From Arthrobacter silviterrae (GTDB lineage: Bacteria; Actinomycetota; Actinomycetes; Actinomycetales; Micrococcaceae), in contig NZ_JAAKZI010000012.1 in NCBI RefSeq assembly GCF_011045165.1, positions 1-64,000 of the forward strand: a DNA stretch of 64,000 nucleotides. Reading direction: 5' to 3'. The first letter of the stretch is position 1, and the number at the start of each line of letters is the position of its first letter. Under the pieces are notes generated by a model, which saw only the letters and a program-made list of their open reading frames with translations, made no database searches and had not been told where the DNA came from. This document shows, piece by piece, positions 1 to 64,000 of the stretch. The translations under genes and the position numbers were made by a program.

Positions 1-89
1 AACACCGGCTGCGTGGCCCCGCCCGTGCCCGCCGTTTCGGCGCCGTTGATGAAATGCTTGATGGTGGCCAGTGTTGCTGTTTCAGTCAT
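1..89 (-). CDS. mmsA: CoA-acylating methylmalonate-semialdehyde dehydrogenase, N-terminal fragment
   Basis: Only the first 29 codons lie inside the window; the gene runs off the left edge. The N-terminus reads MTETATLATIKHFINGAE, the usual opening of (methyl)malonate-semialdehyde dehydrogenases (MmsA/IolA), NAD-dependent enzymes that convert malonate semialdehyde plus CoA to acetyl-CoA, the last step of myo-inositol breakdown. The ATG (complement of 87-89) lies 33 nt after the iolD stop, behind a purine-rich stretch that can serve as ribosome binding site, so it is very likely the next gene of the iol operon. The catalytic domain cannot be seen, so the call rests on the N-terminus and on context. 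Confidence 0.75.
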   Translation of the reverse strand, partial: MTETATLATIKHFINGAETAGTGGATQPV

Positions 90-122
90 GTCAGTCTCTT
101 CTTTCCAAAGGGGCGGGGTGGG

Positions 123-2066
123 TCAGCCGAGCAGCGTGCGCTGGCGGTCCTTGTGCTGTGTATAAGTGGTGTAGGCGTGCTGCGTGGATTCCAGCTCGGA
201 GACTGCCGAGACCGGCACGTCCCACCAGGATTCGGAGCTGGGCGCGTCCAGGAGCGGGTCCGATTCGACGTGGATCAGTACCGGTCCGCCGTCTTCCGGG
301 GCCGCCTTGGCCGCGCGGACGGCGGCCTCAAGGTCGGCGATGACGGTCTCACCCGGCGCCACGCGGATCACCTTCACGCCCAGGCTTTCGGCGTTCAGGG
401 CCAGGTCGATCGGCAGCTTTTCGCCGTCGTCGAAGGTGTGGTGTTCGGCGTCCAGCGTGCGGTACTTGGTGCCGAAGCGCTGGGAGCCAAGCTGCTCGGA
501 CAGCGCCCCTATGGAGGCGTAGCCGTGGTTTTGGATCAGCACCACAATGAGCTTGATTTTCTCGGCGACGGCGGTGACCAGTTCGGTGTGCATCATCAGG
601 TAGGAGCCGTCCCCCACCATGACGACGACGTCGCGCCGGGTGCCGCCGCCGGCCGCTTCCGCGATGGCGGCCCGCTTGACGCCGAGCCCGCCGGGAATTT
701 CGTAGCCCATGCAGGAGTACGCGTATTCCACGTGGTAGCCGAAGGCGTCGCGGATGCGCCACATTTTGTGCAGGTCCCCCGGCAGGGAGCCGGCGGCGCA
801 CACCACCACGTCGGCCGGGTCCATGGCCCGGTTCGTGGCGCCGATGATCTCGTTTTGCGAGGGCAGAGGCGTGTAGCGGGTGTCGAAGGCTTCATCGACA
901 ATGGCGTCCCAGCGCTGCTTTTGCGCGGCCACCTGGTTTTCAAGGTCGGCCCCGACGCGGTAGCCGCCCAGGGCCGCGTTCAGTTTCACGAGGGCCTTGC
1001 GGGCGTCAGCCACGATGGGCAGTGAGGTGCCGTGCTTGTAGGCGTCCAGCGGGGTGACGTTGATGTTGATGAACGTCACATCGGGGTTTTGGAAGGCCGT
1101 GCGGGAGGCTGTGGTGAAGTCTTCGTAGCGGGTGCCGATGCCAATGACCAGGTCCGCGCGGGCAGCAATGGCATTCGCCGCCGTCGTGCCGGTGGAGCCG
1201 ATGGCGCCCACTGACTGCGGGTGGTTCCAGGGCAGCACGCCCACTCCCGCCTGGGTGTTGCCGACGGGGATGCCCGTGGCTTCGGCCACCTTGGCCAGCT
1301 CGCCCTCGGCGTAGGCGTAGAGCACGCCGCCGCCGGCCAGGATCAGCGGGTTCTTCGCATTCCTGATGGCTTCGGCGGCGCGGCGGATGTCGCCGTCGTC
1401 GGCCTCGGGGCGGCGGATCCGCCACTCGCGCTCGGCCAGGAATTCCTCCGGCACGGCCAGGGACTCGGCCTGGACGTCCTGCGGCAGGGAGATGGTGACG
1501 GCGCCGGTGTCGGCCGGGTCTGTGAGCACGCGCAGGCCGTTCAGCAGTGCGGAAAAGAGCTGTTCCGGGCGGGAGACCCGGTCAAAGTAGCGTGAAAGCG
1601 GGCGGAAGGCGTCATTGACGGTGATGTCATAGGCGTCGGGGCGCTCCAGCTGCTGGAGCACTGGGTCCGCCGCGCGGGTGGCGAAAACGTCGCTGGGCAG
1701 CAGCAGCACGGGCAGCCGGTTGGTGGTGGCCAGTGCGGCGCCGGTGAGCAGGTTCGTGGAGCCGGGTCCCACGGAGGTGCTGACGGCGAAGGTGGCGCGG
1801 CGGCGGGTGTGCCGGGCGTAGCCCACCGACTGGTGCGACTGTGCCTGCTCGTTGCGGCCCTGGTAGTACGGCATGAGGGCGGGGTCGCTGACCTGGTACT
1901 GCTTGAGCGCCTGCCCCACGCCGGCCACGTTGCCGTGCCCGAAGATGCCAAACATGCCAGGGATCAGCCGCCCGCGGTACTCCTGCGCGCCCACGGTGTC
2001 CACGGTGTACTGCCGGCCCAAAAATTCGACGACGGCCTGGGCCACCGTCATGGTGCGAGTTGACAT
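123..2066 (-). CDS. iolD: 3D-(3,5/4)-trihydroxycyclohexane-1,2-dione acylhydrolase
   Basis: A 647-residue thiamine-diphosphate enzyme, full length for IolD. It opens the ring of trihydroxycyclohexane-1,2-dione to 5-deoxy-glucuronate in the cytoplasmic myo-inositol pathway. The N-terminal pyrimidine-binding half carries the acetolactate-synthase-like core (GMFGIFGHGNVAG near residue 40), and the C-terminal half has the ThDP/Mg motif VGDGSYLMM near residue 483, followed about 27 residues later by QNHGYASIG. It starts 3 nt after the upstream aldolase stop and is followed after 33 nt by mmsA, so the genes are cotranscribed. An AGGA element precedes the ATG. Family assignment is firm. Confidence 0.93.
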   Translation of the reverse strand: MSTRTMTVAQAVVEFLGRQYTVDTVGAQEYRGRLIPGMFGIFGHGNVAGVGQALKQYQVSDPALMPYYQGRNEQAQSHQSVGYARHTRRRATFAVSTSVGPGSTNLLTGAALATTNRLPVLLLPSDVFATRAADPVLQQLERPDAYDITVNDAFRPLSRYFDRVSRPEQLFSALLNGLRVLTDPADTGAVTISLPQDVQAESLAVPEEFLAEREWRIRRPEADDGDIRRAAEAIRNAKNPLILAGGGVLYAYAEGELAKVAEATGIPVGNTQAGVGVLPWNHPQSVGAIGSTGTTAANAIAARADLVIGIGTRYEDFTTASRTAFQNPDVTFININVTPLDAYKHGTSLPIVADARKALVKLNAALGGYRVGADLENQVAAQKQRWDAIVDEAFDTRYTPLPSQNEIIGATNRAMDPADVVVCAAGSLPGDLHKMWRIRDAFGYHVEYAYSCMGYEIPGGLGVKRAAIAEAAGGGTRRDVVVMVGDGSYLMMHTELVTAVAEKIKLIVVLIQNHGYASIGALSEQLGSQRFGTKYRTLDAEHHTFDDGEKLPIDLALNAESLGVKVIRVAPGETVIADLEAAVRAAKAAPEDGGPVLIHVESDPLLDAPSSESWWDVPVSAVSELESTQHAYTTYTQHKDRQRTLLG

Positions 2067-2069
2067 GTC

Positions 2070-3023
2070 TTATTCCTGTCCTTCAGCGGTGCGGTTCAAC
2101 TCAGTGCGGTTCAGCAGCGAGGCGGCGGTGGCCACGGCCCCGGCCACGTCGCCGTCCTGGGGGTAGAGCAGGGTGCGGCCCACGGTCAGGCCCTGCACGC
2201 CGGGCAGGGCCAGTGCTGCGCCCCAGCTGGCAAAGACCTCATCGGGTCCGGCGTCCGGGTCCCCGCCCAGCAACACAGTGGGCATGGTGGTGGCAGCCAT
2301 GACGCGCTCCATGTCGGCCACCACGGGCAGCTTCATCCAGGTGTAGGCGCTGGTGGAGCCCAGGCCCGAGGCGATGGCCACCGACTTGATGACGGCGTCG
2401 GTGGAAAGGTCGTTGCGGACCTTTCCGTTCTCGCGCACGGATAGAAACGGCTCCACCATGGCGATCAGGCGGCGTTCCGCCAGCGAGTCGATGGTCTTCG
2501 CCGTGGCCTCGAGGGTGCTGACGGTGTCCGGGTCGCCCAGACAGATGCGGGTGAGCATCTTGCCGCCGTCCGCGCCGAGCGCCGACAGGGCGGCGGCGGT
2601 GTGGCCGGTGAAGCGGTCATCCATCTCGTTGACCAGCCCTGCCAGGCCGCCGCGGTTCATGGAGCCAAAGACAAGCTTGCCCTCCAGGGCGCCGAGCAGC
2701 AGGAGGTCGTCCATGATGTCCGGGGAGGCGAGGACGCCGTCCACGGCCGGGTTGGCCAGGGCAAGCTGCAGGCGGTCCAGCAGGTCCCTCCGGTCCGCCA
2801 TGGCGGTGGGGTCGGCCCCCACGGAGACGGCGCCGCGGGCCGGGTGGTCCGCGGCCACAATGAAGTTTTGCGTGCCGGCTTTCAAGCCAGGATGCCGGCG
2901 CCGGGCCTTGGCAGCCCGGGCCACCGCGTCCGGATCCTCCAGGCGCAGCGCGGTCAGGTGGGCGTAACGGCGGGGATCGGCGTCCGTGCCGGCGGGGGCG
3001 GCGCCTGTGGTTGGGGCGCTCAT
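2070..3023 (-). CDS. Cgl0159-type (beta/alpha)8 aldolase of the inositol cluster
   Basis: This 317-residue protein looks like a class I DeoC/LacD-type TIM-barrel aldolase and resembles the Cgl0159 family found inside actinobacterial iol clusters. Barrel strands are visible as NFIVAADHPARG, KLVFGSMNRGG and LIAMVEPFLS, the last followed by SAYTWMKLPVV with a possible Schiff-base lysine. By position it probably does the job of IolJ, cleaving 2-deoxy-5-keto-gluconate 6-phosphate made by IolC into DHAP and malonate semialdehyde; this is inference from context. Its ATG overlaps the iolC stop (ATGA, 3020-3023), showing translational coupling. Confidence 0.8.
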   Translation of the reverse strand: MSAPTTGAAPAGTDADPRRYAHLTALRLEDPDAVARAAKARRRHPGLKAGTQNFIVAADHPARGAVSVGADPTAMADRRDLLDRLQLALANPAVDGVLASPDIMDDLLLLGALEGKLVFGSMNRGGLAGLVNEMDDRFTGHTAAALSALGADGGKMLTRICLGDPDTVSTLEATAKTIDSLAERRLIAMVEPFLSVRENGKVRNDLSTDAVIKSVAIASGLGSTSAYTWMKLPVVADMERVMAATTMPTVLLGGDPDAGPDEVFASWGAALALPGVQGLTVGRTLLYPQDGDVAGAVATAASLLNRTELNRTAEGQE

Positions 3024-4042
3024 TTCAGCACCCCGGCCTCAGACGGCGCAGCCGGGGACGGCACGGTTTGTTCAGGCACCAGGCGGCCGCGTTCGGACAG
3101 CAGCGAGGTGACCTCCTCCGGCGTCGGCATGGCGTCGGCGCAGGAAAGCCGGGAGGCCACAATGGCACCGGAGGCGTTGGCGTAGTCCAGCACCTGGGCC
3201 AGCGGCCAGCCAGCCAGCAGGCCGTGGACAAAGGCGCCGCCGAAGGAATCGCCGGCGCCGAGTCCGTTGACGGTTTCCACGGGAACGGGGGCGGATACCA
3301 CACGCTCCGTGGCCGTCTTGGCCATGACGCCCTCATGCCCCAGCTTGACCACGGCGATCTCGACCCCGGCAGCCAGGAGGCGGTCCGCTTGTTCGTCGGG
3401 CGTGCCTTCCCCCACGGCAACGGCGCATTCCTTGTCATTGCCGATGGCGACGGTGACGTGCGGGAGGATCTTGGCAACCTGCTCGCGGGCATCCGCTTCG
3501 GAATCCCAGAACATGGGCCGGTAGTCCAGGTCAAGGATGGTGAACTGGCCTTCCCGCAGCTCAGCCCGGGGGCGGGCCAGGTGGGCGGCCAGGTGGGCTC
3601 CGCGGCTGGGCTCCTGGCACAGCCCGGTCACGGTGGACCAGAAAATGCGGGCATCCTTGATGGCCGCAGTGTCCAGCTCGTCGGCGGCAATCTGCCAGTC
3701 GGGAGCGGTGGGGAGCCGGCCGTAGAAGTACAGCGGGAAGTCCTCCGGCGGCTTGATGGCGCAGAAGGTGACAGGCGTGGGCAGTTGCGCAACGGGGCGG
3801 ACAAACTGGTCGTCCACCTTGAACTTCTTCAGTTCCCGGTGCAGGTAGCGGCCAAAGGGGTCATCCCCAGTGCGGGTGATGACGGCCGCCTTGCGGCCGT
3901 GCCGGGCTGCTGCCACGGCTACGTTGGTGGCGGAACCGCCCAGGTATTTTCCGAAGGACGTCACGTCTTCCAGGTCCACGCCAATGTCATTGGGGTAGAT
4001 GTCGACGCTGATGCGTCCGATGGTCAGCAAATCGTGGCTCAC
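3020..4042 (-). CDS. iolC: 5-dehydro-2-deoxygluconokinase
   Basis: A 340-residue PfkB/ribokinase-family sugar kinase. It has the N-terminal GKYLGGSATNVAVAAARHG substrate/lid segment and the C-terminal GLGAGDSFGGAF anion-hole motif near residue 260, whose Asp is the expected catalytic base. IolC phosphorylates 5-dehydro-2-deoxygluconate, and the flanking aldolase, iolD and mmsA make that substrate the best choice over a generic ribokinase. Translation appears to start at a GTG (complement of 4040-4042). It is the first gene of the minus-strand iol operon, about 95 nt downstream of the predicted transcription start. Confidence 0.9.
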   Translation of the reverse strand: MSHDLLTIGRISVDIYPNDIGVDLEDVTSFGKYLGGSATNVAVAAARHGRKAAVITRTGDDPFGRYLHRELKKFKVDDQFVRPVAQLPTPVTFCAIKPPEDFPLYFYGRLPTAPDWQIAADELDTAAIKDARIFWSTVTGLCQEPSRGAHLAAHLARPRAELREGQFTILDLDYRPMFWDSEADAREQVAKILPHVTVAIGNDKECAVAVGEGTPDEQADRLLAAGVEIAVVKLGHEGVMAKTATERVVSAPVPVETVNGLGAGDSFGGAFVHGLLAGWPLAQVLDYANASGAIVASRLSCADAMPTPEEVTSLLSERGRLVPEQTVPSPAAPSEAGVLK

Positions 4043-4143
4043 GGTGGATCAAGGACCTTTCACTGGAGAACGCGCCTGAGAACTGGGGGTGCGGAAATGT
4101 TTCCCTGCGCTGCGCCGGCCGAGTGATGGCTGACACATGTACT

Positions 4144-4172
4144 ACTTTGCATGAAAATTCATGTCCTGTCAA
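4144..4172 (-). promoter_or_regulatory. iol operon promoter with palindromic operator in the spacer
   Basis: On the minus strand a perfect TTGACA (4172-4167) is followed after 17 nt by CAAAGT (4149-4144), a weak -10 that keeps the A2 and T6 positions. The spacer holds a palindrome: CATGAA-AA-TTCATG on the plus strand at 4150-4163. A repressor bound here would block RNA polymerase, as expected for an inositol-responsive LacI or GntR regulator. No regulator gene is in view. Confidence 0.6.
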
Positions 4173-4177
4173 AGGTT

Positions 4178-4195
4178 TGTTCTGACATAAGAACA
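4178..4195. promoter_or_regulatory. inverted repeat TGTTCT-N6-AGAACA upstream of the iol promoter
   Basis: Perfect 6-bp arms separated by GACATA lie just upstream of the iol -35 hexamer. The position suits an activator site or an auxiliary operator. The binding protein is unknown. Confidence 0.4.
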
Positions 4196-4239
4196 TTAAG
4201 ATTTATGGTGGCGCTGCCACAGGGGCCGCCGGAGCGGAG

Positions 4240-4653
4240 TTACGCGGCGGCGCGGGCGGGGACGGCAAGTTCGCCGGTGACATATTGGGCCCTGCCAAAG
4301 CCGAAGGACCAGTCACCTGCAGTGTTCTCCACATACCCAATGAACACATCCTCCCCGGCCACCCCCACCGCGGCAAGGCCTTCGGCGATCGCTGCAAAAA
4401 GTGCCGCCTTGGCCTCCTGCGAGCGCCCCTCCTGGGTGAATATCTGGATCATGACCACGCCGCCGCTGCGCTCAAACCCGAGCCCGGCATCCTGGGCCAC
4501 GAGCTGCCCGGCCGGGTGTTCGGTCAGGATGTGAAAGTAATCGCGCGGCGGGATGCCGTATTCGGCCAGGACGGCCCCGTGGACACCGCGGCTGATGGCC
4601 TGGAGTTCTTCCGGAGTGCGGCCTGCGTTGACATCGATGCGAATCAGCGGCAT
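4240..4653 (-). CDS. tautomerase family protein
   Basis: A 137-residue protein starting MPLIRIDVNAG, so after Met removal it exposes the N-terminal proline that is the catalytic base of the 4-oxalocrotonate tautomerase superfamily. Its length and the FHILTEHPAG and VMIQIFTQEGRS segments fit the longer tautomerase branch (Pfam Tautomerase_2) rather than the 60-residue 4-OT type. Substrate unknown; probably keto-enol tautomerisation of a small carboxylic acid. It is monocistronic: the iol operon promoter lies downstream, and it has its own promoter and operator at 4663-4711. An AAAGGAG ribosome binding site sits inside one operator arm. Confidence 0.82.
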   Translation of the reverse strand: MPLIRIDVNAGRTPEELQAISRGVHGAVLAEYGIPPRDYFHILTEHPAGQLVAQDAGLGFERSGGVVMIQIFTQEGRSQEAKAALFAAIAEGLAAVGVAGEDVFIGYVENTAGDWSFGFGRAQYVTGELAVPARAAA

Positions 4654-4662
4654 TCAAAGCTC

Positions 4663-4711
4663 CTTTGATAGTTTGTCCTGTCATACTATCAAAGTGTTCG
4701 AATCCTGTCAC
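4663..4711 (-). promoter_or_regulatory. tautomerase promoter overlapped by a 10-bp inverted repeat
   Basis: On the minus strand GTGACA (4711-4706) and TAGTAT (4688-4683) are 17 nt apart. A perfect inverted repeat, CTTTGATAGT (4663-4672) and ACTATCAAAG (4685-4694) with a 12-nt spacer, covers the -10 with one arm and the Shine-Dalgarno AAAGGAG with the other. It could be a repressor operator or an mRNA hairpin hiding the ribosome site. Confidence 0.6.
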
Positions 4712-4735
4712 ACCTTCCCCTCCCATGGTTCCCTG

Positions 4736-4814
4736 CCCGTTGAAGTTCGAGATAACCACGTGGTTATCTCGAACTTCAACGGGGCGGGGGGTGGTTATCT
4801 CGAACTTCGACGGG
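4736..4814. repeat. 48-bp perfect palindrome plus a third, direct copy of its half-site
   Basis: Positions 4736-4759 are the exact reverse complement of 4760-4783. A third copy of the half-site (beginning GTGGTTATCTCGAACTTC) lies at 4791-4814, with one base changed and a 31-bp offset. It lies between the tautomerase promoter and the end of the next operon, outside any gene. It looks like a REP-type intergenic repeat; no transposase is nearby. Confidence 0.85.
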
Positions 4815-4818
4815 GCAA

Positions 4819-4858
4819 GGAAAGGTCCCCGGAAGCTGCTGCCTCCGGGGACCTTTCC
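4819..4858 (-). terminator. hairpin terminator of the 12-kb catabolic operon
   Basis: Perfect 15-bp arms (4819-4833 and 4844-4858) with a 10-nt loop lie about 20 nt beyond the stop codon of the hydrolase at 4879. There is no long T tract, so termination strength is uncertain. Confidence 0.6.
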
Positions 4859-4878
4859 CTGTATTCTCCGCCCTTTAT

Positions 4879-5862
4879 TTACCCGGCAGCCCATGCGGCC
4901 ATGCCGTCAATGGCACCGGCCGAACGCAGTTCCACGGCACGCTGCGGGGTGGCCAGCAACGTTTCACCGCCTGTCGAGACAATTTCACGCCCTCCCAGAA
5001 ATGCCACGTCGGCCAAAATCTGGTCCCAGTGCCGGTACTGCACGTCATGCCCCTCACCGCTGTAGATTCGCTCAAGCACCACGTTGCGCAGCTGCGAACC
5101 CCACCTGAGCCTGTGCTCAGCCGGCACCAGGGAGTCAGCTGTGCCCCAGTAAAGGAATGACGGCGCAACCACCGCGGACAGCTCCGGCAGCGGCGTGTTG
5201 CGGGAGAGTTCAAAAGCCTGCCGGAGGCCGTCCGGAGGCGTGTCACGGCCCCGGGCGAAGGATCCCCGCAGGGCCTCCTCGATTGCCGAATCGGCGAAGC
5301 CGGGAATCCGGTGGACGGAACTGTTCGGCGGAAACGTCCACCAGGCCACGGGGTTAGCCGCGATTTCGCCGATGTCGAACGACGGCGATGTCCCGGCCAG
5401 CGTATCGGAGAAGGCACAGGCCAGGTGCAGGGAGCGGACCCGCCCCGGTTGGGCCGCTGCCAGCCGCGCCGCATAAGGCCCGCCGCCGGAAATGGCAATG
5501 ATGGACGCCTCCCGGATGCCCAGGGAATCCAGCACGCTCCACACGTCGTCGGCATATTCGCCAAATCCCACGGCAGGGTCAAATGCCGTCCCGCCCAGTC
5601 CGTTGCGTTCCACCGATATCACCCGCACGCGCAGTTCCTCGCGCAGCGTGCGGGCAAACTCCAGCAACCCGAAGGCCCTCACGGTGGTTCCGGCACCGCC
5701 CAGGAACACCAACGGAGTCCAGTCCGGCTGCCCCTCGTCAATGTAGTTGGCAGTTCGGCCGGAGGCCACGCGAATGCTGCGCAGCCGCGGGCCCAGCGGG
5801 TCGAAGTCATTTTGCATCAGCCGCGTTGCATCCATTGCCACATCTTCCTGTCTCGACGTCAT
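4879..5862 (-). CDS. alpha/beta-fold hydrolase, last gene of the catabolic operon
   Basis: A 327-residue alpha/beta hydrolase. The oxyanion segment VFLGGAGTT lies near residue 52 and the nucleophile elbow reads AISGGGP, with Ser in place but the first glycine of GxSxG replaced by alanine. SFLYWGTADSLVP supplies the likely acid Asp and GEGHDVQYRHW the His. The start overlaps the preceding dehydrogenase stop (ATGA, 5859-5862), which fixes the start and places it in the operon. Role unknown: with no thiolase in the operon it could release an acid from a CoA thioester, or open an ester or lactone of the imported substrate. Confidence 0.8.
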   Translation of the reverse strand: MTSRQEDVAMDATRLMQNDFDPLGPRLRSIRVASGRTANYIDEGQPDWTPLVFLGGAGTTVRAFGLLEFARTLREELRVRVISVERNGLGGTAFDPAVGFGEYADDVWSVLDSLGIREASIIAISGGGPYAARLAAAQPGRVRSLHLACAFSDTLAGTSPSFDIGEIAANPVAWWTFPPNSSVHRIPGFADSAIEEALRGSFARGRDTPPDGLRQAFELSRNTPLPELSAVVAPSFLYWGTADSLVPAEHRLRWGSQLRNVVLERIYSGEGHDVQYRHWDQILADVAFLGGREIVSTGGETLLATPQRAVELRSAGAIDGMAAWAAG

Positions 5863-6719
5863 GGATAGTTGTAAAAGCCGAGGCCGCTTTTGCGGCCCAG
5901 CAACCCGCTTTCCACCATGCGCATCAGCAGGGCCGGCGGTGCCAGGTGCGGTTCCTTGAACTCCGCATACAAGGAATTGGCCACGTGCAAGGTGGTGTCA
6001 AGCCCCACCAGGTCGGTGAGGCGCAGCGGCCCCATGGGGTGGGCGCACCCCTCCACCATTCCGGTGTCGATGTCCTCAGCCGTGGCAAAGCCGGCTTCCA
6101 GCATGCGGATGGCGCTGAGCATGTACGGCACCAGCAGGGCGTTGACCACAAACCCGGCCCTGTCGGGTGCCGTGATGACCTTTTTGCCAAGGGCCGCCGT
6201 GGCATAGTCCCGGATGCGCTCAACAGCCTGGGCCGATGTGCGCAGCGACGGCACCAGCTCCACGAGCTTGAGCACGGGCACCGGGTTGAAGAAATGCATG
6301 CCCAGCACATGTTCCGGCCGGGATGTGGCCGAGGCGATCCGGCTGATGGGGATGGAGGAGGTGTTGGAGGCAAGGATCGCTTCGGGGTCCCTGACAGCGG
6401 CGTCAATCCGGCGGAAGGCCTCATCCTTGAGCCCGGGCACCTCGGGCACGGCCTCAATGACCAGCTGCCTGTCGGCGAAGGCCTCAAATTCCGTGCCCAT
6501 GCGGATCCGGGCCAGCGCGGCTGCGCGGTCCCCGGCGTCAAGCTTTCCGGAGTTCACCGCCCGCTCCAGGGACGCGGTGATCCGCGCCAGGCCCGCAGCA
6601 GCGGCGTCCGGGTTCATTTCAACCACGACGACGTCGCTGCCGGCGCGGGCGCACACCTCGGCAATTCCTGAGCCCATGAGGCCCGCACCAAGGACGCCGA
6701 CCCGTTCGATGGACGTCAT
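5859..6719 (-). CDS. 3-hydroxyacyl-CoA dehydrogenase (3-hydroxybutyryl-CoA type)
   Basis: A 286-residue single-function enzyme of the HBDH/PaaH/FadB2 size. The Rossmann motif GVLGAGLMGSGIAE is at the N-terminus, SNTSSIPI follows mid-protein, and HFFNPVPVLKLVE holds the catalytic His. The C-terminal domain (GFVVNALLVPYMLSAIRMLEAG, split here as GFVVNALLVP and YMLSAIRMLEAG) is complete. It oxidises (S)-3-hydroxyacyl-CoA to the 3-oxo form with NAD+. It overlaps its neighbours by 4 nt on both sides. L-carnitine dehydrogenases belong to the same superfamily, so substrate identity is open. Confidence 0.88.
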   Translation of the reverse strand: MTSIERVGVLGAGLMGSGIAEVCARAGSDVVVVEMNPDAAAAGLARITASLERAVNSGKLDAGDRAAALARIRMGTEFEAFADRQLVIEAVPEVPGLKDEAFRRIDAAVRDPEAILASNTSSIPISRIASATSRPEHVLGMHFFNPVPVLKLVELVPSLRTSAQAVERIRDYATAALGKKVITAPDRAGFVVNALLVPYMLSAIRMLEAGFATAEDIDTGMVEGCAHPMGPLRLTDLVGLDTTLHVANSLYAEFKEPHLAPPALLMRMVESGLLGRKSGLGFYNYP

Positions 6720-7456
6720 TGTTTTTGTCCTTCCGTCCGGTTCAAGGCCGCGTAGGCCAACTGTTCAATCAGGAGCGAGGATGCCGCGGAGGATTCCGCC
6801 GCCGCGTCGATGGCGGCCTTGGTCCAGGCCACCGCCATTGCCGGCTGCGTGGCCAGGAAGGCCGCCCGCTCGAGGGCCACGGCCAGCATCCGGGCCTGAG
6901 GAATCACTTCGCGCACCAGGCCGAGCCGGTGGGCCTCCGAGGCAGGGAACCGTTCGCCGAACAAGATGATCTCCCGGGCCAGCGCCGGCCCCACGGCGCG
7001 GACCAGCCGGGTCAACCCTCCGGAGCTGGGCAGGATGCCCAGCCCCACCTCGGGCAGCCCAAACTGGGCAGTATCGGCAGCCACCCGGATGTCGCAGGCC
7101 AGGGCCAGCTCGAAGCCGGCGCCCAGGCAGTAGCCCGACACGGCGGCGATGGTGGGCTGCGGAAGCCGGGACACGACGTCGTACACGGAACCGCTGCCCC
7201 GGTAGTAGGCGGCAATCCTGTCGGGGGTCATCTCTGGCAGCTCGGAGGTGTCCGCGCCGGCGGAGAAGGCCCGCTCGGACCCGGTGAAGACGATGGCGCG
7301 GGCAGCCTGGACCTGGGGAGTGTGGAGGGCGTCCAGCAGGGCCTGTTCCAGCCCTGTGGACAGCGCGTTCAGCTTGGCCGGGCGGTTGAGCTGCAGGACC
7401 ACGGACGTGCCGTGCTCCTGCAACCCAACCAGCGGCGCGGGGTCAGGTGAGGTCAC
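6716..7456 (-). CDS. enoyl-CoA hydratase/isomerase family protein
   Basis: A 246-residue crotonase-fold protein. RAFSAGADTSEL gives the first oxyanion-hole segment and GYCLGAGFELALACDI the second. Both glutamates expected for hydratases are present, in FELALACDI and GLPEVGLGILPSSGG, which favours water addition to a 2-enoyl-CoA over a purely isomerising role. Start and stop overlap the adjacent genes by 4 nt (7453-7456 and 6716-6719). In the operon it should act between the acyl-CoA dehydrogenase and the 3-hydroxyacyl-CoA dehydrogenase. Confidence 0.87.
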   Translation of the reverse strand: MTSPDPAPLVGLQEHGTSVVLQLNRPAKLNALSTGLEQALLDALHTPQVQAARAIVFTGSERAFSAGADTSELPEMTPDRIAAYYRGSGSVYDVVSRLPQPTIAAVSGYCLGAGFELALACDIRVAADTAQFGLPEVGLGILPSSGGLTRLVRAVGPALAREIILFGERFPASEAHRLGLVREVIPQARMLAVALERAAFLATQPAMAVAWTKAAIDAAAESSAASSLLIEQLAYAALNRTEGQKQ

Positions 7457-8625
7457 TGCGCGACGGCCCCGGCGTACCCGAGCAGGCCCTCGGCGCCGCG
7501 CTTGCTGATCTCATTGCCAATGATGACCGTCTGGATCTCCGAGGTGCCCTCCCAAATGCGGTCCACGCGCAGTTCGCGCCACAGCCGCTCCACGGGGTTT
7601 TCGCGCATGTAGCCGCGGCCGCCAAAGATTTGCAGGGCATTGTCCACACAGCGGTTGGACGCCTCGGACGCACCAAGCTTGATGACAGCCGCCTTGGCGT
7701 TGAGCAGCTTTCGGTCCATGCCCTGATCCGCTTCCCAGGCCACCTGGTAGGTCAGGACGCGGTTGGTCATGATGTCCACAGTGTTTTGGGCCAGCATGCG
7801 CTGGATCAGCTGGAAGTCCAGGATGGGCTTGCCGAACTGCACGCGCTCCTTTGCGTAGTCGGCGGCCAGCAGGGTGGCGCGCTCGGCGGCACCGATGGTG
7901 CGTGCGGCGATCATGAGCCGCTCCTCGACAAACCAGTCACGGGTGAGTTCGTAGCCTTGGCCAATCTCGCCCAGGATCTTGTCCGCACCGACCCGCACAT
8001 CCTCAAAGAGGAATTCTGGGTGCTCGTATACAAAGGTGTGGGTGTAGCGCGGGGTGCGCTTGACCGAAACACCGGGGAGGTCCTTGTCGACCAGGAACAT
8101 GGTGGGCGCACCGTCCACGCTGGCCAGCAGCAGGATGAAGTCGGCGGCATCGCCCACGGTGACGAAGAGTTTCTCGCCATTGATGATGTAGGAGTCACCG
8201 TCCCTGACCGCGGTGGTCTGGATGTTCTGCGGATCCGAACCTGCCTCCGGCTCCGTGATGGCGACAGCATCGCGCCGTTCACCATTGATCTCCGGTATCA
8301 GGAATTCCTCGCGCTGGGCCGGGGTGCAGGCCTTGAGGGCGTTGGCGGGGCGCCACATGGTGTCCCACAGGGCGCCGGTCAGCTTGCCCACTTCTTCCGA
8401 GACAATGGCATGTTCCAGGGTGTTGAGCCCTGCGCCGCCCCATTCAGCGGGCATGTTGATGGCGGCCAGTCCGTGGTTCTTGATGAGCTGCTTGACTTTT
8501 TCGTGCTGTTCGGCGGAAAGGCCGTTGTTCATTTCGCAGTCAAGCTCGTACTGCTTCATTTCCTCGGTCCAGGCGATGGCGCGCTGCTTGAGTTCGATCT
8601 GGCGGGGTGTGAACCGGAAGTCCAT
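7453..8625 (-). CDS. acyl-CoA dehydrogenase
   Basis: A 390-residue FAD enzyme, standard length for the family. It begins MDFRFTPRQIELKQRA; the frame is open further upstream, but that extension is unlike the family, so the ATG at 8625 is chosen. AITEPEAGSDPQNIQTTAV is the substrate/FAD loop, FGKPILDFQLIQ a conserved middle block, and IWEGTSEIQ near the C-terminus carries the expected catalytic Glu. It introduces the alpha,beta double bond into an acyl-CoA; no electron-transfer flavoprotein is encoded here. A 49-nt gap from the upstream synthetase is the only real gap in the operon. Confidence 0.9.
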   Translation of the reverse strand: MDFRFTPRQIELKQRAIAWTEEMKQYELDCEMNNGLSAEQHEKVKQLIKNHGLAAINMPAEWGGAGLNTLEHAIVSEEVGKLTGALWDTMWRPANALKACTPAQREEFLIPEINGERRDAVAITEPEAGSDPQNIQTTAVRDGDSYIINGEKLFVTVGDAADFILLLASVDGAPTMFLVDKDLPGVSVKRTPRYTHTFVYEHPEFLFEDVRVGADKILGEIGQGYELTRDWFVEERLMIAARTIGAAERATLLAADYAKERVQFGKPILDFQLIQRMLAQNTVDIMTNRVLTYQVAWEADQGMDRKLLNAKAAVIKLGASEASNRCVDNALQIFGGRGYMRENPVERLWRELRVDRIWEGTSEIQTVIIGNEISKRGAEGLLGYAGAVAQ

Positions 8626-8674
8626 GGTGGTCTGCTTTCTTGGGGTTTGGGGAAACGGTTGAGTGGGGAAGGCG

Positions 8675-10774
8675 TTAGTCGAGGACGATTCGGGCGTCCA
8701 GGGCAATGGCCCGCCCGGGCAGTGCGGCAACGGGGTTGCATTCGATTTCACTGATTTCGGGGTGTTCAGCGGCCAGCACAGACAGCCTGGCAACAATCTC
8801 GGCCGCCGCATCGAGGTCGACAGGCGCCCTGCCGCGTGCACCGGTCAGCAGGGCTGCGCCGCGCAGCGAAAGCAGCAGCCGGCGCGCCTCCTCAGGGGTG
8901 ACAGGGCCCAGGGCACACCGCACATCGCGGAGGACTTCGGCAAACACGCCGCCCAGGCCCACCAGCACAATCGGTCCAAAGCGGGGGTCGCGGCGCACCC
9001 CGACAAGGAGTTCCACGGCTCCGGACAGCTGGGCCATTTCCTCCAGCGAGCACGACGGCGGCGCCAGCCGGGCCTGAACATCGTCCCAGGCAGCTTCCAG
9101 GGCCGACGCGTCTGCGATGCCCAGCACCACGCCGCCGCGGTCGCTCTTGTGCTCATCGCCGAGCGCCTTGAGCACCAGCGGGTAGTTCAGCCCGCGGGCC
9201 GCCGACAGGAGTTCGTCCCGCGTTGCCACTTCGGCGGCCGCGACGAAGGGGATTCCAGCGCCGGCCAGCAGCCGGCGTGAAGGGTAGTAGCCGGCATCGG
9301 TGACGGGCTCGGCGGGTGCGGGGAGCACTGGCACGCCGGTGGCCGGCTCCGCATGGCGCCGGGCCAGCCGGCCCAGCGCCCAGGCGGCTTCCTCGATGCC
9401 GCGGTAGACGGGAACGCCGCCGCCTCGCAAAGCGTCCGCCGCGGCCGACTCCCAGTTCATGGTCTGCACCACCACGGTGCCACCGCGTGCTGCCGTCGAG
9501 GCGGCCATGGCGTGGGCCGCCTCGATCTCCTTTTGGGCCAGCTCGGGCCCGTAGGAGCCGTAGCCGCCAAAGTAGCCGCTCATCAAGGTGGCATCCACGG
9601 CGTTACTGGCCGTAAGGCGGTCCAGGACCCGGGCGAAGCACATGATGTCCTGCTCACCGCCGCCGGCCACGTCCACCGGGTTGCTGACTGCGGCGGTGGG
9701 TGGCAGTTCGGCAGCCACGGCGGCCTGCAGTTCCGCGGGAAATTCCATGACGTCCAGCCCCTGCGCCGCGGCACTGTCGCTGGCCACCGAGGCCTGTCCG
9801 CCGCCGTCGGCGAACACCGCGGTCCGGGAGCCGGCCGGCACCCTGCTGCGCACCAGGGCCTGCAGCAGGTGGGCCATCTGGGCCGGTGAGGCGACCTGTT
9901 CGATCCCCGCGGCCCGGCAGGCAGCATCCACAACGATGCCGGAGGACACCATGGCACCAGTGTGGGACTTGGCGTTGCGCACCGAGGCGTCCGTGGCGCC
10001 CACAGTCAGCAGGACCACCGGCTTCCCCGCGGCGGCTGCCTTGGCCGCGGCGCGGGCAAAGCGGCGGCCGTCCCGGAAGTCCTCGCAGTAGACGGCGATG
10101 GCGGCCGTGCCGGCGTGTCCGGCATAGGCCTCGATCAGGTCGGCGGCGTCCAGGTCGGCCTGGTTGCCCAGGCTGGCAAAGCGCGACACGCCCAGGCCGT
10201 GGTCCACCAAGAGGGTGCACAGCTCCAGGGCAAGGTTTCCGCTTTGGGAAATGACGCCAATGTTGCCCACCGGGAATTCGTTGGAGGCCAGCGTCAACCC
10301 CGAGGTGTGGTCCAGCACGCCGAGGCAGTTGGGGCCCAGCATGCGTGCGCCGGCGGCCTGCACCTTGGCGGCGACCCGGCGCTCCAGTTCCAGCCCCTCG
10401 CCTCCGGCTTCGCCCAGGCCGGCGCTAATGCCGACAATTGCCTTGGCCCCGGCCGCGAGCGCATCGTCCACCGCGGCCTCAAACCCTGCCGCGGGAACCG
10501 CGATGACGGCCAGTTCCACGGGACTACCGACGGCGGTCACGCTGGGCACAGTGGGCAGCCCCAGCACGGTGCTGCGGGTCCTGTTGACCAGGTGGACGGG
10601 GCGGGTGCCCTTCAGTGCCTGCACGGCAATCCAGTTGCCGTATTTTCGGGTGTCGTCACTGGCACCCACAATGGCCACGGCGTTCGGTGAAAACAGCGCA
10701 TCCAGGCCGGATGCCGGGTGGTTGCCGTCCGTTCCGGTGCGGGCCGGGGCTGCGTTGTCAATGATGCTCGTCAT
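8675..10774 (-). CDS. acyl-CoA synthetase, NDP-forming (ATP-grasp type)
   Basis: A 699-residue single-chain acetate--CoA ligase (ADP-forming) family protein. In order it has an N-terminal CoA-binding Rossmann domain (AIVGASDDTRKYGNWIA), a SucD-like ligase domain with the phospho-histidine motif KSHTGAMVSS near residue 272, and a C-terminal ATP-grasp domain (YPLVLKALGDEHKSDRGGV). It would activate a carboxylic acid to its CoA thioester using ATP. The ATG at 10774 shares one base with the upstream stop (TGATG), so it is preferred over an in-frame ATG 39 nt earlier. This is the likely entry step after import; the substrate acid is not known. Confidence 0.88.
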   Translation of the reverse strand: MTSIIDNAAPARTGTDGNHPASGLDALFSPNAVAIVGASDDTRKYGNWIAVQALKGTRPVHLVNRTRSTVLGLPTVPSVTAVGSPVELAVIAVPAAGFEAAVDDALAAGAKAIVGISAGLGEAGGEGLELERRVAAKVQAAGARMLGPNCLGVLDHTSGLTLASNEFPVGNIGVISQSGNLALELCTLLVDHGLGVSRFASLGNQADLDAADLIEAYAGHAGTAAIAVYCEDFRDGRRFARAAAKAAAAGKPVVLLTVGATDASVRNAKSHTGAMVSSGIVVDAACRAAGIEQVASPAQMAHLLQALVRSRVPAGSRTAVFADGGGQASVASDSAAAQGLDVMEFPAELQAAVAAELPPTAAVSNPVDVAGGGEQDIMCFARVLDRLTASNAVDATLMSGYFGGYGSYGPELAQKEIEAAHAMAASTAARGGTVVVQTMNWESAAADALRGGGVPVYRGIEEAAWALGRLARRHAEPATGVPVLPAPAEPVTDAGYYPSRRLLAGAGIPFVAAAEVATRDELLSAARGLNYPLVLKALGDEHKSDRGGVVLGIADASALEAAWDDVQARLAPPSCSLEEMAQLSGAVELLVGVRRDPRFGPIVLVGLGGVFAEVLRDVRCALGPVTPEEARRLLLSLRGAALLTGARGRAPVDLDAAAEIVARLSVLAAEHPEISEIECNPVAALPGRAIALDARIVLD

Positions 10775-11598
10775 CAGGGCTCCTTCGTGGGAACGGGACG
10801 GCCGGAGCCCCAAGCGTTGGCTCCGCCGTCAATGTCAATGGTGGTTCCGGTGATGTACCGGGCCGCGTCCGTGGCCAGGAAGGCAATGACACCGGAAACG
10901 TCCTCGGGGCGGCCCAGGCGGCCCAACGGCACTCCCTGCTCCCACCCCCGCCGGGCTTCTTCCGTGTACTGGTCCAGGCCTTCGCTTTCGATGCTGCCCG
11001 GTGCCACGGCAACGGAGCGGATGCCGTAACGGCTCCACTCCAGGGCCAGCCCGGAGGCCAGGTTTTCGACGGCGGCGCGGGCCGCCGTGGCATGCACCAT
11101 GCCCGGAATGCCGCGGTGAGGAGAGAATGCCATGAAGACCAGCAGTCCGGAGCGGTTGGGGATCATGCTGCGCACGGCCACCTCGCGGGTAAGATTCCAG
11201 ACGGCCTCCACGGAAAGCCGGTGGACGGCGCGCCAACCGTTGAGGCTGATGTCTTCCGCCGGAGCCTGGAACTGGCCGCCGGCGTTGTTGACAAGCACGT
11301 CGACGCGCCCGAACTCCGACACCGCACGGTCCACCAGTTCCACCACATGGTCAGCGTCCCGGATGTCCCCGGCAACCGTGATGGCTTCAGAGCCTGCCGC
11401 CCGGACCAGTTCGGCCGTTTCCTGGAGCAGTTCCGCCCGGCGGCCGGCGAGGACCAGCCTTGCCCCCGAGCGCGCCATGGACAGGGCCGTGGCACGGCCT
11501 ATGCCTGTGCCGCCGCCGGTCACCAGGGCAACCTTGCCGGCCAGGGCTTCGGGATGGAGGCTCGGTGCCGGCGCACCGCCGTCGAACCCGCCGCTCAC
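10774..11598 (-). CDS. PECR-like SDR oxidoreductase without the Tyr-x-x-x-Lys pair
   Basis: A 274-residue short-chain dehydrogenase fold. The cofactor motif TGGGTGIG is at 27-34 and VNNAGGQF near 103-110. Where classical SDRs have YxxxK this protein has HATAAR (169-174), so Tyr is replaced by Ala and Lys by Arg. The same pattern, together with NNAGGQF and LALEW, is typical of peroxisomal trans-2-enoyl-CoA reductase (PECR) and related dienoyl-CoA reductases. It may therefore reduce an enoyl- or dienoyl-CoA with NADPH. It overlaps the ATPase gene by 4 nt and the synthetase gene by 1 nt. Confidence 0.82.
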   Translation of the reverse strand: MSGGFDGGAPAPSLHPEALAGKVALVTGGGTGIGRATALSMARSGARLVLAGRRAELLQETAELVRAAGSEAITVAGDIRDADHVVELVDRAVSEFGRVDVLVNNAGGQFQAPAEDISLNGWRAVHRLSVEAVWNLTREVAVRSMIPNRSGLLVFMAFSPHRGIPGMVHATAARAAVENLASGLALEWSRYGIRSVAVAPGSIESEGLDQYTEEARRGWEQGVPLGRLGRPEDVSGVIAFLATDAARYITGTTIDIDGGANAWGSGRPVPTKEP

Positions 11599-13400
11599 AG
11601 CGCCACGCCGTTCGGTTCCGCGGCGTAAACCTGGCTGGGCAGCTGGAAGTTTGGCGTGGCCGACATCAGCGAACGGGTGTAGTCATGCTGCGGGTTGTCA
11701 AAAATGTCCGCGACGTCACCAAACTCCACAATCCGCCCCCGCTCCAGGACCGCCACCTGCTGGGCGATGTTGCGCACCAGGGCAATGTTGTGGGTGATGA
11801 ACAACAGCGTCAAGCCCATTTCGGCCTGCAGTCCCCGCAGCAGGTCCACCAGGGACGACTGCACGGAAACGTCCAGGGCCGAGGTGATCTCGTCGCAGAT
11901 CAGGACCTCCGGTTCGGTCGCCAGCGCCCTGGCGATGGCCACACGCTGGCGCTCGCCGCCGCTGAGCTGGTCCGGGTACCGGCGGGCATGGTCCGGCCGC
12001 AGGGAGGCACGTTCCAGCGCCGTTGCCACAATGTCGCGGGAGTTCTTCACCTTTCCGCGCACGGCCAGGACAGGCTGGAGGATCAGTTCCTCCACGGTGC
12101 GCCGCGGGTTGAGGGACTCATAGGGGTTTTGGAAGATGTACTGGACGCGGCGGCGCTGCTCCCTGGTTCGCTTGAAGCTGCTGGTGGCCAGCGGTTCGCC
12201 GGAGAGCTCCAGGCCCCCCGTGAAGTTGTGGTGCAGGCCCGCAATGCAGCGGCTCAGCGTTGTCTTGCCGGAACCGGATTCGCCCAGCAAGGCCACGCAG
12301 TCCCCGGAATAGACGGACAGGTTGATGTCTTCCAGGACAGTGAACTTGCCGTAGCCCGCCTTCAGTCCGCTGATGTCGATGACCGGCTTGTCCCCGTCGG
12401 TGCGCACCGACCGCTGCCGTTGCGGCCGGGCGTGTGCCGGCGGCAGGGGCGTCCCAGCCTTGAAGCAGCGCACGCTGTGCCCTTCCCCCACATCCGTGGC
12501 CTCCGGGGGTGACACCTTGCAGCCGCTGTCGGCGATGGGGCAGCGGGGCGCGAAGGCGCAGCCCTGCGGCCGTGCCATGGGCGACGGCGCGTTCCCCGGG
12601 ATGCCGACCATGGGCCGGACGGCGTCCAGGTCCGGCACTGCGAGCAGCAGCCGGCTGGTATAGGGGTGTGAGGGGTGGTCCAGGACGTCCGCCGTCCGGC
12701 CGATCTCCACGATCCGCCCGGAATACATGACGGCGATGCGGTCCGCCAGCTCTGCCACCACGGCCATGTCGTGGCTGATGTACACGGCTGCACAGTCATA
12801 GGTCTTGCACATCTCCCGCACGGTGTGCAGGACGTGTTCCTGGGTGCTGACATCCAGGCCCGTGGTGGGTTCGTCCATGACAATCAGTGCGGGTCGCGCC
12901 GTGAATGCCATGGCGATGGCCACGCGCTGCTGCTGCCCGCCGGAAAGCTGGTGCGGGTACCTCGACAGGAATTCATCGTCATCCGGCAGTGCCACCTCCC
13001 GCAGCACCTCCCGCACCCGGCCAAGGACGGCGGCGGGGTCTCCCGGAAGGCATTCGCGCAGCTGGGTGCCAACCCGCAGGGCCGGGTTCAGGGCCGACGC
13101 CGGCGACTGGGGAATGTAGGCCACCGTGCGTCCGCGCAGTTCCCGCACCTGGCGCCAGTTCAGGGCTGCCAGGTCATGGTCGTGGATGCTGACGCTCCCG
13201 CCGTCGACCTTGGTGCCTTCCTTGCAGTAGTTGAGCAGGGACAGGCCCAGGGTGGTCTTGCCGGAGCCGGACTCGCCGACCACGCCCAGGATTTCCCCCG
13301 GGTGAACCTCGAGGGTGAGCTGGTCAATGATGCTGGCCATGGAGGGGACGCCGACGATCCTGAGGGCGTCCACCACGAGTGTTGGTGAGGCGGTGCTCAT
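11595..13400 (-). CDS. ABC importer ATPase, fused DppD-DppF type
   Basis: A 601-residue protein with two complete ABC ATPase domains in one chain. Each has a Walker [10 protein letters not shown], a signature (LSGGQQQR in the first, LSGGERQR in the second) and a Walker B ([12 protein letters not shown] and [12 protein letters not shown]). After the first domain is the oligopeptide-transporter C-terminal extension with the cysteine motif [15 protein letters not shown]. It powers the permeases encoded just upstream (DppB/DppC type). Coupled to both neighbours by 4-nt overlaps. Confidence 0.92.
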
Positions 13401-14296
13401 GCTTCCACTCCTTCATCGCTGCCGATGGCGGCCTTGGCCAGGCCGTCGGTGACCAGGTTGGTGCCTACCGTCAGCAGCGCGATGGCGATGACGGGCAGGG
13501 CCACCGACCAGGGCGAAATTGTCAGTGCAATTCGGTTTTCATTGATCATCAGCCCCCAGTCGGGACTGGGCGGCTGCATTCCCAGGCCCAGGAAGCTGAG
13601 CCCGGCGACCAGGCCGATCGAGTAGGTCAGGCGCAGGCCGAATTCAACGGCAAGCGTGCTGCTGAGGTTGGGCACGATCTCCCCGACGATGATTTTCCAG
13701 CGCGGGATGCCCACTGATTCGGCGGCCTTGACGAAGTCGCGTTCGACAACCGACATGGCCGCACCGCGAACCACCCGGGCCACACGGGGCAGGTGACCCA
13801 GGGCCACCATGAGCACCAGCAGCCACAGCTTGGGGCCGATGATGGACAGGAACAGCAGGGCCAGCACAATCTGCGGAAAGGCCAGCGCCACGTCGCCGGT
13901 GCGCATCAGTGCCTCGTCCACCCAGCCGCGGCTGTACGCGGCGAATACGCCCACCAGCGCGCCGAGCCCCACGCCAATCCCCGTGGCAAGCACGGAGAGG
14001 ATCATCAGGGTTTGGCCGCCGGCCAGGAAGCGGGACAGGACATCGCGGCCAAGGTTGTCGGTGCCGAAGGGGCCTCCGATGCCGGCTGGGGAGAAGGGCG
14101 CGCCCACGAACTCCGTGGGTGAATGGGGCGCCACATACGGGCCCAGGAAGGCGATGGCGAAGATGAGGACGCTCAGGATGGCGCCAATCACTGTCCGCCT
14201 GGACTTCAGAGCCCGCCGGAGCAGCCCCTTCTTGCGCGGCGCCCGCACACGGATTCCGGCTCCCGGCCCGGCGGGCTTGGTGGCGACGGTGCTCAT
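13397..14296 (-). CDS. ABC importer permease, DppC type
   Basis: A 299-residue inner-membrane permease. The N-terminal positively charged tail (RAPRKKGLLRRALKSRRT) is followed by a first membrane helix, the periplasmic GTDNLGRDVLSRFLAGG block typical of DppC/OppC, and the BPD_transp_1 domain ending with the EAA-like loop (KAAESVGIPRWKIIVGEI) that contacts the ATPases. It pairs with the DppB-type permease upstream. Start and stop overlap adjacent genes by 4 nt. Confidence 0.91.
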   Translation of the reverse strand: MSTVATKPAGPGAGIRVRAPRKKGLLRRALKSRRTVIGAILSVLIFAIAFLGPYVAPHSPTEFVGAPFSPAGIGGPFGTDNLGRDVLSRFLAGGQTLMILSVLATGIGVGLGALVGVFAAYSRGWVDEALMRTGDVALAFPQIVLALLFLSIIGPKLWLLVLMVALGHLPRVARVVRGAAMSVVERDFVKAAESVGIPRWKIIVGEIVPNLSSTLAVEFGLRLTYSIGLVAGLSFLGLGMQPPSPDWGLMINENRIALTISPWSVALPVIAIALLTVGTNLVTDGLAKAAIGSDEGVEA

Positions 14297-15267
14297 TGTG
14301 CGGTCCTTACTTTCGGGTTGACGGCCAGCGTCACGACGTCGGCCAGCAGGTTCACGATGACGTAGAAGAGGGCGATGATGATGACCAGCGCCTGGATGAC
14401 GGGAAGGTCCCTGTTGGTTACGGAGTCGATGAGTTCAAAGCCGATCCCGGGGAAGCGGAACAGGTACTCCACGATCACCACGCCGCCGATCAGCCATGCC
14501 AGCTGGAGGGCGATGACCTGTGCCACGGGGCCGATCGCGTTGGGGATGGCGTGCCTCCAGATGACGGTGCGCTCGGGCAGGCCTTTCAAGCGGGCCTGCT
14601 GGACGTACTGGCTGTCCAGGACCTCCAGCATGGTGGCCCGCATGATCCGGATGATGTAGGGGGATACCGCCAGCACCAGGGTGAGGACGGGAAGCGCCAG
14701 CTGGTCCGGGTGGCTCCAGACGTGCTCGCCGGGTATCTGGACGAACACAGCCGGGAACAGGTGCAGCAGCCCGGTGGAAAGGAGCAGGACCAGCAGCACA
14801 CCGACCACAAATTCCGGCAGGGAGGCCATCACGAGTGTGACCACCCCCGTCACATGGTCCATGGCCGTGTCCTTCTTAAGGGCGCTCCAGGTTCCGATGA
14901 CAATGGCCAGGGGGATGGCAATGACGGCGGAGGCGAACATCAGGACGGTGGAATTGAGCACCATGGGGCCAATGGTGTCCAGGACAGGGTTGCCGCTGGC
15001 GAGCGATGAGCCCATGTTGAAGGTGACCACATGGCCCAGCCAGCTGAAGTACTGTTCGGGCAGTGAACCGCCCAGGTGGAGCTGTGCGCGCAGTGCCGCC
15101 AGCCGCTCCGGGGTGGCCTCGCGGCCCAGGATCGCCTGGGCCGCGTCACCTGGGAGTGCCTGGGTGGCGAGGAAAACCACGATGGAGACAACCCAGAGGG
15201 TGAACAGGCCGAACAGCGAGCGCCTGAACAACATCCGGCTCATGCCGCCCCCGCCCTTTCGGCTCAT
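14293..15267 (-). CDS. ABC importer permease, DppB type
   Basis: A 324-residue permease of the DppB/OppB branch: an N-terminal helix (LFGLFTLWVVSIVVFLATQ), the LPGDAAQAILGREATPE periplasmic motif and the EAA-like loop QQARLKGLPERTVIWRHAI. The ATG at 15267 forms an ATGA overlap with the binding-protein stop and is preferred over an in-frame ATG 12 nt upstream; a third ATG 24 nt downstream is also possible. With the DppC-type partner it forms the channel of a peptide/opine/nickel-family importer. Confidence 0.9.
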   Translation of the reverse strand: MSRKGGGGMSRMLFRRSLFGLFTLWVVSIVVFLATQALPGDAAQAILGREATPERLAALRAQLHLGGSLPEQYFSWLGHVVTFNMGSSLASGNPVLDTIGPMVLNSTVLMFASAVIAIPLAIVIGTWSALKKDTAMDHVTGVVTLVMASLPEFVVGVLLVLLLSTGLLHLFPAVFVQIPGEHVWSHPDQLALPVLTLVLAVSPYIIRIMRATMLEVLDSQYVQQARLKGLPERTVIWRHAIPNAIGPVAQVIALQLAWLIGGVVIVEYLFRFPGIGFELIDSVTNRDLPVIQALVIIIALFYVIVNLLADVVTLAVNPKVRTAQ

Positions 15268-16829
15268 TTGTTCATCCAAACGCTCCGGAACCCAAATGAC
15301 GTGAGCGGGATGCCGCTCTTGTCGGGGCTGAATCCCTGGACAGTCGAGGAGTAGGCGTCGACGCTGTTGGGGAAGCCCCAGATAATGTAGCCGCCGTCGT
15401 TGTATTCAATTTGCTGGGCCTGCTGAATGAGCGCGCAGCGGGCTGTCATGTCGACGGTGGCGCTGGCCTTGTTCACCAGCGCGGACCAGTCCTTGTTGTC
15501 CCAATGCGTTTCGTTGTAAGGGGAATCGGTGAAGCCTGATGCGGCCGTCTGAGGCAGGAAGTCGCGGGTGAACCAGAAGTCTTGCGAAAAGGTCCACTTG
15601 AGGTACTTGTCACCGTAGAACTCGCCGGGGTCCACCTTTTTCACGTTGACCGTGACACCGGCGGCCTTGGCCTGCTGGGCGAACACCTGTGCCGCCTCCA
15701 CCATTCCGGCAGCCGCTGAGGAGGTCACCAGGTCCACGCTCATGTTCGACTTGCCAGCCTCGGCGAGCAACTGCTTGGCCTTGGCGATGTCCTGCGTGCG
15801 CTGTGGAATGCTCTTGTCGAAGCAGGTGTCAAAGGGGGCGTACAGGTCGTTTCCGACAGTTCCGTGGCCACCCAGCACCTGCTCCACCATCTGCTTGCGG
15901 TCCACGATCAGCCTGAAAGCCTGGCGCACCTTGGGATCGTTGAATGGCGGCTGGTCCACGCGCATGGTGAACGGCACCCAGGAGCCCGTTGCTGATTCAA
16001 GCACCTTCAGGGCCGGATTGGCCTTGACGATGTTGATCTGGCCCAGGGGCAGCTGGTCGATGGCGTCCACCTGCCCGCCCAGCAGGGCGTTGACCCGGGC
16101 GGTGTCATCGGGGAAGTCGATGATGGTGACGGCGGCCAGGTGGGGCTCGCCCTTGCGCCAATAGTTCGGGTTCTTGACAAAGGTGCTCTGCTGCCCCGCG
16201 GTGAAGTCCTTCATCATGAACGGGCCTGAACTGACGGGATTCTTGGGGTCATAGCCCACCGGGACAATGCCGGTGCTGTACTGGGCCACGTTGTCGGGGA
16301 ACGTTGCAAACGGCGTCTTGAAGGGGAAAACGATGGTTTGGGCATCCAAGGCCTTCAGGCCGTCCCGGTTCAGGGTGGACAGTGCGCTGGCCCCGGCCAT
16401 GGGGGCCTTTGGATCGGTAATGCGCTTGAACGTAAAGATGACGTCATCAGCCGTGATCGGCTTGTTGTTGCTGAACTTCAATCCGTCACGGAGATGGACG
16501 GTCCACGTCTTCGCGTCGGCAGACGGTGTAATCTTGTCCGCCAGCGCCATCTCCACCTTGTGGTTAACGTCGTAGGTGGCAAGCGTTTCATACAGCTGGA
16601 TGACGCGGGCCTCATCCGGGTGCGTCACGGGTGAGTGGGCGTCCAGGGAGTCCTTGGCGGACCCGCCCACAATGCCGACTCGCAAGGTACCGCCGTCCTT
16701 CGGGGCGGAATTGACGTCGGCGGTTGACGTGCCGGGGGCGGATGAACAGCCGGCCAGGCCTATCATCGCGGCCGCCAAAAGCGTGGCTGTAACGGTGCGT
16801 AAAGTCTTGGGGCGCCGGGGAGCGGTCAT
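15264..16829 (-). CDS. ABC importer substrate-binding lipoprotein (family 5)
   Basis: A 521-residue extracytoplasmic solute-binding protein. A lipoprotein signal peptide ends in the lipobox LAGC (MTAPRRPKTLRTVTATLL start). The mature part has the family-5 features GTLRVGIVGG, YETLATYDVNH and a long two-lobed body ending FGFRSVWMNK. The ATG at 16829 lies 9 nt after an AGGAG element; a TTG 18 nt upstream is in frame but lacks its own site. This is the first gene of the ten-gene operon and defines its substrate. Family 5 binds peptides, opines, sugars and other solutes, so the ligand cannot be named. Confidence 0.9.
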   Translation of the reverse strand: MTAPRRPKTLRTVTATLLAAAMIGLAGCSSAPGTSTADVNSAPKDGGTLRVGIVGGSAKDSLDAHSPVTHPDEARVIQLYETLATYDVNHKVEMALADKITPSADAKTWTVHLRDGLKFSNNKPITADDVIFTFKRITDPKAPMAGASALSTLNRDGLKALDAQTIVFPFKTPFATFPDNVAQYSTGIVPVGYDPKNPVSSGPFMMKDFTAGQQSTFVKNPNYWRKGEPHLAAVTIIDFPDDTARVNALLGGQVDAIDQLPLGQINIVKANPALKVLESATGSWVPFTMRVDQPPFNDPKVRQAFRLIVDRKQMVEQVLGGHGTVGNDLYAPFDTCFDKSIPQRTQDIAKAKQLLAEAGKSNMSVDLVTSSAAAGMVEAAQVFAQQAKAAGVTVNVKKVDPGEFYGDKYLKWTFSQDFWFTRDFLPQTAASGFTDSPYNETHWDNKDWSALVNKASATVDMTARCALIQQAQQIEYNDGGYIIWGFPNSVDAYSSTVQGFSPDKSGIPLTSFGFRSVWMNK

Positions 16830-16880
16830 AGCATTTGACTCCTGCAACAGTGGAGGAAAATCCGGGCTTCGTCGCGTCTG

Positions 16881-16894
16881 ACTGACGCGTCGAT
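16881..16894. promoter_or_regulatory. candidate TetR operator, operon-proximal copy
   Basis: ACTGACGCGTCGAT, preceded by GTCTG. The 16-mer GTCTGACTGAYGCGTC occurs here (16876-16891) and again at 17001-17016. This copy lies downstream of the predicted operon promoter at 16904-16932, where a bound repressor would stop transcription. Confidence 0.6.
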
Positions 16895-16903
16895 CATTTA
16901 GCC

Positions 16904-16932
16904 AGCATTGTGGTTCCCGTCACAGATGTCAA
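16904..16932 (-). promoter_or_regulatory. predicted promoter of the catabolic operon
   Basis: On the minus strand a perfect TTGACA (16932-16927) is followed after 17 nt by AATGCT (16909-16904), which keeps A2 and T6. Transcription would start near 16897, about 70 nt before the binding-protein ATG and next to the 16881 operator. Confidence 0.5.
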
Positions 16933-17005
16933 GACTTTGCTGAATTATGGCGAATTTTCGACGAATCCCGGCAAATTCCACCCAGTGGAACCAAAATCAA
17001 GTCTG

Positions 17006-17019
17006 ACTGATGCGTCAGT
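17006..17019. promoter_or_regulatory. candidate TetR operator, regulator-proximal copy
   Basis: ACTGATGCGTCAGT has perfect 5-bp outer arms (ACTGA/TCAGT) and repeats the motif at 16881. It lies about 60 nt before the tetR start, so the regulator probably controls itself as well as the divergent operon. Confidence 0.62.
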
Positions 17020-17076
17020 TTGACAAATAGGCTAGAGTCATTTCATCGAAGCATCCGCCGCGCTGAAGGATCTCCC

Positions 17077-17727
17077 ATGACTGAAGCAACTGAAGGCCGG
17101 GGCAAGCCGGACCGCCGCAACGCGATCCTTGAGGCCGCATGGCCGCTCATCGCCGAACGCGGCTACCACCATGTCCGGGTCCAGGACATTGCAGCGATCT
17201 GCGGCACCAGCACGGGGACCATCCACTACTACTTCCCCGGCAAGGACGACGTGCTGCAGGAGGCCTTGCGGTACTGCGTGGACCAGGCCTTCATCCGGCA
17301 GGGCGAGGCGCTGCGGCAGATTGAGAACGCGCGCAAGCGCCTGCTGGCCCTGATCGAAATGCAGCTCCCGGCGGGCGTGCAGGTTCGCAATGAATGGTCC
17401 ATCTGGCTGCAGTTCTGGACCGAGACGTGCTTGAACCCGGAACTGCGTGCCCTCCACAACGACTTCTATGAGCGCTGGCTGGACGCCGTGGTCCGCACCG
17501 TCCGGCGCGGCCAGCGGCAGGGGATTTTCCGGGACACCGATCCGGTGGTCTTTGCCCGCCTGCTGACCTCCGCCACGGACGGGGCCGCCATCAAGATCCT
17601 GACGGGCGCCCCCAACATGAGTGTCGACTCCATGCGCCAAATGCTGGTCAACATCATCGACACCCACCTGAGCCTGCTGCCCGACGGCGGCACCCGGGCC
17701 GAAGCCGCCGTCGCCGGCAGGGCCTAA
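17077..17727 (+). CDS. TetR-family regulator of the divergent catabolic operon
   Basis: A 216-residue TetR regulator. The N-terminal helix-turn-helix is clear (VRVQDIAAICGTSTGTIHYYF, spanning roughly residues 31-51) and the C-terminal ligand domain resembles the BetI-like group (WSIWLQFWTETCLNPELR). The ATG at 17077 follows a GAAGGA element. It is divergent from the ten-gene operon and two matching operators lie between them, so local repression relieved by an acyl-CoA or the substrate is the simplest model. The NUDIX gene follows after 8 nt and is cotranscribed. Confidence 0.9.
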   Translation: MTEATEGRGKPDRRNAILEAAWPLIAERGYHHVRVQDIAAICGTSTGTIHYYFPGKDDVLQEALRYCVDQAFIRQGEALRQIENARKRLLALIEMQLPAGVQVRNEWSIWLQFWTETCLNPELRALHNDFYERWLDAVVRTVRRGQRQGIFRDTDPVVFARLLTSATDGAAIKILTGAPNMSVDSMRQMLVNIIDTHLSLLPDGGTRAEAAVAGRA

Positions 17728-17735
17728 GGAGCACC

Positions 17736-18374
17736 ATGCCTGTCAACACTGTCCGCCCGGAGCCGGATTCCCTGCAGGAACTTGCTGATGGCATTGCGTC
17801 CCGCCTCGCAGGCTGGCAGCGGCACGGCGAGCCCGAGTTCGAAGGAATCCGTCGCGCTGCAGTGGCCATCACCCTCTATGAAAAGGAAGGGCAGCCGCAC
17901 TTCCTGATGATCAAGCGCACCGCGCGCGGGTCCAATCCGGGCCAGTGGGCACTTCCCGGCGGCAAGGCCGACCCCGGGGAATCCATAACGGAAACGGCAC
18001 TGCGGGAACTCGAGGAAGAGACTGGGCTGCAGGCCGGCCCGGTGGACGTCCTTGGGGTGCTGGACGACTTCAACGCATCGCGGGGAATTGTGATCACCCC
18101 CATTGTGGTCCTGTTGCGCGGCCCCCAGAAGCCCCGCCGCAATCCGGCAGAGGTGGCTTCACTTCACCCCGTACCGCTGGCGCGGCTGCAGGCGCCGGGC
18201 GTGCCCCGCTGGAAGGAGACGGACCACGGCCCGCTCCTGCAAATGCCGCTGCGCCATGACATGGTGGTCCATGCCCCCACCGGCGCCATTTTGTGGCAAT
18301 TTGCCTCGGTTGCCCTCGAGGGCGGCACTGTCCGCGTCAATGCCACTTTGGAACCGGCCTTCACGGCCAGCTGA
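17736..18374 (+). CDS. NUDIX hydrolase
   Basis: A 212-residue NUDIX protein. The box is complete: GGKADPGESITETALREL followed by EEETGL, about residues 72-94, with the REL-EE metal-binding glutamates. Its length and the N-terminal helix (SLQELADGIASRLAGW) resemble CoA pyrophosphatases, though the distinguishing UPF0035 motif is not obvious. Cotranscription with the TetR regulator (8-nt gap; the AAGGAG site overlaps the tetR stop) and the CoA-thioester operon next door suggest hydrolysis of CoA or acyl-CoA derivatives; that substrate is an inference. Confidence 0.85.
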   Translation: MPVNTVRPEPDSLQELADGIASRLAGWQRHGEPEFEGIRRAAVAITLYEKEGQPHFLMIKRTARGSNPGQWALPGGKADPGESITETALRELEEETGLQAGPVDVLGVLDDFNASRGIVITPIVVLLRGPQKPRRNPAEVASLHPVPLARLQAPGVPRWKETDHGPLLQMPLRHDMVVHAPTGAILWQFASVALEGGTVRVNATLEPAFTAS

Positions 18375-18397
18375 CCCGAGCCAAAACAAATTGCCCA

Positions 18398-18413
18398 GGT
18401 TAACGAGTTAACC
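18398..18413. promoter_or_regulatory. palindrome GGTTAA-CGAG-TTAACC upstream of the ABC exporter
   Basis: Perfect 6-bp arms lie between the NUDIX stop and the exporter genes. A TAGGCT that could be a -10 lies downstream at about 18450. A MarR/TetR-type operator is plausible for a drug exporter, but no regulator gene is adjacent. Confidence 0.4.
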
Positions 18414-18530
18414 GGGTGCGGCAACCCTCCCCGGCACGCGGGCGGGCGTAGGCTGGACTTCCCTGAAAAGACATCGATTCACTGCGCCGTTGAAGAGGTG
18501 CAGTTGAAGTTGGGCAGTCAACGTAACTCC

Positions 18531-20399
18531 ATGGCAGACGCACATACCAGCAAAGACAATTCCACCCTTTTCACTTCCCTGGGCCGCCTGGCGCCACAAT
18601 TGAAGCCGATCATCTGGCCACTCATCTGGGGCCTGCTGTCCGCACTGGCGGCCAGCGTGGTGGCGCTTGTCGTCCCCCAGGTCTACCGGGTGCTGGTCAA
18701 CACAGCCCTGCAACCGGGCAACGGGACGAAGGGGCTGTGGACGGGTGCCGCCGTCGTGCTTGGCCTGGGCATTCTGGAAGCCGGGCTCATCGCGCTGCGG
18801 CGGCAGTTTGTCATTGTCCCCGCCACCACCGTGGAAACCCGGATGCGCACGTCCTTCTACCGCCACCTGCAGTCGCTCGCGGTGGAATTCCACGACCGCT
18901 GGGGCTCCGGCCAGCTCCTCAGCCGCGCCATGAGCGACCTGAATTTCATGCGACGCTGGATGGCATTCGGGGCCATCATGCTGGTGGTGACCACCCTGAC
19001 CGTGGTGATTGGCGTGTCGCTTATGTTTTCCATGAGTTGGCAGCTGGGCCTGATTTTCCTCGCCGCGGCCGTGCCCATCGCCATATTCGGCTTTAGGTTC
19101 CGGCTGTCCTACGGCCGCGTCAGCCGCAAGAGCCAGGACCAGGCCGGCGACCTCGCCACCGCCGTGGAGGAATCCGTCCACGGCATCCGCGTGCTGAAGG
19201 CATTTGGACGGGGGCCGGAGGCGCTGGACTCCTTTGCCGGGCAGGCGCAGGAGCTCCAGGCCACTGAAATCCACAAGGCCAAGTCGCTCGCCGTGTTCTC
19301 GCTGGTCGTCACGCTGCTGCCCGAGCTGGCGCTGGGCTCGGGTCTGGTGGACGGCATCCTGCTGGTTTCCGCCGGAAAGCTCGACGTCGGCGCACTGGTC
19401 GCGTTCTTCGCCACGGCCGCCGTGGTGGCCGGGCCGGTGGAATCCATGGGGCCGCTCATGGCGATGACCCTGACCGCCAAGACCGCGATCGACAGGCATT
19501 TTGAGGTCATGGACGCCGTCAACACCGTCACCGATCCGGCCTCACCCGTCGCGCTGGACTCCGCGCGCGGCGAGCTGGAGTTCCGCGGCGTCCACTTCCG
19601 CTACCCGGACACCCCCGCAGCGACAAGGGACGTGCTGGACGGCATCAACCTCACGCTGCGGGCCGGTGAGACCATGGCGCTGGTGGGCGTCACCGGCTGC
19701 GGCAAAAGCACGCTGCTCAGCCTGGTTCCGCGCCTGTTTGACGTCACGGCCGGCACCCTGATGCTCGACGGCGTCGACGTCCGCCAGCTGACGCTTTCGG
19801 CGCTGCGCACCCATGTGGCCGTGGCCTTCGAGGACACCACCTTGTTCTCCAACTCCGTGCGCGACAACGTGTTGCTGGGCGCCGCCGAACAGCCGGGGCT
19901 CTCCCCCGAGGACGTCCTGGAGCAGGCCCTGGAAGTGGCGCAGGCAAGCTTTGCCTACACGCTCCCGCAAGGTGTGGACACGCTCATCGGTGAGGAAGGC
20001 CTGAGCCTGTCGGGCGGCCAGCGGCAGCGCATCGCGCTGGCCCGGGCCATCGCCGCCCGCCCCGCGGTGCTGGTGCTGGATGATCCCCTCTCTGCCCTCG
20101 ACGTCAACACGGAGGAGCGCGTCACCGAACGGCTGCGCTCCGTGCTGGAGAGCACCACCACGCTCATCGTGGCCCACCGCCCGTCCACCGTGTCCCTGGC
20201 GGACAGGGTGGCGCTGCTGCAGGACGGGCGGATCACCGCCGTCGGCACGCACAGCGAACTCCTCGCAGCCAACAGCCACTACCGCTACGTGCTGGCCAGC
20301 CTCACCGAGGAGCCGCGGGACCTCGACAGCCACCTGGAAACCGGGCTCGGCGAGGAACTGGCCGAAGAACTGGGCGCAGGAAAGGAAGCGGGCGCATGA
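18531..20399 (+). CDS. heterodimeric ABC exporter subunit with degenerate ATPase site
   Basis: A membrane-fused ABC half-transporter of about 622 residues: six transmembrane helices (about 30-320) then the nucleotide-binding domain. Walker A is GVTGCGKST, signature LSGGQRQR, and Walker B reads [12 protein letters not shown] with Asp where the catalytic Glu should be. That replacement marks the degenerate site of heterodimeric exporters such as TM287/288 or BmrCD. The start is uncertain: ATG 18531 is chosen, but an in-frame GTG at 18498 is possible and neither has a good ribosome site. It overlaps the partner gene by 4 nt. Likely exports a drug, lipid or peptide. Confidence 0.87.
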
Positions 20400-22234
20400 G
20401 CACCACCACCGGAACGGCCAACGAGGACCGCGTGGAACTGAGCAAGGCGGACAGCAAGGCGGTGCGGCAGCGCTCAGTCCGGCTGCTGCGCACCTTGCTC
20501 CGGCCCGTCCGCCGCCGCTTCATCATCACGGTGGTGCTGGTGGTGCTGTCCCAGGCCGCCAAGGTGTCCGGGCCACTGCTGATCGCCTACGGGATCGACT
20601 CCGCACTGCCCGCCGTCAGGTCCGGCGGCAACCTGCTGCCACTACTGGTCACGGGTGGGGGCTACCTGCTGGCCGCCGTCGCGAGCTCGTGGCTGACCGC
20701 CACCTACCTCACGGCCACCGCCCGGCTCAGCCAGGCCATGCTGCTTGACCTGCGCATCCAGGTTTTCCGCCATACGCAGCGGCTGAGCCTGGAATTCCAC
20801 GAGACCTACACCTCGGGGCGCATCATTTCCCGCCAAACCTCGGACCTGGAGGCGCTGCGGGAGCTGCTTGATTCGGGCATTGCCGACCTGGCCTCCGGCA
20901 TCATCTTCATGGTCCTGACGGCCGTGAGCATCTTCTCGCTCGACTGGATCACGGGGCTGCTGGTGCTGGCCGCCGCCGTTCCGATGTACTTCCTCTCCCG
21001 CTGGTACCAGCGCCGCTCGCAGGCTGCCTACCGGTCCTCGCGGGTGGTGTCCGCCCGGTTGATTGTACACTTCATTGAGACCATGACTGGCATCCGAGCG
21101 GTGAAGGCGTACCGGCGCGAGAAGGACAATGCCGCCACCTACGACGAACTCGCCGAGGACTACCGCCGCGTCACCGTCCGCTCCATCAACCTCAACGGCA
21201 TCTTCCAGCCGGGCCTGGTGCTGATCGGCAATGTGGCCGTGGCCGTGGTGCTCCTGGTGGGCGGCTTCCGCGTCCTGGACCACGGGCTGGCCGTGGGCGC
21301 ACTGCTGGCCCTCCTGCTGGCAACGAAGCGCTTCTTCCAGCCGATCAGCCAGATGGCCATGTTCTACAACTCCTTCCAGTCCGCCCAGGCCGCCCTGGAA
21401 AAGGTCTCCGGCCTGCTCGAGGAAGTCCCCACCGTCCTGCCGCCGCGCACGCCCGTCCCGCTGCCCCGCGCGCAGGGCCACATCCGGTTTGCCGGCGTCG
21501 AGTTTGGCTACGGCAGCGGCCCCGCCGTCCTGCCCCGGCTGGACCTGGACATTCCCGCGGGCCAGACTGTCGCCGTCGTCGGTGCCACGGGGGCGGGCAA
21601 GTCAACCCTTGCCAAGCTCATCGCCCGGTTCTATGACGTCACGGCAGGCTCCCTGACGCTCGACGGCGTCGAGTTGCGGCAGCTGTCCATCGCCGACTTG
21701 CGCCGTGCCGTGGTCATGGTGACGCAGGAGGCCTTCCTGTTCAGCGGAACGGTGGCCGAAAACATTGCGCTGGGAAACCCCGCCGCCAGCCGGGCCGAGA
21801 TTGAGGCCGCGGCCAGGGAAGTGGGCGCCGACGGTTTCATCCGGGCACTGCCGGATGGATACGACACGGACGTCAACAAGCGGGGCGGGCGTGTCTCGGC
21901 GGGCCAGCGACAGCTGATTTCCTTTGCGCGAGCGTTCCTGGCGAACCCGGCGGTGCTGATCCTGGACGAGGCCACCTCCTCATTGGACATCCCATCGGAA
22001 CGGATGGTGCAGGACGGCCTTCACCAGCTTTTGGGCGGGGGAAGCGGGCCCGGAGGGGCGCCCGGCCGGACGGCACTGATCATCGCCCACCGGCTCTCAA
22101 CGGTGGCCATTGCCGACCGGGTGCTGGTGGTCCACGACGGGCGCATTGTGGAGGACGGCTCGCCGGCCGAGCTGATTTCCGGAGGCGGGCGGTTTGCCGC
22201 GCTGCACGGGGCGTGGCGGGACTCCCTGGTGTAA
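20396..22234 (+). CDS. heterodimeric ABC exporter subunit with consensus ATPase site
   Basis: A 612-residue partner of the preceding half-transporter, translationally coupled through ATGA at 20396. The membrane domain is followed by Walker [10 protein letters not shown] and a canonical Walker [13 protein letters not shown] with the catalytic Glu. Its own signature motif is altered to VSAGQRQL. Pairing this poor signature with the partner's LDD Walker B gives one inactive site, while the two good halves form the working site. H-loop IIAHRLSTV is intact. The substrate is unknown. Confidence 0.9.
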
Positions 22235-22344
22235 CCCGCCCCGCACGGGGGCCGGCGGTGCGGCGATTTCGCGGAACGGGCCCCCGTCCGCTATTCTTGA
22301 GAAGTTGCTTTTCCGGACCTTCGCGGTCCTGGACGGCAATGGAT

Positions 22345-22421
22345 CGGGGTGTGGCGCAGCTTGGTAGCGCGCGTCGTTCGGGACGACGAGGCCGCAGGTT
22401 CAAATCCTGTCACCCCGACCA
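22345..22421 (+). tRNA. tRNA-Pro (anticodon CGG)
   Basis: The full cloverleaf can be drawn: acceptor CGGGGTG (22345-22351) pairs with CACCCCG (22411-22417), D arm GGCGCAGCTTGGTAGCGC, anticodon stem CGTCG/CGACG with loop TTCGGGA (22377-22383), T arm GCAGGTTCAAATCCTGT. The anticodon at 22379-22381 is CGG, reading proline CCG codons. CCA is encoded. Confidence 0.97.
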
Positions 22422-22427
22422 GCAAGA

Positions 22428-22457
22428 GGCGCTGTCCATGCGGACAGCGCCTTTTTT
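22428..22457 (+). terminator. rho-independent terminator of tRNA-Pro
   Basis: GGCGCTGTCC and GGACAGCGCC form a perfect 10-bp stem with loop ATGC, followed by six T. It starts 6 nt after the encoded CCA end. Confidence 0.95.
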
Positions 22458-22689
22458 GATTAACGCATCAGCATTCTGGCCCCCCGCTCATTCCTGGCGG
22501 GCGCCGCGCCATCGAGCCAAGCTGGCTGATAGCCCACACGCGGCAAACTCGACGCCGACCCCCACCCTTTACCCGGCCTGTTGTGGACATTTTCTAGGCA
22601 AAATCACAGGAAACTCACTCACAATGCCCAATCGGCGGGCGTAGTTTCCGGAAAGTACCCTAAAAACCGCCAAAGGAGATGGTTTTCCC

Positions 22690-24375
22690 ATGACAGCAGC
22701 TACAGAAAGCAGACCACAGGGAGGAACTCCCGAATCCGCAATCAAACTCAAACGGCATCTGGGACCCATCGGCCTCCTCTTTACCGCCATTGGCTCCATC
22801 ATCGGCTCCGGCTGGCTGTTCGGAGCCTACAACGCCTCCCAAATTGCCGGTCCCGCAGCAATATTTTCCTGGCTGATCGCCGGACTCATGGTCCTGATGA
22901 TCGGCCTTTGCTATGCCGAGCTGGGACCCATGTTCCCCATCTCCGGCGGCGTGGTCAGGTACCCGCACCTGGTGTGGGGATCCTTCGCCAGCTATTCACT
23001 GGGCTTCATCACCTGGGTCAGCTCCGCCGCCGTCCCCGCCATTGAGGTCATGGGCGCACTGACCTACGCCACCAAATACGCGCCGTTCACCATCGCACAG
23101 CGGGTGGAAAACACCACGGTGCACACGCTGACACCGCTGGGCATCGTGATTGCCGTGGTGCTGATGGCCATCTTTGTCATGATCAACTACTACGGCGTCC
23201 GCCTCTTTGCCCAGATCAACAACGTCCTGGTCTGGTGGAAGCTGTTCATCATTGTCCTGGTGATCGCCACCTTCCTCATCATGGCCTTTGGCACCACCCA
23301 GATGGGGACCCTAAACAACTTCACCTCGCTGGGCTTCGCACCCTCCGGCAGCGCCGCGATCTTCACCTGCATCGCCACCGCCGGGATCACCTTCTCTTTC
23401 CTGGGCTTTCGCCAAGGCATTGAACTGGCCGGCGAAACAACCAATCCGAAGCGCAACATCCCCTTCGCCATCATTGGCTCCGTGGGCATCACGGCCGTCA
23501 TCTATGCACTGCTCCAGGTCGCCTTCACCATGGGCATCCCTGAACACGTGCTGCAAAGCTCCGGCAGCTGGTCCCACCTGACCTTCACCAACGACTTCGG
23601 CCCCTTGGCAGCCCTGGCCACCACGGGCGGATTGGCCTGGCTGGCCTACCTGCTGTATGCCGACGCCATCATCTCCCCCACCGACACAGGCTTGATTTAC
23701 ACCACCATCGCCGCCCGCGTCTCCTACGCACAGGGTCGCAACGGCAATGCCCCGCGCTGGCTGGCGGCCACCAACAAGCATGGCGTTCCGCACTGGAGCC
23801 TGTTCCTGACGTTCCTGGTGGGCCTGGTCATGTTCCTGCCCTTCCCGAGCTGGCAGCAGCTGGTGGGCTTCATCACTTCCGCCACGGTACTGTCCTTCGG
23901 TTCGGGCCCCTTGGTGGTTGCCGCGCTGCGCCGCCAAATGGGAGACCGCCACCGCCCGTTCAAGCTGCCGGGTGGAAACACCATCCCGTTGATTGCCTTC
24001 TACTGCGCCAACCTGATCGTGTTCTGGGGAGGCTGGGGCACCAACTCCAAGATGTTCATCACCATCCTGCTCGGTTACCTGCTCCTGGTCCTTTTCCAAT
24101 TCACCGGCGACCGCAAGAGCAAGCCCAAGCTGGACTTCAAGGCCGGTGCCATGTGGCTGGTCCCCTGGCTGGTGCTGGTTGGCTTCCAAAGCTGGCTGAT
24201 GGACCCGTCGTCGCATCCTGAGCTGTTCTGGTGGGCCTTCCTGAGCAACGCCGTCATCACCGTGGTGGTGTTCATCCTGGCCCTGAACTCCCACCTTCCC
24301 CTCGCGAAAGTACAGCAGTACATCGACGACGCCGAAGAAGAGTCGCGTGAAGAAGATGAGGAACTGGCCATCTAG
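22690..24375 (+). CDS. APC-superfamily amino acid permease
   Basis: A 561-residue membrane protein with about 12-14 helices. The N-terminal GSIIGSGWLFGAYNASQIAG is the unwound first helix typical of amino acid-polyamine-organocation transporters, and the fourth region SFLGFRQGIELAGETTNPKR matches the family's conserved loop. The C-terminal tail is very acidic (DDAEEESREEDEELAI). A strong AAAGGAG site lies 10 nt before the ATG. The gene stands alone between the tRNA terminator and a 3' hairpin. Which amino acid it carries cannot be told from the sequence. Confidence 0.88.
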   Translation: MTAATESRPQGGTPESAIKLKRHLGPIGLLFTAIGSIIGSGWLFGAYNASQIAGPAAIFSWLIAGLMVLMIGLCYAELGPMFPISGGVVRYPHLVWGSFASYSLGFITWVSSAAVPAIEVMGALTYATKYAPFTIAQRVENTTVHTLTPLGIVIAVVLMAIFVMINYYGVRLFAQINNVLVWWKLFIIVLVIATFLIMAFGTTQMGTLNNFTSLGFAPSGSAAIFTCIATAGITFSFLGFRQGIELAGETTNPKRNIPFAIIGSVGITAVIYALLQVAFTMGIPEHVLQSSGSWSHLTFTNDFGPLAALATTGGLAWLAYLLYADAIISPTDTGLIYTTIAARVSYAQGRNGNAPRWLAATNKHGVPHWSLFLTFLVGLVMFLPFPSWQQLVGFITSATVLSFGSGPLVVAALRRQMGDRHRPFKLPGGNTIPLIAFYCANLIVFWGGWGTNSKMFITILLGYLLLVLFQFTGDRKSKPKLDFKAGAMWLVPWLVLVGFQSWLMDPSSHPELFWWAFLSNAVITVVVFILALNSHLPLAKVQQYIDDAEEESREEDEELAI

Positions 24376-24393
24376 GCTGCCGACAACCTCGGC

Positions 24394-24428
24394 TGCAGCG
24401 TCCCGCTTCGACGAAGCGGGCCGCTGTA
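24394..24428 (+). terminator. hairpin downstream of the APC permease
   Basis: A CCCGCTT/AAGCGGG stem is extended outward by TGCAGCG/CGCTGTA (one G-T pair). No T tract follows, so it is a moderate terminator candidate. Confidence 0.5.
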
Positions 24429-24565
24429 GCGTGCAGTCCCCCCTCGCGTGTGGGTCTCGAAAGGCCCAGTACCCTGACCCGAATGCACTTCGGCCCGGTG
24501 GCCGATAGTGTAGTTCCGGTTGAGGATCACTCGACCTAGAAATTGAGAACCAATGGGGGAATTAC

Positions 24566-25288
24566 GTGAAGAAATTTACGCTGCACAGTGCCGCGATATC
24601 GGCATTGGTAGTGATGGCATTGACTGGCTGTGGTGTGTCCGGAGAAGCTGCCGGGATGGCTGGGCCAACGGCTTCCGCGACGCCCACTCCGAAAGCGGCG
24701 AAGCAGTACAGCAATGACGAGCTCATGGCCATGGTCAAGCAAATCAAGCCCGGGAGCGGTACGGAGTTGACCACCGCCTCCGCTGAAGAGCTCGCCGGGG
24801 CCAACCCGGTGAAGGCGCTCATGAGCATGTTCACCGTTGAACCGGCCGAATGCAAAGAGCTCGAGACTTTGGGCTCCTCGGAGCCTGTGGCAGGTTCAAC
24901 CTCGGCAGCCGGCGCTGAAGTCAACAACGAATCAAGTGTCATGACCACGGTGACGCTCACTTCAGGGGTTGACGTGAAGTCGCTCCAACGGAGCCTCGAC
25001 GCCAGCGTCGCCAATGCCGCCAAGTGTGCCACCATGACGCTGTCAATGGCACGACAGTCCATGACCGTGGCCACGGACAAGTTCGCTGGCATCGGCACGG
25101 TACCGGGAACCATCGCCTACAGGACGGCAATGTCAACCCAAAGCGGCGCTGCACAAAGCACCTACATGGCGCACGCCATCAAGGATGGTGTCCTCATTTC
25201 GGTCACAGCGTCTGGCAAGGGTGCCGAAGCCAGCGGTGCCGCATCAGCAGGGGCGCTGATGGACCAGGCTGCAGCACTGATCAAGTAA
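24566..25288 (+). CDS. secreted lipoprotein of unknown function
   Basis: A 240-residue protein with a signal peptide (MKKFTLHSAAISALVVMALTGC; the window encodes a GTG start) ending in lipobox LTGC, so it should be lipid-anchored outside the membrane. A short Pro/Thr/Ala linker follows, then a domain with two conserved-looking cysteines (PAECKEL and AAKCATM) that could form a disulfide, and strands such as VMTTVTLTSG and GVLISVTASG. The pattern recalls small extracytoplasmic sensor-like domains of actinobacteria, but I do not recognise a family. It has its own terminator hairpin. Confidence 0.75.
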   Translation: MKKFTLHSAAISALVVMALTGCGVSGEAAGMAGPTASATPTPKAAKQYSNDELMAMVKQIKPGSGTELTTASAEELAGANPVKALMSMFTVEPAECKELETLGSSEPVAGSTSAAGAEVNNESSVMTTVTLTSGVDVKSLQRSLDASVANAAKCATMTLSMARQSMTVATDKFAGIGTVPGTIAYRTAMSTQSGAAQSTYMAHAIKDGVLISVTASGKGAEASGAASAGALMDQAAALIK

Positions 25289-25315
25289 GAGCCGCCCACG
25301 CGCCGGCACATCAGG

Positions 25316-25354
25316 GACAGGGCGGTGATTCCCGTAGGGGATCACCGCCCTGTC
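25316..25354. terminator. strong hairpin after the lipoprotein gene
   Basis: GACAGGGCGGTGAT (25316-25329) pairs with ATCACCGCCCTGTC (25341-25354) around a small inner CCC-GTA-GGG hairpin. No T run follows. Confidence 0.7.
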
Positions 25355-25614
25355 GGCCCTTCCCCAACCCTTCGGCCGCTACGCTCATGGCTTCGCCGAG
25401 CAAGACAGCCTTGCCGCTGGGGTGTGGTGGTTCGGCTCCTGCAGTTGGACGCAAAAGATTCTGAGCCGTTTGCTGGCTGGCCTGGGGTTCTCCTATGGAT
25501 GGCTTTGTACCCTGTGTACGGCAGTGCACAAAGTGAACATCAGCGCATTTATCAAGGCCGCACGTCAATTTCGTCAAATATCCAGGGCCAAGACTCCGGT
25601 ACGAATGGAAAAGA
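25355..25614. other. intergenic stretch without a recognisable gene
   Basis: Frames on both strands are short or have poor codon bias, and base composition is less GC-rich than the flanks. The only structure I see is an imperfect palindrome around 25514-25531 (TGTGTAC...GTGCACA). It may be decayed DNA. Confidence 0.4.
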
Positions 25615-25824
25615 TCACTTGGTGGGCATCGCCCGGATGGGCGCCTTCGCGACATCGGATACTGCTGCTGCCAAATGGCACTGGCGTCGCCATGCTACAC
25701 GGGCCAGCTTCACCTCGGCGTTGTGTCCGAAGGCAGACGCCACGAAAGCCGCCAACGGAAGAATTGCGCAGATGATTATCCGTTCGGCCGCGATGCGGAC
25801 TGCGGGCACCAGCAGAAGGAGCAT
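25615..25824 (-). CDS. possible small membrane protein, 69 residues
   Basis: An open frame from ATG 25824 encodes a hydrophobic N-terminal half (LVPAVRIAAERIIICAILPL then AAFVASAF) and a basic, soluble tail (VKLARVAWRRQ). Third codon positions are fairly GC-rich, as in genes of this genome. The ribosome binding site is poor (GCAGGT) and the frame is also open upstream across the divergent yjdM gene. I do not recognise a family. It could be a real one- or two-helix protein, a remnant, or chance. Confidence 0.28.
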   Translation of the reverse strand: MLLLLVPAVRIAAERIIICAILPLAAFVASAFGHNAEVKLARVAWRRQCHLAAAVSDVAKAPIRAMPTK

Positions 25825-25866
25825 CACCTGCACCGGGAATGCCGGGACCCGGGCAGCGGCCCCGGA

Positions 25867-25872
25867 TAGACT
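25867..25872 (+). promoter_or_regulatory. leaderless -10 element of yjdM
   Basis: TAGACT lies 6 nt before the yjdM ATG, so the transcript should begin at or next to the start codon. No Shine-Dalgarno is visible. Confidence 0.55.
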
Positions 25873-25878
25873 GGGGAC

Positions 25879-26223
25879 ATGAGCGACACACTTCCCCCGT
25901 GCCCCGAATGTTCCGGCGAACTCGCCTACGAGATGGGCGAGCTGCTGGTCTGCCCGGAGTGCGGCCACGAATGGTCCCCTTCCGCTGCGGACACGGAAAC
26001 TGAAAATGTGGTGCGGGACTCCGTGGGCAACGTCCTGGCCGACGGCGACACCGTGAGCATCGCAAAGACCATGAAAATCAAGGGCAACCCCCAGGGTCTC
26101 AAGGCAGGCACCAAGGTGCGCAACATCCGCCTCATCACGCCTGTTGACGGGCACGACATCGACGCGAAAATCGACGGCTTCGGCAACATGCTCCTCAAAT
26201 CCAGCGTGGTCAAGAAGATCTAG
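25879..26223 (+). CDS. yjdM: YjdM/PhnA-family zinc-ribbon protein
   Basis: A 114-residue protein made of an N-terminal zinc ribbon (CPECSGELAYEMGELLVCPE, residues 8-27, plus CGHEW) and a C-terminal SH3-like PhnA domain (DGDTVSIAKTMKIKGNPQG, KVRNIRL, GFGNMLLKSSVVKKI). This is the full architecture of YjdM, formerly PhnA, a widespread protein whose cellular role is still unclear despite its historical link to phosphonate genes. The four Cys of the ribbon are intact. The ATG lies 6 nt after a -10 hexamer, suggesting a leaderless mRNA. Confidence 0.92.
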   Translation: MSDTLPPCPECSGELAYEMGELLVCPECGHEWSPSAADTETENVVRDSVGNVLADGDTVSIAKTMKIKGNPQGLKAGTKVRNIRLITPVDGHDIDAKIDGFGNMLLKSSVVKKI

Positions 26224-26267
26224 CCCGGCACCCCAGCCCACCTTCCCACCCAGCACAGGACATCCGC

Positions 26268-28289
26268 GTGACTTCATGGCTTGAGGCACTGCCGGCCTTC
26301 ACCCTGGCACTGTTGATCCTCGGCCTCCCCGGCGCCTGCGTGATGTTCACCCTCCGGCTCCGGGGGCTGGCGGCCCTGTGCCTGGCCCCGGCCGTCTCCG
26401 TCTCCATCATCGGCGTCAGCGCCATCGTGGCCCCGTGGCTCCACCTGGGCTGGGGCGCACCGGTGGTCCTGCTGGGGACGGCCATCGCGGCTGCCGGCGC
26501 CTACCTGGCCCGGCGTTTCATCCCCTACCTGTCCCCGGCAACGGCACCGGCACCGGCACCGGCACCGGCAGGGGGACGGAACCCCTCCCGCGACCCGCGC
26601 GGCACGGTGGGCGCCGCCGCGGCCGGGGTCCTGACAGCATTGGCCATCACCACGGTGCTGCTGGCCACCGCCGCCGCCAACCCGGAGCAGTTCACCCAGG
26701 GCTACGACTCCGTTTTCCACCTCAACGCCACCGAACACGCGGTCCAAACAGGCAACGCCTCCTCCTTCGCGATCTCCAGCTTCATCCTGCCCACCGTCAA
26801 ATCCGCGTTTTACCCGGGTGCCTGGCACGGACTCGCCAGCCTGCTGGTGATCCTCACCGGCATCAGCGTGCCCGCCGCCACAAACATCATGTGGCTGGCC
26901 GTGGCCGGGGTGGTCTGGCCGCTCAGTTGCGTATTCCTGGCACGGGTCCTCTTTGGCGACAGCCGCACAGTACTGGCGGCAACCGGCGCCCTCGCGGCCG
27001 CCTTCCCCGCCTTCCCGCTGCTCCTGCTGCAATACGGCTCCGCCTACCCCAATTCCCTGTCCAACGCTCTGGTCCCCGTGGGCATCGCCCTGGTCCTGCT
27101 TATCATCCGCCCCGCCGAGGGCCGCCTGCCCGGCCCGGCCATGGCCCTGGCCCTGGTGGTCCTCTTCCTCCCCGGCGCCATCACGGCCCAGCCCAACGGG
27201 GTGTTCAGCGTGCTCCTGGTGCTCACCCCCCTGCTGGCGGCCATGGTGTTCGGCTGGCTGCGCCGCAACTTTGCCCGCAGCCACCGCGCGGGCTGGACCA
27301 GGCTGGGCGCACTCGTGGCGGGCCTTGCCGCGGCCGGCGCCGCGCTGGCCCTCCTGCCGCAAATCCGCAGCCTGTTCAACTACACCAGCCCCGCATTCCT
27401 GCCATTCCCGCTGGCCCTGCTGCGCAACTTCACCAACGCCCCGGCCCCCATCTGGTTCCCGGCCGTGCTGCTGACCGCACTTGTCGTGCTGGGGACGTGG
27501 CGAGCCTTTACGGTGCACAAGCTGCGCTGGCTGCTGGGCGCCCTGGTGCTGGCGTCCTTCACCTACCCTCTGGCGGCCGGCACCAACCTGCCCCTGGCCA
27601 ACTCCCTGATGGCACCCTGGTGGGACAACCCCGAGCGCATCGCCGCCCTCCTCCCCCTGGTGGCGGTGCCCCTGGCCGCAGTCGGGCTGGCCTGGTGCCT
27701 GGACTACTTGACGGGCAGGTTCCCGGCCCGCCTCGCCTGGGCCGCCACAGGCAAAGGCAGGACGACGGCGGCAGCCGGGCTCGCCGTCGTCCTCGCCTTC
27801 TCCAATCCCGGGATGTGGCAAATGGCCGGTGCCGTGCGCACCGTCTACAACGTGCCTGCACAGCCGGACTCCCTGGCCCAGGTGGACGCGGATGAACTGT
27901 CGCTGATCCACCGTCTGGACCAGTTCACCACTCCCAAGGACGTGATCGCCAACAATCCCTATAACGGTTCAGCCCTGGCCATGGCGCTGGCCGGGCGGCA
28001 CATGCTGTTCCCGTACAGCTCCCAGGGAGACCTCAATCCCGACCTGTACACGCTGCGCTTTTGGCTGAACCGCGTGGGCGGCGACCAGCAGGTGTGTGCC
28101 GCCGCGAAGCGCCAGGGCGTCACCTACCTGCTCGATTTTGGCACCGATTACATCCCGGCTTTTGACAATCCCATGTCGCTTTATCCGGGAGTAACACTGG
28201 CCTCGGCGTCGGAGGGGTTCACGCTGGTGGCCAGGCAAGGCCACGCCGCACTGTATAAGCTCACCCTGTGCGGCGGCGTGCCCATGTAA
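26268..28289 (+). CDS. DUF6541 multi-pass membrane protein
   Basis: A 673-residue protein with roughly 12-14 hydrophobic helices and a C-terminal extracytoplasmic domain of about 150 residues (from LAQVDADELSLIHRLDQF). It matches the DUF6541 family of actinobacterial membrane proteins, whose arrangement resembles GT-C glycosyltransferases; the conserved GYDSVFHLNATEHAVQTG segment after the early helices would be the acidic active-site-like loop. A role in cell-surface glycopolymer synthesis is therefore likely but inferred. GTG start at 26268 behind AGGA. Residues about 92-101 are an AP dipeptide run from a GGCACC repeat. Confidence 0.75.
   Translation: MTSWLEALPAFTLALLILGLPGACVMFTLRLRGLAALCLAPAVSVSIIGVSAIVAPWLHLGWGAPVVLLGTAIAAAGAYLARRFIPYLSPATAPAPAPAPAGGRNPSRDPRGTVGAAAAGVLTALAITTVLLATAAANPEQFTQGYDSVFHLNATEHAVQTGNASSFAISSFILPTVKSAFYPGAWHGLASLLVILTGISVPAATNIMWLAVAGVVWPLSCVFLARVLFGDSRTVLAATGALAAAFPAFPLLLLQYGSAYPNSLSNALVPVGIALVLLIIRPAEGRLPGPAMALALVVLFLPGAITAQPNGVFSVLLVLTPLLAAMVFGWLRRNFARSHRAGWTRLGALVAGLAAAGAALALLPQIRSLFNYTSPAFLPFPLALLRNFTNAPAPIWFPAVLLTALVVLGTWRAFTVHKLRWLLGALVLASFTYPLAAGTNLPLANSLMAPWWDNPERIAALLPLVAVPLAAVGLAWCLDYLTGRFPARLAWAATGKGRTTAAAGLAVVLAFSNPGMWQMAGAVRTVYNVPAQPDSLAQVDADELSLIHRLDQFTTPKDVIANNPYNGSALAMALAGRHMLFPYSSQGDLNPDLYTLRFWLNRVGGDQQVCAAAKRQGVTYLLDFGTDYIPAFDNPMSLYPGVTLASASEGFTLVARQGHAALYKLTLCGGVPM
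26543..26566 (+). repeat. four tandem GGCACC hexamers inside the DUF6541 gene
   Basis: The repeat encodes an Ala-Pro run in a cytoplasmic linker. Length change by slippage would keep the frame. Confidence 0.7.
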
Positions 28290-28408
28290 TATGTGGTCCA
28301 TCTGCAGGAAGAAACATTCCATGGCTCGGGCTCCCATCGTTTCACCGTAGACATTAGAGTTGGATAAATGACTTGCTGTATCGGCAAGTTCCAAGGAGGA
28401 GCGCAACA

Positions 28409-29668
28409 GTGGGCAGCAGTTTTGGGGATCGACTAAGGCAGGAACGCTTGGACCGGCGCCTCACGCAGGCCGAGTTGGGCGGTTCGCTCTACTCATCCAG
28501 CTATATCTCCTTGCTCGAAAACGGCCGCCGCGAGCCCACCGTGGAAATCATCAAGCAGCTTGCCCGGCAGCTGCAGCTGGCGCCGCACTCCATTGAAGAG
28601 TGGGTCCGGCCCGTCTCCACGGAAGAGACCGAATACCTGCAAGCGTCCCTCTACGCCCGGCAGTGCTGGGACACCCGCGACTACTCCACAGCCGCATCCA
28701 ACGCCGCCATCGCCGCCGAAAAGGCCATCGCCAGCCGCGACTCCGTGACCTGGTGGAACATGACGTACCTGCAGGCCAGCGCCCTGATGCGCAATGTTGA
28801 GTGTGAGTCGGCCCTGACCGTGCTGCACCGACTGTTGGCGAACCCGCTGACAGCCAGCAGCGATTCACTGGCACTGCGCACGCGCCAGGTCATGGCTGCC
28901 GCGCTGCTTGGCCTTGGCCGGCTCCCCGAGGCCATCGAGCAGGCCACCATGGCCGTGGAAATAGGGTCCGGGGACACCGAGGAGGAGTACTCCTCCTACC
29001 TGACGGCCCTGCAAACCCTGATCGGCGCCCTGACCGAGGCCGGCCGCCTGGATGACGCCTGGGAGCACTGCCTGACCCTGGCCGCTGCCATTACCGATTC
29101 CACGCCCGCACAGATGGCCGGGGAAATGCACTGGGTGATCGGCAATGTGGCCTTCATCCGCCAGGATGTCAGCAACGGCCTGAACCACCATGCCAAGGCC
29201 AGCCGCCTGCTCTCCCCCACCCAGGATTTGGCCCGCTGGGCCCAGTTCAACAAGTCCACGGCGTGGGTGCGGCTCGCTGCCGGCGTGGTGGAACCTGCCA
29301 CCCTCCAGGCCATTGAGCGCAGTGAACTGGCCCATTCGGTGGTGGGGGCAACGGGAGCTGAAGCCATGGAGCTGACGCTGCTGCGGGCCCGCTGGAACTA
29401 CCTGACAGGCGACACCGCCCACGCCCTGGCGCTCATTGAGGCCCTGGGCCCGGAGCGGTCCACACTGCCAAGCCACATTGCCGGTGACACGGCGCTCCTG
29501 CTGGGCCAGGTCCTGCAGGCCGAGGGCCGCCCGGAGGACGCCCTTCAGGCGTTCCGGGAAGCCCGGGAACTGGCCTTGCAGGCCGGCGCCGCGGACAGGG
29601 TGGCCCAGGCGGAGGCGGGCATCAAGGACACTGAATCGCCCCGCGACCTCGGCGCCGTCCAGCGCTAA
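28409..29668 (+). CDS. XRE-family regulator with TPR domain
   Basis: A 419-residue protein. Residues 3-60 form a helix-turn-helix of the XRE type (FGDRLRQERLDRRLTQAELG, then SLYSSSYISLLENGRREPT). The remainder is all-helical with tetratricopeptide-like pairs, for example WNMTYLQASALMRNVECESA and AGDTALLLGQVLQAEGRPED. This layout is shared with peptide- or ligand-responsive regulators. The GTG at 28409 is chosen because AAGGAGG lies just upstream, although the frame is open from an earlier TTG. Its stop shares bases with the convergent purC stop (CTAA). Target genes unknown. Confidence 0.82.
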   Translation: MGSSFGDRLRQERLDRRLTQAELGGSLYSSSYISLLENGRREPTVEIIKQLARQLQLAPHSIEEWVRPVSTEETEYLQASLYARQCWDTRDYSTAASNAAIAAEKAIASRDSVTWWNMTYLQASALMRNVECESALTVLHRLLANPLTASSDSLALRTRQVMAAALLGLGRLPEAIEQATMAVEIGSGDTEEEYSSYLTALQTLIGALTEAGRLDDAWEHCLTLAAAITDSTPAQMAGEMHWVIGNVAFIRQDVSNGLNHHAKASRLLSPTQDLARWAQFNKSTAWVRLAAGVVEPATLQAIERSELAHSVVGATGAEAMELTLLRARWNYLTGDTAHALALIEALGPERSTLPSHIAGDTALLLGQVLQAEGRPEDALQAFREARELALQAGAADRVAQAEAGIKDTESPRDLGAVQR

Positions 29669-30591
29669 ATGAACTTCTTCCCGGTCAGCCGTTCGTAGGC
29701 GTCCACGTAACGCTCCCGGGTGCGCGCAATGACCTCCGCGGGCAGCGCGGGCGGCGGCGTGTCCGACTTCCGGTCCCAGCCGGAGGCGTCGCTGGCGAGC
29801 CAGTCGCGCACGTATTGCTTGTCAAAGCTGGGCTGCGCCTTGCCCGGTTCCCACAGCCCGGCGTCCCAGAACCGTGAGGAATCAGGGGTGAGCACCTCGT
29901 CGCCCAGGGTGATGGTGCCCGTAGCCGGGTCGGTGCCAAATTCCACTTTCGTGTCCGCCAGGATGATGCCGCGCTCCCGGGCAATCTCCTCCGCACGCGA
30001 GTAAATCCCCAGCGTCAGTTCCCGCAGGGCCCGGGCATTGTCCGCCCCCACCGTGCCCACCATGGTGTCAAAGGTGATGTTTTCGTCATGCGTGCCAACC
30101 TCCGCCTTGGCCGACGGCGTGAAAATGGGCTCCGCCAGGCGCGATCCGTCACCCAGGCCGTCCGGCAGCGGCAAGCCGCACACTGTCTTCGACGCGCGGT
30201 ACTCCAACAGTCCCGAGCCCGTCAGGTAGCCCCGGGCGATGCACTCGATGGGGAACATCTCGAGCTTCCGGCACACCATGGCACGCCCCTCCACCGCGGC
30301 CGGCACGCCTTCCTCCACCGTGGTCGCAACGAGGTGGTTGGGTACGTCAAGCTGCTCAAACCACCACAGGCTCAGCTGCGTCAGGATCCGGCCCTTGTCC
30401 GGAATCTCGCTGGCCAGGATGAAGTCAAAGGCACTGATCCTGTCGCTGGCCACCACCAGGACCACGTCGCTGCGCCCGGCGAACGGCCCGGAGCCCACAG
30501 CCGGCGTATAGAGGTCGCGGACCTTGCCGGAGTAGACGTGTTCCCAGCCGGGCAGGGAGGGGGCAGTGCTGCTTGCTGCTGCTGAAGCCAT
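29665..30591 (-). CDS. purC: phosphoribosylaminoimidazole-succinocarboxamide synthase
   Basis: A 308-residue SAICAR synthetase, step 8 of de novo purine synthesis (CAIR plus aspartate and ATP). It shows the N-terminal HVYSGKVRDLYTP, VASDRISAFDFILASEIPDKG nucleotide/substrate motifs (quoted region about residues 48-68) and IECIARGYLTGSG. It follows purD by 15 nt on the same strand, forming a small pur operon. The stop codon TAG shares three bases with the convergent XRE gene's TAA. Confidence 0.96.
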   Translation of the reverse strand: MASAAASSTAPSLPGWEHVYSGKVRDLYTPAVGSGPFAGRSDVVLVVASDRISAFDFILASEIPDKGRILTQLSLWWFEQLDVPNHLVATTVEEGVPAAVEGRAMVCRKLEMFPIECIARGYLTGSGLLEYRASKTVCGLPLPDGLGDGSRLAEPIFTPSAKAEVGTHDENITFDTMVGTVGADNARALRELTLGIYSRAEEIARERGIILADTKVEFGTDPATGTITLGDEVLTPDSSRFWDAGLWEPGKAQPSFDKQYVRDWLASDASGWDRKSDTPPPALPAEVIARTRERYVDAYERLTGKKFI

Positions 30592-30606
30592 GATGATGTT
30601 TTGTCC

Positions 30607-31899
30607 TTATGCCTTGGGGGCGGGAACCGCCACGGTGATTTCGCCACGCGCTGCCTTGGCCGCAATGTCCGTGCGGTACTGGCCGCCCTCCAGCGAAATT
30701 TGCTCCATGCCGGCGTACGCCTTTTCGCGGGCATCTTCCAGGTCCGCGCCCAGGCCCACCACCGCCAATACCCGCCCTCCGGCACTGACCACGCTGCCGT
30801 CGTCGTCCATGGCCGTGCCGGCGTGCAGCACGTGGACGCCCTCCAGCCGGTTCGCCTTCTTCAGGCCCCGGATCCTGTCCCCGGTGCGCGGGGTGTCGGG
30901 GTAGTTCTCACTGGCCAGCACGACGGCGACTGCCGTCTCAGGTGCCCAGCGCAGCTCGTCGATGTCCTCCAGCTGCCCCTTCGCCGCCGCCATGAGCACG
31001 CCGCCAAGGGGAGTCTTGAGGCGGGCCAGGACGGCCTGCGTTTCCGGGTCGCCAAAACGGGCGTTGAATTCGATGACGCGGGTGCCGCGGCTGGTCAGGG
31101 CCAGGCCGCAGTAGAGCACGCCGGTAAAGGGGGTGCCCCGGTGGGCCATCTCGTCAATGGTGGGCTGGGCCACGCGGTCGATGACGTCCTGCACCAGGTT
31201 GGCCGGCACCCATTCCAGCGGCGAGTAGGCGCCCATGCCACCGGTGTTGGGGCCTTCGTCGCCGTCGAAGATGCGCTTGAAGTCCTGCGCCGGGGCCAGG
31301 GGCACCACGGTGCGGCCGTCGGCCAGGACAAACAGGGAAACTTCGGGACCGTCAAGGAATTCCTCAATGACCACGGTGCCGCCCACGTCAAAGCAGGACT
31401 GGGCGTGGGTCAGGGCTTCCTCGCGGTCGCTGGTGACCACCACGCCCTTGCCGGCCGCCAGGCCGTCGTCCTTGACAACGTAGGGCGCACCAAAGGCATC
31501 CAGCGCATCCGCAGCTTCCGCGGCGTTGGTGGCCACGCGGGCCATGGCCGTGGGGACCTGGGCCTCCGCCATGACGGTCTTGGCAAAGGCCTTCGACGCT
31601 TCGAGCTGGGCGGCTTCCCGGCTGGGGCCAAACACCGGAATTCCGGCCGCAGTGAGCGCATCAGACACGCCCGCAGCCAGCGGGGCCTCGGGGCCCACCA
31701 CCACCAGGTCGCTCTCCAGCTTTAGTGCAAGGGCTGTCACGGCTGCGGGGTTGTTGGCGTCGATGGCGTGCGTGGGCACAATCTCGGCGATGCCAGCGTT
31801 GCCGGGGGCCGCATGGACCTCCGTGACATTCGGGTCACGCAAGAGGGAGCGGACAATGGCATGTTCGCGGCCGCCGGGGCCAATCACTAGTACCTTCAC
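30607..31899 (-). CDS. purD: phosphoribosylamine--glycine ligase
   Basis: A 430-residue GAR synthetase, step 2 of purine synthesis. The N-terminal MKVLVIGPGGREHAIV, the ATP-grasp core (PYVVKDDGLAAGKGVVV, VVIEEFLDGPEVSLF) and the GGMGAYSP motif are all present. The ATG lies at 31899. It heads the purD-purC pair, while purF and purM lie 6 kb away on the other strand. No PurR box or riboswitch was recognised in the 270 nt upstream. Confidence 0.96.
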   Translation of the reverse strand: MKVLVIGPGGREHAIVRSLLRDPNVTEVHAAPGNAGIAEIVPTHAIDANNPAAVTALALKLESDLVVVGPEAPLAAGVSDALTAAGIPVFGPSREAAQLEASKAFAKTVMAEAQVPTAMARVATNAAEAADALDAFGAPYVVKDDGLAAGKGVVVTSDREEALTHAQSCFDVGGTVVIEEFLDGPEVSLFVLADGRTVVPLAPAQDFKRIFDGDEGPNTGGMGAYSPLEWVPANLVQDVIDRVAQPTIDEMAHRGTPFTGVLYCGLALTSRGTRVIEFNARFGDPETQAVLARLKTPLGGVLMAAAKGQLEDIDELRWAPETAVAVVLASENYPDTPRTGDRIRGLKKANRLEGVHVLHAGTAMDDDGSVVSAGGRVLAVVGLGADLEDAREKAYAGMEQISLEGGQYRTDIAAKAARGEITVAVPAPKA

Positions 31900-32169
31900 G
31901 ATTCAAGGGTACAAGGCCCCGCAACCACTTCCGCAACGCTTTAGCCGGGCCAGTGGCGGCGGACACATTTCGCCCGGAGTGTCAATGGGCAGGACTCCAC
32001 GTCCTGATTCTGCGGTTTCTCCCGAAACATGCGGTTTGCCCCTTGCGGCCCGGTTTTTCGACTTGCTAGCGTCAATGGTGGGCTGGCCCGGATCTTTTTC
32101 GGGTGCCGGCGCCGGGTTCACCACCGGTTTGCACCCGTGACAGGCATTGGCTCCACCAGGGGGATATTC

Positions 32170-34734
32170 ATGCAGGCATCCACACGCGCCCTTCTTAGGC
32201 GCGGAGGCGCGGCCTGTGCCGCAGCCGCCGTTTTCATGGCCGGCACGTTTGCGGCCGGCGCCGCAAACGCCGCCCCTCAACCCGAGCCGCCAGCCGCACC
32301 AACAATGTCGGCAGGCTCGGCAACGGCAGGCGCAACGCCGCCCGGCACCGCCAGTGCGCCAGCCACCGCGCCAGCCGCATCCGGCACTGAACTGCCCGGC
32401 GGCCTCGCTGAGGCGCTCAAGCGCGATCTTGGCATGACGGTTGAGGAATTCAAGGCCCAGGGCGAGCTTGCCGCCAAGGCCGCGGATGTCCAGGCCGAGG
32501 TTTCCACGGTGGATCCCGCCGCCGTGGTTTCGGTGTCCGGGGGCGGCATCACCGTCCAGACAACGGCCACCGACGTTGCCAGGCAAGCCGCCGGAGCCAC
32601 CAAGGTGACGGTGAAGGCCACCCCGTCGGCACTGGGACCCGCCAAGGTGGACGCCGCCAGCGTGGATGCGCTGTTCAACGACTACGTCAAGACGTTTGGT
32701 GCCAGGAACCTGCTTTCGGTGGCCCAGAACATTAGCGGCGATTTTGTTATTCGCACGGGCGACCTCAAGTCCCCCGCCACGCCCACAGCGTCCCCGCGCG
32801 CGTTTGCCAGGGCAATGCCGTCCGTCACGGAATTCGCCGCCAAATACGGAAACGTGGTGGTTGTAGACGCCACGGGCCCCGGAACAGCGCACTACGCGGT
32901 GGGCGACCCTTTCGACATGGTCAACGGCGAGGGCTACTACACCTCTGATGACAGCAACGGGCACGGCGGGCTCTGCAGCATCGGCTGGAACGGCTTCAAC
33001 ATGGCGGGCGCGCCCGCCGTCATCTCCGCAGGCCACTGCACCTCCGACGGCGCCACGACGGTGGCGGCCTTGACGAACCCGGCGAATGAAAATGTGACGA
33101 CCAACAGCTTCAACACCGCATCCCTGTTGACCCCCCTCGGCAGGGTCGGCTTCTCACAATTCGGCGGCCCAAACAACAGCTTCACCACGTCAGACCTGTT
33201 GGGCAACCCCGCTTCAAACATCGGCACCGACGTCTCCGTCATCAACGAAATCGCCGGCAACCTCACCCAGCTCCCCGCCGTGGCCAAGTGGACCGGGGCA
33301 AAATCCTGGGTTCCCACGGCTCCCCAACAAATTTCCGCCGACACCGTCCATGTCACGGGCGTCGGCGATGCGGTTCTCGGGGCAAAAATCTGCAAGTCCG
33401 GCCGCACTACGGGCTGGACCTGCGGAACCGTGGACGAAAAGGGCGCGTATGTCATCCAGGGGATCAACGCCCCGTCGCCCGTCAACCCGGGCGGCAACCC
33501 CAACGACCTGCGCGCTGTCCGCGGCTTTGCCTCCATCGGCAACCTGCGCAGCGACCACGGCGACTCCGGCGGCCCCGTTATTGCAGGCACCACGGCGGTG
33601 GGCATCACCAGCGCCGGCGGCACCATGGACGACGGCACCACCGTTGCGATTACAGCCGACATCAGGCCGGCCCTGGCCGCCACCAACGGCTACACCGTCA
33701 AGATCTTTCTGGGCACACCTGCGGTGACCACCAAGGGCACCGTGTACCGCGAGGCAACCATCAGCGGCGCCGTGGCGGACGCCCCTGCGGGCACGCTGGT
33801 TGACGTCACGATCGACGGCGTCAAGTCCGCGCCTGCGCCCACTGTTGCCGCCAACGGCACGTGGTCAGTGAAGGCACCGAACAAGTTCGGCACCTTCGCC
33901 ATCACGGCCCAGGCGAGGAACGGCTACAGCACCTCGGCAACCGCCACGGCGTCCATTCAGGTCATCAAGGCGACCCTGGCCGCCCCCGCGTTCACCGCCC
34001 CGGCCCTGAACGGCTCCGCCACGGTCCCCGTCTCCGCCATCACGGGCACCGGCAAGGCCGGCGCCACCGTGACTCTGTCCGGCGACGTCACTGGTACCGC
34101 CGTGGTTGCTGCAAACGGCACGTGGAGTGTGGCAGTGGCACCGGCGTTGGAGATCGGCAGCTACACCGTCACGGCACAGCAGACCCTGGCCGATTGGAAT
34201 GACTCCCCGGCCGCCACCAGCAAGTTCACGGTGGTGCCGGCCGCTCCGGCCGTCACCTCACCGAGCCAGGGCCAGCAGTTCCCTTATGACCAGGGCCCCG
34301 TTACCGTTTCGGGCACCAACACCCCCGGCGCCACGGTCAAGGTGACCATTAATGGCCAGCAATATGACGCCACGGTTGACGGCTCCACGTGGAGCATCAC
34401 GTTCAGCCAGAAGTTTGCCAGCGGCAACTACAGCCTCTCGGCAGTCCAGACCCTCAATGGCCAGTCCTCCCCGGCGGGCAAGGCTGACTTCGTGGTGCTG
34501 GCCAAGCCCACGCCTCCGGCTACGCAGAAGCCCGCACCCACCACGCCAGGTGCCACCACCCCGGCCTCCCCCGCCGCTCCGGGCGCAGCCGGCGGGGTGG
34601 ACCCCTCCAACAACGGCGGCCTGGCCAACACGGGTGCCTCCAGCGCCCTGCTGCCACTGGGCGCCGCAGGGAGCCTGCTGGTGCTCGGAGGGGCTGCGTT
34701 CCTGCTGTTCCGCCGCCGCAAATCCGCGCACTAA
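32170..34734 (+). CDS. secreted, wall-anchored S1 family serine protease
   Basis: An 854-residue multidomain exoenzyme. In order: signal peptide (cleavage near AANA-AP, residue 34), a propeptide starting LKRDLGMTVEEFKAQ, a chymotrypsin/alpha-lytic-type protease domain with His in ISAGHCTSDG (about 285), Asp in NIGTDVSV (about 352) and Ser in GDSGGP (about 464), two or three Ig-like repeats (about 525-780), a Pro/Thr/Ala linker, and a sorting signal LANTG (about 818) with a hydrophobic helix and RRRK tail. LAxTG signals are used by class E sortases. The ATG at 32170 follows AGGGGG; the frame is open upstream without a signal peptide. Confidence 0.88.
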   Translation: MQASTRALLRRGGAACAAAAVFMAGTFAAGAANAAPQPEPPAAPTMSAGSATAGATPPGTASAPATAPAASGTELPGGLAEALKRDLGMTVEEFKAQGELAAKAADVQAEVSTVDPAAVVSVSGGGITVQTTATDVARQAAGATKVTVKATPSALGPAKVDAASVDALFNDYVKTFGARNLLSVAQNISGDFVIRTGDLKSPATPTASPRAFARAMPSVTEFAAKYGNVVVVDATGPGTAHYAVGDPFDMVNGEGYYTSDDSNGHGGLCSIGWNGFNMAGAPAVISAGHCTSDGATTVAALTNPANENVTTNSFNTASLLTPLGRVGFSQFGGPNNSFTTSDLLGNPASNIGTDVSVINEIAGNLTQLPAVAKWTGAKSWVPTAPQQISADTVHVTGVGDAVLGAKICKSGRTTGWTCGTVDEKGAYVIQGINAPSPVNPGGNPNDLRAVRGFASIGNLRSDHGDSGGPVIAGTTAVGITSAGGTMDDGTTVAITADIRPALAATNGYTVKIFLGTPAVTTKGTVYREATISGAVADAPAGTLVDVTIDGVKSAPAPTVAANGTWSVKAPNKFGTFAITAQARNGYSTSATATASIQVIKATLAAPAFTAPALNGSATVPVSAITGTGKAGATVTLSGDVTGTAVVAANGTWSVAVAPALEIGSYTVTAQQTLADWNDSPAATSKFTVVPAAPAVTSPSQGQQFPYDQGPVTVSGTNTPGATVKVTINGQQYDATVDGSTWSITFSQKFASGNYSLSAVQTLNGQSSPAGKADFVVLAKPTPPATQKPAPTTPGATTPASPAAPGAAGGVDPSNNGGLANTGASSALLPLGAAGSLLVLGGAAFLLFRRRKSAH

Positions 34735-34771
34735 CGGCAAAGCCATAGGCTGTAACACATAACCAGTAAGG

Positions 34772-34804
34772 AGTGGGTCCCGTTCATCACGAATGGGACC
34801 CACT
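34772..34804 (+). terminator. hairpin between the protease and the prodomain-like lipoprotein
   Basis: AGTGGGTCCC pairs with GGGACCCACT, extended inward by GTTC/GAAT. It should limit transcription from the protease into the next gene. Confidence 0.65.
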
Positions 34805-34857
34805 TGCCATTTCGCCCTCTTTTCACCCCGGCGGTCCGCACGAAGGCAGGAGCAACA

Positions 34858-35487
34858 ATGACGAGCAGCAGACTGGCCGCCCTGGCCATGGCGGCCTCAA
34901 TGACCGGCGTCCTGGGCATGGCGGCCTGCGGACAAGGCAGCGCCCCGGGAACCCAGAGTCCGGGAGAGCAGGCATCGGCGGGAACAGTGCCAAGCTCCGC
35001 CGCCACAAGCTCCACCGCCACAAGCCCCTCCGCTGCAAGCACCGCGGGTTCCGCCACCACGCCCGGCGCCGCGGAGACCACTGCGCTGCTCCAGCTCAAT
35101 GACTCCTTGAAGACCCGGCTGGGCGCCGCCTACGCGGATGCCTGGATTGAGGGCAACAAGCTCCACGTTGCCGTCACCACGAAGGATGCCGAAACCATTG
35201 CCGCCAGCGCCGGGGCCATCCCTACCCTGGTCACCATCAATGCCGCGGAACTGGAAAAGGCGGTGGAGGCCGTGGCCGCCTGGCAAACCCGGCTTCCCGG
35301 GGCGCAAGGTGCGGCGATCCACAGGATCATTCCGGACGGGCGGACAGGCACCGTCACCATCTATGTGGCCCCGGCACAATTGGCCGCCGTCGCCCGGGCC
35401 GCGGCTGCAGACAAGCCCACCGGCTCCGTCCCCCTCCTCCTCAAGGAATCCACCGGCATTCCCACTCCTTCCCAGCCGCTAGGATGA
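34858..35487 (+). CDS. lipoprotein resembling a free-standing alpha-lytic-protease prodomain
   Basis: A 209-residue protein with a signal peptide and lipobox MAAC (residues 18-21), then a low-complexity Ser/Thr/Ala linker to about residue 75. The folded part (LQLNDSLKTRLGAAYADAWI, GNKLHVAVTTKDAETIAASAG, LVTINAAELEKAVEAVAAW) has the strand-helix pattern and wording of the prodomains of alpha-lytic protease and streptogrisins, but no protease domain follows. The adjacent S1 protease suggests a trans-acting folding helper or inhibitor; this is inference. ATG 34858 has GGCAGGAG upstream. Confidence 0.65.
   Translation: MTSSRLAALAMAASMTGVLGMAACGQGSAPGTQSPGEQASAGTVPSSAATSSTATSPSAASTAGSATTPGAAETTALLQLNDSLKTRLGAAYADAWIEGNKLHVAVTTKDAETIAASAGAIPTLVTINAAELEKAVEAVAAWQTRLPGAQGAAIHRIIPDGRTGTVTIYVAPAQLAAVARAAAADKPTGSVPLLLKESTGIPTPSQPLG
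35480..35485 (+). promoter_or_regulatory. leaderless -10 element of the asparaginase gene
   Basis: TAGGAT overlaps the stop of the upstream lipoprotein gene and lies 6 nt before the asparaginase ATG. Confidence 0.5.
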
Positions 35488-35491
35488 CAGC

Positions 35492-36496
35492 ATGATCCAG
35501 ACTTTTCGGGCGCACGACGCCGTTGAACTCGCCGTCGTGGAACGCAGCGGCTTCGTGGAGTCCCGGCACCTGGGTTCCGCCGTCGTCCTGGCCGGGGACG
35601 GCTCGGTGGTCACGTCCCTGGGGGCCATTGATTCCCCCATCTACCCGCGCTCCAGCATCAAGCCGTTCCAGGCGCTGGCCGCCATGCAGTCCGGCGTGCC
35701 GCTGCGCGGGGCACAGGTGGCCGTGGCCGCCGGCAGCCACACGGGTTCGCGCGAGCACCTGGATGTGGTCGCCGGCATGCTCAAGGCTGCCGGCGTCACC
35801 GAAGCCCAGCTGGGGTGCCCGGCAGCCTGGCCACAGGATCGCGCGGCCCGGGCCTGGCTGGTCCGCAACGACAGCGGCCCGTCCAGGCTCGCCATGAACT
35901 GCTCCGGCAAGCATGCCGCCTTCCTGTGGGCGTGCTCGGAAAACGGCTGGGACACGGCCGGCTACCTGGAACCAAACCATCCCATGCAGCGGGCGGTGCG
36001 CTCGGTCGTGGAGGAATACACGGGCCAGCGGGTCCAGCACACGGGCGTGGACGGTTGCGGCGCCCCTGTCATGGCGGTGACGCTCAAGGGATTGGCCCGG
36101 GCGTTCACCACCCTGGCCAAGGCGCCGTCGGACCGCAACGCCAATGCCCGCGCCGCCACCATTGCAACGTCCATGCTGGATTACCCGTGGGCAGTGGAGG
36201 GCCGCGGCAGGCCCAACACCGTGGTCATGGAGGAACTGGGCGTGCTGGCCAAATTGGGCGCAGAAGGGGTCATCGCCATGGCCACCCCCACGGGCGCCAG
36301 CGTGGCCGTGAAGATGCTTGACGGCAACGGCCGCGCCGCAACCCTGGTGGCCCTGACGCTGCTGGCCGCCGCCGGCGCCCTGGACGTGCCCGACGTGGCC
36401 CAGGTGCTGTCCAAGGTGGTGCCGCCCGTCATGGGCGGAGGGCACCCGGCCGGCAGCCTGAGGCTGGGCCAGGCCGTCAGCGCCCTGCTGGACTAG
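35492..36496 (+). CDS. asparaginase, Rhizobium etli type
   Basis: A 334-residue member of the AnsA/PF06089 'asparaginase II' family, unrelated to the E. coli type. Marker segments are YPRSSIKPFQALAAMQSG, VAAGSHTGSREHLDVV, MNCSGKHAAFLWAC and GVDGCGAPVMAV, including the Ser-Lys and Cys residues that R. etli-type enzymes use. It hydrolyses L-asparagine to aspartate and ammonia in the cytoplasm; no signal peptide. Four bases separate it from the upstream lipoprotein gene. Its TAG stop sits in the first unit of a 13-bp tandem repeat. Confidence 0.9.
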   Translation: MIQTFRAHDAVELAVVERSGFVESRHLGSAVVLAGDGSVVTSLGAIDSPIYPRSSIKPFQALAAMQSGVPLRGAQVAVAAGSHTGSREHLDVVAGMLKAAGVTEAQLGCPAAWPQDRAARAWLVRNDSGPSRLAMNCSGKHAAFLWACSENGWDTAGYLEPNHPMQRAVRSVVEEYTGQRVQHTGVDGCGAPVMAVTLKGLARAFTTLAKAPSDRNANARAATIATSMLDYPWAVEGRGRPNTVVMEELGVLAKLGAEGVIAMATPTGASVAVKMLDGNGRAATLVALTLLAAAGALDVPDVAQVLSKVVPPVMGGGHPAGSLRLGQAVSALLD

Positions 36497-36608
36497 GCTG
36501 CCGGACTAGGTTGCCGGACTAGGCTGCCGGACTAGGCTGCCGGACTAGGCTGCCGGACTAGGCTGCCGGACTAGGCTGCCGGACTAGGCTGCCGGACTTG
36601 GCAGCCGA
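36493..36608 (+). repeat. 13-bp tandem repeat starting at the asparaginase stop codon
   Basis: Eight consecutive copies of CTAGGCTGCCGGA (36493-36596; the second has TT for CT), then a degenerate ninth (36597-36608). Each unit carries TAG, and because 13 is not a multiple of 3 the array stops all three forward frames. It fills the gap up to the ribosome binding site of the next gene. Confidence 0.97.
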
Positions 36609-36623
36609 TACGTAGGAGGAATT

Positions 36624-36977
36624 GTGGCATCCCGCCGCCGAGTGGACATAGCTGATGGCCAGGCCGCCCTGGCTGCATGGCAGCAGGGCGGCGTGCCGCG
36701 TGCCGTGCTGGCCACGGCCGTGCGCTACACGCTGGAGGAACTCTCCTTCCGTGTCCCCGGCAACTCCGTGGAAGTGCGCGTGCCGCCCTTTGGCGTCACG
36801 CAGTGCATCGCCGGGCCGCGCCACACCCGCGGCACCCCGCCCAACGTGGTGGAGTGCGACGCCGACACCTGGCTTGCGCTGGTGACCGGCCGGACCAGCT
36901 GGGGTGCCGCCGTCGAACACGCCCTGGTGGCCGCCTCAGGACTGCGGGCGGACCTCTCAGGGGTGCTTCCACTCTAA
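36624..36977 (+). CDS. sterol carrier family protein
   Basis: A 117-residue protein matching the small actinobacterial 'sterol carrier family' proteins (SCP-like/MDMPI C-terminal fold). It starts at a GTG (36624) 5 nt after TAGGAGGA. The core reads [40 protein letters not shown] and [15 protein letters not shown], the last being the family's most constant block. Function is unknown; such domains bind lipids or mycothiol-like thiols in larger enzymes. It precedes a small membrane protein and purF on the same strand. Confidence 0.82.
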
Positions 36978-36983
36978 GGCGGG

Positions 36984-36989
36984 TACCCT
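36984..36989 (+). promoter_or_regulatory. leaderless -10 element of the small membrane protein gene
   Basis: TACCCT lies 7 nt before the ATG at 36997, with no ribosome binding site. Confidence 0.45.
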
Positions 36990-36996
36990 GTTAAGC

Positions 36997-37338
36997 ATGA
37001 CTTCCCAGCCTGCCGACCCTTCATCCGACGCCGCCCGGACGCCCCCTGAACGGCGCCGCGTGCAGCTGCGCCGGGCACCCAAGTACGTTCCGTTCCTGAT
37101 TGCGGGGGCCCTGGTGGGCGTGGTGGTGGCCGGCATTCTCACACTCATCTCCCCCGGCATCGAAAACTTCGATCCGAGCAGCATTTTTGGCTTCTTCGCC
37201 GTCCTGCTGGTCCTGCCGGGAGCCGGACTGGGAGCGGTGGTGGCCCTGGTCATCGACAGGCGGAGCCTGCGGCACTCCCTCACAGCAGTGGTGGAATCCG
37301 TCCCCGAGCACGACGACGGCAGCCCGGCCTCCGCGTAA
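36997..37338 (+). CDS. small two-helix membrane protein
   Basis: A 113-residue protein: a polar, basic N-terminus (PPERRRVQLRRAPKYV), helix 1 (PFLIAGALVGVVVAGILTLI), a short loop, helix 2 (FFAVLLVLPGAGLGAVVALV) and an acidic tail. The ATG is chosen by its position 7 nt after a -10 hexamer. Proteins of this size and layout are common next to purF in Micrococcaceae, but their function is unknown. The last 80 nt before purF contain GC-rich GGAGGCCCTG-like direct repeats. Confidence 0.75.
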   Translation: MTSQPADPSSDAARTPPERRRVQLRRAPKYVPFLIAGALVGVVVAGILTLISPGIENFDPSSIFGFFAVLLVLPGAGLGAVVALVIDRRSLRHSLTAVVESVPEHDDGSPASA

Positions 37339-37421
37339 CGCCCGGCGCTTTGCCGGAGGTCCGGCTGGAGGCCCTGCTGGAGGCCCTGTTAGAGGCCCGC
37401 GCCATTACATGAGATAATTTT

Positions 37422-38993
37422 ATGGTGGCACGCGGAGACGGAAAACTTTCCCATGATCTTTTACCCGGCGAGAAGGGCCCTCAGGACGCTTGCGGCGTCC
37501 TGGGCATCTGGGCACCCGGCGAAGAGGTTGCAAAACTAACGTATTACGGGCTGTATTCGCTGCAGCACCGCGGCCAGGAGTCGGCGGGCATCGCGACCAG
37601 CGACGGCAAGCGGATCAGTGTGTACAAGGACATGGGGCTCGTGTCCCAGGTCTTTGACGAACCCACGCTGAACACCCTGACCGGGCACATGGCCGTGGGC
37701 CACTGCCGGTATTCCACCACGGGGGCCGCGAATTGGGCCAATGCCCAGCCCACCCTTGGCGCCACCAGCACCGGCACCGTGGCCTTGGCGCACAACGGAA
37801 ACCTGACCAACTCCGCCGAACTCCATGAGATGGTGATTGCCAAGTACGGCGTCCCCACCTCTGGCGAAATGGCGCAGGGCAACACCACCGACACGGCACT
37901 GGTCACCACACTGCTCCAGGGCGAGGACGGCCGCTCCCTGGAAGAGACGGCCATGGAGCTGCTGCCCAAGGTGCACGGCGCCTTCTGCTTCGTTTTCATG
38001 GATGAACACACCCTCTACGCCGCCCGCGACCCGCACGGCGTGCGCCCGCTGGTGCTGGGCCGGCTGGAATCAGGCTGGGTGGTTGCCTCCGAAGGTGCCG
38101 CCCTGGCCACCATGGGTGCCAGCTTCATCCGCGAAATTGAGCCCGGGGAATTCATCGCCATTGACGAGGACGGCGTGCGCACGCAGCGCTTCGCCCCGGC
38201 CACCCCCGCCGGCTGCGTCTTTGAGTACGTCTACCTGGCCCGCCCGGACGCCACCATCGCCGGGCGCTCCGTGTACGAATCCCGCGTGGAAATGGGCCGC
38301 CAGCTGGCCCGTGAAAACCACGCCGACGCCGACCTGGTCATCCCGGTACCCGAATCCGGCACCCCGGCGGCCATCGGCTATGCCGAGGAGTCTGGCATTC
38401 CGTTTGCCCACGGTTTCGTCAAAAACGCCTATGTGGGCCGAACATTCATCCAGCCCAGCGAAACCCTGCGCAAGCTGGGTATCAAGCTGAAGCTGAACGC
38501 CCTGGAATCCGTCATCCGCGGCAAGCGCATTGTGGTGGTGGACGATTCAATCGTTCGCGGCAATACGCAGCGGGCCGTGGTGCGGATGCTCAAGGAGGCC
38601 GGCGCCGCCGAGGTCCACGTCAAGATTTCTTCCCCGCCCGTCCGGTGGCCATGCTTCTACGGCATTGATTTTGCCTCCCGCGCAGAACTGATTGCCAACG
38701 GAGCCGCCGTTGCTGAGATCGGCAAGTCAATTGGTGCCGATTCCCTCGCCTACATTTCCGAGGATGGCATGATCAATGCCACCCTCCAGCCGCGCGAACG
38801 GTTGTGCACGGCCTGCTTCACGGGCACCTATCCCATTGAGCTGCCCTCCAGTGACAGGCTGGGCAAGAACTTGCTGGAGCGCACCCAGGCCGGCGACAAT
38901 ACCACCTCCACCGGCTGCGACCCGGGTCCCGACGCGGAACTGGAAACCCTCCTCACCGACCAAGACCGCGCCGCCGCCGCAGACGGTTCATAA
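37422..38993 (+). CDS. purF: amidophosphoribosyltransferase
   Basis: A 523-residue PurF, the first committed step of purine synthesis (PRPP plus glutamine to phosphoribosylamine). The N-terminal segment of 23 residues precedes Cys24 in DACGVLGIW, the Ntn nucleophile exposed after processing. The glutaminase domain (HRGQESAGIA, HNGNLTN) is followed by the phosphoribosyl domain with PRPP loop VVVDDSIVRGNT. The four-cysteine pattern of the Bacillus-type enzyme is partly visible (LCTACFTG and STGCDPG). purM follows 12 nt downstream. Confidence 0.96.
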   Translation: MVARGDGKLSHDLLPGEKGPQDACGVLGIWAPGEEVAKLTYYGLYSLQHRGQESAGIATSDGKRISVYKDMGLVSQVFDEPTLNTLTGHMAVGHCRYSTTGAANWANAQPTLGATSTGTVALAHNGNLTNSAELHEMVIAKYGVPTSGEMAQGNTTDTALVTTLLQGEDGRSLEETAMELLPKVHGAFCFVFMDEHTLYAARDPHGVRPLVLGRLESGWVVASEGAALATMGASFIREIEPGEFIAIDEDGVRTQRFAPATPAGCVFEYVYLARPDATIAGRSVYESRVEMGRQLARENHADADLVIPVPESGTPAAIGYAEESGIPFAHGFVKNAYVGRTFIQPSETLRKLGIKLKLNALESVIRGKRIVVVDDSIVRGNTQRAVVRMLKEAGAAEVHVKISSPPVRWPCFYGIDFASRAELIANGAAVAEIGKSIGADSLAYISEDGMINATLQPRERLCTACFTGTYPIELPSSDRLGKNLLERTQAGDNTTSTGCDPGPDAELETLLTDQDRAAAADGS

Positions 38994-39005
38994 GAAAGAG
39001 ACGCC

Positions 39006-40151
39006 ATGACCAACGCCTCCCAGGAATCCCCCACTGCCATCACCTACGCCAGCGCCGGTGTTGACACCGAGGCCGGGGACCGCGCCGTCGAACTCATGAA
39101 GGAGGCCGTCAAGGCCACCCACGGCCCGTCAGTGGTGGGCGGCTTCGGCGGCTTCGCCGGGCTGTACGACGTCTCCAAGCTGCTGAGCTACAAGAAGCCT
39201 TACCTGGCCACCTCCACGGACGGCGTCGGCACCAAGGTGGCCATCGCCCAGGCCATGGACATCCACGACACCATCGGCTACGACTTGGTGGGCATGGTCG
39301 TGGATGACATCGTGGTGGTCGGCGCCGAGCCCCTGTTCATGACCGACTACATCGCCACCGGCAAGGTGGTCCCGGAGCGGATCGCCGACATCGTCCGCGG
39401 CATCGCAGGCGCCTGCAAGGTGGCCGGCACCGCGCTGGTGGGCGGCGAAACCGCCGAACACCCCGGCCTGCTGGCACCTGACGAGTATGACGTGGCCGGC
39501 GCCTGCACCGGGGTGGTCGAGGCAGACCTGCTGCTGGGGCCTGAGCGCGTGCGCGCCGGGGACGTCATCATCGGCATGGCCTCCTCCGGCTTGCACTCCA
39601 ACGGCTACTCCCTGGTGCGCCGCGTCATCAACCACGCCGGCTGGGCCCTGGACCGCCAAGTCTCCGAATTTGGCCGGACGCTGGGCGAGGAGCTCCTGGA
39701 GCCCACGCGCGTCTACGCTGCCGACTGCCTGGACCTGGCCCGCTTCCTGCCCGTCACCGCAGAGAAGGCAGTGCACGGCTTCAGCCATGTCACCGGTGGC
39801 GGCCTCGCAGCGAACCTGGCCCGCGTGCTGCCGCAGGGCCTGGTGGGCACGGTTGACCGTTCCACCTGGAGCCTGCCGGCCATCTTCACGCTCGTGTCGC
39901 AGCTGGGCAATGTGCCGCTGGCAGACTTGGAGCGCACGCTGAACCTGGGTGTCGGAATGGTGGCCGTGGTTTCCGCCGACGCCGCCGATTCCGCCCTGGC
40001 AAGGCTGAATTCGCGCGGCCTGCCGTCGTGGGTCATGGGCACTGTCACGGCCGAGGCAAGCGAAGCCGACCGGTCCGGGACCGACTACACGCAGGGCGCG
40101 AAGGGTGTTGACGGCGGCGCCGTCCGCCTGGTGGGCAGCTACGCGGTGTAG
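39006..40151 (+). CDS. purM: phosphoribosylformylglycinamidine cyclo-ligase
   Basis: A 381-residue AIR synthetase, step 5 of purine synthesis. It has the N-terminal ITYASAGVDTEAGDRAVELM, the ATP-binding YLATSTDGVGTKVAIAQ, the Mg-binding GMVVDDIVVVGAEPLFMTDY and FSHVTGGGLAANLARVLP. The gene is cotranscribed with purF (12-nt gap with an AAGAGA site) and ends at a strong hairpin. Confidence 0.96.
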   Translation: MTNASQESPTAITYASAGVDTEAGDRAVELMKEAVKATHGPSVVGGFGGFAGLYDVSKLLSYKKPYLATSTDGVGTKVAIAQAMDIHDTIGYDLVGMVVDDIVVVGAEPLFMTDYIATGKVVPERIADIVRGIAGACKVAGTALVGGETAEHPGLLAPDEYDVAGACTGVVEADLLLGPERVRAGDVIIGMASSGLHSNGYSLVRRVINHAGWALDRQVSEFGRTLGEELLEPTRVYAADCLDLARFLPVTAEKAVHGFSHVTGGGLAANLARVLPQGLVGTVDRSTWSLPAIFTLVSQLGNVPLADLERTLNLGVGMVAVVSADAADSALARLNSRGLPSWVMGTVTAEASEADRSGTDYTQGAKGVDGGAVRLVGSYAV

Positions 40152-40162
40152 TCCCCAGACAG

Positions 40163-40231
40163 AAATTGCCGCCGTTCCCGCATTTTGCCACCGCTACACA
40201 GGTGGCAAAATGCGGGAACGGCGGCATTTTT
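40163..40231. terminator. 26-bp perfect hairpin, bidirectional terminator
   Basis: 40167-40192 is the exact reverse complement of 40201-40226, loop GCTACACA, flanked by AAA on the left and TTTTT on the right. It lies between convergent purM and the DUF3073 gene and could end both. Confidence 0.85.
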
Positions 40232-40316
40232 GTGGGACAACAAAATCCCCACACGTCGCCTCAGCTAACTTGCTGTGCGTCGTGCAGGGTTTGTTGCCTA
40301 TGGCGACTAAGCGGTC

Positions 40317-40547
40317 CTAACCGATGCGGCGGGAGTCCACTTCGTCGTCGTCCTCAAACTGATCCGCATATTTGTCTTCATATGCCGAGTAGTCCGGCTC
40401 TGCGGGGATCTCACTGTGATGGCTCGGGGCTCGCCGAGTAGTCGCACCGAGCTCTTTTTGCAGAGCGGAATAGTCAGTGTTCGGGGAATAGTACTTGATA
40501 TCCCGAGCCTGCTTGGTTGCCTTCGCCTTTTGACGGCCGCGCCCCAT
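40317..40547 (-). CDS. DUF3073 family protein
   Basis: A 76-residue protein with the signature N-terminus MGRGRQKAKATKQARDIKYY and SPNTDYSALQKEL of DUF3073, a small, basic-then-acidic family found almost only in actinobacteria. The C-terminus is acidic (DEDKYADQFEDDDEVD-like). An AAAGGGGG ribosome site precedes the ATG. No function is established; the basic N-terminus suggests nucleic acid or ribosome binding. Confidence 0.9.
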   Translation of the reverse strand: MGRGRQKAKATKQARDIKYYSPNTDYSALQKELGATTRRAPSHHSEIPAEPDYSAYEDKYADQFEDDDEVDSRRIG

Positions 40548-40885
40548 GGCGTGACCCCCTTTTTACACTTGGACCGGAGGTGGTCGCTCGGGCTGAGAGC
40601 GAGGCTCCGGAATATTCGGTCAATTTGTCGTACTCCTAGATTACATGAGTTCTGCGCCAACCGTTCCCGCCCATGGGGTCTTCTCCCCATCGTGAAGTGG
40701 ACATTTTCCATCGGTTGGCCGCAAATGTTCGGTAGAGTCACTCGCATGGGGAGTTTTTTCCCGCAGGGGAAGCGCGGCACACGCTGTGAAGTCCGTCCGC
40801 GGCCGGTTCGCGGACAAGGTCATTTTCCTTATTTCAGGCAAAAACAGGTGCCACAGACTGGTGCAGCAGGGAAGGCAAGTTCTCA
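40548..40885. other. divergent promoter region between DUF3073 and the septum-formation gene
   Basis: 338 nt without a convincing gene. A TTGACC on the minus strand (40622-40617) and TAGAGT on the plus strand (about 40732-40737) are possible promoter elements; neither has a good partner at the right spacing. Short frames here lack codon bias. Confidence 0.45.
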
Positions 40886-42622
40886 ATGAGCGATCACGAC
40901 AATTCTCACGACCAGGTACCGGAGGAGAATCCGTCCGCAAATCCCGGCCCGGACATTCCCGACGTCGACTTTGAATTTGCCGAACCGCAGCTGGGTCCTG
41001 CCGAGATCAGCCCGGATGTTGCCGAAAGTGTGAACCTGGACGAGGTTGAGGCCGAAGCTGCCAGGGTGGCCCGCGAGGCTGAGAGCTCTGCCGAGCTGCC
41101 GGCGTCGGAGGTTGTTCCCCCCATTCCGGACTCCCGACTGGATTTTCGGCACCAGGACGGCCAGGCAGCTGGCGAGTCTTCCGAGGTGGATGAGTCCACC
41201 GTACTGCGCACCGATTTCACCAAGGCACCCGTCGCGAACAATCCCTGGACCGCGCCCGCCCAGCCCACCGCGCCACCGGCTTCCTCCCAGCTTTCCAACG
41301 CGGACGACGCCGGCCAGCCGCCTGCCGCTGCCGGGTCACCTGTTGCCGAGGTGCCCGTCGCTGACAAGCCGATTGCCCAGGCGCCGGTTGCCGAGGTGCC
41401 CGCCCAGAATGAGGCCGACAAGGAAACGCTGATCCGCCCCGTCCCGCCCGCAGTGGCTCCCGGTGCGCCTGCTGCCCCCGCAGCCGCCCCTCACATTGGC
41501 CGCGGAATCGACGACGGCTCGGGCTGGCGCCGCCCGGAAACGCCCTGGCAGCAGTCCGCCACGCCGTGGCAGCCCAAGGCCAACTCCTGGCAGTCACCCG
41601 GACAGGTTGCGCAGGGTGCCGCGGATGCAGCAGCTGCCGCGGCGGCTTCAGCGTCAGCCAATGGAGAAAGCCAGGCTCCGGGACAGCCGCCCGCCGGCGC
41701 TCCAAGCCAGCCACCCTATGGGCAGCAGCCCTGGCCACCCCATGGACAACAGCCGCCCGCCCAGCAACCATATGGGCAGCAACCCCAGGGGCAACAACAG
41801 CCGTCCGCCCCATCCGGCAGCCACGCCCCATACGGCGCCCCCATGCAGCACGGAACCCCGAATGCCGGTGGACCAAACTATGCGGCACCGAATTATGGCG
41901 CATCCGGCCAGCAGGCATCCGGCCAGCAGGCAGGATTTCCCCCTGTTCCCCCCGTTCCCGGCCAGCCCGGACAGCCCGGTGCCCCGTGGCAGGGCGTTCC
42001 CGGCCAGCAGCCCGGCGGCACTCAGGGTTTCCCGGGAGGCCCCGGCGGGACGGGTTCGCCGGATGGCAGGAAGAAGCTGTTCATCATCCTCGGTGCGGTG
42101 CTTGTCGCCGTCGTGCTGGTGGTCCTGCTGGTGTGGATGGTGTTCAGCCTGTTGCTGGGCAGCACAAAGGCCGGCGACATCACACCACAGCCGGTCCAGA
42201 CGTCGGCCGCTGCGGACAACTCCAACGCCGACGCGTCGCCGTCGGCCGCAAGCAGCGATGGGGACGTTATCGTGGCGCAGGCATCGTCGCTGGACTGGCT
42301 CGACGGTGATTGCCTTCGCGGCTTCAACGGGATTGAAAAGTCCGCTGACGTGGTGCTGTGCAGCAGCCCGCATTCCGCCCAGGTGGTTGCGTCCTACGAG
42401 TACCCGATGGCGGACAGTTTCCCCGGTGACGACACCGTCAAGGCCAAGGCCACCGAGGTTTGCAAAAACGCCCCGGTGACCACCGCCGCCAAGAACTACA
42501 AGGGACTGAAGTCATACAGCGCCTACCCAACCTCGGGCTCGTGGGATGGCGGGGACCGCCGCGTCCAATGCATCGCGGTGGACCCGACAGGCGACAACAT
42601 CAAGACCACTCTGGTCAATTAG
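40886..42622 (+). CDS. septum formation family membrane protein
   Basis: A 578-residue type II membrane protein. The first 390 residues are cytoplasmic and disordered: acidic first, then rich in Pro, Gln, Ala and Gly with repeats such as PYGQQPWPPHGQQ. One transmembrane helix (about 396-420, KLFIILGAVLVAVVLVVLLV) precedes an extracellular domain with paired cysteines (DGDCLRGF, VVLCSSPHS, TEVCKNAP, RVQCIAV), matching the Septum_form family. Such proteins are placed at division sites by homology only. GGGAAGG lies about 10 nt before the ATG. Confidence 0.82.
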   Translation: MSDHDNSHDQVPEENPSANPGPDIPDVDFEFAEPQLGPAEISPDVAESVNLDEVEAEAARVAREAESSAELPASEVVPPIPDSRLDFRHQDGQAAGESSEVDESTVLRTDFTKAPVANNPWTAPAQPTAPPASSQLSNADDAGQPPAAAGSPVAEVPVADKPIAQAPVAEVPAQNEADKETLIRPVPPAVAPGAPAAPAAAPHIGRGIDDGSGWRRPETPWQQSATPWQPKANSWQSPGQVAQGAADAAAAAAASASANGESQAPGQPPAGAPSQPPYGQQPWPPHGQQPPAQQPYGQQPQGQQQPSAPSGSHAPYGAPMQHGTPNAGGPNYAAPNYGASGQQASGQQAGFPPVPPVPGQPGQPGAPWQGVPGQQPGGTQGFPGGPGGTGSPDGRKKLFIILGAVLVAVVLVVLLVWMVFSLLLGSTKAGDITPQPVQTSAAADNSNADASPSAASSDGDVIVAQASSLDWLDGDCLRGFNGIEKSADVVLCSSPHSAQVVASYEYPMADSFPGDDTVKAKATEVCKNAPVTTAAKNYKGLKSYSAYPTSGSWDGGDRRVQCIAVDPTGDNIKTTLVN

Positions 42623-42639
42623 TCCGGCCGGCCCCGGCC

Positions 42640-45258
42640 CTACTTGCGGCGGACGGTCAGGCCCGATTCGCCTTGGGGGACCTCGTCCATGGTGAGCTCG
42701 TCAAAGTCCGTGGCCGTGTCCACCAGGACAGTGTCGCCGTCCGTGATGGTGCCCGAAAGCAGTTCCCGGGCCAGGCTGTCACCAATTTGCCGCTGGACCA
42801 GCCGGCGCAGGGGCCTGGCGCCGTAGGCGGGGTCGTAGCCGCTCAGCGCGAGCCAGGCCTTGGCGGAATCGGTGACCTCCAGGGTCAGCCGGCGCCCGGC
42901 CAGGCGGGCGGCGAGCGACTGCACCGCCAGCTCAACGATCCGGGACAGCTCCTCCACGCTCAACGCGTCGAACATGACAATTTCGTCGAGCCGGTTCAGG
43001 AATTCGGGCTTGAACGACGCCTCCACGATGGACATGACAGCCTTGTGCTTCTCATCATCCGTCAGTGACGGGTCCACCAGGAACTGGGAGCCCAGGTTGG
43101 AGGTGAGGACCACAATGACGTTGCGGAAGTCCACGGTGCGGCCCTGACCGTCGGTGAGGCGGCCGTCGTCGAACACCTGGAGCAGGATGTCAAAGACCTC
43201 CGGGTGGGCCTTCTCCACCTCGTCCAGCAGCACCACGGAGTAGGGCCGGCGGCGCACGGCCTCGGTCAGCTGCCCGCCCTCGTCATAGCCCACATATCCG
43301 GGAGGGGCACCGACCAGGCGCGACACGGAGTGCTTCTCGGAGTACTCGCTCATGTCGATGCGGATCATGGCGCGTTCGTCGTCGAAGAGGAAGTCGGCGA
43401 GCGCCTTGGCGAGCTCCGTCTTGCCCACCCCGGTGGGGCCCAGGAACAGGAAGGAGCCTGTTGGGCGGTCGGGGTCGCTGATGCCGGCGCGGGCGCGGCG
43501 GACGGCGTCGGACACGGCCGCCACGGCCTTGGTCTGGCCGATCAGGCGGGCGCCGATCACCTGCTCCATGTGCAGCAGCTTCTGGCTTTCGCCCTGCAGC
43601 ATGCGCCCGGCCGGGATGCCGGTCCAGGCGGAGATGACCTCGGCGATGTCGTCCGCGGTGACTTCCTCGGCCACCATGAGGTCCTTCTTTTCTGTTTGCT
43701 CCTCGGCAGCGGCAGCGTCCAGTTCGTGCTGGAGCGCGGGCAGTTCGCCGTAGAGGATGCGTGAGGCCAGTTCCAGGTCGCCGTCGCGCTGGGCCTTGTC
43801 GGCCACGGACCGGCGCTCATCCAGCTTTGCCTTGAGCTCGCCCACGCGGTTCAGGCCGGCCTTTTCGGCTTCCCAGCGGGCATTCAGGCCGGCCAGCTCC
43901 TCCTTCTTGTCCGCCATGTCGGCACGCAGGGCCTCCAGCCGTTCGGCCGAGGCCTCGTCGCTTTCACCGGACAGTGCCAGTTCTTCCATGGTCAGCCGGT
44001 CCACTGCGCGGCGCAGCTGGTCGATCTCCTCCGGCGCCGAGTCAATCTCCATGCGCAGGCGGGACGCGGCCTCATCCACCAGGTCAATCGCCTTGTCAGG
44101 CAGCCGGCGGCCGCTGATGTAGCGGTCGGACAGCGTCGCGGCGGCCACCAGTGCGGAGTCGGCGATCTGGACCTTGTGGTGGGCCTCGTAACGTTCCTTG
44201 AGGCCGCGCAGGATGCCGATGGTGTCATCGACGCTGGGCTCGCCCACGTAGACCTGCTGGAAGCGGCGCTCGAGGGCAGGGTCCTTTTCAATGTTTTCGC
44301 GGTATTCATCCAGCGTGGTGGCGCCGATCAGGCGCAGCTCACCCCGGGCCAGCATGGGTTTGAGCATGTTGCCGGCGTCCATCGATCCCTCGGAGGCACC
44401 GGCGCCCACCACGGTGTGCAGCTCGTCGATGAACGTGACAATCTGCCCGTCGGAGGCCTTGATTTCCTCCAGGACGGCCTTGAGCCGCTCCTCAAATTCG
44501 CCGCGGTACTTGGCCCCCGCCACCATGGATGCCAGGTCCAGGCTGATGAGCGACTTTCCGCGCAGGGATTCGGGCACGTCCCCGGCCACCATGCGTTGGG
44601 CCAGGCCTTCGACCACGGCGGTCTTGCCCACCCCGGGATCCCCGATGAGCACAGGGTTGTTTTTGGTGCGGCGGCTGAGAACCTGGATGACGCGGCGGAT
44701 TTCGGCGTCCCGGCCGATCACGGGGTCCAGCTTGCCGGAGCGGGCCACGGCCGTCATGTCAACGCCAAACTTTTCCAGCGCCTGGAAGGTGTTTTCGGGA
44801 TCCGGCGTGGTGACCTTGCCGTCCCCGCGCACCATGGGCAGGGCAGCATCCAGCGCGGCCCGGGTTGCACCTGCCTGGTGCAGGGCACTTCCCGTTGCGC
44901 CGGCGTCGTTCGCCAGGCCCAGCAGCAGGTGTTCGGTGGAGACGTAACTGTCCCCCATGCCCTCGGCGGCCTGCTGGGCCGCCTGGACGGCGAGCAGGGT
45001 GTTGCGGCTGAGCTGGGCCTGTGCCACGGAGGTGCCGGACGACGACGGCAGGTGCCGGATGGCGGTGCTGGCGGCGACACTGACCACGTCGGGGTCGATG
45101 CCGGCGGCCTTCAGCAGCGCCACGGCCACGCCCTGGCGCTGGTCCATGAGCGCCTTGAGCAGGTGGGCCGGTTCCACGGTGGGGTTGCCGGCGGTGGAGG
45201 CATTCATGGCGGCGGCAGAAAGAGCCTCCTGGCTCTTAGTGGTGAATTTCGCGTCCAA
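42640..45258 (-). CDS. clpB: ATP-dependent chaperone ClpB
   Basis: A full-length (about 872-residue) disaggregase. The Clp N-terminal repeats are followed by AAA domain 1 (Walker A GDPGVGKT), the M-domain coiled coil, and AAA domain 2 (Walker A GPTGVGKT, arginine-finger/sensor region to the C-terminus). It rescues aggregated proteins with DnaK. The TTG at 45258 is preferred: it gives the family N-terminus [13 protein letters not shown] and has AAAGGA 6 nt upstream, whereas the ATG at 45273 adds five residues and lacks a ribosome site. A HAIR-like operator lies 43 nt upstream. Confidence 0.95.
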
Positions 45259-45300
45259 GAGGGGTCCTTTCATCGGGTTGGTGTGGCGCGTCGTGTGTTC

Positions 45301-45325
45301 AAGTTGAGTCTACTACGCTCAACTT
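45301..45325 (-). promoter_or_regulatory. HAIR-like HspR operator before clpB
   Basis: GTTGAGT-N7-GCTCAAC (45303-45323) within perfect 8-bp arms AAGTTGAG/CTCAACTT. The HspR consensus is CTTGAGT-N7-ACTCAAG, so spacing and core match with changes at symmetric positions. clpB is a classical HspR target. Confidence 0.8.
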
Positions 45326-45373
45326 TCGCCCGGCGTGTTTCGCGGGATAATTCTTCCCACGGCGAAACGGGCC

Positions 45374-45404
45374 TTGACCTTGACGCAACGTCAAGCTTTA
45401 GGCT
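45374..45404 (+). promoter_or_regulatory. MerR-type promoter with 19-bp spacer and operator
   Basis: TTGACC (45374-45379) and TAGGCT (45399-45404) are separated by 19 nt, the over-long spacing that MerR activators correct by twisting DNA. The palindrome CTTGACG-CAA-CGTCAAG (45379-45395) fills the spacer. The ATG lies 6 nt after the -10, so the mRNA is probably leaderless. Confidence 0.82.
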
Positions 45405-45410
45405 CATTTT

Positions 45411-46190
45411 ATGGACAACGACAAGCCGCGGATGGATTGGTCCATCCAGCAGATTGCAGCCCTTGCCGGCACCACCAGCCGTACCCTGCGGCACTATGAC
45501 GCGGTGGGGCTGCTGGCGCCCAGCCGCATTGCGGGCAACGGCTACCGGCACTACGACGACGCCGCCCTGGTGCGTCTGCAACGCATCCTGCTGTTGCGCG
45601 AACTGGGGCTGGGGCTGCCGGCCATTGCCGAGGTGCTGGACCACCAGGAATCGGCCGCCGACGCCCTGGCGGCCCACGTGGCCTGGCTGCACTCGGAACG
45701 GGAGCGGCTGGCCCGGCAGATCGCGTCCGTGGAAAACACCATAGCCACACTGGATAAAGGAGAAACCATCATGGCCGAGAAAATGTTTGACGGCTTTGAC
45801 CACACACAATACAAGGACGAGGTGGAGGAGCGCTGGGGAAAGGACGCCTACGCCCGCGGCGACACCTGGTGGCGGGGGCTGGGCACCGCCGGACAGGCCG
45901 CATGGAAGGAACGGGTGGGCGCGTTGAACCGTGACTGGATTGCCGCGTTCGCCGCCGGTACCGAGGCATCTTCCGCGGAGGCGCAGGAGCTGGCCCGGCG
46001 CCACGTGGAGTGGCTGACGTCCGTTCCCGCCACGCCGGCATCCGCCCCCGGCGGCGATGTGCGCGGCTATGTGGCGGGCCTGGGCGAAATGTATGTTGCG
46101 GATCCGCGCTTTGCGGCGAATTACGGCGGCAGCGAAGGAGCAGCGTTTGTCCGCGACGCCCTGGCCCTGTATGCCGAGCAGAACCTCTAA
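45411..46190 (+). CDS. TipA-like MerR regulator with TipAS ligand domain
   Basis: A 259-residue protein. Residues 10-80 are a MerR winged helix (SIQQIAALAGTTSRTLRHYD, then AVGLLAPSRIAGNGYRHY), a linker coiled coil runs to about 118, and 121-259 is a TipAS/antibiotic-recognition domain (MFDGFDHTQYKDEVEERWG, NRDWIAA, YVADPRFAANYGG). TipA proteins sense thiopeptides and other compounds and activate their own promoter. The upstream MerR-type promoter supports autoregulation. An internal start at 45771 could make the TipAS domain alone. Confidence 0.9.
   Translation: MDNDKPRMDWSIQQIAALAGTTSRTLRHYDAVGLLAPSRIAGNGYRHYDDAALVRLQRILLLRELGLGLPAIAEVLDHQESAADALAAHVAWLHSERERLARQIASVENTIATLDKGETIMAEKMFDGFDHTQYKDEVEERWGKDAYARGDTWWRGLGTAGQAAWKERVGALNRDWIAAFAAGTEASSAEAQELARRHVEWLTSVPATPASAPGGDVRGYVAGLGEMYVADPRFAANYGGSEGAAFVRDALALYAEQNL
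45756..45773 (+). other. internal ribosome site and start for the TipAS domain alone
   Basis: Inside the merR gene AAAGGAG (45756-45762) lies 8 nt before an in-frame ATG (45771). Translation from it would give a 139-residue protein equal to the ligand domain, as TipAS is made from tipA in Streptomyces. Confidence 0.7.
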
Positions 46191-46225
46191 CGCCTCCCAC
46201 GCCCCCACCGCCCCACCCCCCACAG

Positions 46226-46292
46226 ACGCTCGGTTGCAATCGGGGCACTTTTCACTGACCCTCGGTTGCAATCGGGGCACTATTTGCCAACC
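46226..46292 (+). repeat. 32-bp intergenic repeat, two units
   Basis: Units begin at 46226 and 46258, each AC(G/C)CTC then GGTTGCAATCGGGGCACT; 21 bases from CTC onward are identical. A decayed third unit may start at 46290 (ACCCTC). The period equals that of the array at 52445. Confidence 0.85.
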
Positions 46293-46332
46293 CTCCGGCA
46301 ATGCCAGGCCCTGAAACGCCTAAGCTAATGCC

Positions 46333-46368
46333 ATGATCTTGATCATTCCGCCGTGCCGGCATTGCTAG
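46333..46368 (+). pseudogene. truncated copy of the 5' end of the DUF4031 gene
   Basis: TAAGCT, a 6-nt gap and ATG (46333) open a frame MILIIPPCRHC ending at TAG. The downstream DUF4031-HD-ASCH gene has TAGGCT, a 6-nt gap, ATG and MILIDPPLWPA. Both share GCCATGATCTTGATC. This looks like the original start region left behind when the amidohydrolase gene came to lie between. Confidence 0.65.
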
Positions 46369-46398
46369 ACGGCTCCGGGATCACGGCGGCGAACCAGC

Positions 46399-47595
46399 AT
46401 GGCCGAGGCAGGACGGGAACCCCCGCGGTTCGCCATCCGTGCACGCCACATCTTTGACGGCACGGCAATGTTGCCCGCCAACCGGACCACGGTGGTCGTG
46501 GCCATGGGCCGTATCAGCGCCATCGAAACCTCCGGAACCAAGGTGGACGGCCTCATGCCGGTTCACGATCTTGGCGAGGCAACACTGCTACCGGGCCTGA
46601 TCGACGCCCACTCCCACCTGGTCTTCGATGCCAGCGACGCGGCGGCCGCGAACGTCCAATCCGCGTCGGACCAGGATCTGGCGGACGCGATGAGCCGGAG
46701 AGCCCGGGCCATGCTGGACCACGTCATTACAACTGTCCGCGACCTTGGCGACCGGGGCTTCCTCTCGCTGACGCTGCGCGCGGAAACAGCCACCCGGCCG
46801 GCAGCGGGCCCGCGCATCGTGGCCGCAGGCCCTCCCATCACCACGACGGGCGGGCACTGCTGGTTTCTGGGCTGCGAGGCCGACGACGCCGAGACCGTCA
46901 CCGCCGCCGTCGACGACCATGCACTGCGGGGAGTCGACGTTATCAAGGTCATGGCAACGGGCGGACGGATGACTCCCACCACGGCGCCACATGAATCGCA
47001 GTATTCCTTGGGAGTGCTGCGCGCCGCGGCGGAAAGGGCCCACTTCCACGGCCTGCCGACGGCTGCCCACGCCCACGGCCGGCAAGGCATCCACGACGCG
47101 CTGGCGGCCGGTTTCGACACCCTGGAACATGCCAGCTTCATGACGGCCACCGGGATGGAGCCGGATCCGGAGATCATCGAGGCGGCCGCGGTGTCCGGCA
47201 CAATCGTGTCCGTCACCCTTGGCTTGCTGCCGGGCGTGCATGCCAATCCGTTCATGGAGAGCCTCATGCCCCGCATTCTTGCCCATGTGAAGAACATGGC
47301 GGACCGGGGCGTCAGGATCACGCTCGGTCCGGACAGCGGCATCAATGCGGCCAAACCCCCCACCGTACTGCCATACGCGGTCGAGCAATTTGCCGCAGCC
47401 GGCGTAGGGGCAGCGGCCGCGCTGGAGGCAGCCACGGCGACGGCGGCCGCGGCCTGCGGGCTGGACGGCCGGGCAGGGCGAATTGCACCTGGCTGGGACG
47501 CGGACCTGCTGGCCGTCACAGGCAATCCGCTGGCGGACATCACCGCCATCCACCAGGTCGCAGCGGTCTATCGCGCAGGCGTCCGCGTTGTCTAG
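46399..47595 (+). CDS. amidohydrolase family protein
   Basis: A 398-residue metal-dependent amidohydrolase of the imidazolonepropionase/prolidase-like group. The N-terminal beta-sandwich is followed by the metal motif GLIDAHSHL (HxH), a likely bridging Lys in VDVIKVMATGG, later His residues in AAHAHGRQG and EHASF, and the Asp in LGPDSGIN; the C-terminal strand returns with GWDADLLAVTGNPLADI. The substrate is unknown; X-Pro dipeptidase or cyclic amide hydrolysis is possible. No ribosome site is visible. It is bracketed by two copies of the DUF4031 start region, a sign of insertion. Confidence 0.85.
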   Translation: MAEAGREPPRFAIRARHIFDGTAMLPANRTTVVVAMGRISAIETSGTKVDGLMPVHDLGEATLLPGLIDAHSHLVFDASDAAAANVQSASDQDLADAMSRRARAMLDHVITTVRDLGDRGFLSLTLRAETATRPAAGPRIVAAGPPITTTGGHCWFLGCEADDAETVTAAVDDHALRGVDVIKVMATGGRMTPTTAPHESQYSLGVLRAAAERAHFHGLPTAAHAHGRQGIHDALAAGFDTLEHASFMTATGMEPDPEIIEAAAVSGTIVSVTLGLLPGVHANPFMESLMPRILAHVKNMADRGVRITLGPDSGINAAKPPTVLPYAVEQFAAAGVGAAAALEAATATAAAACGLDGRAGRIAPGWDADLLAVTGNPLADITAIHQVAAVYRAGVRVV

Positions 47596-47609
47596 CGGCA
47601 CCCAAGGCT

Positions 47610-47615
47610 TAGGCT
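47610..47615 (+). promoter_or_regulatory. leaderless -10 element of the DUF4031-HD-ASCH gene
   Basis: TAGGCT lies 6 nt before the ATG at 47622. The same layout is seen at 46321-46333 in the truncated copy. Confidence 0.6.
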
Positions 47616-47621
47616 GGGGCC

Positions 47622-48938
47622 ATGATCTTGATCGATCCGCCGCTCTGGCCCGCACATGGAACAGTTTTCTCCCACCTGGTCTCGGACAGCTCCCTGGCCG
47701 AACTCCACGAGTTTGCCGCGGCGGCCGGCGTGACCGGGCGGGCCTTCGAGCTGGACCACTACGACGTGCCGGAGCGGATCTATTCCGAGCTGGTGGCAGC
47801 CGGTGCCCGGCCGGTGTCCGGCAAGGACCTGGTCCGCGCGCTGGCTTCTTCCGGGTTGCGGGTCAAGGCGCGCCACCGCAGCAAGGCAGTGGGCACGGCA
47901 CTTCAGTACCGATGGGATTCGATCCTGCCGGGGCACGCAGCCACAGGCGAGGAACTGCTTGGCCGCTGGAATGAATCCCACCGGCACTACCACTCGGGCA
48001 CCCACCTCCTGGCCGTGCTGGAGGCACTGGACCTGCTCACAGACGGCAACCCCGCACGACCTGTGGTGCTGGCCGCCTGGTTTCATGACGCCGTCTACAA
48101 CGGTGTTGCCGGTGTCGACGAGGAGGAATCCGCCACATTGGCACAAGTGCGCTTAAAAAACCTGGTTCCTCCCGAAGAAGCATCCGAGGTGGCACGCCTT
48201 GTCCGCCTGACGGCCAACCACTCCCCTGCGGAAACTGACCGCGCCGGAGCCCTCCTGTGCGATGCGGACCTCGCCGTCCTCGGCGGGTCACCGGATGAGC
48301 ATGCCCGCTACCTGGCGGGGGTTCGTGAAGATTATGCCCACATCCCCCAACACGACTTCGACAAGGGGAGAGCCGCCGTCGTACGCCAACTACTGGCGCT
48401 CGAACCACTCTTTCACACCATGCGGGGCCGGGAACTATGGGCCGCCCAGGCGCAAAGCAACCTCACCACCGAATTAGCACGATTGATCCAAAACATGGCA
48501 GAGGAAGGCCCCTTGATGGACTACAGCACCCTCCCGATCGCCGAGTTCGCCTTCCCCGGACCGCTTCGGGACCAGCTGGTGGCGGCAATTCTGGACGGCA
48601 CCAAGACTTCCACCACGGGAACAGCCCGTGAATACGAGGTGGAGCAGGAGGAAGTGCCCAAGCCCGGGGATCGCGAGGTGGTGGTCGATTCCGCAGGGAA
48701 ACCCGTTGCCGTCATCGAAGTCACGGAGGTGCGCCGGGCACGGCTGGCGGACGTGGACCTGCAGCATGCCACGGATGAAGGCGAGGGCTTCGCCACGGTT
48801 GCGCAGTGGCGGGCGGGCCACGAGGATTACTGGCACTCCGATGACATGCGTGCGGCCCTCAATGATCCCGGATTCACCGTGGATGAAAACACCATGCTGG
48901 TGCTGCAGCGGTTCCGCCTCATCGAACGGCTGGCATGA
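47622..48938 (+). CDS. three-domain protein: DUF4031, HD phosphohydrolase, ASCH
   Basis: A 438-residue continuous frame. Residues 1-85 are DUF4031 (MILIDPPLWPAHGTVFSHLV, LDHYDVPERIY). Residues about 95-290 form an HD-type domain with SHRHYHSG, the WFHDAVYN His-Asp and CDADLAVLG, expected to bind metal and hydrolyse a phosphoester. Residues about 298-438 are an ASCH domain (DQLVAAILDGTKTSTTGTA, DVDLQHATDEGEGFATVAQW), a fold linked to RNA binding. ASCH could also start separately at the ATG near 48517, which has GAGGAAGG upstream. The biochemical role is unknown. Confidence 0.8.
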   Translation: MILIDPPLWPAHGTVFSHLVSDSSLAELHEFAAAAGVTGRAFELDHYDVPERIYSELVAAGARPVSGKDLVRALASSGLRVKARHRSKAVGTALQYRWDSILPGHAATGEELLGRWNESHRHYHSGTHLLAVLEALDLLTDGNPARPVVLAAWFHDAVYNGVAGVDEEESATLAQVRLKNLVPPEEASEVARLVRLTANHSPAETDRAGALLCDADLAVLGGSPDEHARYLAGVREDYAHIPQHDFDKGRAAVVRQLLALEPLFHTMRGRELWAAQAQSNLTTELARLIQNMAEEGPLMDYSTLPIAEFAFPGPLRDQLVAAILDGTKTSTTGTAREYEVEQEEVPKPGDREVVVDSAGKPVAVIEVTEVRRARLADVDLQHATDEGEGFATVAQWRAGHEDYWHSDDMRAALNDPGFTVDENTMLVLQRFRLIERLA

Positions 48939-49016
48939 GCGCGCACGGAACCGTCCGCAGCTGGGACGACGACGTCGGCCGGTAGTTATCAGAAATCCCC
49001 CGTCGCCGCTGCTCGG

Positions 49017-49022
49017 TAGTCT
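49017..49022 (+). promoter_or_regulatory. leaderless -10 element of the pentapeptide gene
   Basis: TAGTCT lies 6 nt before the ATG at 49029. Confidence 0.5.
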
Positions 49023-49028
49023 TGTCGA

Positions 49029-49688
49029 ATGGCCGCAAATTCCGCTCCCCGCCCTCCCCGTCTCTCGCCCATCCGACTCAGCAATCTGAACGAAAACGAC
49101 GACTCATTCTTCGGCCCGGGGGACACCTACGACGGCCAGCGCTTTGAGCGCACGGCGTTCGACGGCGCCGACCTGACCTCCACGGATTTCCTGGAATGCC
49201 AGCTGGAGGCACCGACGTTCAATGACACCCAATTGCGCGGCACCCGCTTCCGCGACACGGTGCTGGCGGACAGTTTCGCCCCCGTATTCAAGGCCTCCCG
49301 CACCAGCTGGCGCGAAGTGGAAATCACCACGCCGCGCTGGGGTTCCGCCGAACTGTACGACAGCACCTGGCAGTCCGTGAGGATCGACGGCGGCAAACTG
49401 GACTTCCTCAACCTGCGTTCGTCCAAGATCACCGACGTGCAGATCAGCGACTGCATCATTGGCGAATTGGACCTGGGCGGCGCCAAAATAACGCGCCTGG
49501 CCTTGAGGAATTGCCGCATCGGCACCCTGGACATCCAGCAGGCCACACTGGCGGACGTGGACCTCCGGAGCACAGATTTCCGCACCCTCAACGGCGTCGG
49601 CTCCCTTGCCGGCGCAGTCATTGACGACTACCAGTTGGGCCTGCTGGCACCCATTATTGCCGCGCACCTGGGCATCACCATCGCCTGA
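49029..49688 (+). CDS. pentapeptide repeat protein
   Basis: A 219-residue protein made almost entirely of pentapeptide repeats, A(D/N)LXX style: FDGADLTSTDFLECQLEAPT, FNDTQLRGTRFRDTVLADS, IGELDLGGAKITRLAL and LDIQQATLADVDLRSTDF. It should fold as a right-handed quadrilateral beta-helix. Some such proteins protect DNA gyrase by mimicking DNA; most have no known role. It lacks a signal peptide. Chosen start is the ATG 6 nt after a -10 hexamer. Confidence 0.85.
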   Translation: MAANSAPRPPRLSPIRLSNLNENDDSFFGPGDTYDGQRFERTAFDGADLTSTDFLECQLEAPTFNDTQLRGTRFRDTVLADSFAPVFKASRTSWREVEITTPRWGSAELYDSTWQSVRIDGGKLDFLNLRSSKITDVQISDCIIGELDLGGAKITRLALRNCRIGTLDIQQATLADVDLRSTDFRTLNGVGSLAGAVIDDYQLGLLAPIIAAHLGITIA

Positions 49689-49817
49689 CATGGTGAACTG
49701 CCAGCGAACTGCCAGCCCCGCACCCCTTGCCCCGCAGCGCCAACTGCAGGAGCATTTTCATGAAACCCACCGCCCGGAACGCCTCCGAACGGCCAGCCAC
49801 GCGAGCACGAGGAAACC

Positions 49818-50801
<984 letters not shown>

Positions 50802-50819
50802 GCCGCCGGAAGAAGGCCC

Positions 50820-50825
50820 TACGCT
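50820..50825 (+). promoter_or_regulatory. leaderless -10 element of the sialidase gene
   Basis: TACGCT lies 7 nt before the ATG at 50833. Confidence 0.5.
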
Positions 50826-50832
50826 GGTAGGC

Positions 50833-52440
50833 ATGACTTCCCACCCTGAACATGTCCTGGCCCGCCGCGGCCTGGGCGGCCACCGCCAGTACCGCATCCC
50901 CGCACTGGCGGTGTCCACCCGCGGCACGCTGCTGGCAGCCTACGACGGCCGCCCCAACCTGGACGACCTCCCCAACCCCATCGACCTGCTCCTGCGCCGC
51001 AGCACCGACAACGGCCACAGCTGGGGTCCACAGCAAACCGTCCGCACAGGCACCGGCCTGGACGGCTACGGCGACCCCAGCCTGCTCGTGGACACCCACA
51101 CCGGGCGCATCTTCCTCTTCCACGCCGCGGGCACGCACGCCGGCTTCTTCGAGGCGGTCGGGGGGCTCGACGACGAGGACGCCATCCAGCATGCCGACCT
51201 CAGCTTTTCCGACGACGACGGCGCCACCTGGGAACACCGCCGCCTCACCCCCATGCTCAAACGTGAGGGCATCACCGGGCTGTTCGCCGCCGCGGGCGCG
51301 GGTATCCAGATCCACGCCGGCCCGTTTGAAGGCCGCCTGGTGCAGCAGTTCGTGGTCCTGCACGACGGCGAAATCAAGGCGGCTAGCGCGTACAGCGACG
51401 ACCACGGGGACACGTGGACTCTGGGCGAATTCGTCCCCACGACAGGCCTGGACCGCGCCAACGAGAACAAGGTTGCCGCCCTCGCCGACGGGACCCTGCT
51501 GCTGCACTCGCGCGCCACCCCGCACCGGCTCACCGCAAAATCCGTGGACGGCGGCCACAGCTACTCGCCCGCCGTGCCGCACCCGGAACTGCCCGATCCC
51601 AGCGACAACGGCTCGCTGGCCCGCTTCGACGGCCTCCCCAACGTGCCCGACCTCGCCGTCCCGGAAACGGCAAACTGGCTCATCGCCACCCACAACCACG
51701 ACTCCGCGCTCCGCCGCAACACGGTCCTCAAGCTCTCGCAGGACAACGGCGCCAGCTGGCCTTGGGCCGTGGCCCTGTGCCCCGGCAGCTCGGAATACTC
51801 CACGGCGGCACGGCTCCCCGACGGCAGGATCGGCGTGCTCTACGAACGGCAGGGCTACCAGGAAATTGTGTTCACTGCCGTCGAGCCCCGGGAGCTGCTG
51901 GCCTCTCCGGCCGCGGCCTTGACGCACGACGGCGGCACCTCCTTCGCCGGCGATCTCGCCTTGGACGTGGTGCTGCGTTCCGTCACGCCTGCGCGGCCCG
52001 AGGTGTGGCAGAGCATTGGCGAGAGCCACACGCTGGCCCAGACGGACGGCGACTGGGACCCTTCGGCATGGAAGGAAGTGGGCCAGGGCTACACGGACGA
52101 CGCTCCGCAGGTGCTGTCCAACCGCGAGTCACAGGACCTCAATTACGGCCCCGCGGCGCCGGGTTACAAGGAGGGCGACCTCCTGGCCTTCAGCGGCCGG
52201 GTGGAAAATCGTGGCAAGGAATCAGCCGGCATCGCGGTCCGGGTGGACGGTGCCGCAGTGGCCGGCACGGAAGAGCTCGGGCCGGGGGCCAATGTCGCGT
52301 TCACTGCGAACCACACGGTGACGGCCGCAGAAATCGCAGCCGGGCGGGCCGACGTTTCATTCACGCTTGAATCCGGCTTAGGCACGGCAGCGAGGTCCTT
52401 CAGCTTCGACACAGCCACCGGCGACGTCACGGAGCGCTGA
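50833..52440 (+). CDS. exo-alpha-sialidase family protein, no signal peptide
   Basis: A 535-residue six-bladed beta-propeller of the GH33/sialidase type. The N-terminal YRIP motif (QYRIPALAVS) supplies the first arginine, and Asp-boxes follow at STDNGHSWG, SDDDGATWE, SDDHGDTWT, SVDGGHSYS and SQDNGASWP. The last 150 residues form a separate beta-rich domain (FSGRVENRGKESAGIAVRVD, of CARDB/NEW3-like style). The expected role is removal of terminal sialic acid or a related sugar. It lacks a signal peptide at the chosen start and may be cytoplasmic. Confidence 0.85.
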   Translation: MTSHPEHVLARRGLGGHRQYRIPALAVSTRGTLLAAYDGRPNLDDLPNPIDLLLRRSTDNGHSWGPQQTVRTGTGLDGYGDPSLLVDTHTGRIFLFHAAGTHAGFFEAVGGLDDEDAIQHADLSFSDDDGATWEHRRLTPMLKREGITGLFAAAGAGIQIHAGPFEGRLVQQFVVLHDGEIKAASAYSDDHGDTWTLGEFVPTTGLDRANENKVAALADGTLLLHSRATPHRLTAKSVDGGHSYSPAVPHPELPDPSDNGSLARFDGLPNVPDLAVPETANWLIATHNHDSALRRNTVLKLSQDNGASWPWAVALCPGSSEYSTAARLPDGRIGVLYERQGYQEIVFTAVEPRELLASPAAALTHDGGTSFAGDLALDVVLRSVTPARPEVWQSIGESHTLAQTDGDWDPSAWKEVGQGYTDDAPQVLSNRESQDLNYGPAAPGYKEGDLLAFSGRVENRGKESAGIAVRVDGAAVAGTEELGPGANVAFTANHTVTAAEIAAGRADVSFTLESGLGTAARSFSFDTATGDVTER

Positions 52441-52444
52441 CCAA

Positions 52445-52672
52445 ACCCTCCCTCATCAAACGCCCCATTCCCCCACACCCTCCCTCACTTTATGGCCATT
52501 TCTCCACGACCCTCCCTCATCTTTCGCGGTTTTTCCGGCGACGCTCCCTCGCAACTCTCACGGTGGCTGTTTGCCCGCCGGTCGCCATGCAAGGAAGTGA
52601 CGGAGCGTTTCGAAAAAGACAGCACGAGGTGAGGGGGCGTTGGGGAAAAGGCCGCAAAAACTGAGGGAGGAT
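52445..52672. repeat. dyad-symmetric array of 32-bp repeats
   Basis: Forward units start at 52445, 52477, 52509 and 52541 (core ACCCTCCCTCA; the last is ACGCTCCCTCG). Inverted units end at 52608, 52640 and 52672. Start and end coordinates of mirrored units always sum to 105117, so the array is symmetric to the base. Spacers of 21 nt share a loose TTTTGCGGCC-TTTTCC pattern. It fills the gap between two convergent genes. Confidence 0.9.
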
Positions 52673-52675
52673 CGG

Positions 52676-53164
52676 TTAGGGGTCCTGGAGGTCCTTCAGG
52701 GAGCGGGCGATGTTTTGCCGGGCCTCCGCCGCGGACTGGGCGGCCTTGAGGGTCTCCGCGGTGACGTTGAAGCCGGCAACGCGGGCCTGCAGCTGGGCCA
52801 GCTCGGCGGCCAGCATGGCCTCCTGTTCCGTCAGGGCGTCGCGCTGGGAGAGGATGTCGGCCAATTGCTCGGCCATGACCACCTGCCTGCCCTGCGCCGT
52901 TTGGGCCGCACCGGAATCGCCCGCGTCAGTGGCAGCTGAGGCCTGTGAATCGAGCGAGTCGAGGGCCTTTTGGAGGTCCGCTGCCTGGAGGTCCAGGCGC
53001 TGGCGGCTGACGGAAACGTCGGCCACGCCGCGGCGCATCCGGGCCAGCGCGGCCAGCTGCTTGAGCTGCGCGTCACCCATGGTGAGCTGGCCGCCCGCGG
53101 AGGCACCGGCGTCGTGCTTGGCGGGGCGCCGGAAAGCGCCGGCGAGGCGGTCAAACACTCCCAC
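52676..53164 (-). CDS. PspA/IM30-like coiled-coil protein, short form
   Basis: A 162-residue, mainly helical protein (GTG start). The N-terminus MGVFDRLAGAFRRP recalls the amphipathic helix of PspA proteins that binds stressed membranes, but the coiled coil (LAALARMRRGVADVSVSRQR, LSQRDALTEQEAMLAAELAQ) is shorter than in true PspA, about 220 residues. It follows the membrane coiled-coil gene by 6 nt and is probably cotranscribed. A membrane-integrity function is inferred from similarity of form only. Confidence 0.65.
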   Translation of the reverse strand: MGVFDRLAGAFRRPAKHDAGASAGGQLTMGDAQLKQLAALARMRRGVADVSVSRQRLDLQAADLQKALDSLDSQASAATDAGDSGAAQTAQGRQVVMAEQLADILSQRDALTEQEAMLAAELAQLQARVAGFNVTAETLKAAQSAAEARQNIARSLKDLQDP

Positions 53165-53170
53165 GGCGGC

Positions 53171-53746
53171 TCAGGATTCGCCGAGGTCCGTGTAGGTGGC
53201 GGACCAGTTTTTCAGCATGGTCGCCTCGATTTCCAGCGTGCGGGTGAGGTCCTTGACGTCGACGTCGGTCATGGGCGCGGCGGCTGCGGCCAGGGCGCTG
53301 CGGATGCCCTTGGAGGTTTGGGCCACCTGCTCCACCTGGCCGCCCAAGGTCTTGGCGTAGGCGGCCTGCACGGCCGGGTCCGGCTCCCTTTGCGCCACGG
53401 CCAACTGGTTTTCCAGCACCGAGCCGGCCTGCTGGAGGGTGCGGAAAATGGCATCCAAGTTGCCTGTGTACTGGCGCGTGCTCTGGGCCACGGCCAGGCT
53501 GCGCTGGGTTGCATCGAGGGATTCCTGGAGGCGGACCCGCTGCTTCATGACATCACCCAGGGGACCGGCGGTGGACTGCGCCCGGGCCTTGAGGGCAGTT
53601 CGCTTGGCGGATTCAATCTTGGGCTTGGACAGTTTCACCAGTCCCAGGACGCCGCGGGACACCAGCACCGCAATGGTGATGCCGGCGCCCAAGACGATGG
53701 CGATGATCACCAGGGAGATGATCAGGAAAACCGTGCCGGCGTCCAT
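53171..53746 (-). CDS. single-pass membrane protein with coiled-coil domain
   Basis: A 191-residue protein: one N-terminal transmembrane helix (VFLIISLVIIAIVLGAGITI, with more hydrophobic residues after it) and a long helical cytoplasmic part (LQESLDATQRSLAVAQSTRQ, TLEIEATMLKNWSATYTDLG). No family recognised. It is the first gene of a pair with the PspA-like protein, and could be its membrane partner; that is inference from context. Confidence 0.65.
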   Translation of the reverse strand: MDAGTVFLIISLVIIAIVLGAGITIAVLVSRGVLGLVKLSKPKIESAKRTALKARAQSTAGPLGDVMKQRVRLQESLDATQRSLAVAQSTRQYTGNLDAIFRTLQQAGSVLENQLAVAQREPDPAVQAAYAKTLGGQVEQVAQTSKGIRSALAAAAAPMTDVDVKDLTRTLEIEATMLKNWSATYTDLGES

Positions 53747-53887
53747 CGTTGATCAGTGTCCTGCCTTTAGGGTGCGTGCCAATCCATGGTGCAAATTAGC
53801 GTAGCACCGGCGACTGGGCGAAAGATCAGGGGAACGCTCAGGGTGGTCCCTGATGGCGCGTTCGCCCGGACACGGGAGAATGGACGT

Positions 53888-54289
53888 GTGAAGACTCTTC
53901 TGAACATTATTTGGCTGGTATTCGGCGGCCTGTGGCTGGCGCTTGGCTACGTCCTGGCCGGTTTCGTGTGCTGCATCCTGGTCGTCACCATCCCGTGGGG
54001 CATCGCATCCTTCCGGATTGCCGGCTACGCGTTGTGGCCGTTTGGGCGGACAGTGGTGGACAAGCCCGGCGGGGCCGGCGTGGCCACCACCCTGGGCAAT
54101 GTCATCTGGCTTTTGGTGGCCGGCATCTGGATTGCCATAGCCCACGTCACGTCCGCGATTGCCATGGCGATCACCATTATTGGCATCCCGCTGGCCATCG
54201 CAAACCTCAAGCTGATCCCCGTTTCCCTCATGCCGCTGGGCAGGCAGATAGTGCCCACCAGCCGGCCGTTCGTCGGGGTGTACCGCTAG
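53888..54289 (+). CDS. yccF: YccF domain membrane protein
   Basis: A 133-residue protein with four hydrophobic stretches carrying two YccF repeats: LLNIIWLVFGGLWLALGYVL then TIPWGIASFRIAGYALWPFG, and LGNVIWLLVAGIWIAIAHVT then IIGIPLAIANLKLIPVSLMP. The GTG at 53888 is chosen for the GGGAG site and because the upstream frame is unlike the family. YccF proteins are widespread inner-membrane proteins of unknown function. The stop is shared with the convergent HTH gene (CTAG). Confidence 0.88.
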   Translation: MKTLLNIIWLVFGGLWLALGYVLAGFVCCILVVTIPWGIASFRIAGYALWPFGRTVVDKPGGAGVATTLGNVIWLLVAGIWIAIAHVTSAIAMAITIIGIPLAIANLKLIPVSLMPLGRQIVPTSRPFVGVYR

Positions 54290-54789
54290 CCGGGCAGGCC
54301 TTCCCGCCCCGTGTCCTGCTGGTTTGCCGCCCCCCGGCTTGCTGCGTGCCGGGCGGCGGCTTCGAGCAATTCCGAAAGCGCCCCATGCGTTGCTGCAGCG
54401 CCTTCCCTTAACTCCCCGGGGCTGACAAACTCCGCCAGCAGCGTGGTGAGTTGCGCCCTCCCCTGACCGTAGTGGCTCTTGGTGGACAATGCCGGATTGG
54501 ACGCCGCGACCCCGGTCAGGGCGTCCTCCAGCACCTGGGGATCGCCAGCCTTCACGCCGTCGGTTTGGGCCAGTTCCTCAAGCCTGAGCAAGCGTCCGTA
54601 GACGGCCGGATTGCTGATTTTGACCCGTTGGGCCGTGGACAACTGGCTGAGCATGGGCGGGCTGAGCCCGATCACCTGGGCCAGTCCGGCCTGTGAGATG
54701 CGGTACGCGGAGGTCAATCGGGAAAACCGGGCTCCCAGCGGCTCCCCGTAGAGGGCAATTTGTTGCTCGACAACAGCCTGCTGATCCAT
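54286..54789 (-). CDS. helix-turn-helix DNA-binding protein
   Basis: A 167-residue protein with an XRE-like helix-turn-helix at residues about 22-55 (RLTSAYRISQAGLAQVIGLS, then PPMLSQLSTAQRVKISNP) and an alpha-helical C-terminal part without a recognised ligand domain. It is divergent from the VWA gene and the two candidate operators between them suggest it controls both. The 3' end shares its stop codon bases with yccF. Confidence 0.75.
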   Translation of the reverse strand: MDQQAVVEQQIALYGEPLGARFSRLTSAYRISQAGLAQVIGLSPPMLSQLSTAQRVKISNPAVYGRLLRLEELAQTDGVKAGDPQVLEDALTGVAASNPALSTKSHYGQGRAQLTTLLAEFVSPGELREGAAATHGALSELLEAAARHAASRGAANQQDTGREGLPG

Positions 54790-54822
54790 CAGACTCCTTA
54801 ACGGCGAGGGTTGCGCGAAACA

Positions 54823-54866
54823 TTCGCATATGCAAATATGTTTTCAGAACAGTTGCATTTGCAAAT
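54823..54866. promoter_or_regulatory. two candidate operators between the HTH and VWA genes
   Basis: TTCGCATATGCAAA (54823-54836) and TTGCA-TT-TGCAA (54853-54864) are related palindromes (TTGCAWWTGCAA style) about 29 bp apart centre to centre. They lie in the only divergent promoter region of this cluster and fit binding by the adjacent regulator. Confidence 0.5.
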
Positions 54867-54886
54867 CTACAGGAGGTTGTCCGAGA

Positions 54887-56827
54887 ATGACACACCGAAT
54901 CTGGCGCACAGCACTGGCGCTCCCGGCGGTCCTCGTCATCGCCGCCGGAGTCCCCGCCTCGGCTTTCGCTGGCACCGCCCCGGCGGGCACCGCAAGCACG
55001 GTCACAGCGAGCACCGACGACGCCTACACGCCCACCATGATCATTCTTGATGCCTCCGGCTCCATGGCCACGCAGGATGCACCGGGTCCACGCATCGACG
55101 CCGCGAAGAACGCAGTCATTTCGCTCGTGGACCAATTGCCGAAGGGCGCCAATGTGGGGCTTGAGGTGTATGGCACCTCCACGGGTTCCGCCGCTTCGGA
55201 CAAGCCCGCCGGCTGCCGCGACATCAAGATCCTCGCCCCCGTTGCCGCCGTCGACGGCAGCAAGATCAAGTCGGTCGTGTCAGGCATCAAGGCATCCGGC
55301 TACACCCCCATCGGCGCAGCCCTTGAAAAGGCCGCAGCCGCCCTGCCCCGGACCGGGCCCCGCTCCATTGTGCTGGTCTCCGACGGCATCGACACCTGCG
55401 CACCCCCGGACCCCTGCAAGGTGGCCAAGGACCTGAAAAGCCAGGGGCTTGACCTGGTGGTCCATACAGTGGGCTTCCGGGTTGATGACGCGGCCCGTTC
55501 ACAGCTGTCCTGCATTGCCTCGGCCACCGGTGGCAGCTATTCGGACGTTGCCGGAGCAAGCGGCCTGGCCAAGGCACTGGAGCGCCGGGTCCAGTCAGCC
55601 ATCAAACCGTACTCGGCCGTGGGGTCACCCATCAAGGGCACCGAGACTCCGGCAGGTGCCCCGCAACTTCAACCCGGGCAGTATGTGGATACGGCAGCAA
55701 CACCCATAGGGAACACGCCCTACCCGCAGGCGTCTTCGAAGTACTACACCATCGACGTCCACAAGGGCGAGACCCCGTATCTGGCAGCAACCATTATCAC
55801 GCCCTCCATCCCGCCCACGGGGTCCCTGCTGTCCGCCTCGCTGACACTGTCGTCGTCGGATCCCGGCGCTTGCCACTTCCAAAAGATGGCGCAGTCGCTC
55901 AACCTGCTCAAGAGCATCGAATCAACTACTGTGACGCTCAGCCCGGGCGAGGTGGGAGGCCCCGATTGGCCCCAGGGATGCCCCACCGATGGGAATTTGC
56001 GCGTGAAGGTGGAACGCGGCGGCGATGCGTTCCACGGACAGCCGCTGGCCATGGAACTGCTGTACCACGCTGAGCCGGCAGCCGATGCCTCCGGGCTGCC
56101 GGGCCCTGCAGCCAAGCAGCCGGCAATTGCGGTGGGCTCCGCCGGCGCCGCAACACCCATGCAGGCCGGCACCAGCTTCAACGATGCGCCACTGCTGAAA
56201 CCGGGAAGCTACGCCGACTCGATAGTTCCCGGCGAATCCGTGTTCGTCAAAGTGCACTTGGAGTGGGGCCAGCGGCTTGCATACGCGTTCCACACGGGCG
56301 TTGCCCCGGGCTCATCCGGGCTGGGCGCCATCCTGGCCAGCTCAACCGCCAGCAGCCCGCTGCGCACCGACCTGGCCCTGAGCGAAACCACCGGTACCAA
56401 TGCGTCGACAGATCTGGGCAGGCGGCCGGTCACCTTGTCCGGCTCCGCCCTGGTTCCCGTTGAATACAACAACCGCCAGTCGCCTGATGCAGGAATCCAG
56501 GCCTACGCGATCGACGGCGACTACTACGTTCGCTTGAAGGCCGGACTTTCCACCACCGCCGGACAGTCCCCCGCCATCCCGTACACGCTTCAAATCGACG
56601 TTGTGGGCTCGCCCACGCAGGGCCCGAGCTACGCAGCAGCTGCGGGCCCCACCGATGCCCCGTCGACAACCCCGTCAAGCAAGGGCCAGTCACCCTCTTC
56701 GCCAGCCGCCAGCGGAGCGCCGGCCGGAAATGCCAGTTCCGCCACGCCCTGGGTGTGGATGGGGACCGGGTTTGCCGCGCTGCTCGCCGGGGCAGCCGCC
56801 TGGCTCGTGTTCCGCCGTCGTCCTTAA
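54887..56827 (+). CDS. secreted VWA-domain protein with C-terminal membrane anchor
   Basis: A 646-residue protein: signal peptide (MTHRIWRTALALPAVLVIAA, cleaved near AFA-G), VWA domain from about residue 48 with the MIDAS motif DASGS (55-59), SGYTPIG and VLVSDGIDTC, then two beta-rich domains to about residue 590, a Ser/Pro linker, one transmembrane helix and RRRP at the end. VWA domains bind protein ligands through a metal ion. AGGAGG lies 10-15 nt before the ATG. The stop codon is shared with the convergent kinase gene (TTAA). Its ligand is unknown. Confidence 0.85.
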   Translation: MTHRIWRTALALPAVLVIAAGVPASAFAGTAPAGTASTVTASTDDAYTPTMIILDASGSMATQDAPGPRIDAAKNAVISLVDQLPKGANVGLEVYGTSTGSAASDKPAGCRDIKILAPVAAVDGSKIKSVVSGIKASGYTPIGAALEKAAAALPRTGPRSIVLVSDGIDTCAPPDPCKVAKDLKSQGLDLVVHTVGFRVDDAARSQLSCIASATGGSYSDVAGASGLAKALERRVQSAIKPYSAVGSPIKGTETPAGAPQLQPGQYVDTAATPIGNTPYPQASSKYYTIDVHKGETPYLAATIITPSIPPTGSLLSASLTLSSSDPGACHFQKMAQSLNLLKSIESTTVTLSPGEVGGPDWPQGCPTDGNLRVKVERGGDAFHGQPLAMELLYHAEPAADASGLPGPAAKQPAIAVGSAGAATPMQAGTSFNDAPLLKPGSYADSIVPGESVFVKVHLEWGQRLAYAFHTGVAPGSSGLGAILASSTASSPLRTDLALSETTGTNASTDLGRRPVTLSGSALVPVEYNNRQSPDAGIQAYAIDGDYYVRLKAGLSTTAGQSPAIPYTLQIDVVGSPTQGPSYAAAAGPTDAPSTTPSSKGQSPSSPAASGAPAGNASSATPWVWMGTGFAALLAGAAAWLVFRRRP

Positions 56828-58095
56828 GGGTGCCCGTCAGGGCCAAGCCACAGATAGCTGCCCCCCTGGCGCGTGCAAACCATTCGCACCCCGTTGATGG
56901 TGGTGGCGTTGCCTTCCTCCTGCCAGCCGCAGCCCGGGTTCGCCATGCCGGACGGCGGGACGGCGGGGGTCGAGGCCGTTTGCCCGGGATGGGGAGCTGG
57001 CTGCTGTGCCACGTTGCCGTACAGCTCCACGGCACCAATGGCCCCCGCGGCCAAAAGCAACACTCCGACGCCGGTCCAGAGCAGGGCGGCCCTGCGCCTC
57101 ACCCCACCAGTCGACGGCGACCATGGCCGGGCCGCCCGCCCCGCACCAGTCCCCGCGTCAACGATCCGCCCGCCCTCCACGAAGGGCCCGGAAATGACCC
57201 GGGTTTCCGGGGGCGCCGCGGGGACGTCTCCAAGGTCCGTGGTCCGCCCCGGCGGATGCCCGTTGGAGGCCAGCTGCTCAAGGACCTCCACGGGTTCGCC
57301 GTCCCGGGTCCGCGGCTGATCATCCCTGCCGGCAGCAGCCAGCAACGCCCGGGCAGCCGTGGCCGACGGCGGCCGAAGCGCAGGATCCGGCTCCCGCAAT
57401 GCACCCAGCACTGCCCGCAGCGCCGGGTCCCGCACCTCCGCGCCCTCGCGGCGCCCTGCCAGATCAGGTTCCACACCGGACAGCAGCGCCTCGGCAAGCT
57501 GGCCCGCCGCGTACAGGTCCTGCCCCTGGTGCGGCCCGGACAATCCCCGGCTTACCTCCGGGGCCAGGTAGCCTGGCGTGCCGAACACGGCGCCGGTTTC
57601 CGTCAGGCGCGGATCCTTCAACCCGACGGCGAGGCCAAAATCTGTCAGCAGGATGTCCATCCTCCCGGAACCGGTGGGCTCCAGGAGGACATTGGCCGTT
57701 TTCACGTCCCGGTGGACCAGCCCCGCACCGTGAACGTGCTCAAGGGCTTCCAAAAGTTGGTCAAGGACCACGGCCGCAGTGCCCTCCGCCAGCGGCCCAT
57801 AGTCGCCCAGGAGGGTGCTCAGCGGGCCTCCCGAGACCAGTTTGCTCGCTATCACGACGGCATCGTCCTCGGCAGCCCAGGCATAGGGGGCCAGCACATG
57901 GGGCCCAACAACCCGGATCGACTGCTCCCGGACGAAGCGCAGCAAATCGCCCGCATCCCTGCGCCGCAACACCTTCGCGGCGCACTCTGTCCCAGTGCGC
58001 CGGTCAAAGGCACGCCAGATCACGCCGCTTCCCCCTCGGGCGATGGGATCCTCCAGCGCAAACCGCCCGGCAATCACGTCGGTCATGGTCTCCAT
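56824..58095 (-). CDS. membrane-bound Ser/Thr protein kinase (Hanks type)
   Basis: A 423-residue kinase. The catalytic domain (about 8-265) has the glycine loop ARGGSGVIW, Lys in CAAKVLRR, catalytic HRDVKTANVLL, DFG in LTDFGLAVG and APE in YLAPEVSRG, so it should be active. A juxtamembrane linker, one helix (LLWTGVGVLLLAAGAIGAVE) and a small extracellular tail of about 60 residues with two cysteines (NPGCGWQEEG and MVCTRQGG) follow; no PASTA repeats. ATG 58095 or 58086 both fit. Tail-to-tail with the VWA gene suggests a sensing pair, but that is inference. Confidence 0.88.
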   Translation of the reverse strand: METMTDVIAGRFALEDPIARGGSGVIWRAFDRRTGTECAAKVLRRRDAGDLLRFVREQSIRVVGPHVLAPYAWAAEDDAVVIASKLVSGGPLSTLLGDYGPLAEGTAAVVLDQLLEALEHVHGAGLVHRDVKTANVLLEPTGSGRMDILLTDFGLAVGLKDPRLTETGAVFGTPGYLAPEVSRGLSGPHQGQDLYAAGQLAEALLSGVEPDLAGRREGAEVRDPALRAVLGALREPDPALRPPSATAARALLAAAGRDDQPRTRDGEPVEVLEQLASNGHPPGRTTDLGDVPAAPPETRVISGPFVEGGRIVDAGTGAGRAARPWSPSTGGVRRRAALLWTGVGVLLLAAGAIGAVELYGNVAQQPAPHPGQTASTPAVPPSGMANPGCGWQEEGNATTINGVRMVCTRQGGSYLWLGPDGHP

Positions 58096-58175
58096 TATTG
58101 CCGCCACGGCCTTCCCCCGGTCAAAGACGGGGTGATCCGGATGACGGTGCCTACCCGCAGCTGCCCGGAGCGACG

Positions 58176-58181
58176 TAGCCT
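58176..58181 (+). promoter_or_regulatory. leaderless -10 element of the second aldo/keto reductase
   Basis: TAGCCT lies 7 nt before the ATG at 58189. Confidence 0.5.
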
Positions 58182-58188
58182 TGACCCC

Positions 58189-59196
58189 ATGAACAGGATC
58201 CTGCTTGGAGACAATCTTGAAGTGAGTCCGCTGGGCTTTGGCGGCATGGCACTGACCCCCGTCTACGGCGCGGTGGACCCGGCGGAGGCCCTCCAAACCC
58301 TCCACCATGCCGTGGACGCGGGCGTGACCTTCATTGACACGGCCAACATCTACGGGGGCGGTTCCAATGAGGAGCTCATCGCCCAGCTGCTGAAGACCCG
58401 GCGGAACGAAGTCCAGCTGGCCACCAAGTTCGCGCTGGTGGGCAGCCCGGCCACGGGATATTCGGACATCCGCGGGGACGCCGCCCACGTCAGGGAAGCC
58501 ATCGACGAATCCCTCCGCAGGCTCGGCACCGACTCCGTTGACCTGTACTACATGCACCGCCGCGACGTCCGCGTGCCCCTCGAGGAGACCGTTGGCGCCA
58601 TGGCGGAACTGGTGGCGGCCGGCAAGGTCCGCCACCTGGGCCTGTCCGAGGTCACCGCGGAGGAGCTCCGCACGGCCCACGCCGTCCACCCCATTGCGGC
58701 AGTCCAAAGCGAATGGTCCATCTGGAGCCGCGACGTGGAGGCCCATGTGGTCCCCGCCGCGGCCGAACTCGGCGTTGGGCTGGTCCCCTATTCCCCGCTG
58801 GGCCGCGGCTTCCTCACCGGCACCATCCACGCGCAGGATTTGGGCCCGGGCGACTTCCGCCACAACATCCCCCGCTTCGCCGAGGGCGCGCTGGAGGCGA
58901 ACCAGCAAATGGCCGACGCCGTTCGGCAGGTCGCGGGCGAACTCACCCGGGCGCTGGGCAGGGAAACAACGCCGGCGCAGGTGGCCCTGGCCTGGCTGTA
59001 CGGGCAGGGCCGGGCCTTCGGGCTTGCCGTGGTGCCCATCCCTGGCACGCGGCGGGCCGAACGGATTGACGAAAACCTGGGCGCACTGGCCCTTGAGCTG
59101 AGCCCGGCGCAACGGGAGGTCCTCGGGAAGGCGGCAGACGCCGTCGTCGGTTTCCGCGCCCAAGACCCAAGCTGGGTTTCGCAGGGGCGTGAATAG
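58189..59196 (+). CDS. aldo/keto reductase
   Basis: A 335-residue NADPH-dependent oxidoreductase with the tetrad Asp50 and Tyr55 (FIDTANIYG), Lys80 (LATKF) and His123 (YYMHRRD). The C-terminal LVPYSPLGRGFLTG and IPGTRRAERIDEN bind cofactor. It shares domain layout and motifs with the reductase at 49818 and is probably a paralogue. The start is placed 7 nt after a -10 hexamer; the open frame extends far upstream but that part is antisense to the kinase gene. Confidence 0.91.
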   Translation: MNRILLGDNLEVSPLGFGGMALTPVYGAVDPAEALQTLHHAVDAGVTFIDTANIYGGGSNEELIAQLLKTRRNEVQLATKFALVGSPATGYSDIRGDAAHVREAIDESLRRLGTDSVDLYYMHRRDVRVPLEETVGAMAELVAAGKVRHLGLSEVTAEELRTAHAVHPIAAVQSEWSIWSRDVEAHVVPAAAELGVGLVPYSPLGRGFLTGTIHAQDLGPGDFRHNIPRFAEGALEANQQMADAVRQVAGELTRALGRETTPAQVALAWLYGQGRAFGLAVVPIPGTRRAERIDENLGALALELSPAQREVLGKAADAVVGFRAQDPSWVSQGRE

Positions 59197-59209
59197 GGGC
59201 GAAACCGCG

Positions 59210-59215
59210 TAAGCT
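59210..59215 (+). promoter_or_regulatory. leaderless -10 element of the small membrane protein gene at 59222
   Basis: TAAGCT and a GGGGCC gap precede the ATG at 59222, as at 47610. Confidence 0.5.
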
Positions 59216-59221
59216 GGGGCC

Positions 59222-59455
59222 ATGCGCAACAAAGCCGATTGGCTGGACATCGTGGTGAGCTTCGCCAGTTTTGCGGCCATGATCATGGTCCTGTCCCTGG
59301 CCCGCTTTTCGCTGCCCCTGAAGATTTTCCTGGCGTTTGGCGTCTCGATTGCGATCACCAGCGGCTGGGCCTACTACAAGCGGAAAACACGCAAGCGCCG
59401 CTCCGACCCCAAGCGCCTGCACGTTTACAGCGTCAAGAACGTGGACGACAAGTAG
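59222..59455 (+). CDS. small two-helix membrane protein
   Basis: A 77-residue protein with two hydrophobic stretches (LDIVVSFASFAAMIMVLSLA and LPLKIFLAFGVSIAITSGWA) and a strongly basic C-terminal tail (YYKRKTRKRRSDPKRLHVY). No family recognised. It has a leaderless-type promoter, and its TAG stop overlaps the GTG start of the HutD gene (TAGTG), so the two are translationally coupled. Confidence 0.7.
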   Translation: MRNKADWLDIVVSFASFAAMIMVLSLARFSLPLKIFLAFGVSIAITSGWAYYKRKTRKRRSDPKRLHVYSVKNVDDK

Positions 59456-59997
59456 TGGGGATCATTCGCTACGCGGCGTTGAAGGCTGCCCCGTGGGCCA
59501 ATGGCGGCGGTGTCACCCGGCAGGTGGCTGCGGGCCCGGACCCCGCGAACTGGGACTGGCGCATCAGCATTGCCGAAGTGGCCAAGGCCGGGGCGTTTTC
59601 AGCGTTTCCCGGCATGGAGCGGATCATCACCATCATTGACGGCGAACTCATTGCCCTGACCGTGGACGGTGCCGAACGGGCCGTCGAAAAGTTCCGCCCG
59701 TTCCGCTTTTCCGGGGACTCCGACACCTCCGCCACCCTGCCCACGGGCGCGCTGAAGGACCTCAACCTCATCACCCGGCGCGGGGCCTTCGCGGGCCACG
59801 CCACCATCCTGGAACTGTCCAAGAAGCGCCCGCACCCCGTGTTTGCCGGCCAGTATGCCGTGCTGCTGCAGGGATCGGCCACCGTCTCGCCTGCCGATGA
59901 GGCGCTGGCCAGGTTTGACACCGTGGTGGGTTCCGATGACGCTCCGGAGATTTCCGGCCGCGGCTTCCTGGCCGTGCTGAGCATCGACCGGGCCTGA
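59455..59997 (+). CDS. HutD family protein
   Basis: A 180-residue cupin-fold protein of the HutD/Ves family: IIRYAALKAAPWANGGGVTR near the start, WDWRISIAEVAKAGAFSAFP, then GMERIITIIDGELIAL, and LNLITRRGAFAGHATI later. HutD proteins are found with histidine-utilisation operons, but no hut gene is nearby. The GTG at 59455 overlaps the stop of the upstream membrane protein; the frame is open further 5' but that part lacks family similarity. Confidence 0.85.
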   Translation: MGIIRYAALKAAPWANGGGVTRQVAAGPDPANWDWRISIAEVAKAGAFSAFPGMERIITIIDGELIALTVDGAERAVEKFRPFRFSGDSDTSATLPTGALKDLNLITRRGAFAGHATILELSKKRPHPVFAGQYAVLLQGSATVSPADEALARFDTVVGSDDAPEISGRGFLAVLSIDRA

Positions 59998-60022
59998 CCT
60001 TCGCCCGAAGTGGTCCAGCGGG

Positions 60023-60226
60023 CTAGGGCGTGCCGTTCCGGTCCCACACAACGCGGATCTTGACGCCGCCGCGCGAGGTATGTTCCACGTGCGTCTTGAT
60101 CTGGGACTGCGGCGCACCCATTTCGGCGATCTTGTGCTCATAGTCAGCCACCAGCACGGCCAGCGACTCATCGGTCCACTCGCCTTCGGGGACAAGGGTT
60201 GAAATCTCCACATCGTCTGACGCCAT
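60023..60226 (-). CDS. small conserved-looking hypothetical protein
   Basis: A 67-residue acidic protein (MASDDVEISTLVPEGEWTDE) ending in a basic strand (RGGVKIRVVWDRNGTP). GGGAG lies about 8 nt before the ATG at 60226. Codon bias is normal for this genome. No family recognised. It is divergent from the antiporter gene. Confidence 0.6.
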   Translation of the reverse strand: MASDDVEISTLVPEGEWTDESLAVLVADYEHKIAEMGAPQSQIKTHVEHTSRGGVKIRVVWDRNGTP

Positions 60227-60352
60227 GGCCGTAGCTCCCGTCACTAGCTGCGCCAGCACCCCTTGCAGCGGGCTGGCCGTGAACTCCACGGTAAATCCTT
60301 CGGCGCAGCCGTGCAATAGGCTATGGACCACCATCACATTCCAGGAGGCGGC

Positions 60353-61498
60353 ATGGGATTTCCGGGGTTGGCACTCATTTGCGTGGCCGCACTGCTGGGC
60401 CCGCTCCTGGCGCTTCCCCGCAAGTGGCACATCCCGGTGGTGATCGGCGAGCTGCTGGCGGGGATCATCGTCGGGCGCACCGGGCTGAACCTGGTGAATC
60501 CGGCCGAGCCCACCTTCACCTTCCTGGCCGACATGGGCTTTGCGCTCGTCATGTTCGTGGCGGGCAGCCACGTCCCCGTCCGCGACCGGCAAATCCGTGC
60601 GGCCCTGGGCAGCGGCGCCGTGCGCCTCCTGGCGGTGGCCGCAGTCGCAGCCGCGGCGGGCATCGGCCTGGCTGCCTTATTCGGCAACGGTCACGCACCC
60701 CTCTACATTGTCCTGCTGGCGTCTTCCTCCGCCGCCCTGGTGCTGCCGATTGTGGGCTCCCTGAAGCTCTCCGGCCCGCCCGTCCTGGCCATGACGGCGC
60801 AGGTGGCCATGGCAGACACTCTCGCCATCACCGCCCTGCCCCTGGCACTCAACCCGGCAACGGCCGGCCGTGCGGCGCTTGGTTCGGCAGCCGTGTTGGC
60901 GAGTGCCGCCGTCGTGCTTGTCATTTTGCGCCGGGCGGACCGGGAGGGGCTGCGGCGGCGCGTCCACAGGCTCTCCGAGAACCGCAAGTTCGCCCTGGAG
61001 CTCAGGATCCAGCTGGCCGTGCTGTTCGCGCTGGCCGGGCTGGCGGTCTGGAGCCATGTGTCGATCATGCTCGCCGGGTTCGCGTTCGGGCTGGCGGTTT
61101 CGGCGGTGGGCGAACCGCGGCGCCTGGCACACCAGCTCTTTGCCCTGACGGAGGGGTTTCTGGGGCCGCTGTTCTTCCTGTGGCTGGGCGCGTCCCTGGA
61201 CCTGGGCGAGCTGGGCACACACCCGCAAATGCTCCTGCTGGGGCTGGCGCTTGGCGTGGGGGCCATCGGAGTGCATTCGGTGTCGCGGTTTTTCGGGCTG
61301 CCGCTGCCACTGGGCGTGCTGTCGGCATCACAGCTGGGCGTGCCGATTGCCGCCGCGACCATCGGGCTCCAACAAAACCTGCTGGCCCCGGGCGAACCCG
61401 CCGCGCTGGTCCTGGGGGCCCTGGTCACCATGGCTGCCGCCACCGTTGCCGGGGCGGTGCAGTCCCGGGCCGGCGCTGCGGCTGGCGCCAAGGGTTAG
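60353..61498 (+). CDS. cation:proton antiporter, CPA2 type
   Basis: A 381-residue membrane protein with about 11-12 helices. The N-terminal KWHIPVVIGELLAGIIVGRT is the signature of the KefB/NhaA-like CPA2 family, and VAMADTLAITALPLALNP is in the place of the ion-binding helix pair. It lacks a C-terminal TrkA-N domain. AGGAGG lies 6 nt before the ATG at 60353. It likely exchanges Na+ or K+ for protons; selectivity cannot be told from sequence. Confidence 0.85.
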   Translation: MGFPGLALICVAALLGPLLALPRKWHIPVVIGELLAGIIVGRTGLNLVNPAEPTFTFLADMGFALVMFVAGSHVPVRDRQIRAALGSGAVRLLAVAAVAAAAGIGLAALFGNGHAPLYIVLLASSSAALVLPIVGSLKLSGPPVLAMTAQVAMADTLAITALPLALNPATAGRAALGSAAVLASAAVVLVILRRADREGLRRRVHRLSENRKFALELRIQLAVLFALAGLAVWSHVSIMLAGFAFGLAVSAVGEPRRLAHQLFALTEGFLGPLFFLWLGASLDLGELGTHPQMLLLGLALGVGAIGVHSVSRFFGLPLPLGVLSASQLGVPIAAATIGLQQNLLAPGEPAALVLGALVTMAAATVAGAVQSRAGAAAGAKG

Positions 61499-61516
61499 GC
61501 CGGCGCTGCGCAGCCG

Positions 61517-61565
61517 TTAACGCACGACGCCGGCACCCCAGTTGGGTGCCGGCGCGTTGCGTTAA
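61517..61565. terminator. bidirectional hairpin between antiporter and helicase genes
   Basis: CGCCGGCACCC and GGGTGCCGGCG form an 11-bp stem with loop CAGTT, extended outward by TTAACGCA/TTGCGTTAA with small bulges. It lies between the two convergent genes. Confidence 0.8.
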
Positions 61566-61575
61566 GCGGTGGGGA

Positions 61576-63270
61576 CTAGCGGCCGCGGCGCTGGTTCGAC
61601 GCAGGGGCCGAGGCGCGGCGGGAGCCGCCGGCGCGGGCCGGGCGACCGGAGCCGCCGCCGTTGGCGTTGTAGCTGCCGCCGGAGGTGCCGCCCGTGTTGG
61701 AGGACCACACGGCTCCCGTGCCGGCAGCGCGGGATGCGCTGCGCGGGGCGTCGTTGCTGTGGGAGGAACCGCGGTGTGCGGAGCCCTGCGGGGCGCGGTT
61801 GCTGCGGGCCACATCGCCGTCACGGGCGGGGCGTCCCTCGCCGGCCGCGCGGGCCGGGCGCCCGGCGCCGCCAAAGCGGGCCGACTGCGGCTGGCCTTCA
61901 CGGCGCTCCGAGCGGTTGCCTGCGGCAGGGGCGTCGGCGGAAACGCGTCCACGTCCGCCGCGGCCGCCACGGCCGCCGGCGGTGGGGGCTGCGCCCGAGC
62001 GGGCGCGCTTGCGCTGGGCGTTGGCACCCGTGGAGGTGCCGCCGCCTTCGGCCGGACGCTTGGCTGCCAGGAGGGCCGCGCGGGTGCGTGGGTCAATCTT
62101 GTCGGCAACGTCGCCCACCAGTGTGGCGATGACCGGCGAACTGGCGGTGACGCGCTCAAAGTTCACGTCCACGCCGGCTGCCCTCATGAGCTTCTTGACG
62201 TCGCCCTGCTGCTCGGGCAGCGTCAGGGTGACCACCACGCCGTCGGAGCCGGCACGGGCCGTGCGGCCGGAGCGGTGCAGGTACGCCTTGTGCTCCGTGG
62301 GCGGGTCAACGTGGATGACCAGTTCAATGTCGTCCACGTGCACGCCGCGGGCGGCAACGTCGGTGGCGACCAGGACGCGGACGCCGCCGGTGGAGAACTC
62401 GGCCAGGTTCCGGTCGCGGGCGTTCTGCGAGAGGTTTCCGTGCAGGTCGACGGCGGGGATGCCGGCGTCGGTCAGGGTCTTGGCCAGCTTGCGGGCGTGG
62501 TGCTTGGTGCGCATGAACAGGATGCGGCGCCCGGCACCCGAGGCCAGTTCCACGAGAACCTGCTTCTTGACGGTCTGGTCATTGACCACCAGCACGTGGT
62601 GCTCCATGGTGGAAACGGCGGCCTTGGCCTCGTCCACCGAGTGCGTGAGCTGGTTGGAGAGGTAGCGCTGGACAATCTTGTCCACACCGTTGTCCAGCGT
62701 GGCGGAGAACAGCATGCGCTGGCCCTGGGTGGGCGTGGTGTCCAGCAGGCGCTTGACGACGGGGAGGAAGCCGAGGTCGGCCATGTGGTCGGCCTCGTCC
62801 AGGACCGTGATCTCCACGCTTTCCAGCGAGACGACGCGCTGCTTCATCAGGTCTTCGAGGCGGCCCGGGCAGGCAATGACAATGTCGACGCCGGCGCGCA
62901 GCGCCTTTTCCTGACGGGCCTGGGAGACGCCGCCGTAGATGACGGTGGTGTTCAGGCCCATGGCCTTGGCCAGCGGCTCGATGGTGTTGTTCAGCTGGGT
63001 GGCCAGCTCGCGCGTGGGCGCCAGGACCAGGCCCAAGGGGCGGCCGGGCTTGCGGAAGTACGGGGCCTCGCGCTCGGCCAAACGGGCCACGAGCGGGATG
63101 GCGAAGGCAATGGTCTTGCCGGAGCCGGTGCGGCCGCGGCCCAAGACGTCCCGGCCGGCCAACGTGTCCGGAAGGGTCTTGACCTGGATGGGGAATGCTT
63201 CCTCAATGCCATTGGAGGCAAGCGAAGCAACAATTTCCTTGGGCGCGCCAAGGGCAGCAAAAGTTGTCAT
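61576..63270 (-). CDS. DEAD-box RNA helicase with Arg/Gly-rich tail
   Basis: A 564-residue helicase. Q motif (EEAFPIQVKTLP), Walker A GRTGSGKT (46-53), PTRELA, DEAD in VLDEADHM, SAT in LFSATLD and HRSGRTAR are intact, so both RecA domains (to about residue 365) should work. The last 170 residues are disordered and rich in Arg, Gly, Ala and Ser (GGRGGRGGRGR, SNRAPQG), an RGG-type RNA-binding tail. Such proteins serve in ribosome assembly and cold growth. The first ATG of the frame at 63270 is taken as start. Confidence 0.93.
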   Translation of the reverse strand: MTTFAALGAPKEIVASLASNGIEEAFPIQVKTLPDTLAGRDVLGRGRTGSGKTIAFAIPLVARLAEREAPYFRKPGRPLGLVLAPTRELATQLNNTIEPLAKAMGLNTTVIYGGVSQARQEKALRAGVDIVIACPGRLEDLMKQRVVSLESVEITVLDEADHMADLGFLPVVKRLLDTTPTQGQRMLFSATLDNGVDKIVQRYLSNQLTHSVDEAKAAVSTMEHHVLVVNDQTVKKQVLVELASGAGRRILFMRTKHHARKLAKTLTDAGIPAVDLHGNLSQNARDRNLAEFSTGGVRVLVATDVAARGVHVDDIELVIHVDPPTEHKAYLHRSGRTARAGSDGVVVTLTLPEQQGDVKKLMRAAGVDVNFERVTASSPVIATLVGDVADKIDPRTRAALLAAKRPAEGGGTSTGANAQRKRARSGAAPTAGGRGGRGGRGRVSADAPAAGNRSERREGQPQSARFGGAGRPARAAGEGRPARDGDVARSNRAPQGSAHRGSSHSNDAPRSASRAAGTGAVWSSNTGGTSGGSYNANGGGSGRPARAGGSRRASAPASNQRRGR

Positions 63271-63517
63271 GTAAAGAGGGAATCCTTCTTAAGGCGGTTC
63301 AACGGCCCACGATCAGTTTTGACCACGGGTTCGCCGATTCAATGCCAGAGCGTGTCAACCGCGGATGCACGGTGCAAAACCAGTGCGGTGCAATTCAGTG
63401 CGGGACAAGTTGAATGCGTTCATCGACGCAGAATGCGCAAGATACGCATTAAGTATTCCCATAGTAGCAGTGGCACGACGCCGGATGGTCACCCAGGTGG
63501 GGCATCTCACCTTTTGT
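63271..63517 (-). other. long untranslated region upstream of the helicase gene
   Basis: About 250 nt without a gene. It is markedly richer in A/T than its surroundings and holds an inverted repeat ATGCG-N7-CGCAT (63433-63449) and a possible minus-strand -10 TACTAT near 63460. Cold-regulated DEAD-box genes commonly have long leaders; I cannot place the start of transcription. Confidence 0.45.
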
Positions 63518-63601
63518 CACTTGGCAAGTGGAGCACCGCAGGCGGCCAATCGTGCGCCACTTGGCAAGTGGCGCGCCGCCAGGGTCCAATCGGGCTCCAC
63601 T
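63518..63601. repeat. 40-bp tandem repeat with a palindromic core
   Basis: Two units begin at 63518 and 63558. Each has the 13-bp palindrome CACTTGGCAAGTG, then a GC-rich stretch and CCAATCG at the same offset. A third unit begins (CACT) at 63598 and runs into the 3' end of the Lrp gene. Confidence 0.85.
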
Positions 63602-64000
63602 TCATGGGGTCACCGCCTCCAGCGCGGTGCCGTCCGGGCGCAGCGTCCAACCCACCCGCTTGGCGCAGGCCAGCATCACCACGCTTTCCTGCAATTCAAT
63701 GCCGGGAATGTTTTGCGTCAGCGTCAGCTCCACGTCCATGATGTCGGCCACCGAGTGCAGCCACATGATGATGGTGAAGTTGCTTTGCCCCGTGGTTGAT
63801 GCGATGAACCTCACATTGCGCAGCTGCCGAAGGGTTGACGCAGCGGTCTCGTGCTGACCTGCCGGCACCTTCGCGAACCATTGGCACGTGATGGGATAAC
63901 CGGAGAGCGACTGGGCCATCTCGCACCGGAAGGACACAATGCCGGAAGCGACAACCTTGTTCAGCTGCCGCTGCACCGTGGCGGGTGCCCGGCCCAGTTC
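63602..64000 (-). CDS. Lrp/AsnC family regulator, C-terminal part
   Basis: 133 codons are visible; the start lies beyond 64000. The first residues in the window (ELGRAPATVQRQLNKVVASG) are the end of the AsnC-type helix-turn-helix. The rest is the RAM/AsnC ligand domain: FAKVPAGQHETAASTLRQL, VRFIASTTGQSNFTIIMWLH and IPGIELQESVVML. Such regulators respond to amino acids or related small molecules. The gene is complete at the 3' end, which abuts a 40-bp repeat. Confidence 0.88.
   Translation of the reverse strand, partial: ELGRAPATVQRQLNKVVASGIVSFRCEMAQSLSGYPITCQWFAKVPAGQHETAASTLRQLRNVRFIASTTGQSNFTIIMWLHSVADIMDVELTLTQNIPGIELQESVVMLACAKRVGWTLRPDGTALEAVTP

Follow-up and report, generated by a model that had tools for sequence, protein, structure and literature searches.

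An Arthrobacter operon that may couple ABC import of a betaine-type acid to its CoA-dependent catabolism

We describe a ten-gene operon of Arthrobacter silviterrae that may import a betaine-type (onium) acid and degrade it by way of CoA, a reading that we regard as near to evenly balanced and in which the substrate is assigned from genomic context. The operon lies in a 64,000-nucleotide stretch of DNA (hereafter, the window), on the minus strand at 4879–16829. All ten co-directional genes are present and open, in the order given by the first-pass annotation, as are the divergent TetR and NUDIX genes that it had placed beside them.

Specifically, gene 1 encodes a family-5 solute-binding lipoprotein (SBP_bac_5; 15264–16829; Pfam PF00496, 295 bits), and is followed by genes for ABC permease B (14293–15267; PF00528, PF19300), ABC permease C (13397–14296; PF00528, PF12911), a fused D+F ATPase with two ABC_tran and two oligo_HPY stretches (11595–13400; PF00005, PF08352), an SDR assigned to the PECR/DECR (enoyl-/dienoyl-CoA reductase) type from its nearest solved structures and motif (10774–11598), an NDP-forming acyl-CoA ligase (8675–10774; PF13380, PF13607, PF13549), an acyl-CoA dehydrogenase (7453–8625; PF00441, PF02770, PF02771), a crotonase (enoyl-CoA hydratase/isomerase; 6716–7456; PF00378, 190 bits), a 3-hydroxyacyl-CoA dehydrogenase (HAD) of the 3-hydroxybutyryl-CoA dehydrogenase subfamily (5859–6719; NF005875, 453.6 bits against a cut-off of 319), and an alpha/beta-hydrolase, a putative thioesterase or esterase (4879–5862; PF00561, 43 bits), which has one weak solved relative only. 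On the plus strand, a TetR regulator (TetR_C_6, 'BetI-type'; 17077–17727; PF00440, PF13977) is followed after 8 nt by a NUDIX hydrolase (17736–18374; PF00293). Eight of the nine junctions within the operon are overlaps, of 4 nt in seven cases and of 1 nt between SDR and ligase, and the ninth, between ligase and dehydrogenase, is a 49-nt gap, which bears out the earlier statement that nearly all junctions overlap by 1–4 nt. Alignments to several models begin at residue 13 of permease B and favour a start at 15243 over 15267; with that start, the binding protein/permease B junction would be a 20-nt gap.

Comparison with related loci indicates that the gene order is not due to chance, since 9 of 36 loci keep the importer genes joined to the enzymes. 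A core of four enzymes, namely the SDR, ligase, acyl-CoA dehydrogenase, and hydratase, recurs among actinobacteria. Five of the nine importer loci (L031, L032, L033, L036, and L059) hold all ten genes together with TetR and NUDIX; three (L035, L037, and L039) are missing the HAD, L039 also having no hydrolase relative; and L034, which begins inside the ATPase gene, has only a hydratase fragment. L078, which belongs to a distantly related genome of the phylum, retains genes 1–8 together with TetR and has a binding protein 57–58% identical to that of the window. As duplicates of L059 and L031, loci L020 and L021 were excluded from counts, and several Rhodococcus rows are near-copies. Genes of the relatives were called with a simple codon-usage script, and several neighbours were first named by eye, those relied on then being scanned. 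The loci examined contain 30 clustered relatives of TetR, paralogues included, and 15 of the NUDIX hydrolase. The titles and abstract beginnings of the literature matches listed describe no orthologue.

The conserved palindrome ACTGAYGCRTCAGT is likely, on sequence grounds, to be the operator of TetR. An exact match, ACTGATGCGTCAGT, is positioned at 17006–17019 and is unique in the genome as an exact site, and a palindrome search located a second likely operator, with two mismatches, on the binding-protein side at 16881–16894. The palindrome is present with at most one mismatch in 24 of 29 TetR-divergent regions (28 distinct, L022 and L037 being the same genome), and sites with 0, 1, and 2 mismatches in these regions number 22, 16, and 13, versus 0.0, 0.02, and 0.18 in shuffles; the palindrome was defined from the same regions, and only the controls are independent. 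Across whole loci, it occurs with at most one mismatch in 27 of 51 related loci versus none of 40 control stretches (800 kb). A wider regulon in the window's own genome was considered and rejected: a search with up to two mismatches returned 18 places, fewer than the 39 returned by a reversed-pattern control.

The importer has the components of a family-5 (peptide/nickel/opine) ABC system, namely SBP_bac_5, two BPD_transp_1 permeases, and oligo_HPY ATPases. The binding protein scores below the NikA, GsiB, and OppA equivalog cut-offs, and Foldseek matches its AF2 model (mean pLDDT 74) to generic family-5 binding proteins; no onium ligand is seen in its relatives. Beside the actinobacterial enzyme core, the transporter varies, being a family-5 ABC importer of the window type, an MFS, an NCS1, or a BCCT protein. 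In particular, in Nocardioides locus L038 a BCCT betaine transporter (573 bits against the glycine-betaine BCCT model, with a cut-off of 650, and 507 against the BCCT family, with a cut-off of 408) sits in the slot of the importer, between TetR and SDR. The core enzymes of L038 are 66–80% identical to those of the window, and its ligase is placed among the ABC-importer rows of the ligase tree (100/99 and 97/89), where L045, a row with neither importer, branches beside it; L038 represents a single genome, in whose assembly the ligase frame is interrupted near the C-terminus, and its palindrome carries two mismatches. Core loci without the ABC importer mostly carry MFS (9 of 36) or NCS1 (6–7 of 36) transporters. 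The MFS protein also matches a cation-transporter model, which is not its best-scoring one.

Further links to onium compounds come from related loci. Carnitine-monooxygenase-like Rieske genes are present in four loci, the Rieske protein of L075 having carnitine monooxygenase as its best solved match (1e-42), and L060 places importer and ligase relatives beside genes for carnitine-dehydrogenase-like (326 bits), CaiD-like (261), BKACE, and 4HBT thioesterase proteins, the first two under their equivalog cut-offs. Relatives of BCCT, BKACE, carnitine dehydrogenase, and Rieske proteins are found in none of 40 controls; one or another of these markers, a list chosen after inspection of the loci in which they were counted, is present in just 6 of 46 ligase loci. 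The palindrome extends to one of the four Rieske loci (L079, where an exact copy precedes a TetR-Rieske-ligase operon) and to 4 of 10 loci of cationic-amino-acid type, and with at most one mismatch it also precedes the importer operon of L077 and the ligase of L024; it was not found in L060. Among the substrates first proposed, a carnitine- or butyrobetaine-like acid is thus the class favoured, by the L038 BCCT, the L060 genes, and the Rieske genes, and support for an opine or an acyl-amino acid goes no further than generic binding-protein similarity.

Several other features of the related loci were observed. L117 has an importer relative near a sulfatase with a choline-sulfatase C-terminus and a sarcosine-oxidase-type gene, which counts in favour of a betaine-type acid. 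A FadH/TMADH-like gene of ambiguous identity occurs in L025, L065, L079, and L116, and also in one of four loci of 31% ligase paralogues. Clusters L043, L049, L053, and L066, which look like one MAG lineage, contain homocysteine S-methyltransferase. SBP_bac_8-type ('PotD') binding proteins, a label that we take to denote a polyamine link, are encoded in L075 and L077, and the corresponding protein of L064 matched only SBP_bac_1. Plasmid relatives at 39–52% identity number six records, with gene contexts viewed for four: on a Streptomyces cadmiisoli plasmid, ligase, SDR, guanidino-oxopentanoate decarboxylase, and dehydrogenase genes accompany ELFV and N-methyltryptophan oxidase genes; on a Sinorhizobium garamanticum plasmid, a BKACE-type gene adjoins the ligase; and on Rhizobium gallicum and Mesorhizobium amorphae plasmids, amino-acid-type ABC importers lie beside it.

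The SDR is atypical. Where classical SDRs carry YxxxK it shows VHATAAR, the catalytic Tyr being missing, and in an alignment of 34 rows the Tyr place is occupied by His, never Tyr, in all 34, and the last place of the motif by Arg (28 rows) or Lys (6 rows). The nearest solved structures of this protein, first designated a PECR-like reductase, are 3imf, 1yxm (PECR), 6lln, and DECR1, but its NCBIfam scores for gluconate 5-dehydrogenase (192.2 bits, the best) and 2,4-dienoyl-CoA reductase (PRK07677 equivalog; 191.9, cut-off 318) are level and both under cut-off. Relatives diverge in this respect: the L077 SDR scores 302.5 against the dienoyl-CoA reductase model, clearly its best, and a Rhodococcus relative leans to gluconate 5-dehydrogenase (196 vs 187). 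With the classical Tyr absent and enoyl/dienoyl-CoA reductases as the nearest solved structures, the SDR suggests that the operon may do something other than plain beta-oxidation; its family argues against a simple operon of that kind, though not conclusively. Of the original proposal of uptake, activation, and beta-oxidation of one acid, then, uptake, CoA activation, and oxidation are supported by conserved order and a shared operator, and plain beta-oxidation is doubtful. The operon has no thiolase, as had been pointed out, but this is unremarkable because eight thiolases over model cut-off are encoded elsewhere in the genome and can supply one.

The ligase has the CoA-binding, Succ_CoA_lig, and ATP-grasp domains and the phospho-His (H271, in the loop SHTG) of the NDP-forming acyl-CoA synthetase superfamily. 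An alignment of 48 distinct rows (L022 and L037 being one genome) defines a signature common to these ligases, GYFGGY, at residues 400–405. Its closest solved proteins are ADP-forming 3-hydroxypropionate-- and 4-hydroxybutyrate--CoA ligases (9y43 and 8wzu), with DddX (7cm9) in third place, yet against the NCBIfam models of the first two it scores far below cut-off (294 and 281, cut-off 1300). The acyl-CoA dehydrogenase carries a WEGTSEIQ motif, which we take to hold the usual catalytic Glu, and the crotonase, checked by eye, presumably has both usual catalytic Glu positions.

The chief rival substrate, which we consider unlikely, is gamma-butyrobetaine, converted through crotonobetainyl-, carnitinyl-, and 3-dehydrocarnitinyl-CoA, with thiolysis to betainyl-CoA and release of glycine betaine by the alpha/beta-hydrolase. 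The Cai pathways catabolise carnitine and gamma-butyrobetaine via CoA, and share with the operon a CoA ester, an acyl-CoA dehydrogenase, a hydratase, and 3-hydroxy oxidation; the L038 BCCT, the gene set of L060, and the L075 Rieske protein also suit this substrate. However, the window differs in its NDP-forming ligase, PECR/DECR-type SDR, and family-5 importer, and the conserved SDR would be left without a clear job. Moreover, the dehydrogenase scores 182 against the CaiA model (cut-off 540), CaiD is not among the best 25 of 73 models for the hydratase, a search of the window's genome with a single query, the L060 carnitine-dehydrogenase-like protein, gave a best match of 33% identity (E 5.6e-25), and the genome's single BKACE belongs to a different cluster, alongside CoA-transferase and thiolase genes. 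A C3 onium acid (DMSP or beta-alanine betaine), converted by a DddX-like ligase to acryloyl-CoA and then by the SDR to propionyl-CoA or by the hydratase to 3-hydroxypropionyl-CoA, is very improbable. DddX, an ATP-dependent DMSP lyase (PDB 7cm9), is an NDP-forming ligase of the same superfamily, with the phospho-His loop, and occurs with BCCT genes, a context seen in L038, and some actinobacteria are reported to release DMS without known genes (PMC8163506). In DddX, W/Y391 and F435 bind the onium group by cation-pi interaction and E432 is the base, whereas in a profile alignment, uncertain in this loop, the window ligase has Ala370, Lys415, and Leu412 in the columns of W391, F435, and E432, and membership in DddX was rejected. 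The window ligase instead has GYFGGY and downstream dehydrogenase, hydratase, and reductase, and the conserved dehydrogenase would have little to do on a C3 acid.

A cationic unmethylated acid, such as 5-aminovalerate, 4-guanidinobutyrate, or 5-guanidinovalerate, is a rather improbable substrate. Related clusters join the ligase to 5-guanidino-2-oxopentanoate decarboxylase (530 bits in L077, cut-off 500), to an ELFV amino-acid dehydrogenase, and to an aldehyde dehydrogenase whose closest match is aminobutyraldehyde dehydrogenase (likewise in L077, with its dienoyl-CoA-reductase-like SDR), but these clusters have no family-5 importer beside the ligase, and the BCCT and Rieske genes suggest onium groups that are methylated. 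The L077 genes count in favour of a betaine-type acid as well. It is also unlikely that the substrate is an ordinary short, branched, or unsaturated acid, an acyl-amino acid, or an opine, with the betaine links pertaining to other ligases of the family. The MFS and NCS1 core loci, which contain no onium markers, and the solved relatives of the binding protein, which include the opine binder 6hlx and peptide binders, fit such a substrate, but the transporter of the closest non-ABC relative is the L038 BCCT, and the palindrome recurs in one Rieske cluster and in four clusters of cationic-amino-acid type.

In the betaine-type pathway that we infer, reaction by reaction and in this order, the importer would take up a carboxylic acid whose far end bears a quaternary ammonium group or another onium group, the ADP-forming ligase would use ATP to form the CoA ester, the acyl-CoA dehydrogenase would desaturate it, the SDR (as dienoyl/enoyl-CoA reductase), hydratase, and HAD would yield a 3-ketoacyl-CoA, and a general cellular thiolase would cleave the product. 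TetR would bind the two operators and repress the operon and itself until release by the substrate or its CoA ester. A specific substrate that we consider possible, though doubtful, is 5-trimethylammoniovalerate (delta-valerobetaine), for which desaturation would allow trimethylamine to leave from the vinylogous position, yielding 2,4-pentadienoyl-CoA, a molecule of the sort that an SDR of this type reduces; reduction by the SDR and ordinary C5 beta-oxidation would follow. Clostridial 5-aminovalerate fermentation passes through 5-hydroxyvaleryl-CoA and 2,4-pentadienoyl-CoA; the proposed logic is similar, with a delta leaving group lost vinylogously between desaturation and dienoyl-CoA reduction, but the organism here is an actinobacterium and the leaving group would be trimethylamine. 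On this doubtful proposal, GYFGGY would mark ADP-forming onium-acid ligases as a new family, the dehydrogenase product would lose trimethylamine, the SDR would be a dienoyl-CoA reductase, and actinobacterial variants of the importer, trimethyllysine, and Rieske types would share one type of TetR switch.

Carnitine, gamma-butyrobetaine, and trimethyllysine occur widely. Delta-valerobetaine, a microbiome-made carnitine mimic, is described as an obesogen that gut bacteria produce from trimethyllysine (PMC11773067), and the titles and abstract beginnings of the literature matches listed mention no bacterial route for its breakdown. A recognisable ligase signature and operator would allow such pathways to be located in genomes and tested directly.

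Identification of every gene with Pfam and NCBIfam shows that the ten genes and coordinates of the first-pass annotation are correct: the operon occupies 4879–16829 on the minus strand, and TetR and NUDIX genes lie divergent from it on the plus strand. The near-universal 1–4 nt overlaps reported there also hold, with seven 4-nt overlaps and one 1-nt overlap among nine junctions, and a single 49-nt gap. The first junction may alternatively be a 20-nt gap, since in several models the alignment to the first permease begins only at residue 13. The operon is real, conserved, and catabolic. A 137-aa tautomerase gene (PF14552, 104 bits) on the minus strand at 4240–4653, 226 nt past the operon, could be an eleventh operon gene; a relative occupies the equivalent place in L059, the A. 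wenxiniae neighbourhood. Downstream, three minus-strand genes at 123–4042 encode a TPP enzyme, a Cgl0159-like protein, and a PfkB kinase, a trio that is retained next to the operon in L059 and that we take to resemble inositol catabolism (IolD, IolC). Adjoining the NUDIX gene, two overlapping plus-strand ABC genes at 18498–22234 have fused membrane and ATPase domains of the exporter type and have relatives at the equivalent place in L059.

Ligase relatives at 84–92% identity are present in 3 of the 98 related genomes searched, all three within the 22 congeners, and ligase matches at E 1e-130 or better are present in 7 of 396 phylum genomes, the window's own counted in. A species-genome scan for relatives yielded 36 loci, every record title actinobacterial; reading frames were called and proteins clustered for these and for further loci. 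Importer genes are joined to the enzymes in nine of the 36: five retain the full set of ten, the 3-hydroxyacyl-CoA dehydrogenase (HAD) is missing from two, one lacks both HAD and the hydrolase relative, and one is cut, with only a fragment of the hydratase. Two more (L060 and L065) hold importer and ligase relatives together at ~50% identity. In 16 loci the SDR–ligase–dehydrogenase–hydratase set occurs without the ABC importer, and TetR faces the set where the contig permits (the contigs of L050 and L054 are cut). The gene 3′ of the hydratase in this importer-free group belongs to an MFS cluster in nine loci and to an NCS1 cluster in six, with a seventh NCS1 gene in L052, both clusters being named by family search of one member each. 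An amino-acid-type module accounts for five loci, other arrangements for three, and a BCCT gene at the importer's position for one.

This last locus, L038 from Nocardioides, has the order TetR, divergent BCCT, SDR, ligase, dehydrogenase, hydratase, and HAD, the last five at 66, 73, 80, 70, and 68% identity, respectively, to the window. In the importer's slot, the BCCT reaches 507 bits with the family model (cut-off 408) and 573 with the glycine-betaine model (cut-off 650). Beyond the NUDIX gene is another BCCT, of 533 bits. The ligase tree places L038 as sister to nine rows with the ABC importer, and just outside this group are a further ABC-importer row (L039) and L045, which has neither transporter. 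Given this position, the arrangement is most simply read as a BCCT having taken over the ABC importer's place. The swap is the strongest evidence that the window importer carries a betaine-type solute; against its weight, it is seen in a single genome, whose palindrome (described below) has two mismatches and whose ligase frame (Nocardioides turkmenicus, L038:10001–12024) is broken near the C-terminus in that assembly. The break may reflect gene decay or a fault in the assembly.

The substrate is probably betaine-type. Of the uptake, activation, and beta-oxidation predicted earlier, the conserved catabolic operon stands, but plain beta-oxidation may not account for it, because a dienoyl/enoyl-CoA reductase acting after a dehydrogenase would be an odd pairing there. 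The pairing would make sense for a five-carbon acid bearing an onium group at the delta position, such as delta-valerobetaine: desaturation followed by departure of the amine would give 2,4-pentadienoyl-CoA, which would then be reduced, isomerised or hydrated, oxidised, and cleaved by thiolysis. The clostridial 5-hydroxyvalerate route is a precedent for a leaving group lost after desaturation, and the amine loss proposed here would be the same kind of departure. Trimethyllysine, the matching C6 amino acid, could yield the same acid via a module like that of L077. Gamma-butyrobetaine would account for the transporters equally well, but would leave the SDR without explanation.

The nearest solved relatives of the SDR are 3imf, human PECR, AtuG (6lln), and DECR1. 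At the catalytic place of the classical SDR motif, 34 of 34 rows have His and none has Tyr. The dienoyl/enoyl-CoA reductase reading is weakened by level NCBIfam scores for the window SDR (gluconate 5-dehydrogenase, 192.2; 2,4-dienoyl-CoA reductase, 191.9) and by a Rhodococcus SDR that leans slightly to gluconate 5-dehydrogenase. The dehydrogenase retains its catalytic-Glu motif, and HAD, though missing from some importer loci, scores above the 3-hydroxybutyryl-CoA dehydrogenase cut-off. Eight thiolases are encoded elsewhere in the window's genome. In the same genome, a BKACE gene is grouped with genes for a thiolase-like protein, an MFS transporter, and both subunits of a CoA-transferase (L112:6599–12722), apparently another keto-acid pathway. 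Searching this genome with the L060 carnitine-dehydrogenase-like protein gave a best match of 33% identity.

The ligase motif G[YF][FL]G[GCS]Y is present in 48 of 49 ligase-family rows, the exception being the second ligase of L079, and in none of ten paralogues at ~31% identity. The ligase is not DddX, since the columns of W391, F435, and E432, DddX residues given in PMC8163506, hold Ala370, Lys415, and Leu412, respectively. The aromatic-rich segment of the window ligase nevertheless falls close to the position of the DddX substrate loop, and could hold an onium group.

L077 combines relatives of the ligase and the SDR with an SBP_bac_8-type importer, an ELFV amino-acid dehydrogenase, a 5-guanidino-2-oxopentanoate decarboxylase (530 bits; cut-off 500), and an aldehyde dehydrogenase nearest to aminobutyraldehyde dehydrogenase (400; cut-off 615); 2,4-dienoyl-CoA reductase is clearly the best model for the L077 SDR (302.5; cut-off 318; next model 241). 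ELFV genes occur in 10 of 46 loci versus 0 of 40 control stretches, the decarboxylase in 9 of 46 versus 2 of 40, and Rieske proteins, with domains confirmed, in 4 of 46 versus 0 of 40; the markers were picked after the loci were inspected, so these comparisons are descriptive rather than a blind test. The L075 Rieske protein is closest to carnitine monooxygenase. In L079:5022–11147, two NDP-forming ligases share a single operon, with GYFGGY in only one. The same genome has an importer relative without an adjoining ligase (L117:4159–15194). In its vicinity are large hydrolases, a gene of the N-methyltryptophan/sarcosine-oxidase type (206 bits; cut-off 257), and a sulfatase whose C-terminal domain matches that of choline sulfatase (46.9 bits; cut-off 27). 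L060:19–11197, from a Nocardioidaceae MAG, combines importer genes with NDP-forming ligase, dehydrogenase, CaiD-like, BKACE, carnitine-dehydrogenase-like, and 4HBT genes, and is likely a butyrobetaine/carnitine pathway using an NDP-forming ligase.

The spacer separating TetR from the divergent operon contains a palindrome, ACTGAYGCRTCAGT. Allowing up to one mismatch, it is present in 24 of 29 TetR-divergent regions, part of which supplied the pattern itself, and absent from L022 and L037 (one genome), L038 (where it has two mismatches), L039, and L042. First-order Markov resampling gives 0.0, 0.02, and 0.18 sites with 0, 1, and 2 mismatches, where the regions themselves have 22, 16, and 13. 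Of the two copies in the window, one is exact and the other has two mismatches; the window's genome has no further exact copy. Across whole loci, the palindrome with at most one mismatch is present in 27 of 51 versus 0 of 40 control stretches (800 kb); this whole-locus scan found none in Rieske loci L064, L075, and L076, in L060, or in 6 of 10 amino-acid-type loci. An exact copy is present upstream of the TetR–Rieske–ligase operon of L079, and the palindrome also precedes the L077 importer operon, the L024 ligase, and the L078 binding protein. The importer and amino-acid-type variants, together with one or more of the Rieske variants, would thus share a single switch, suggesting that they respond to a related inducer.
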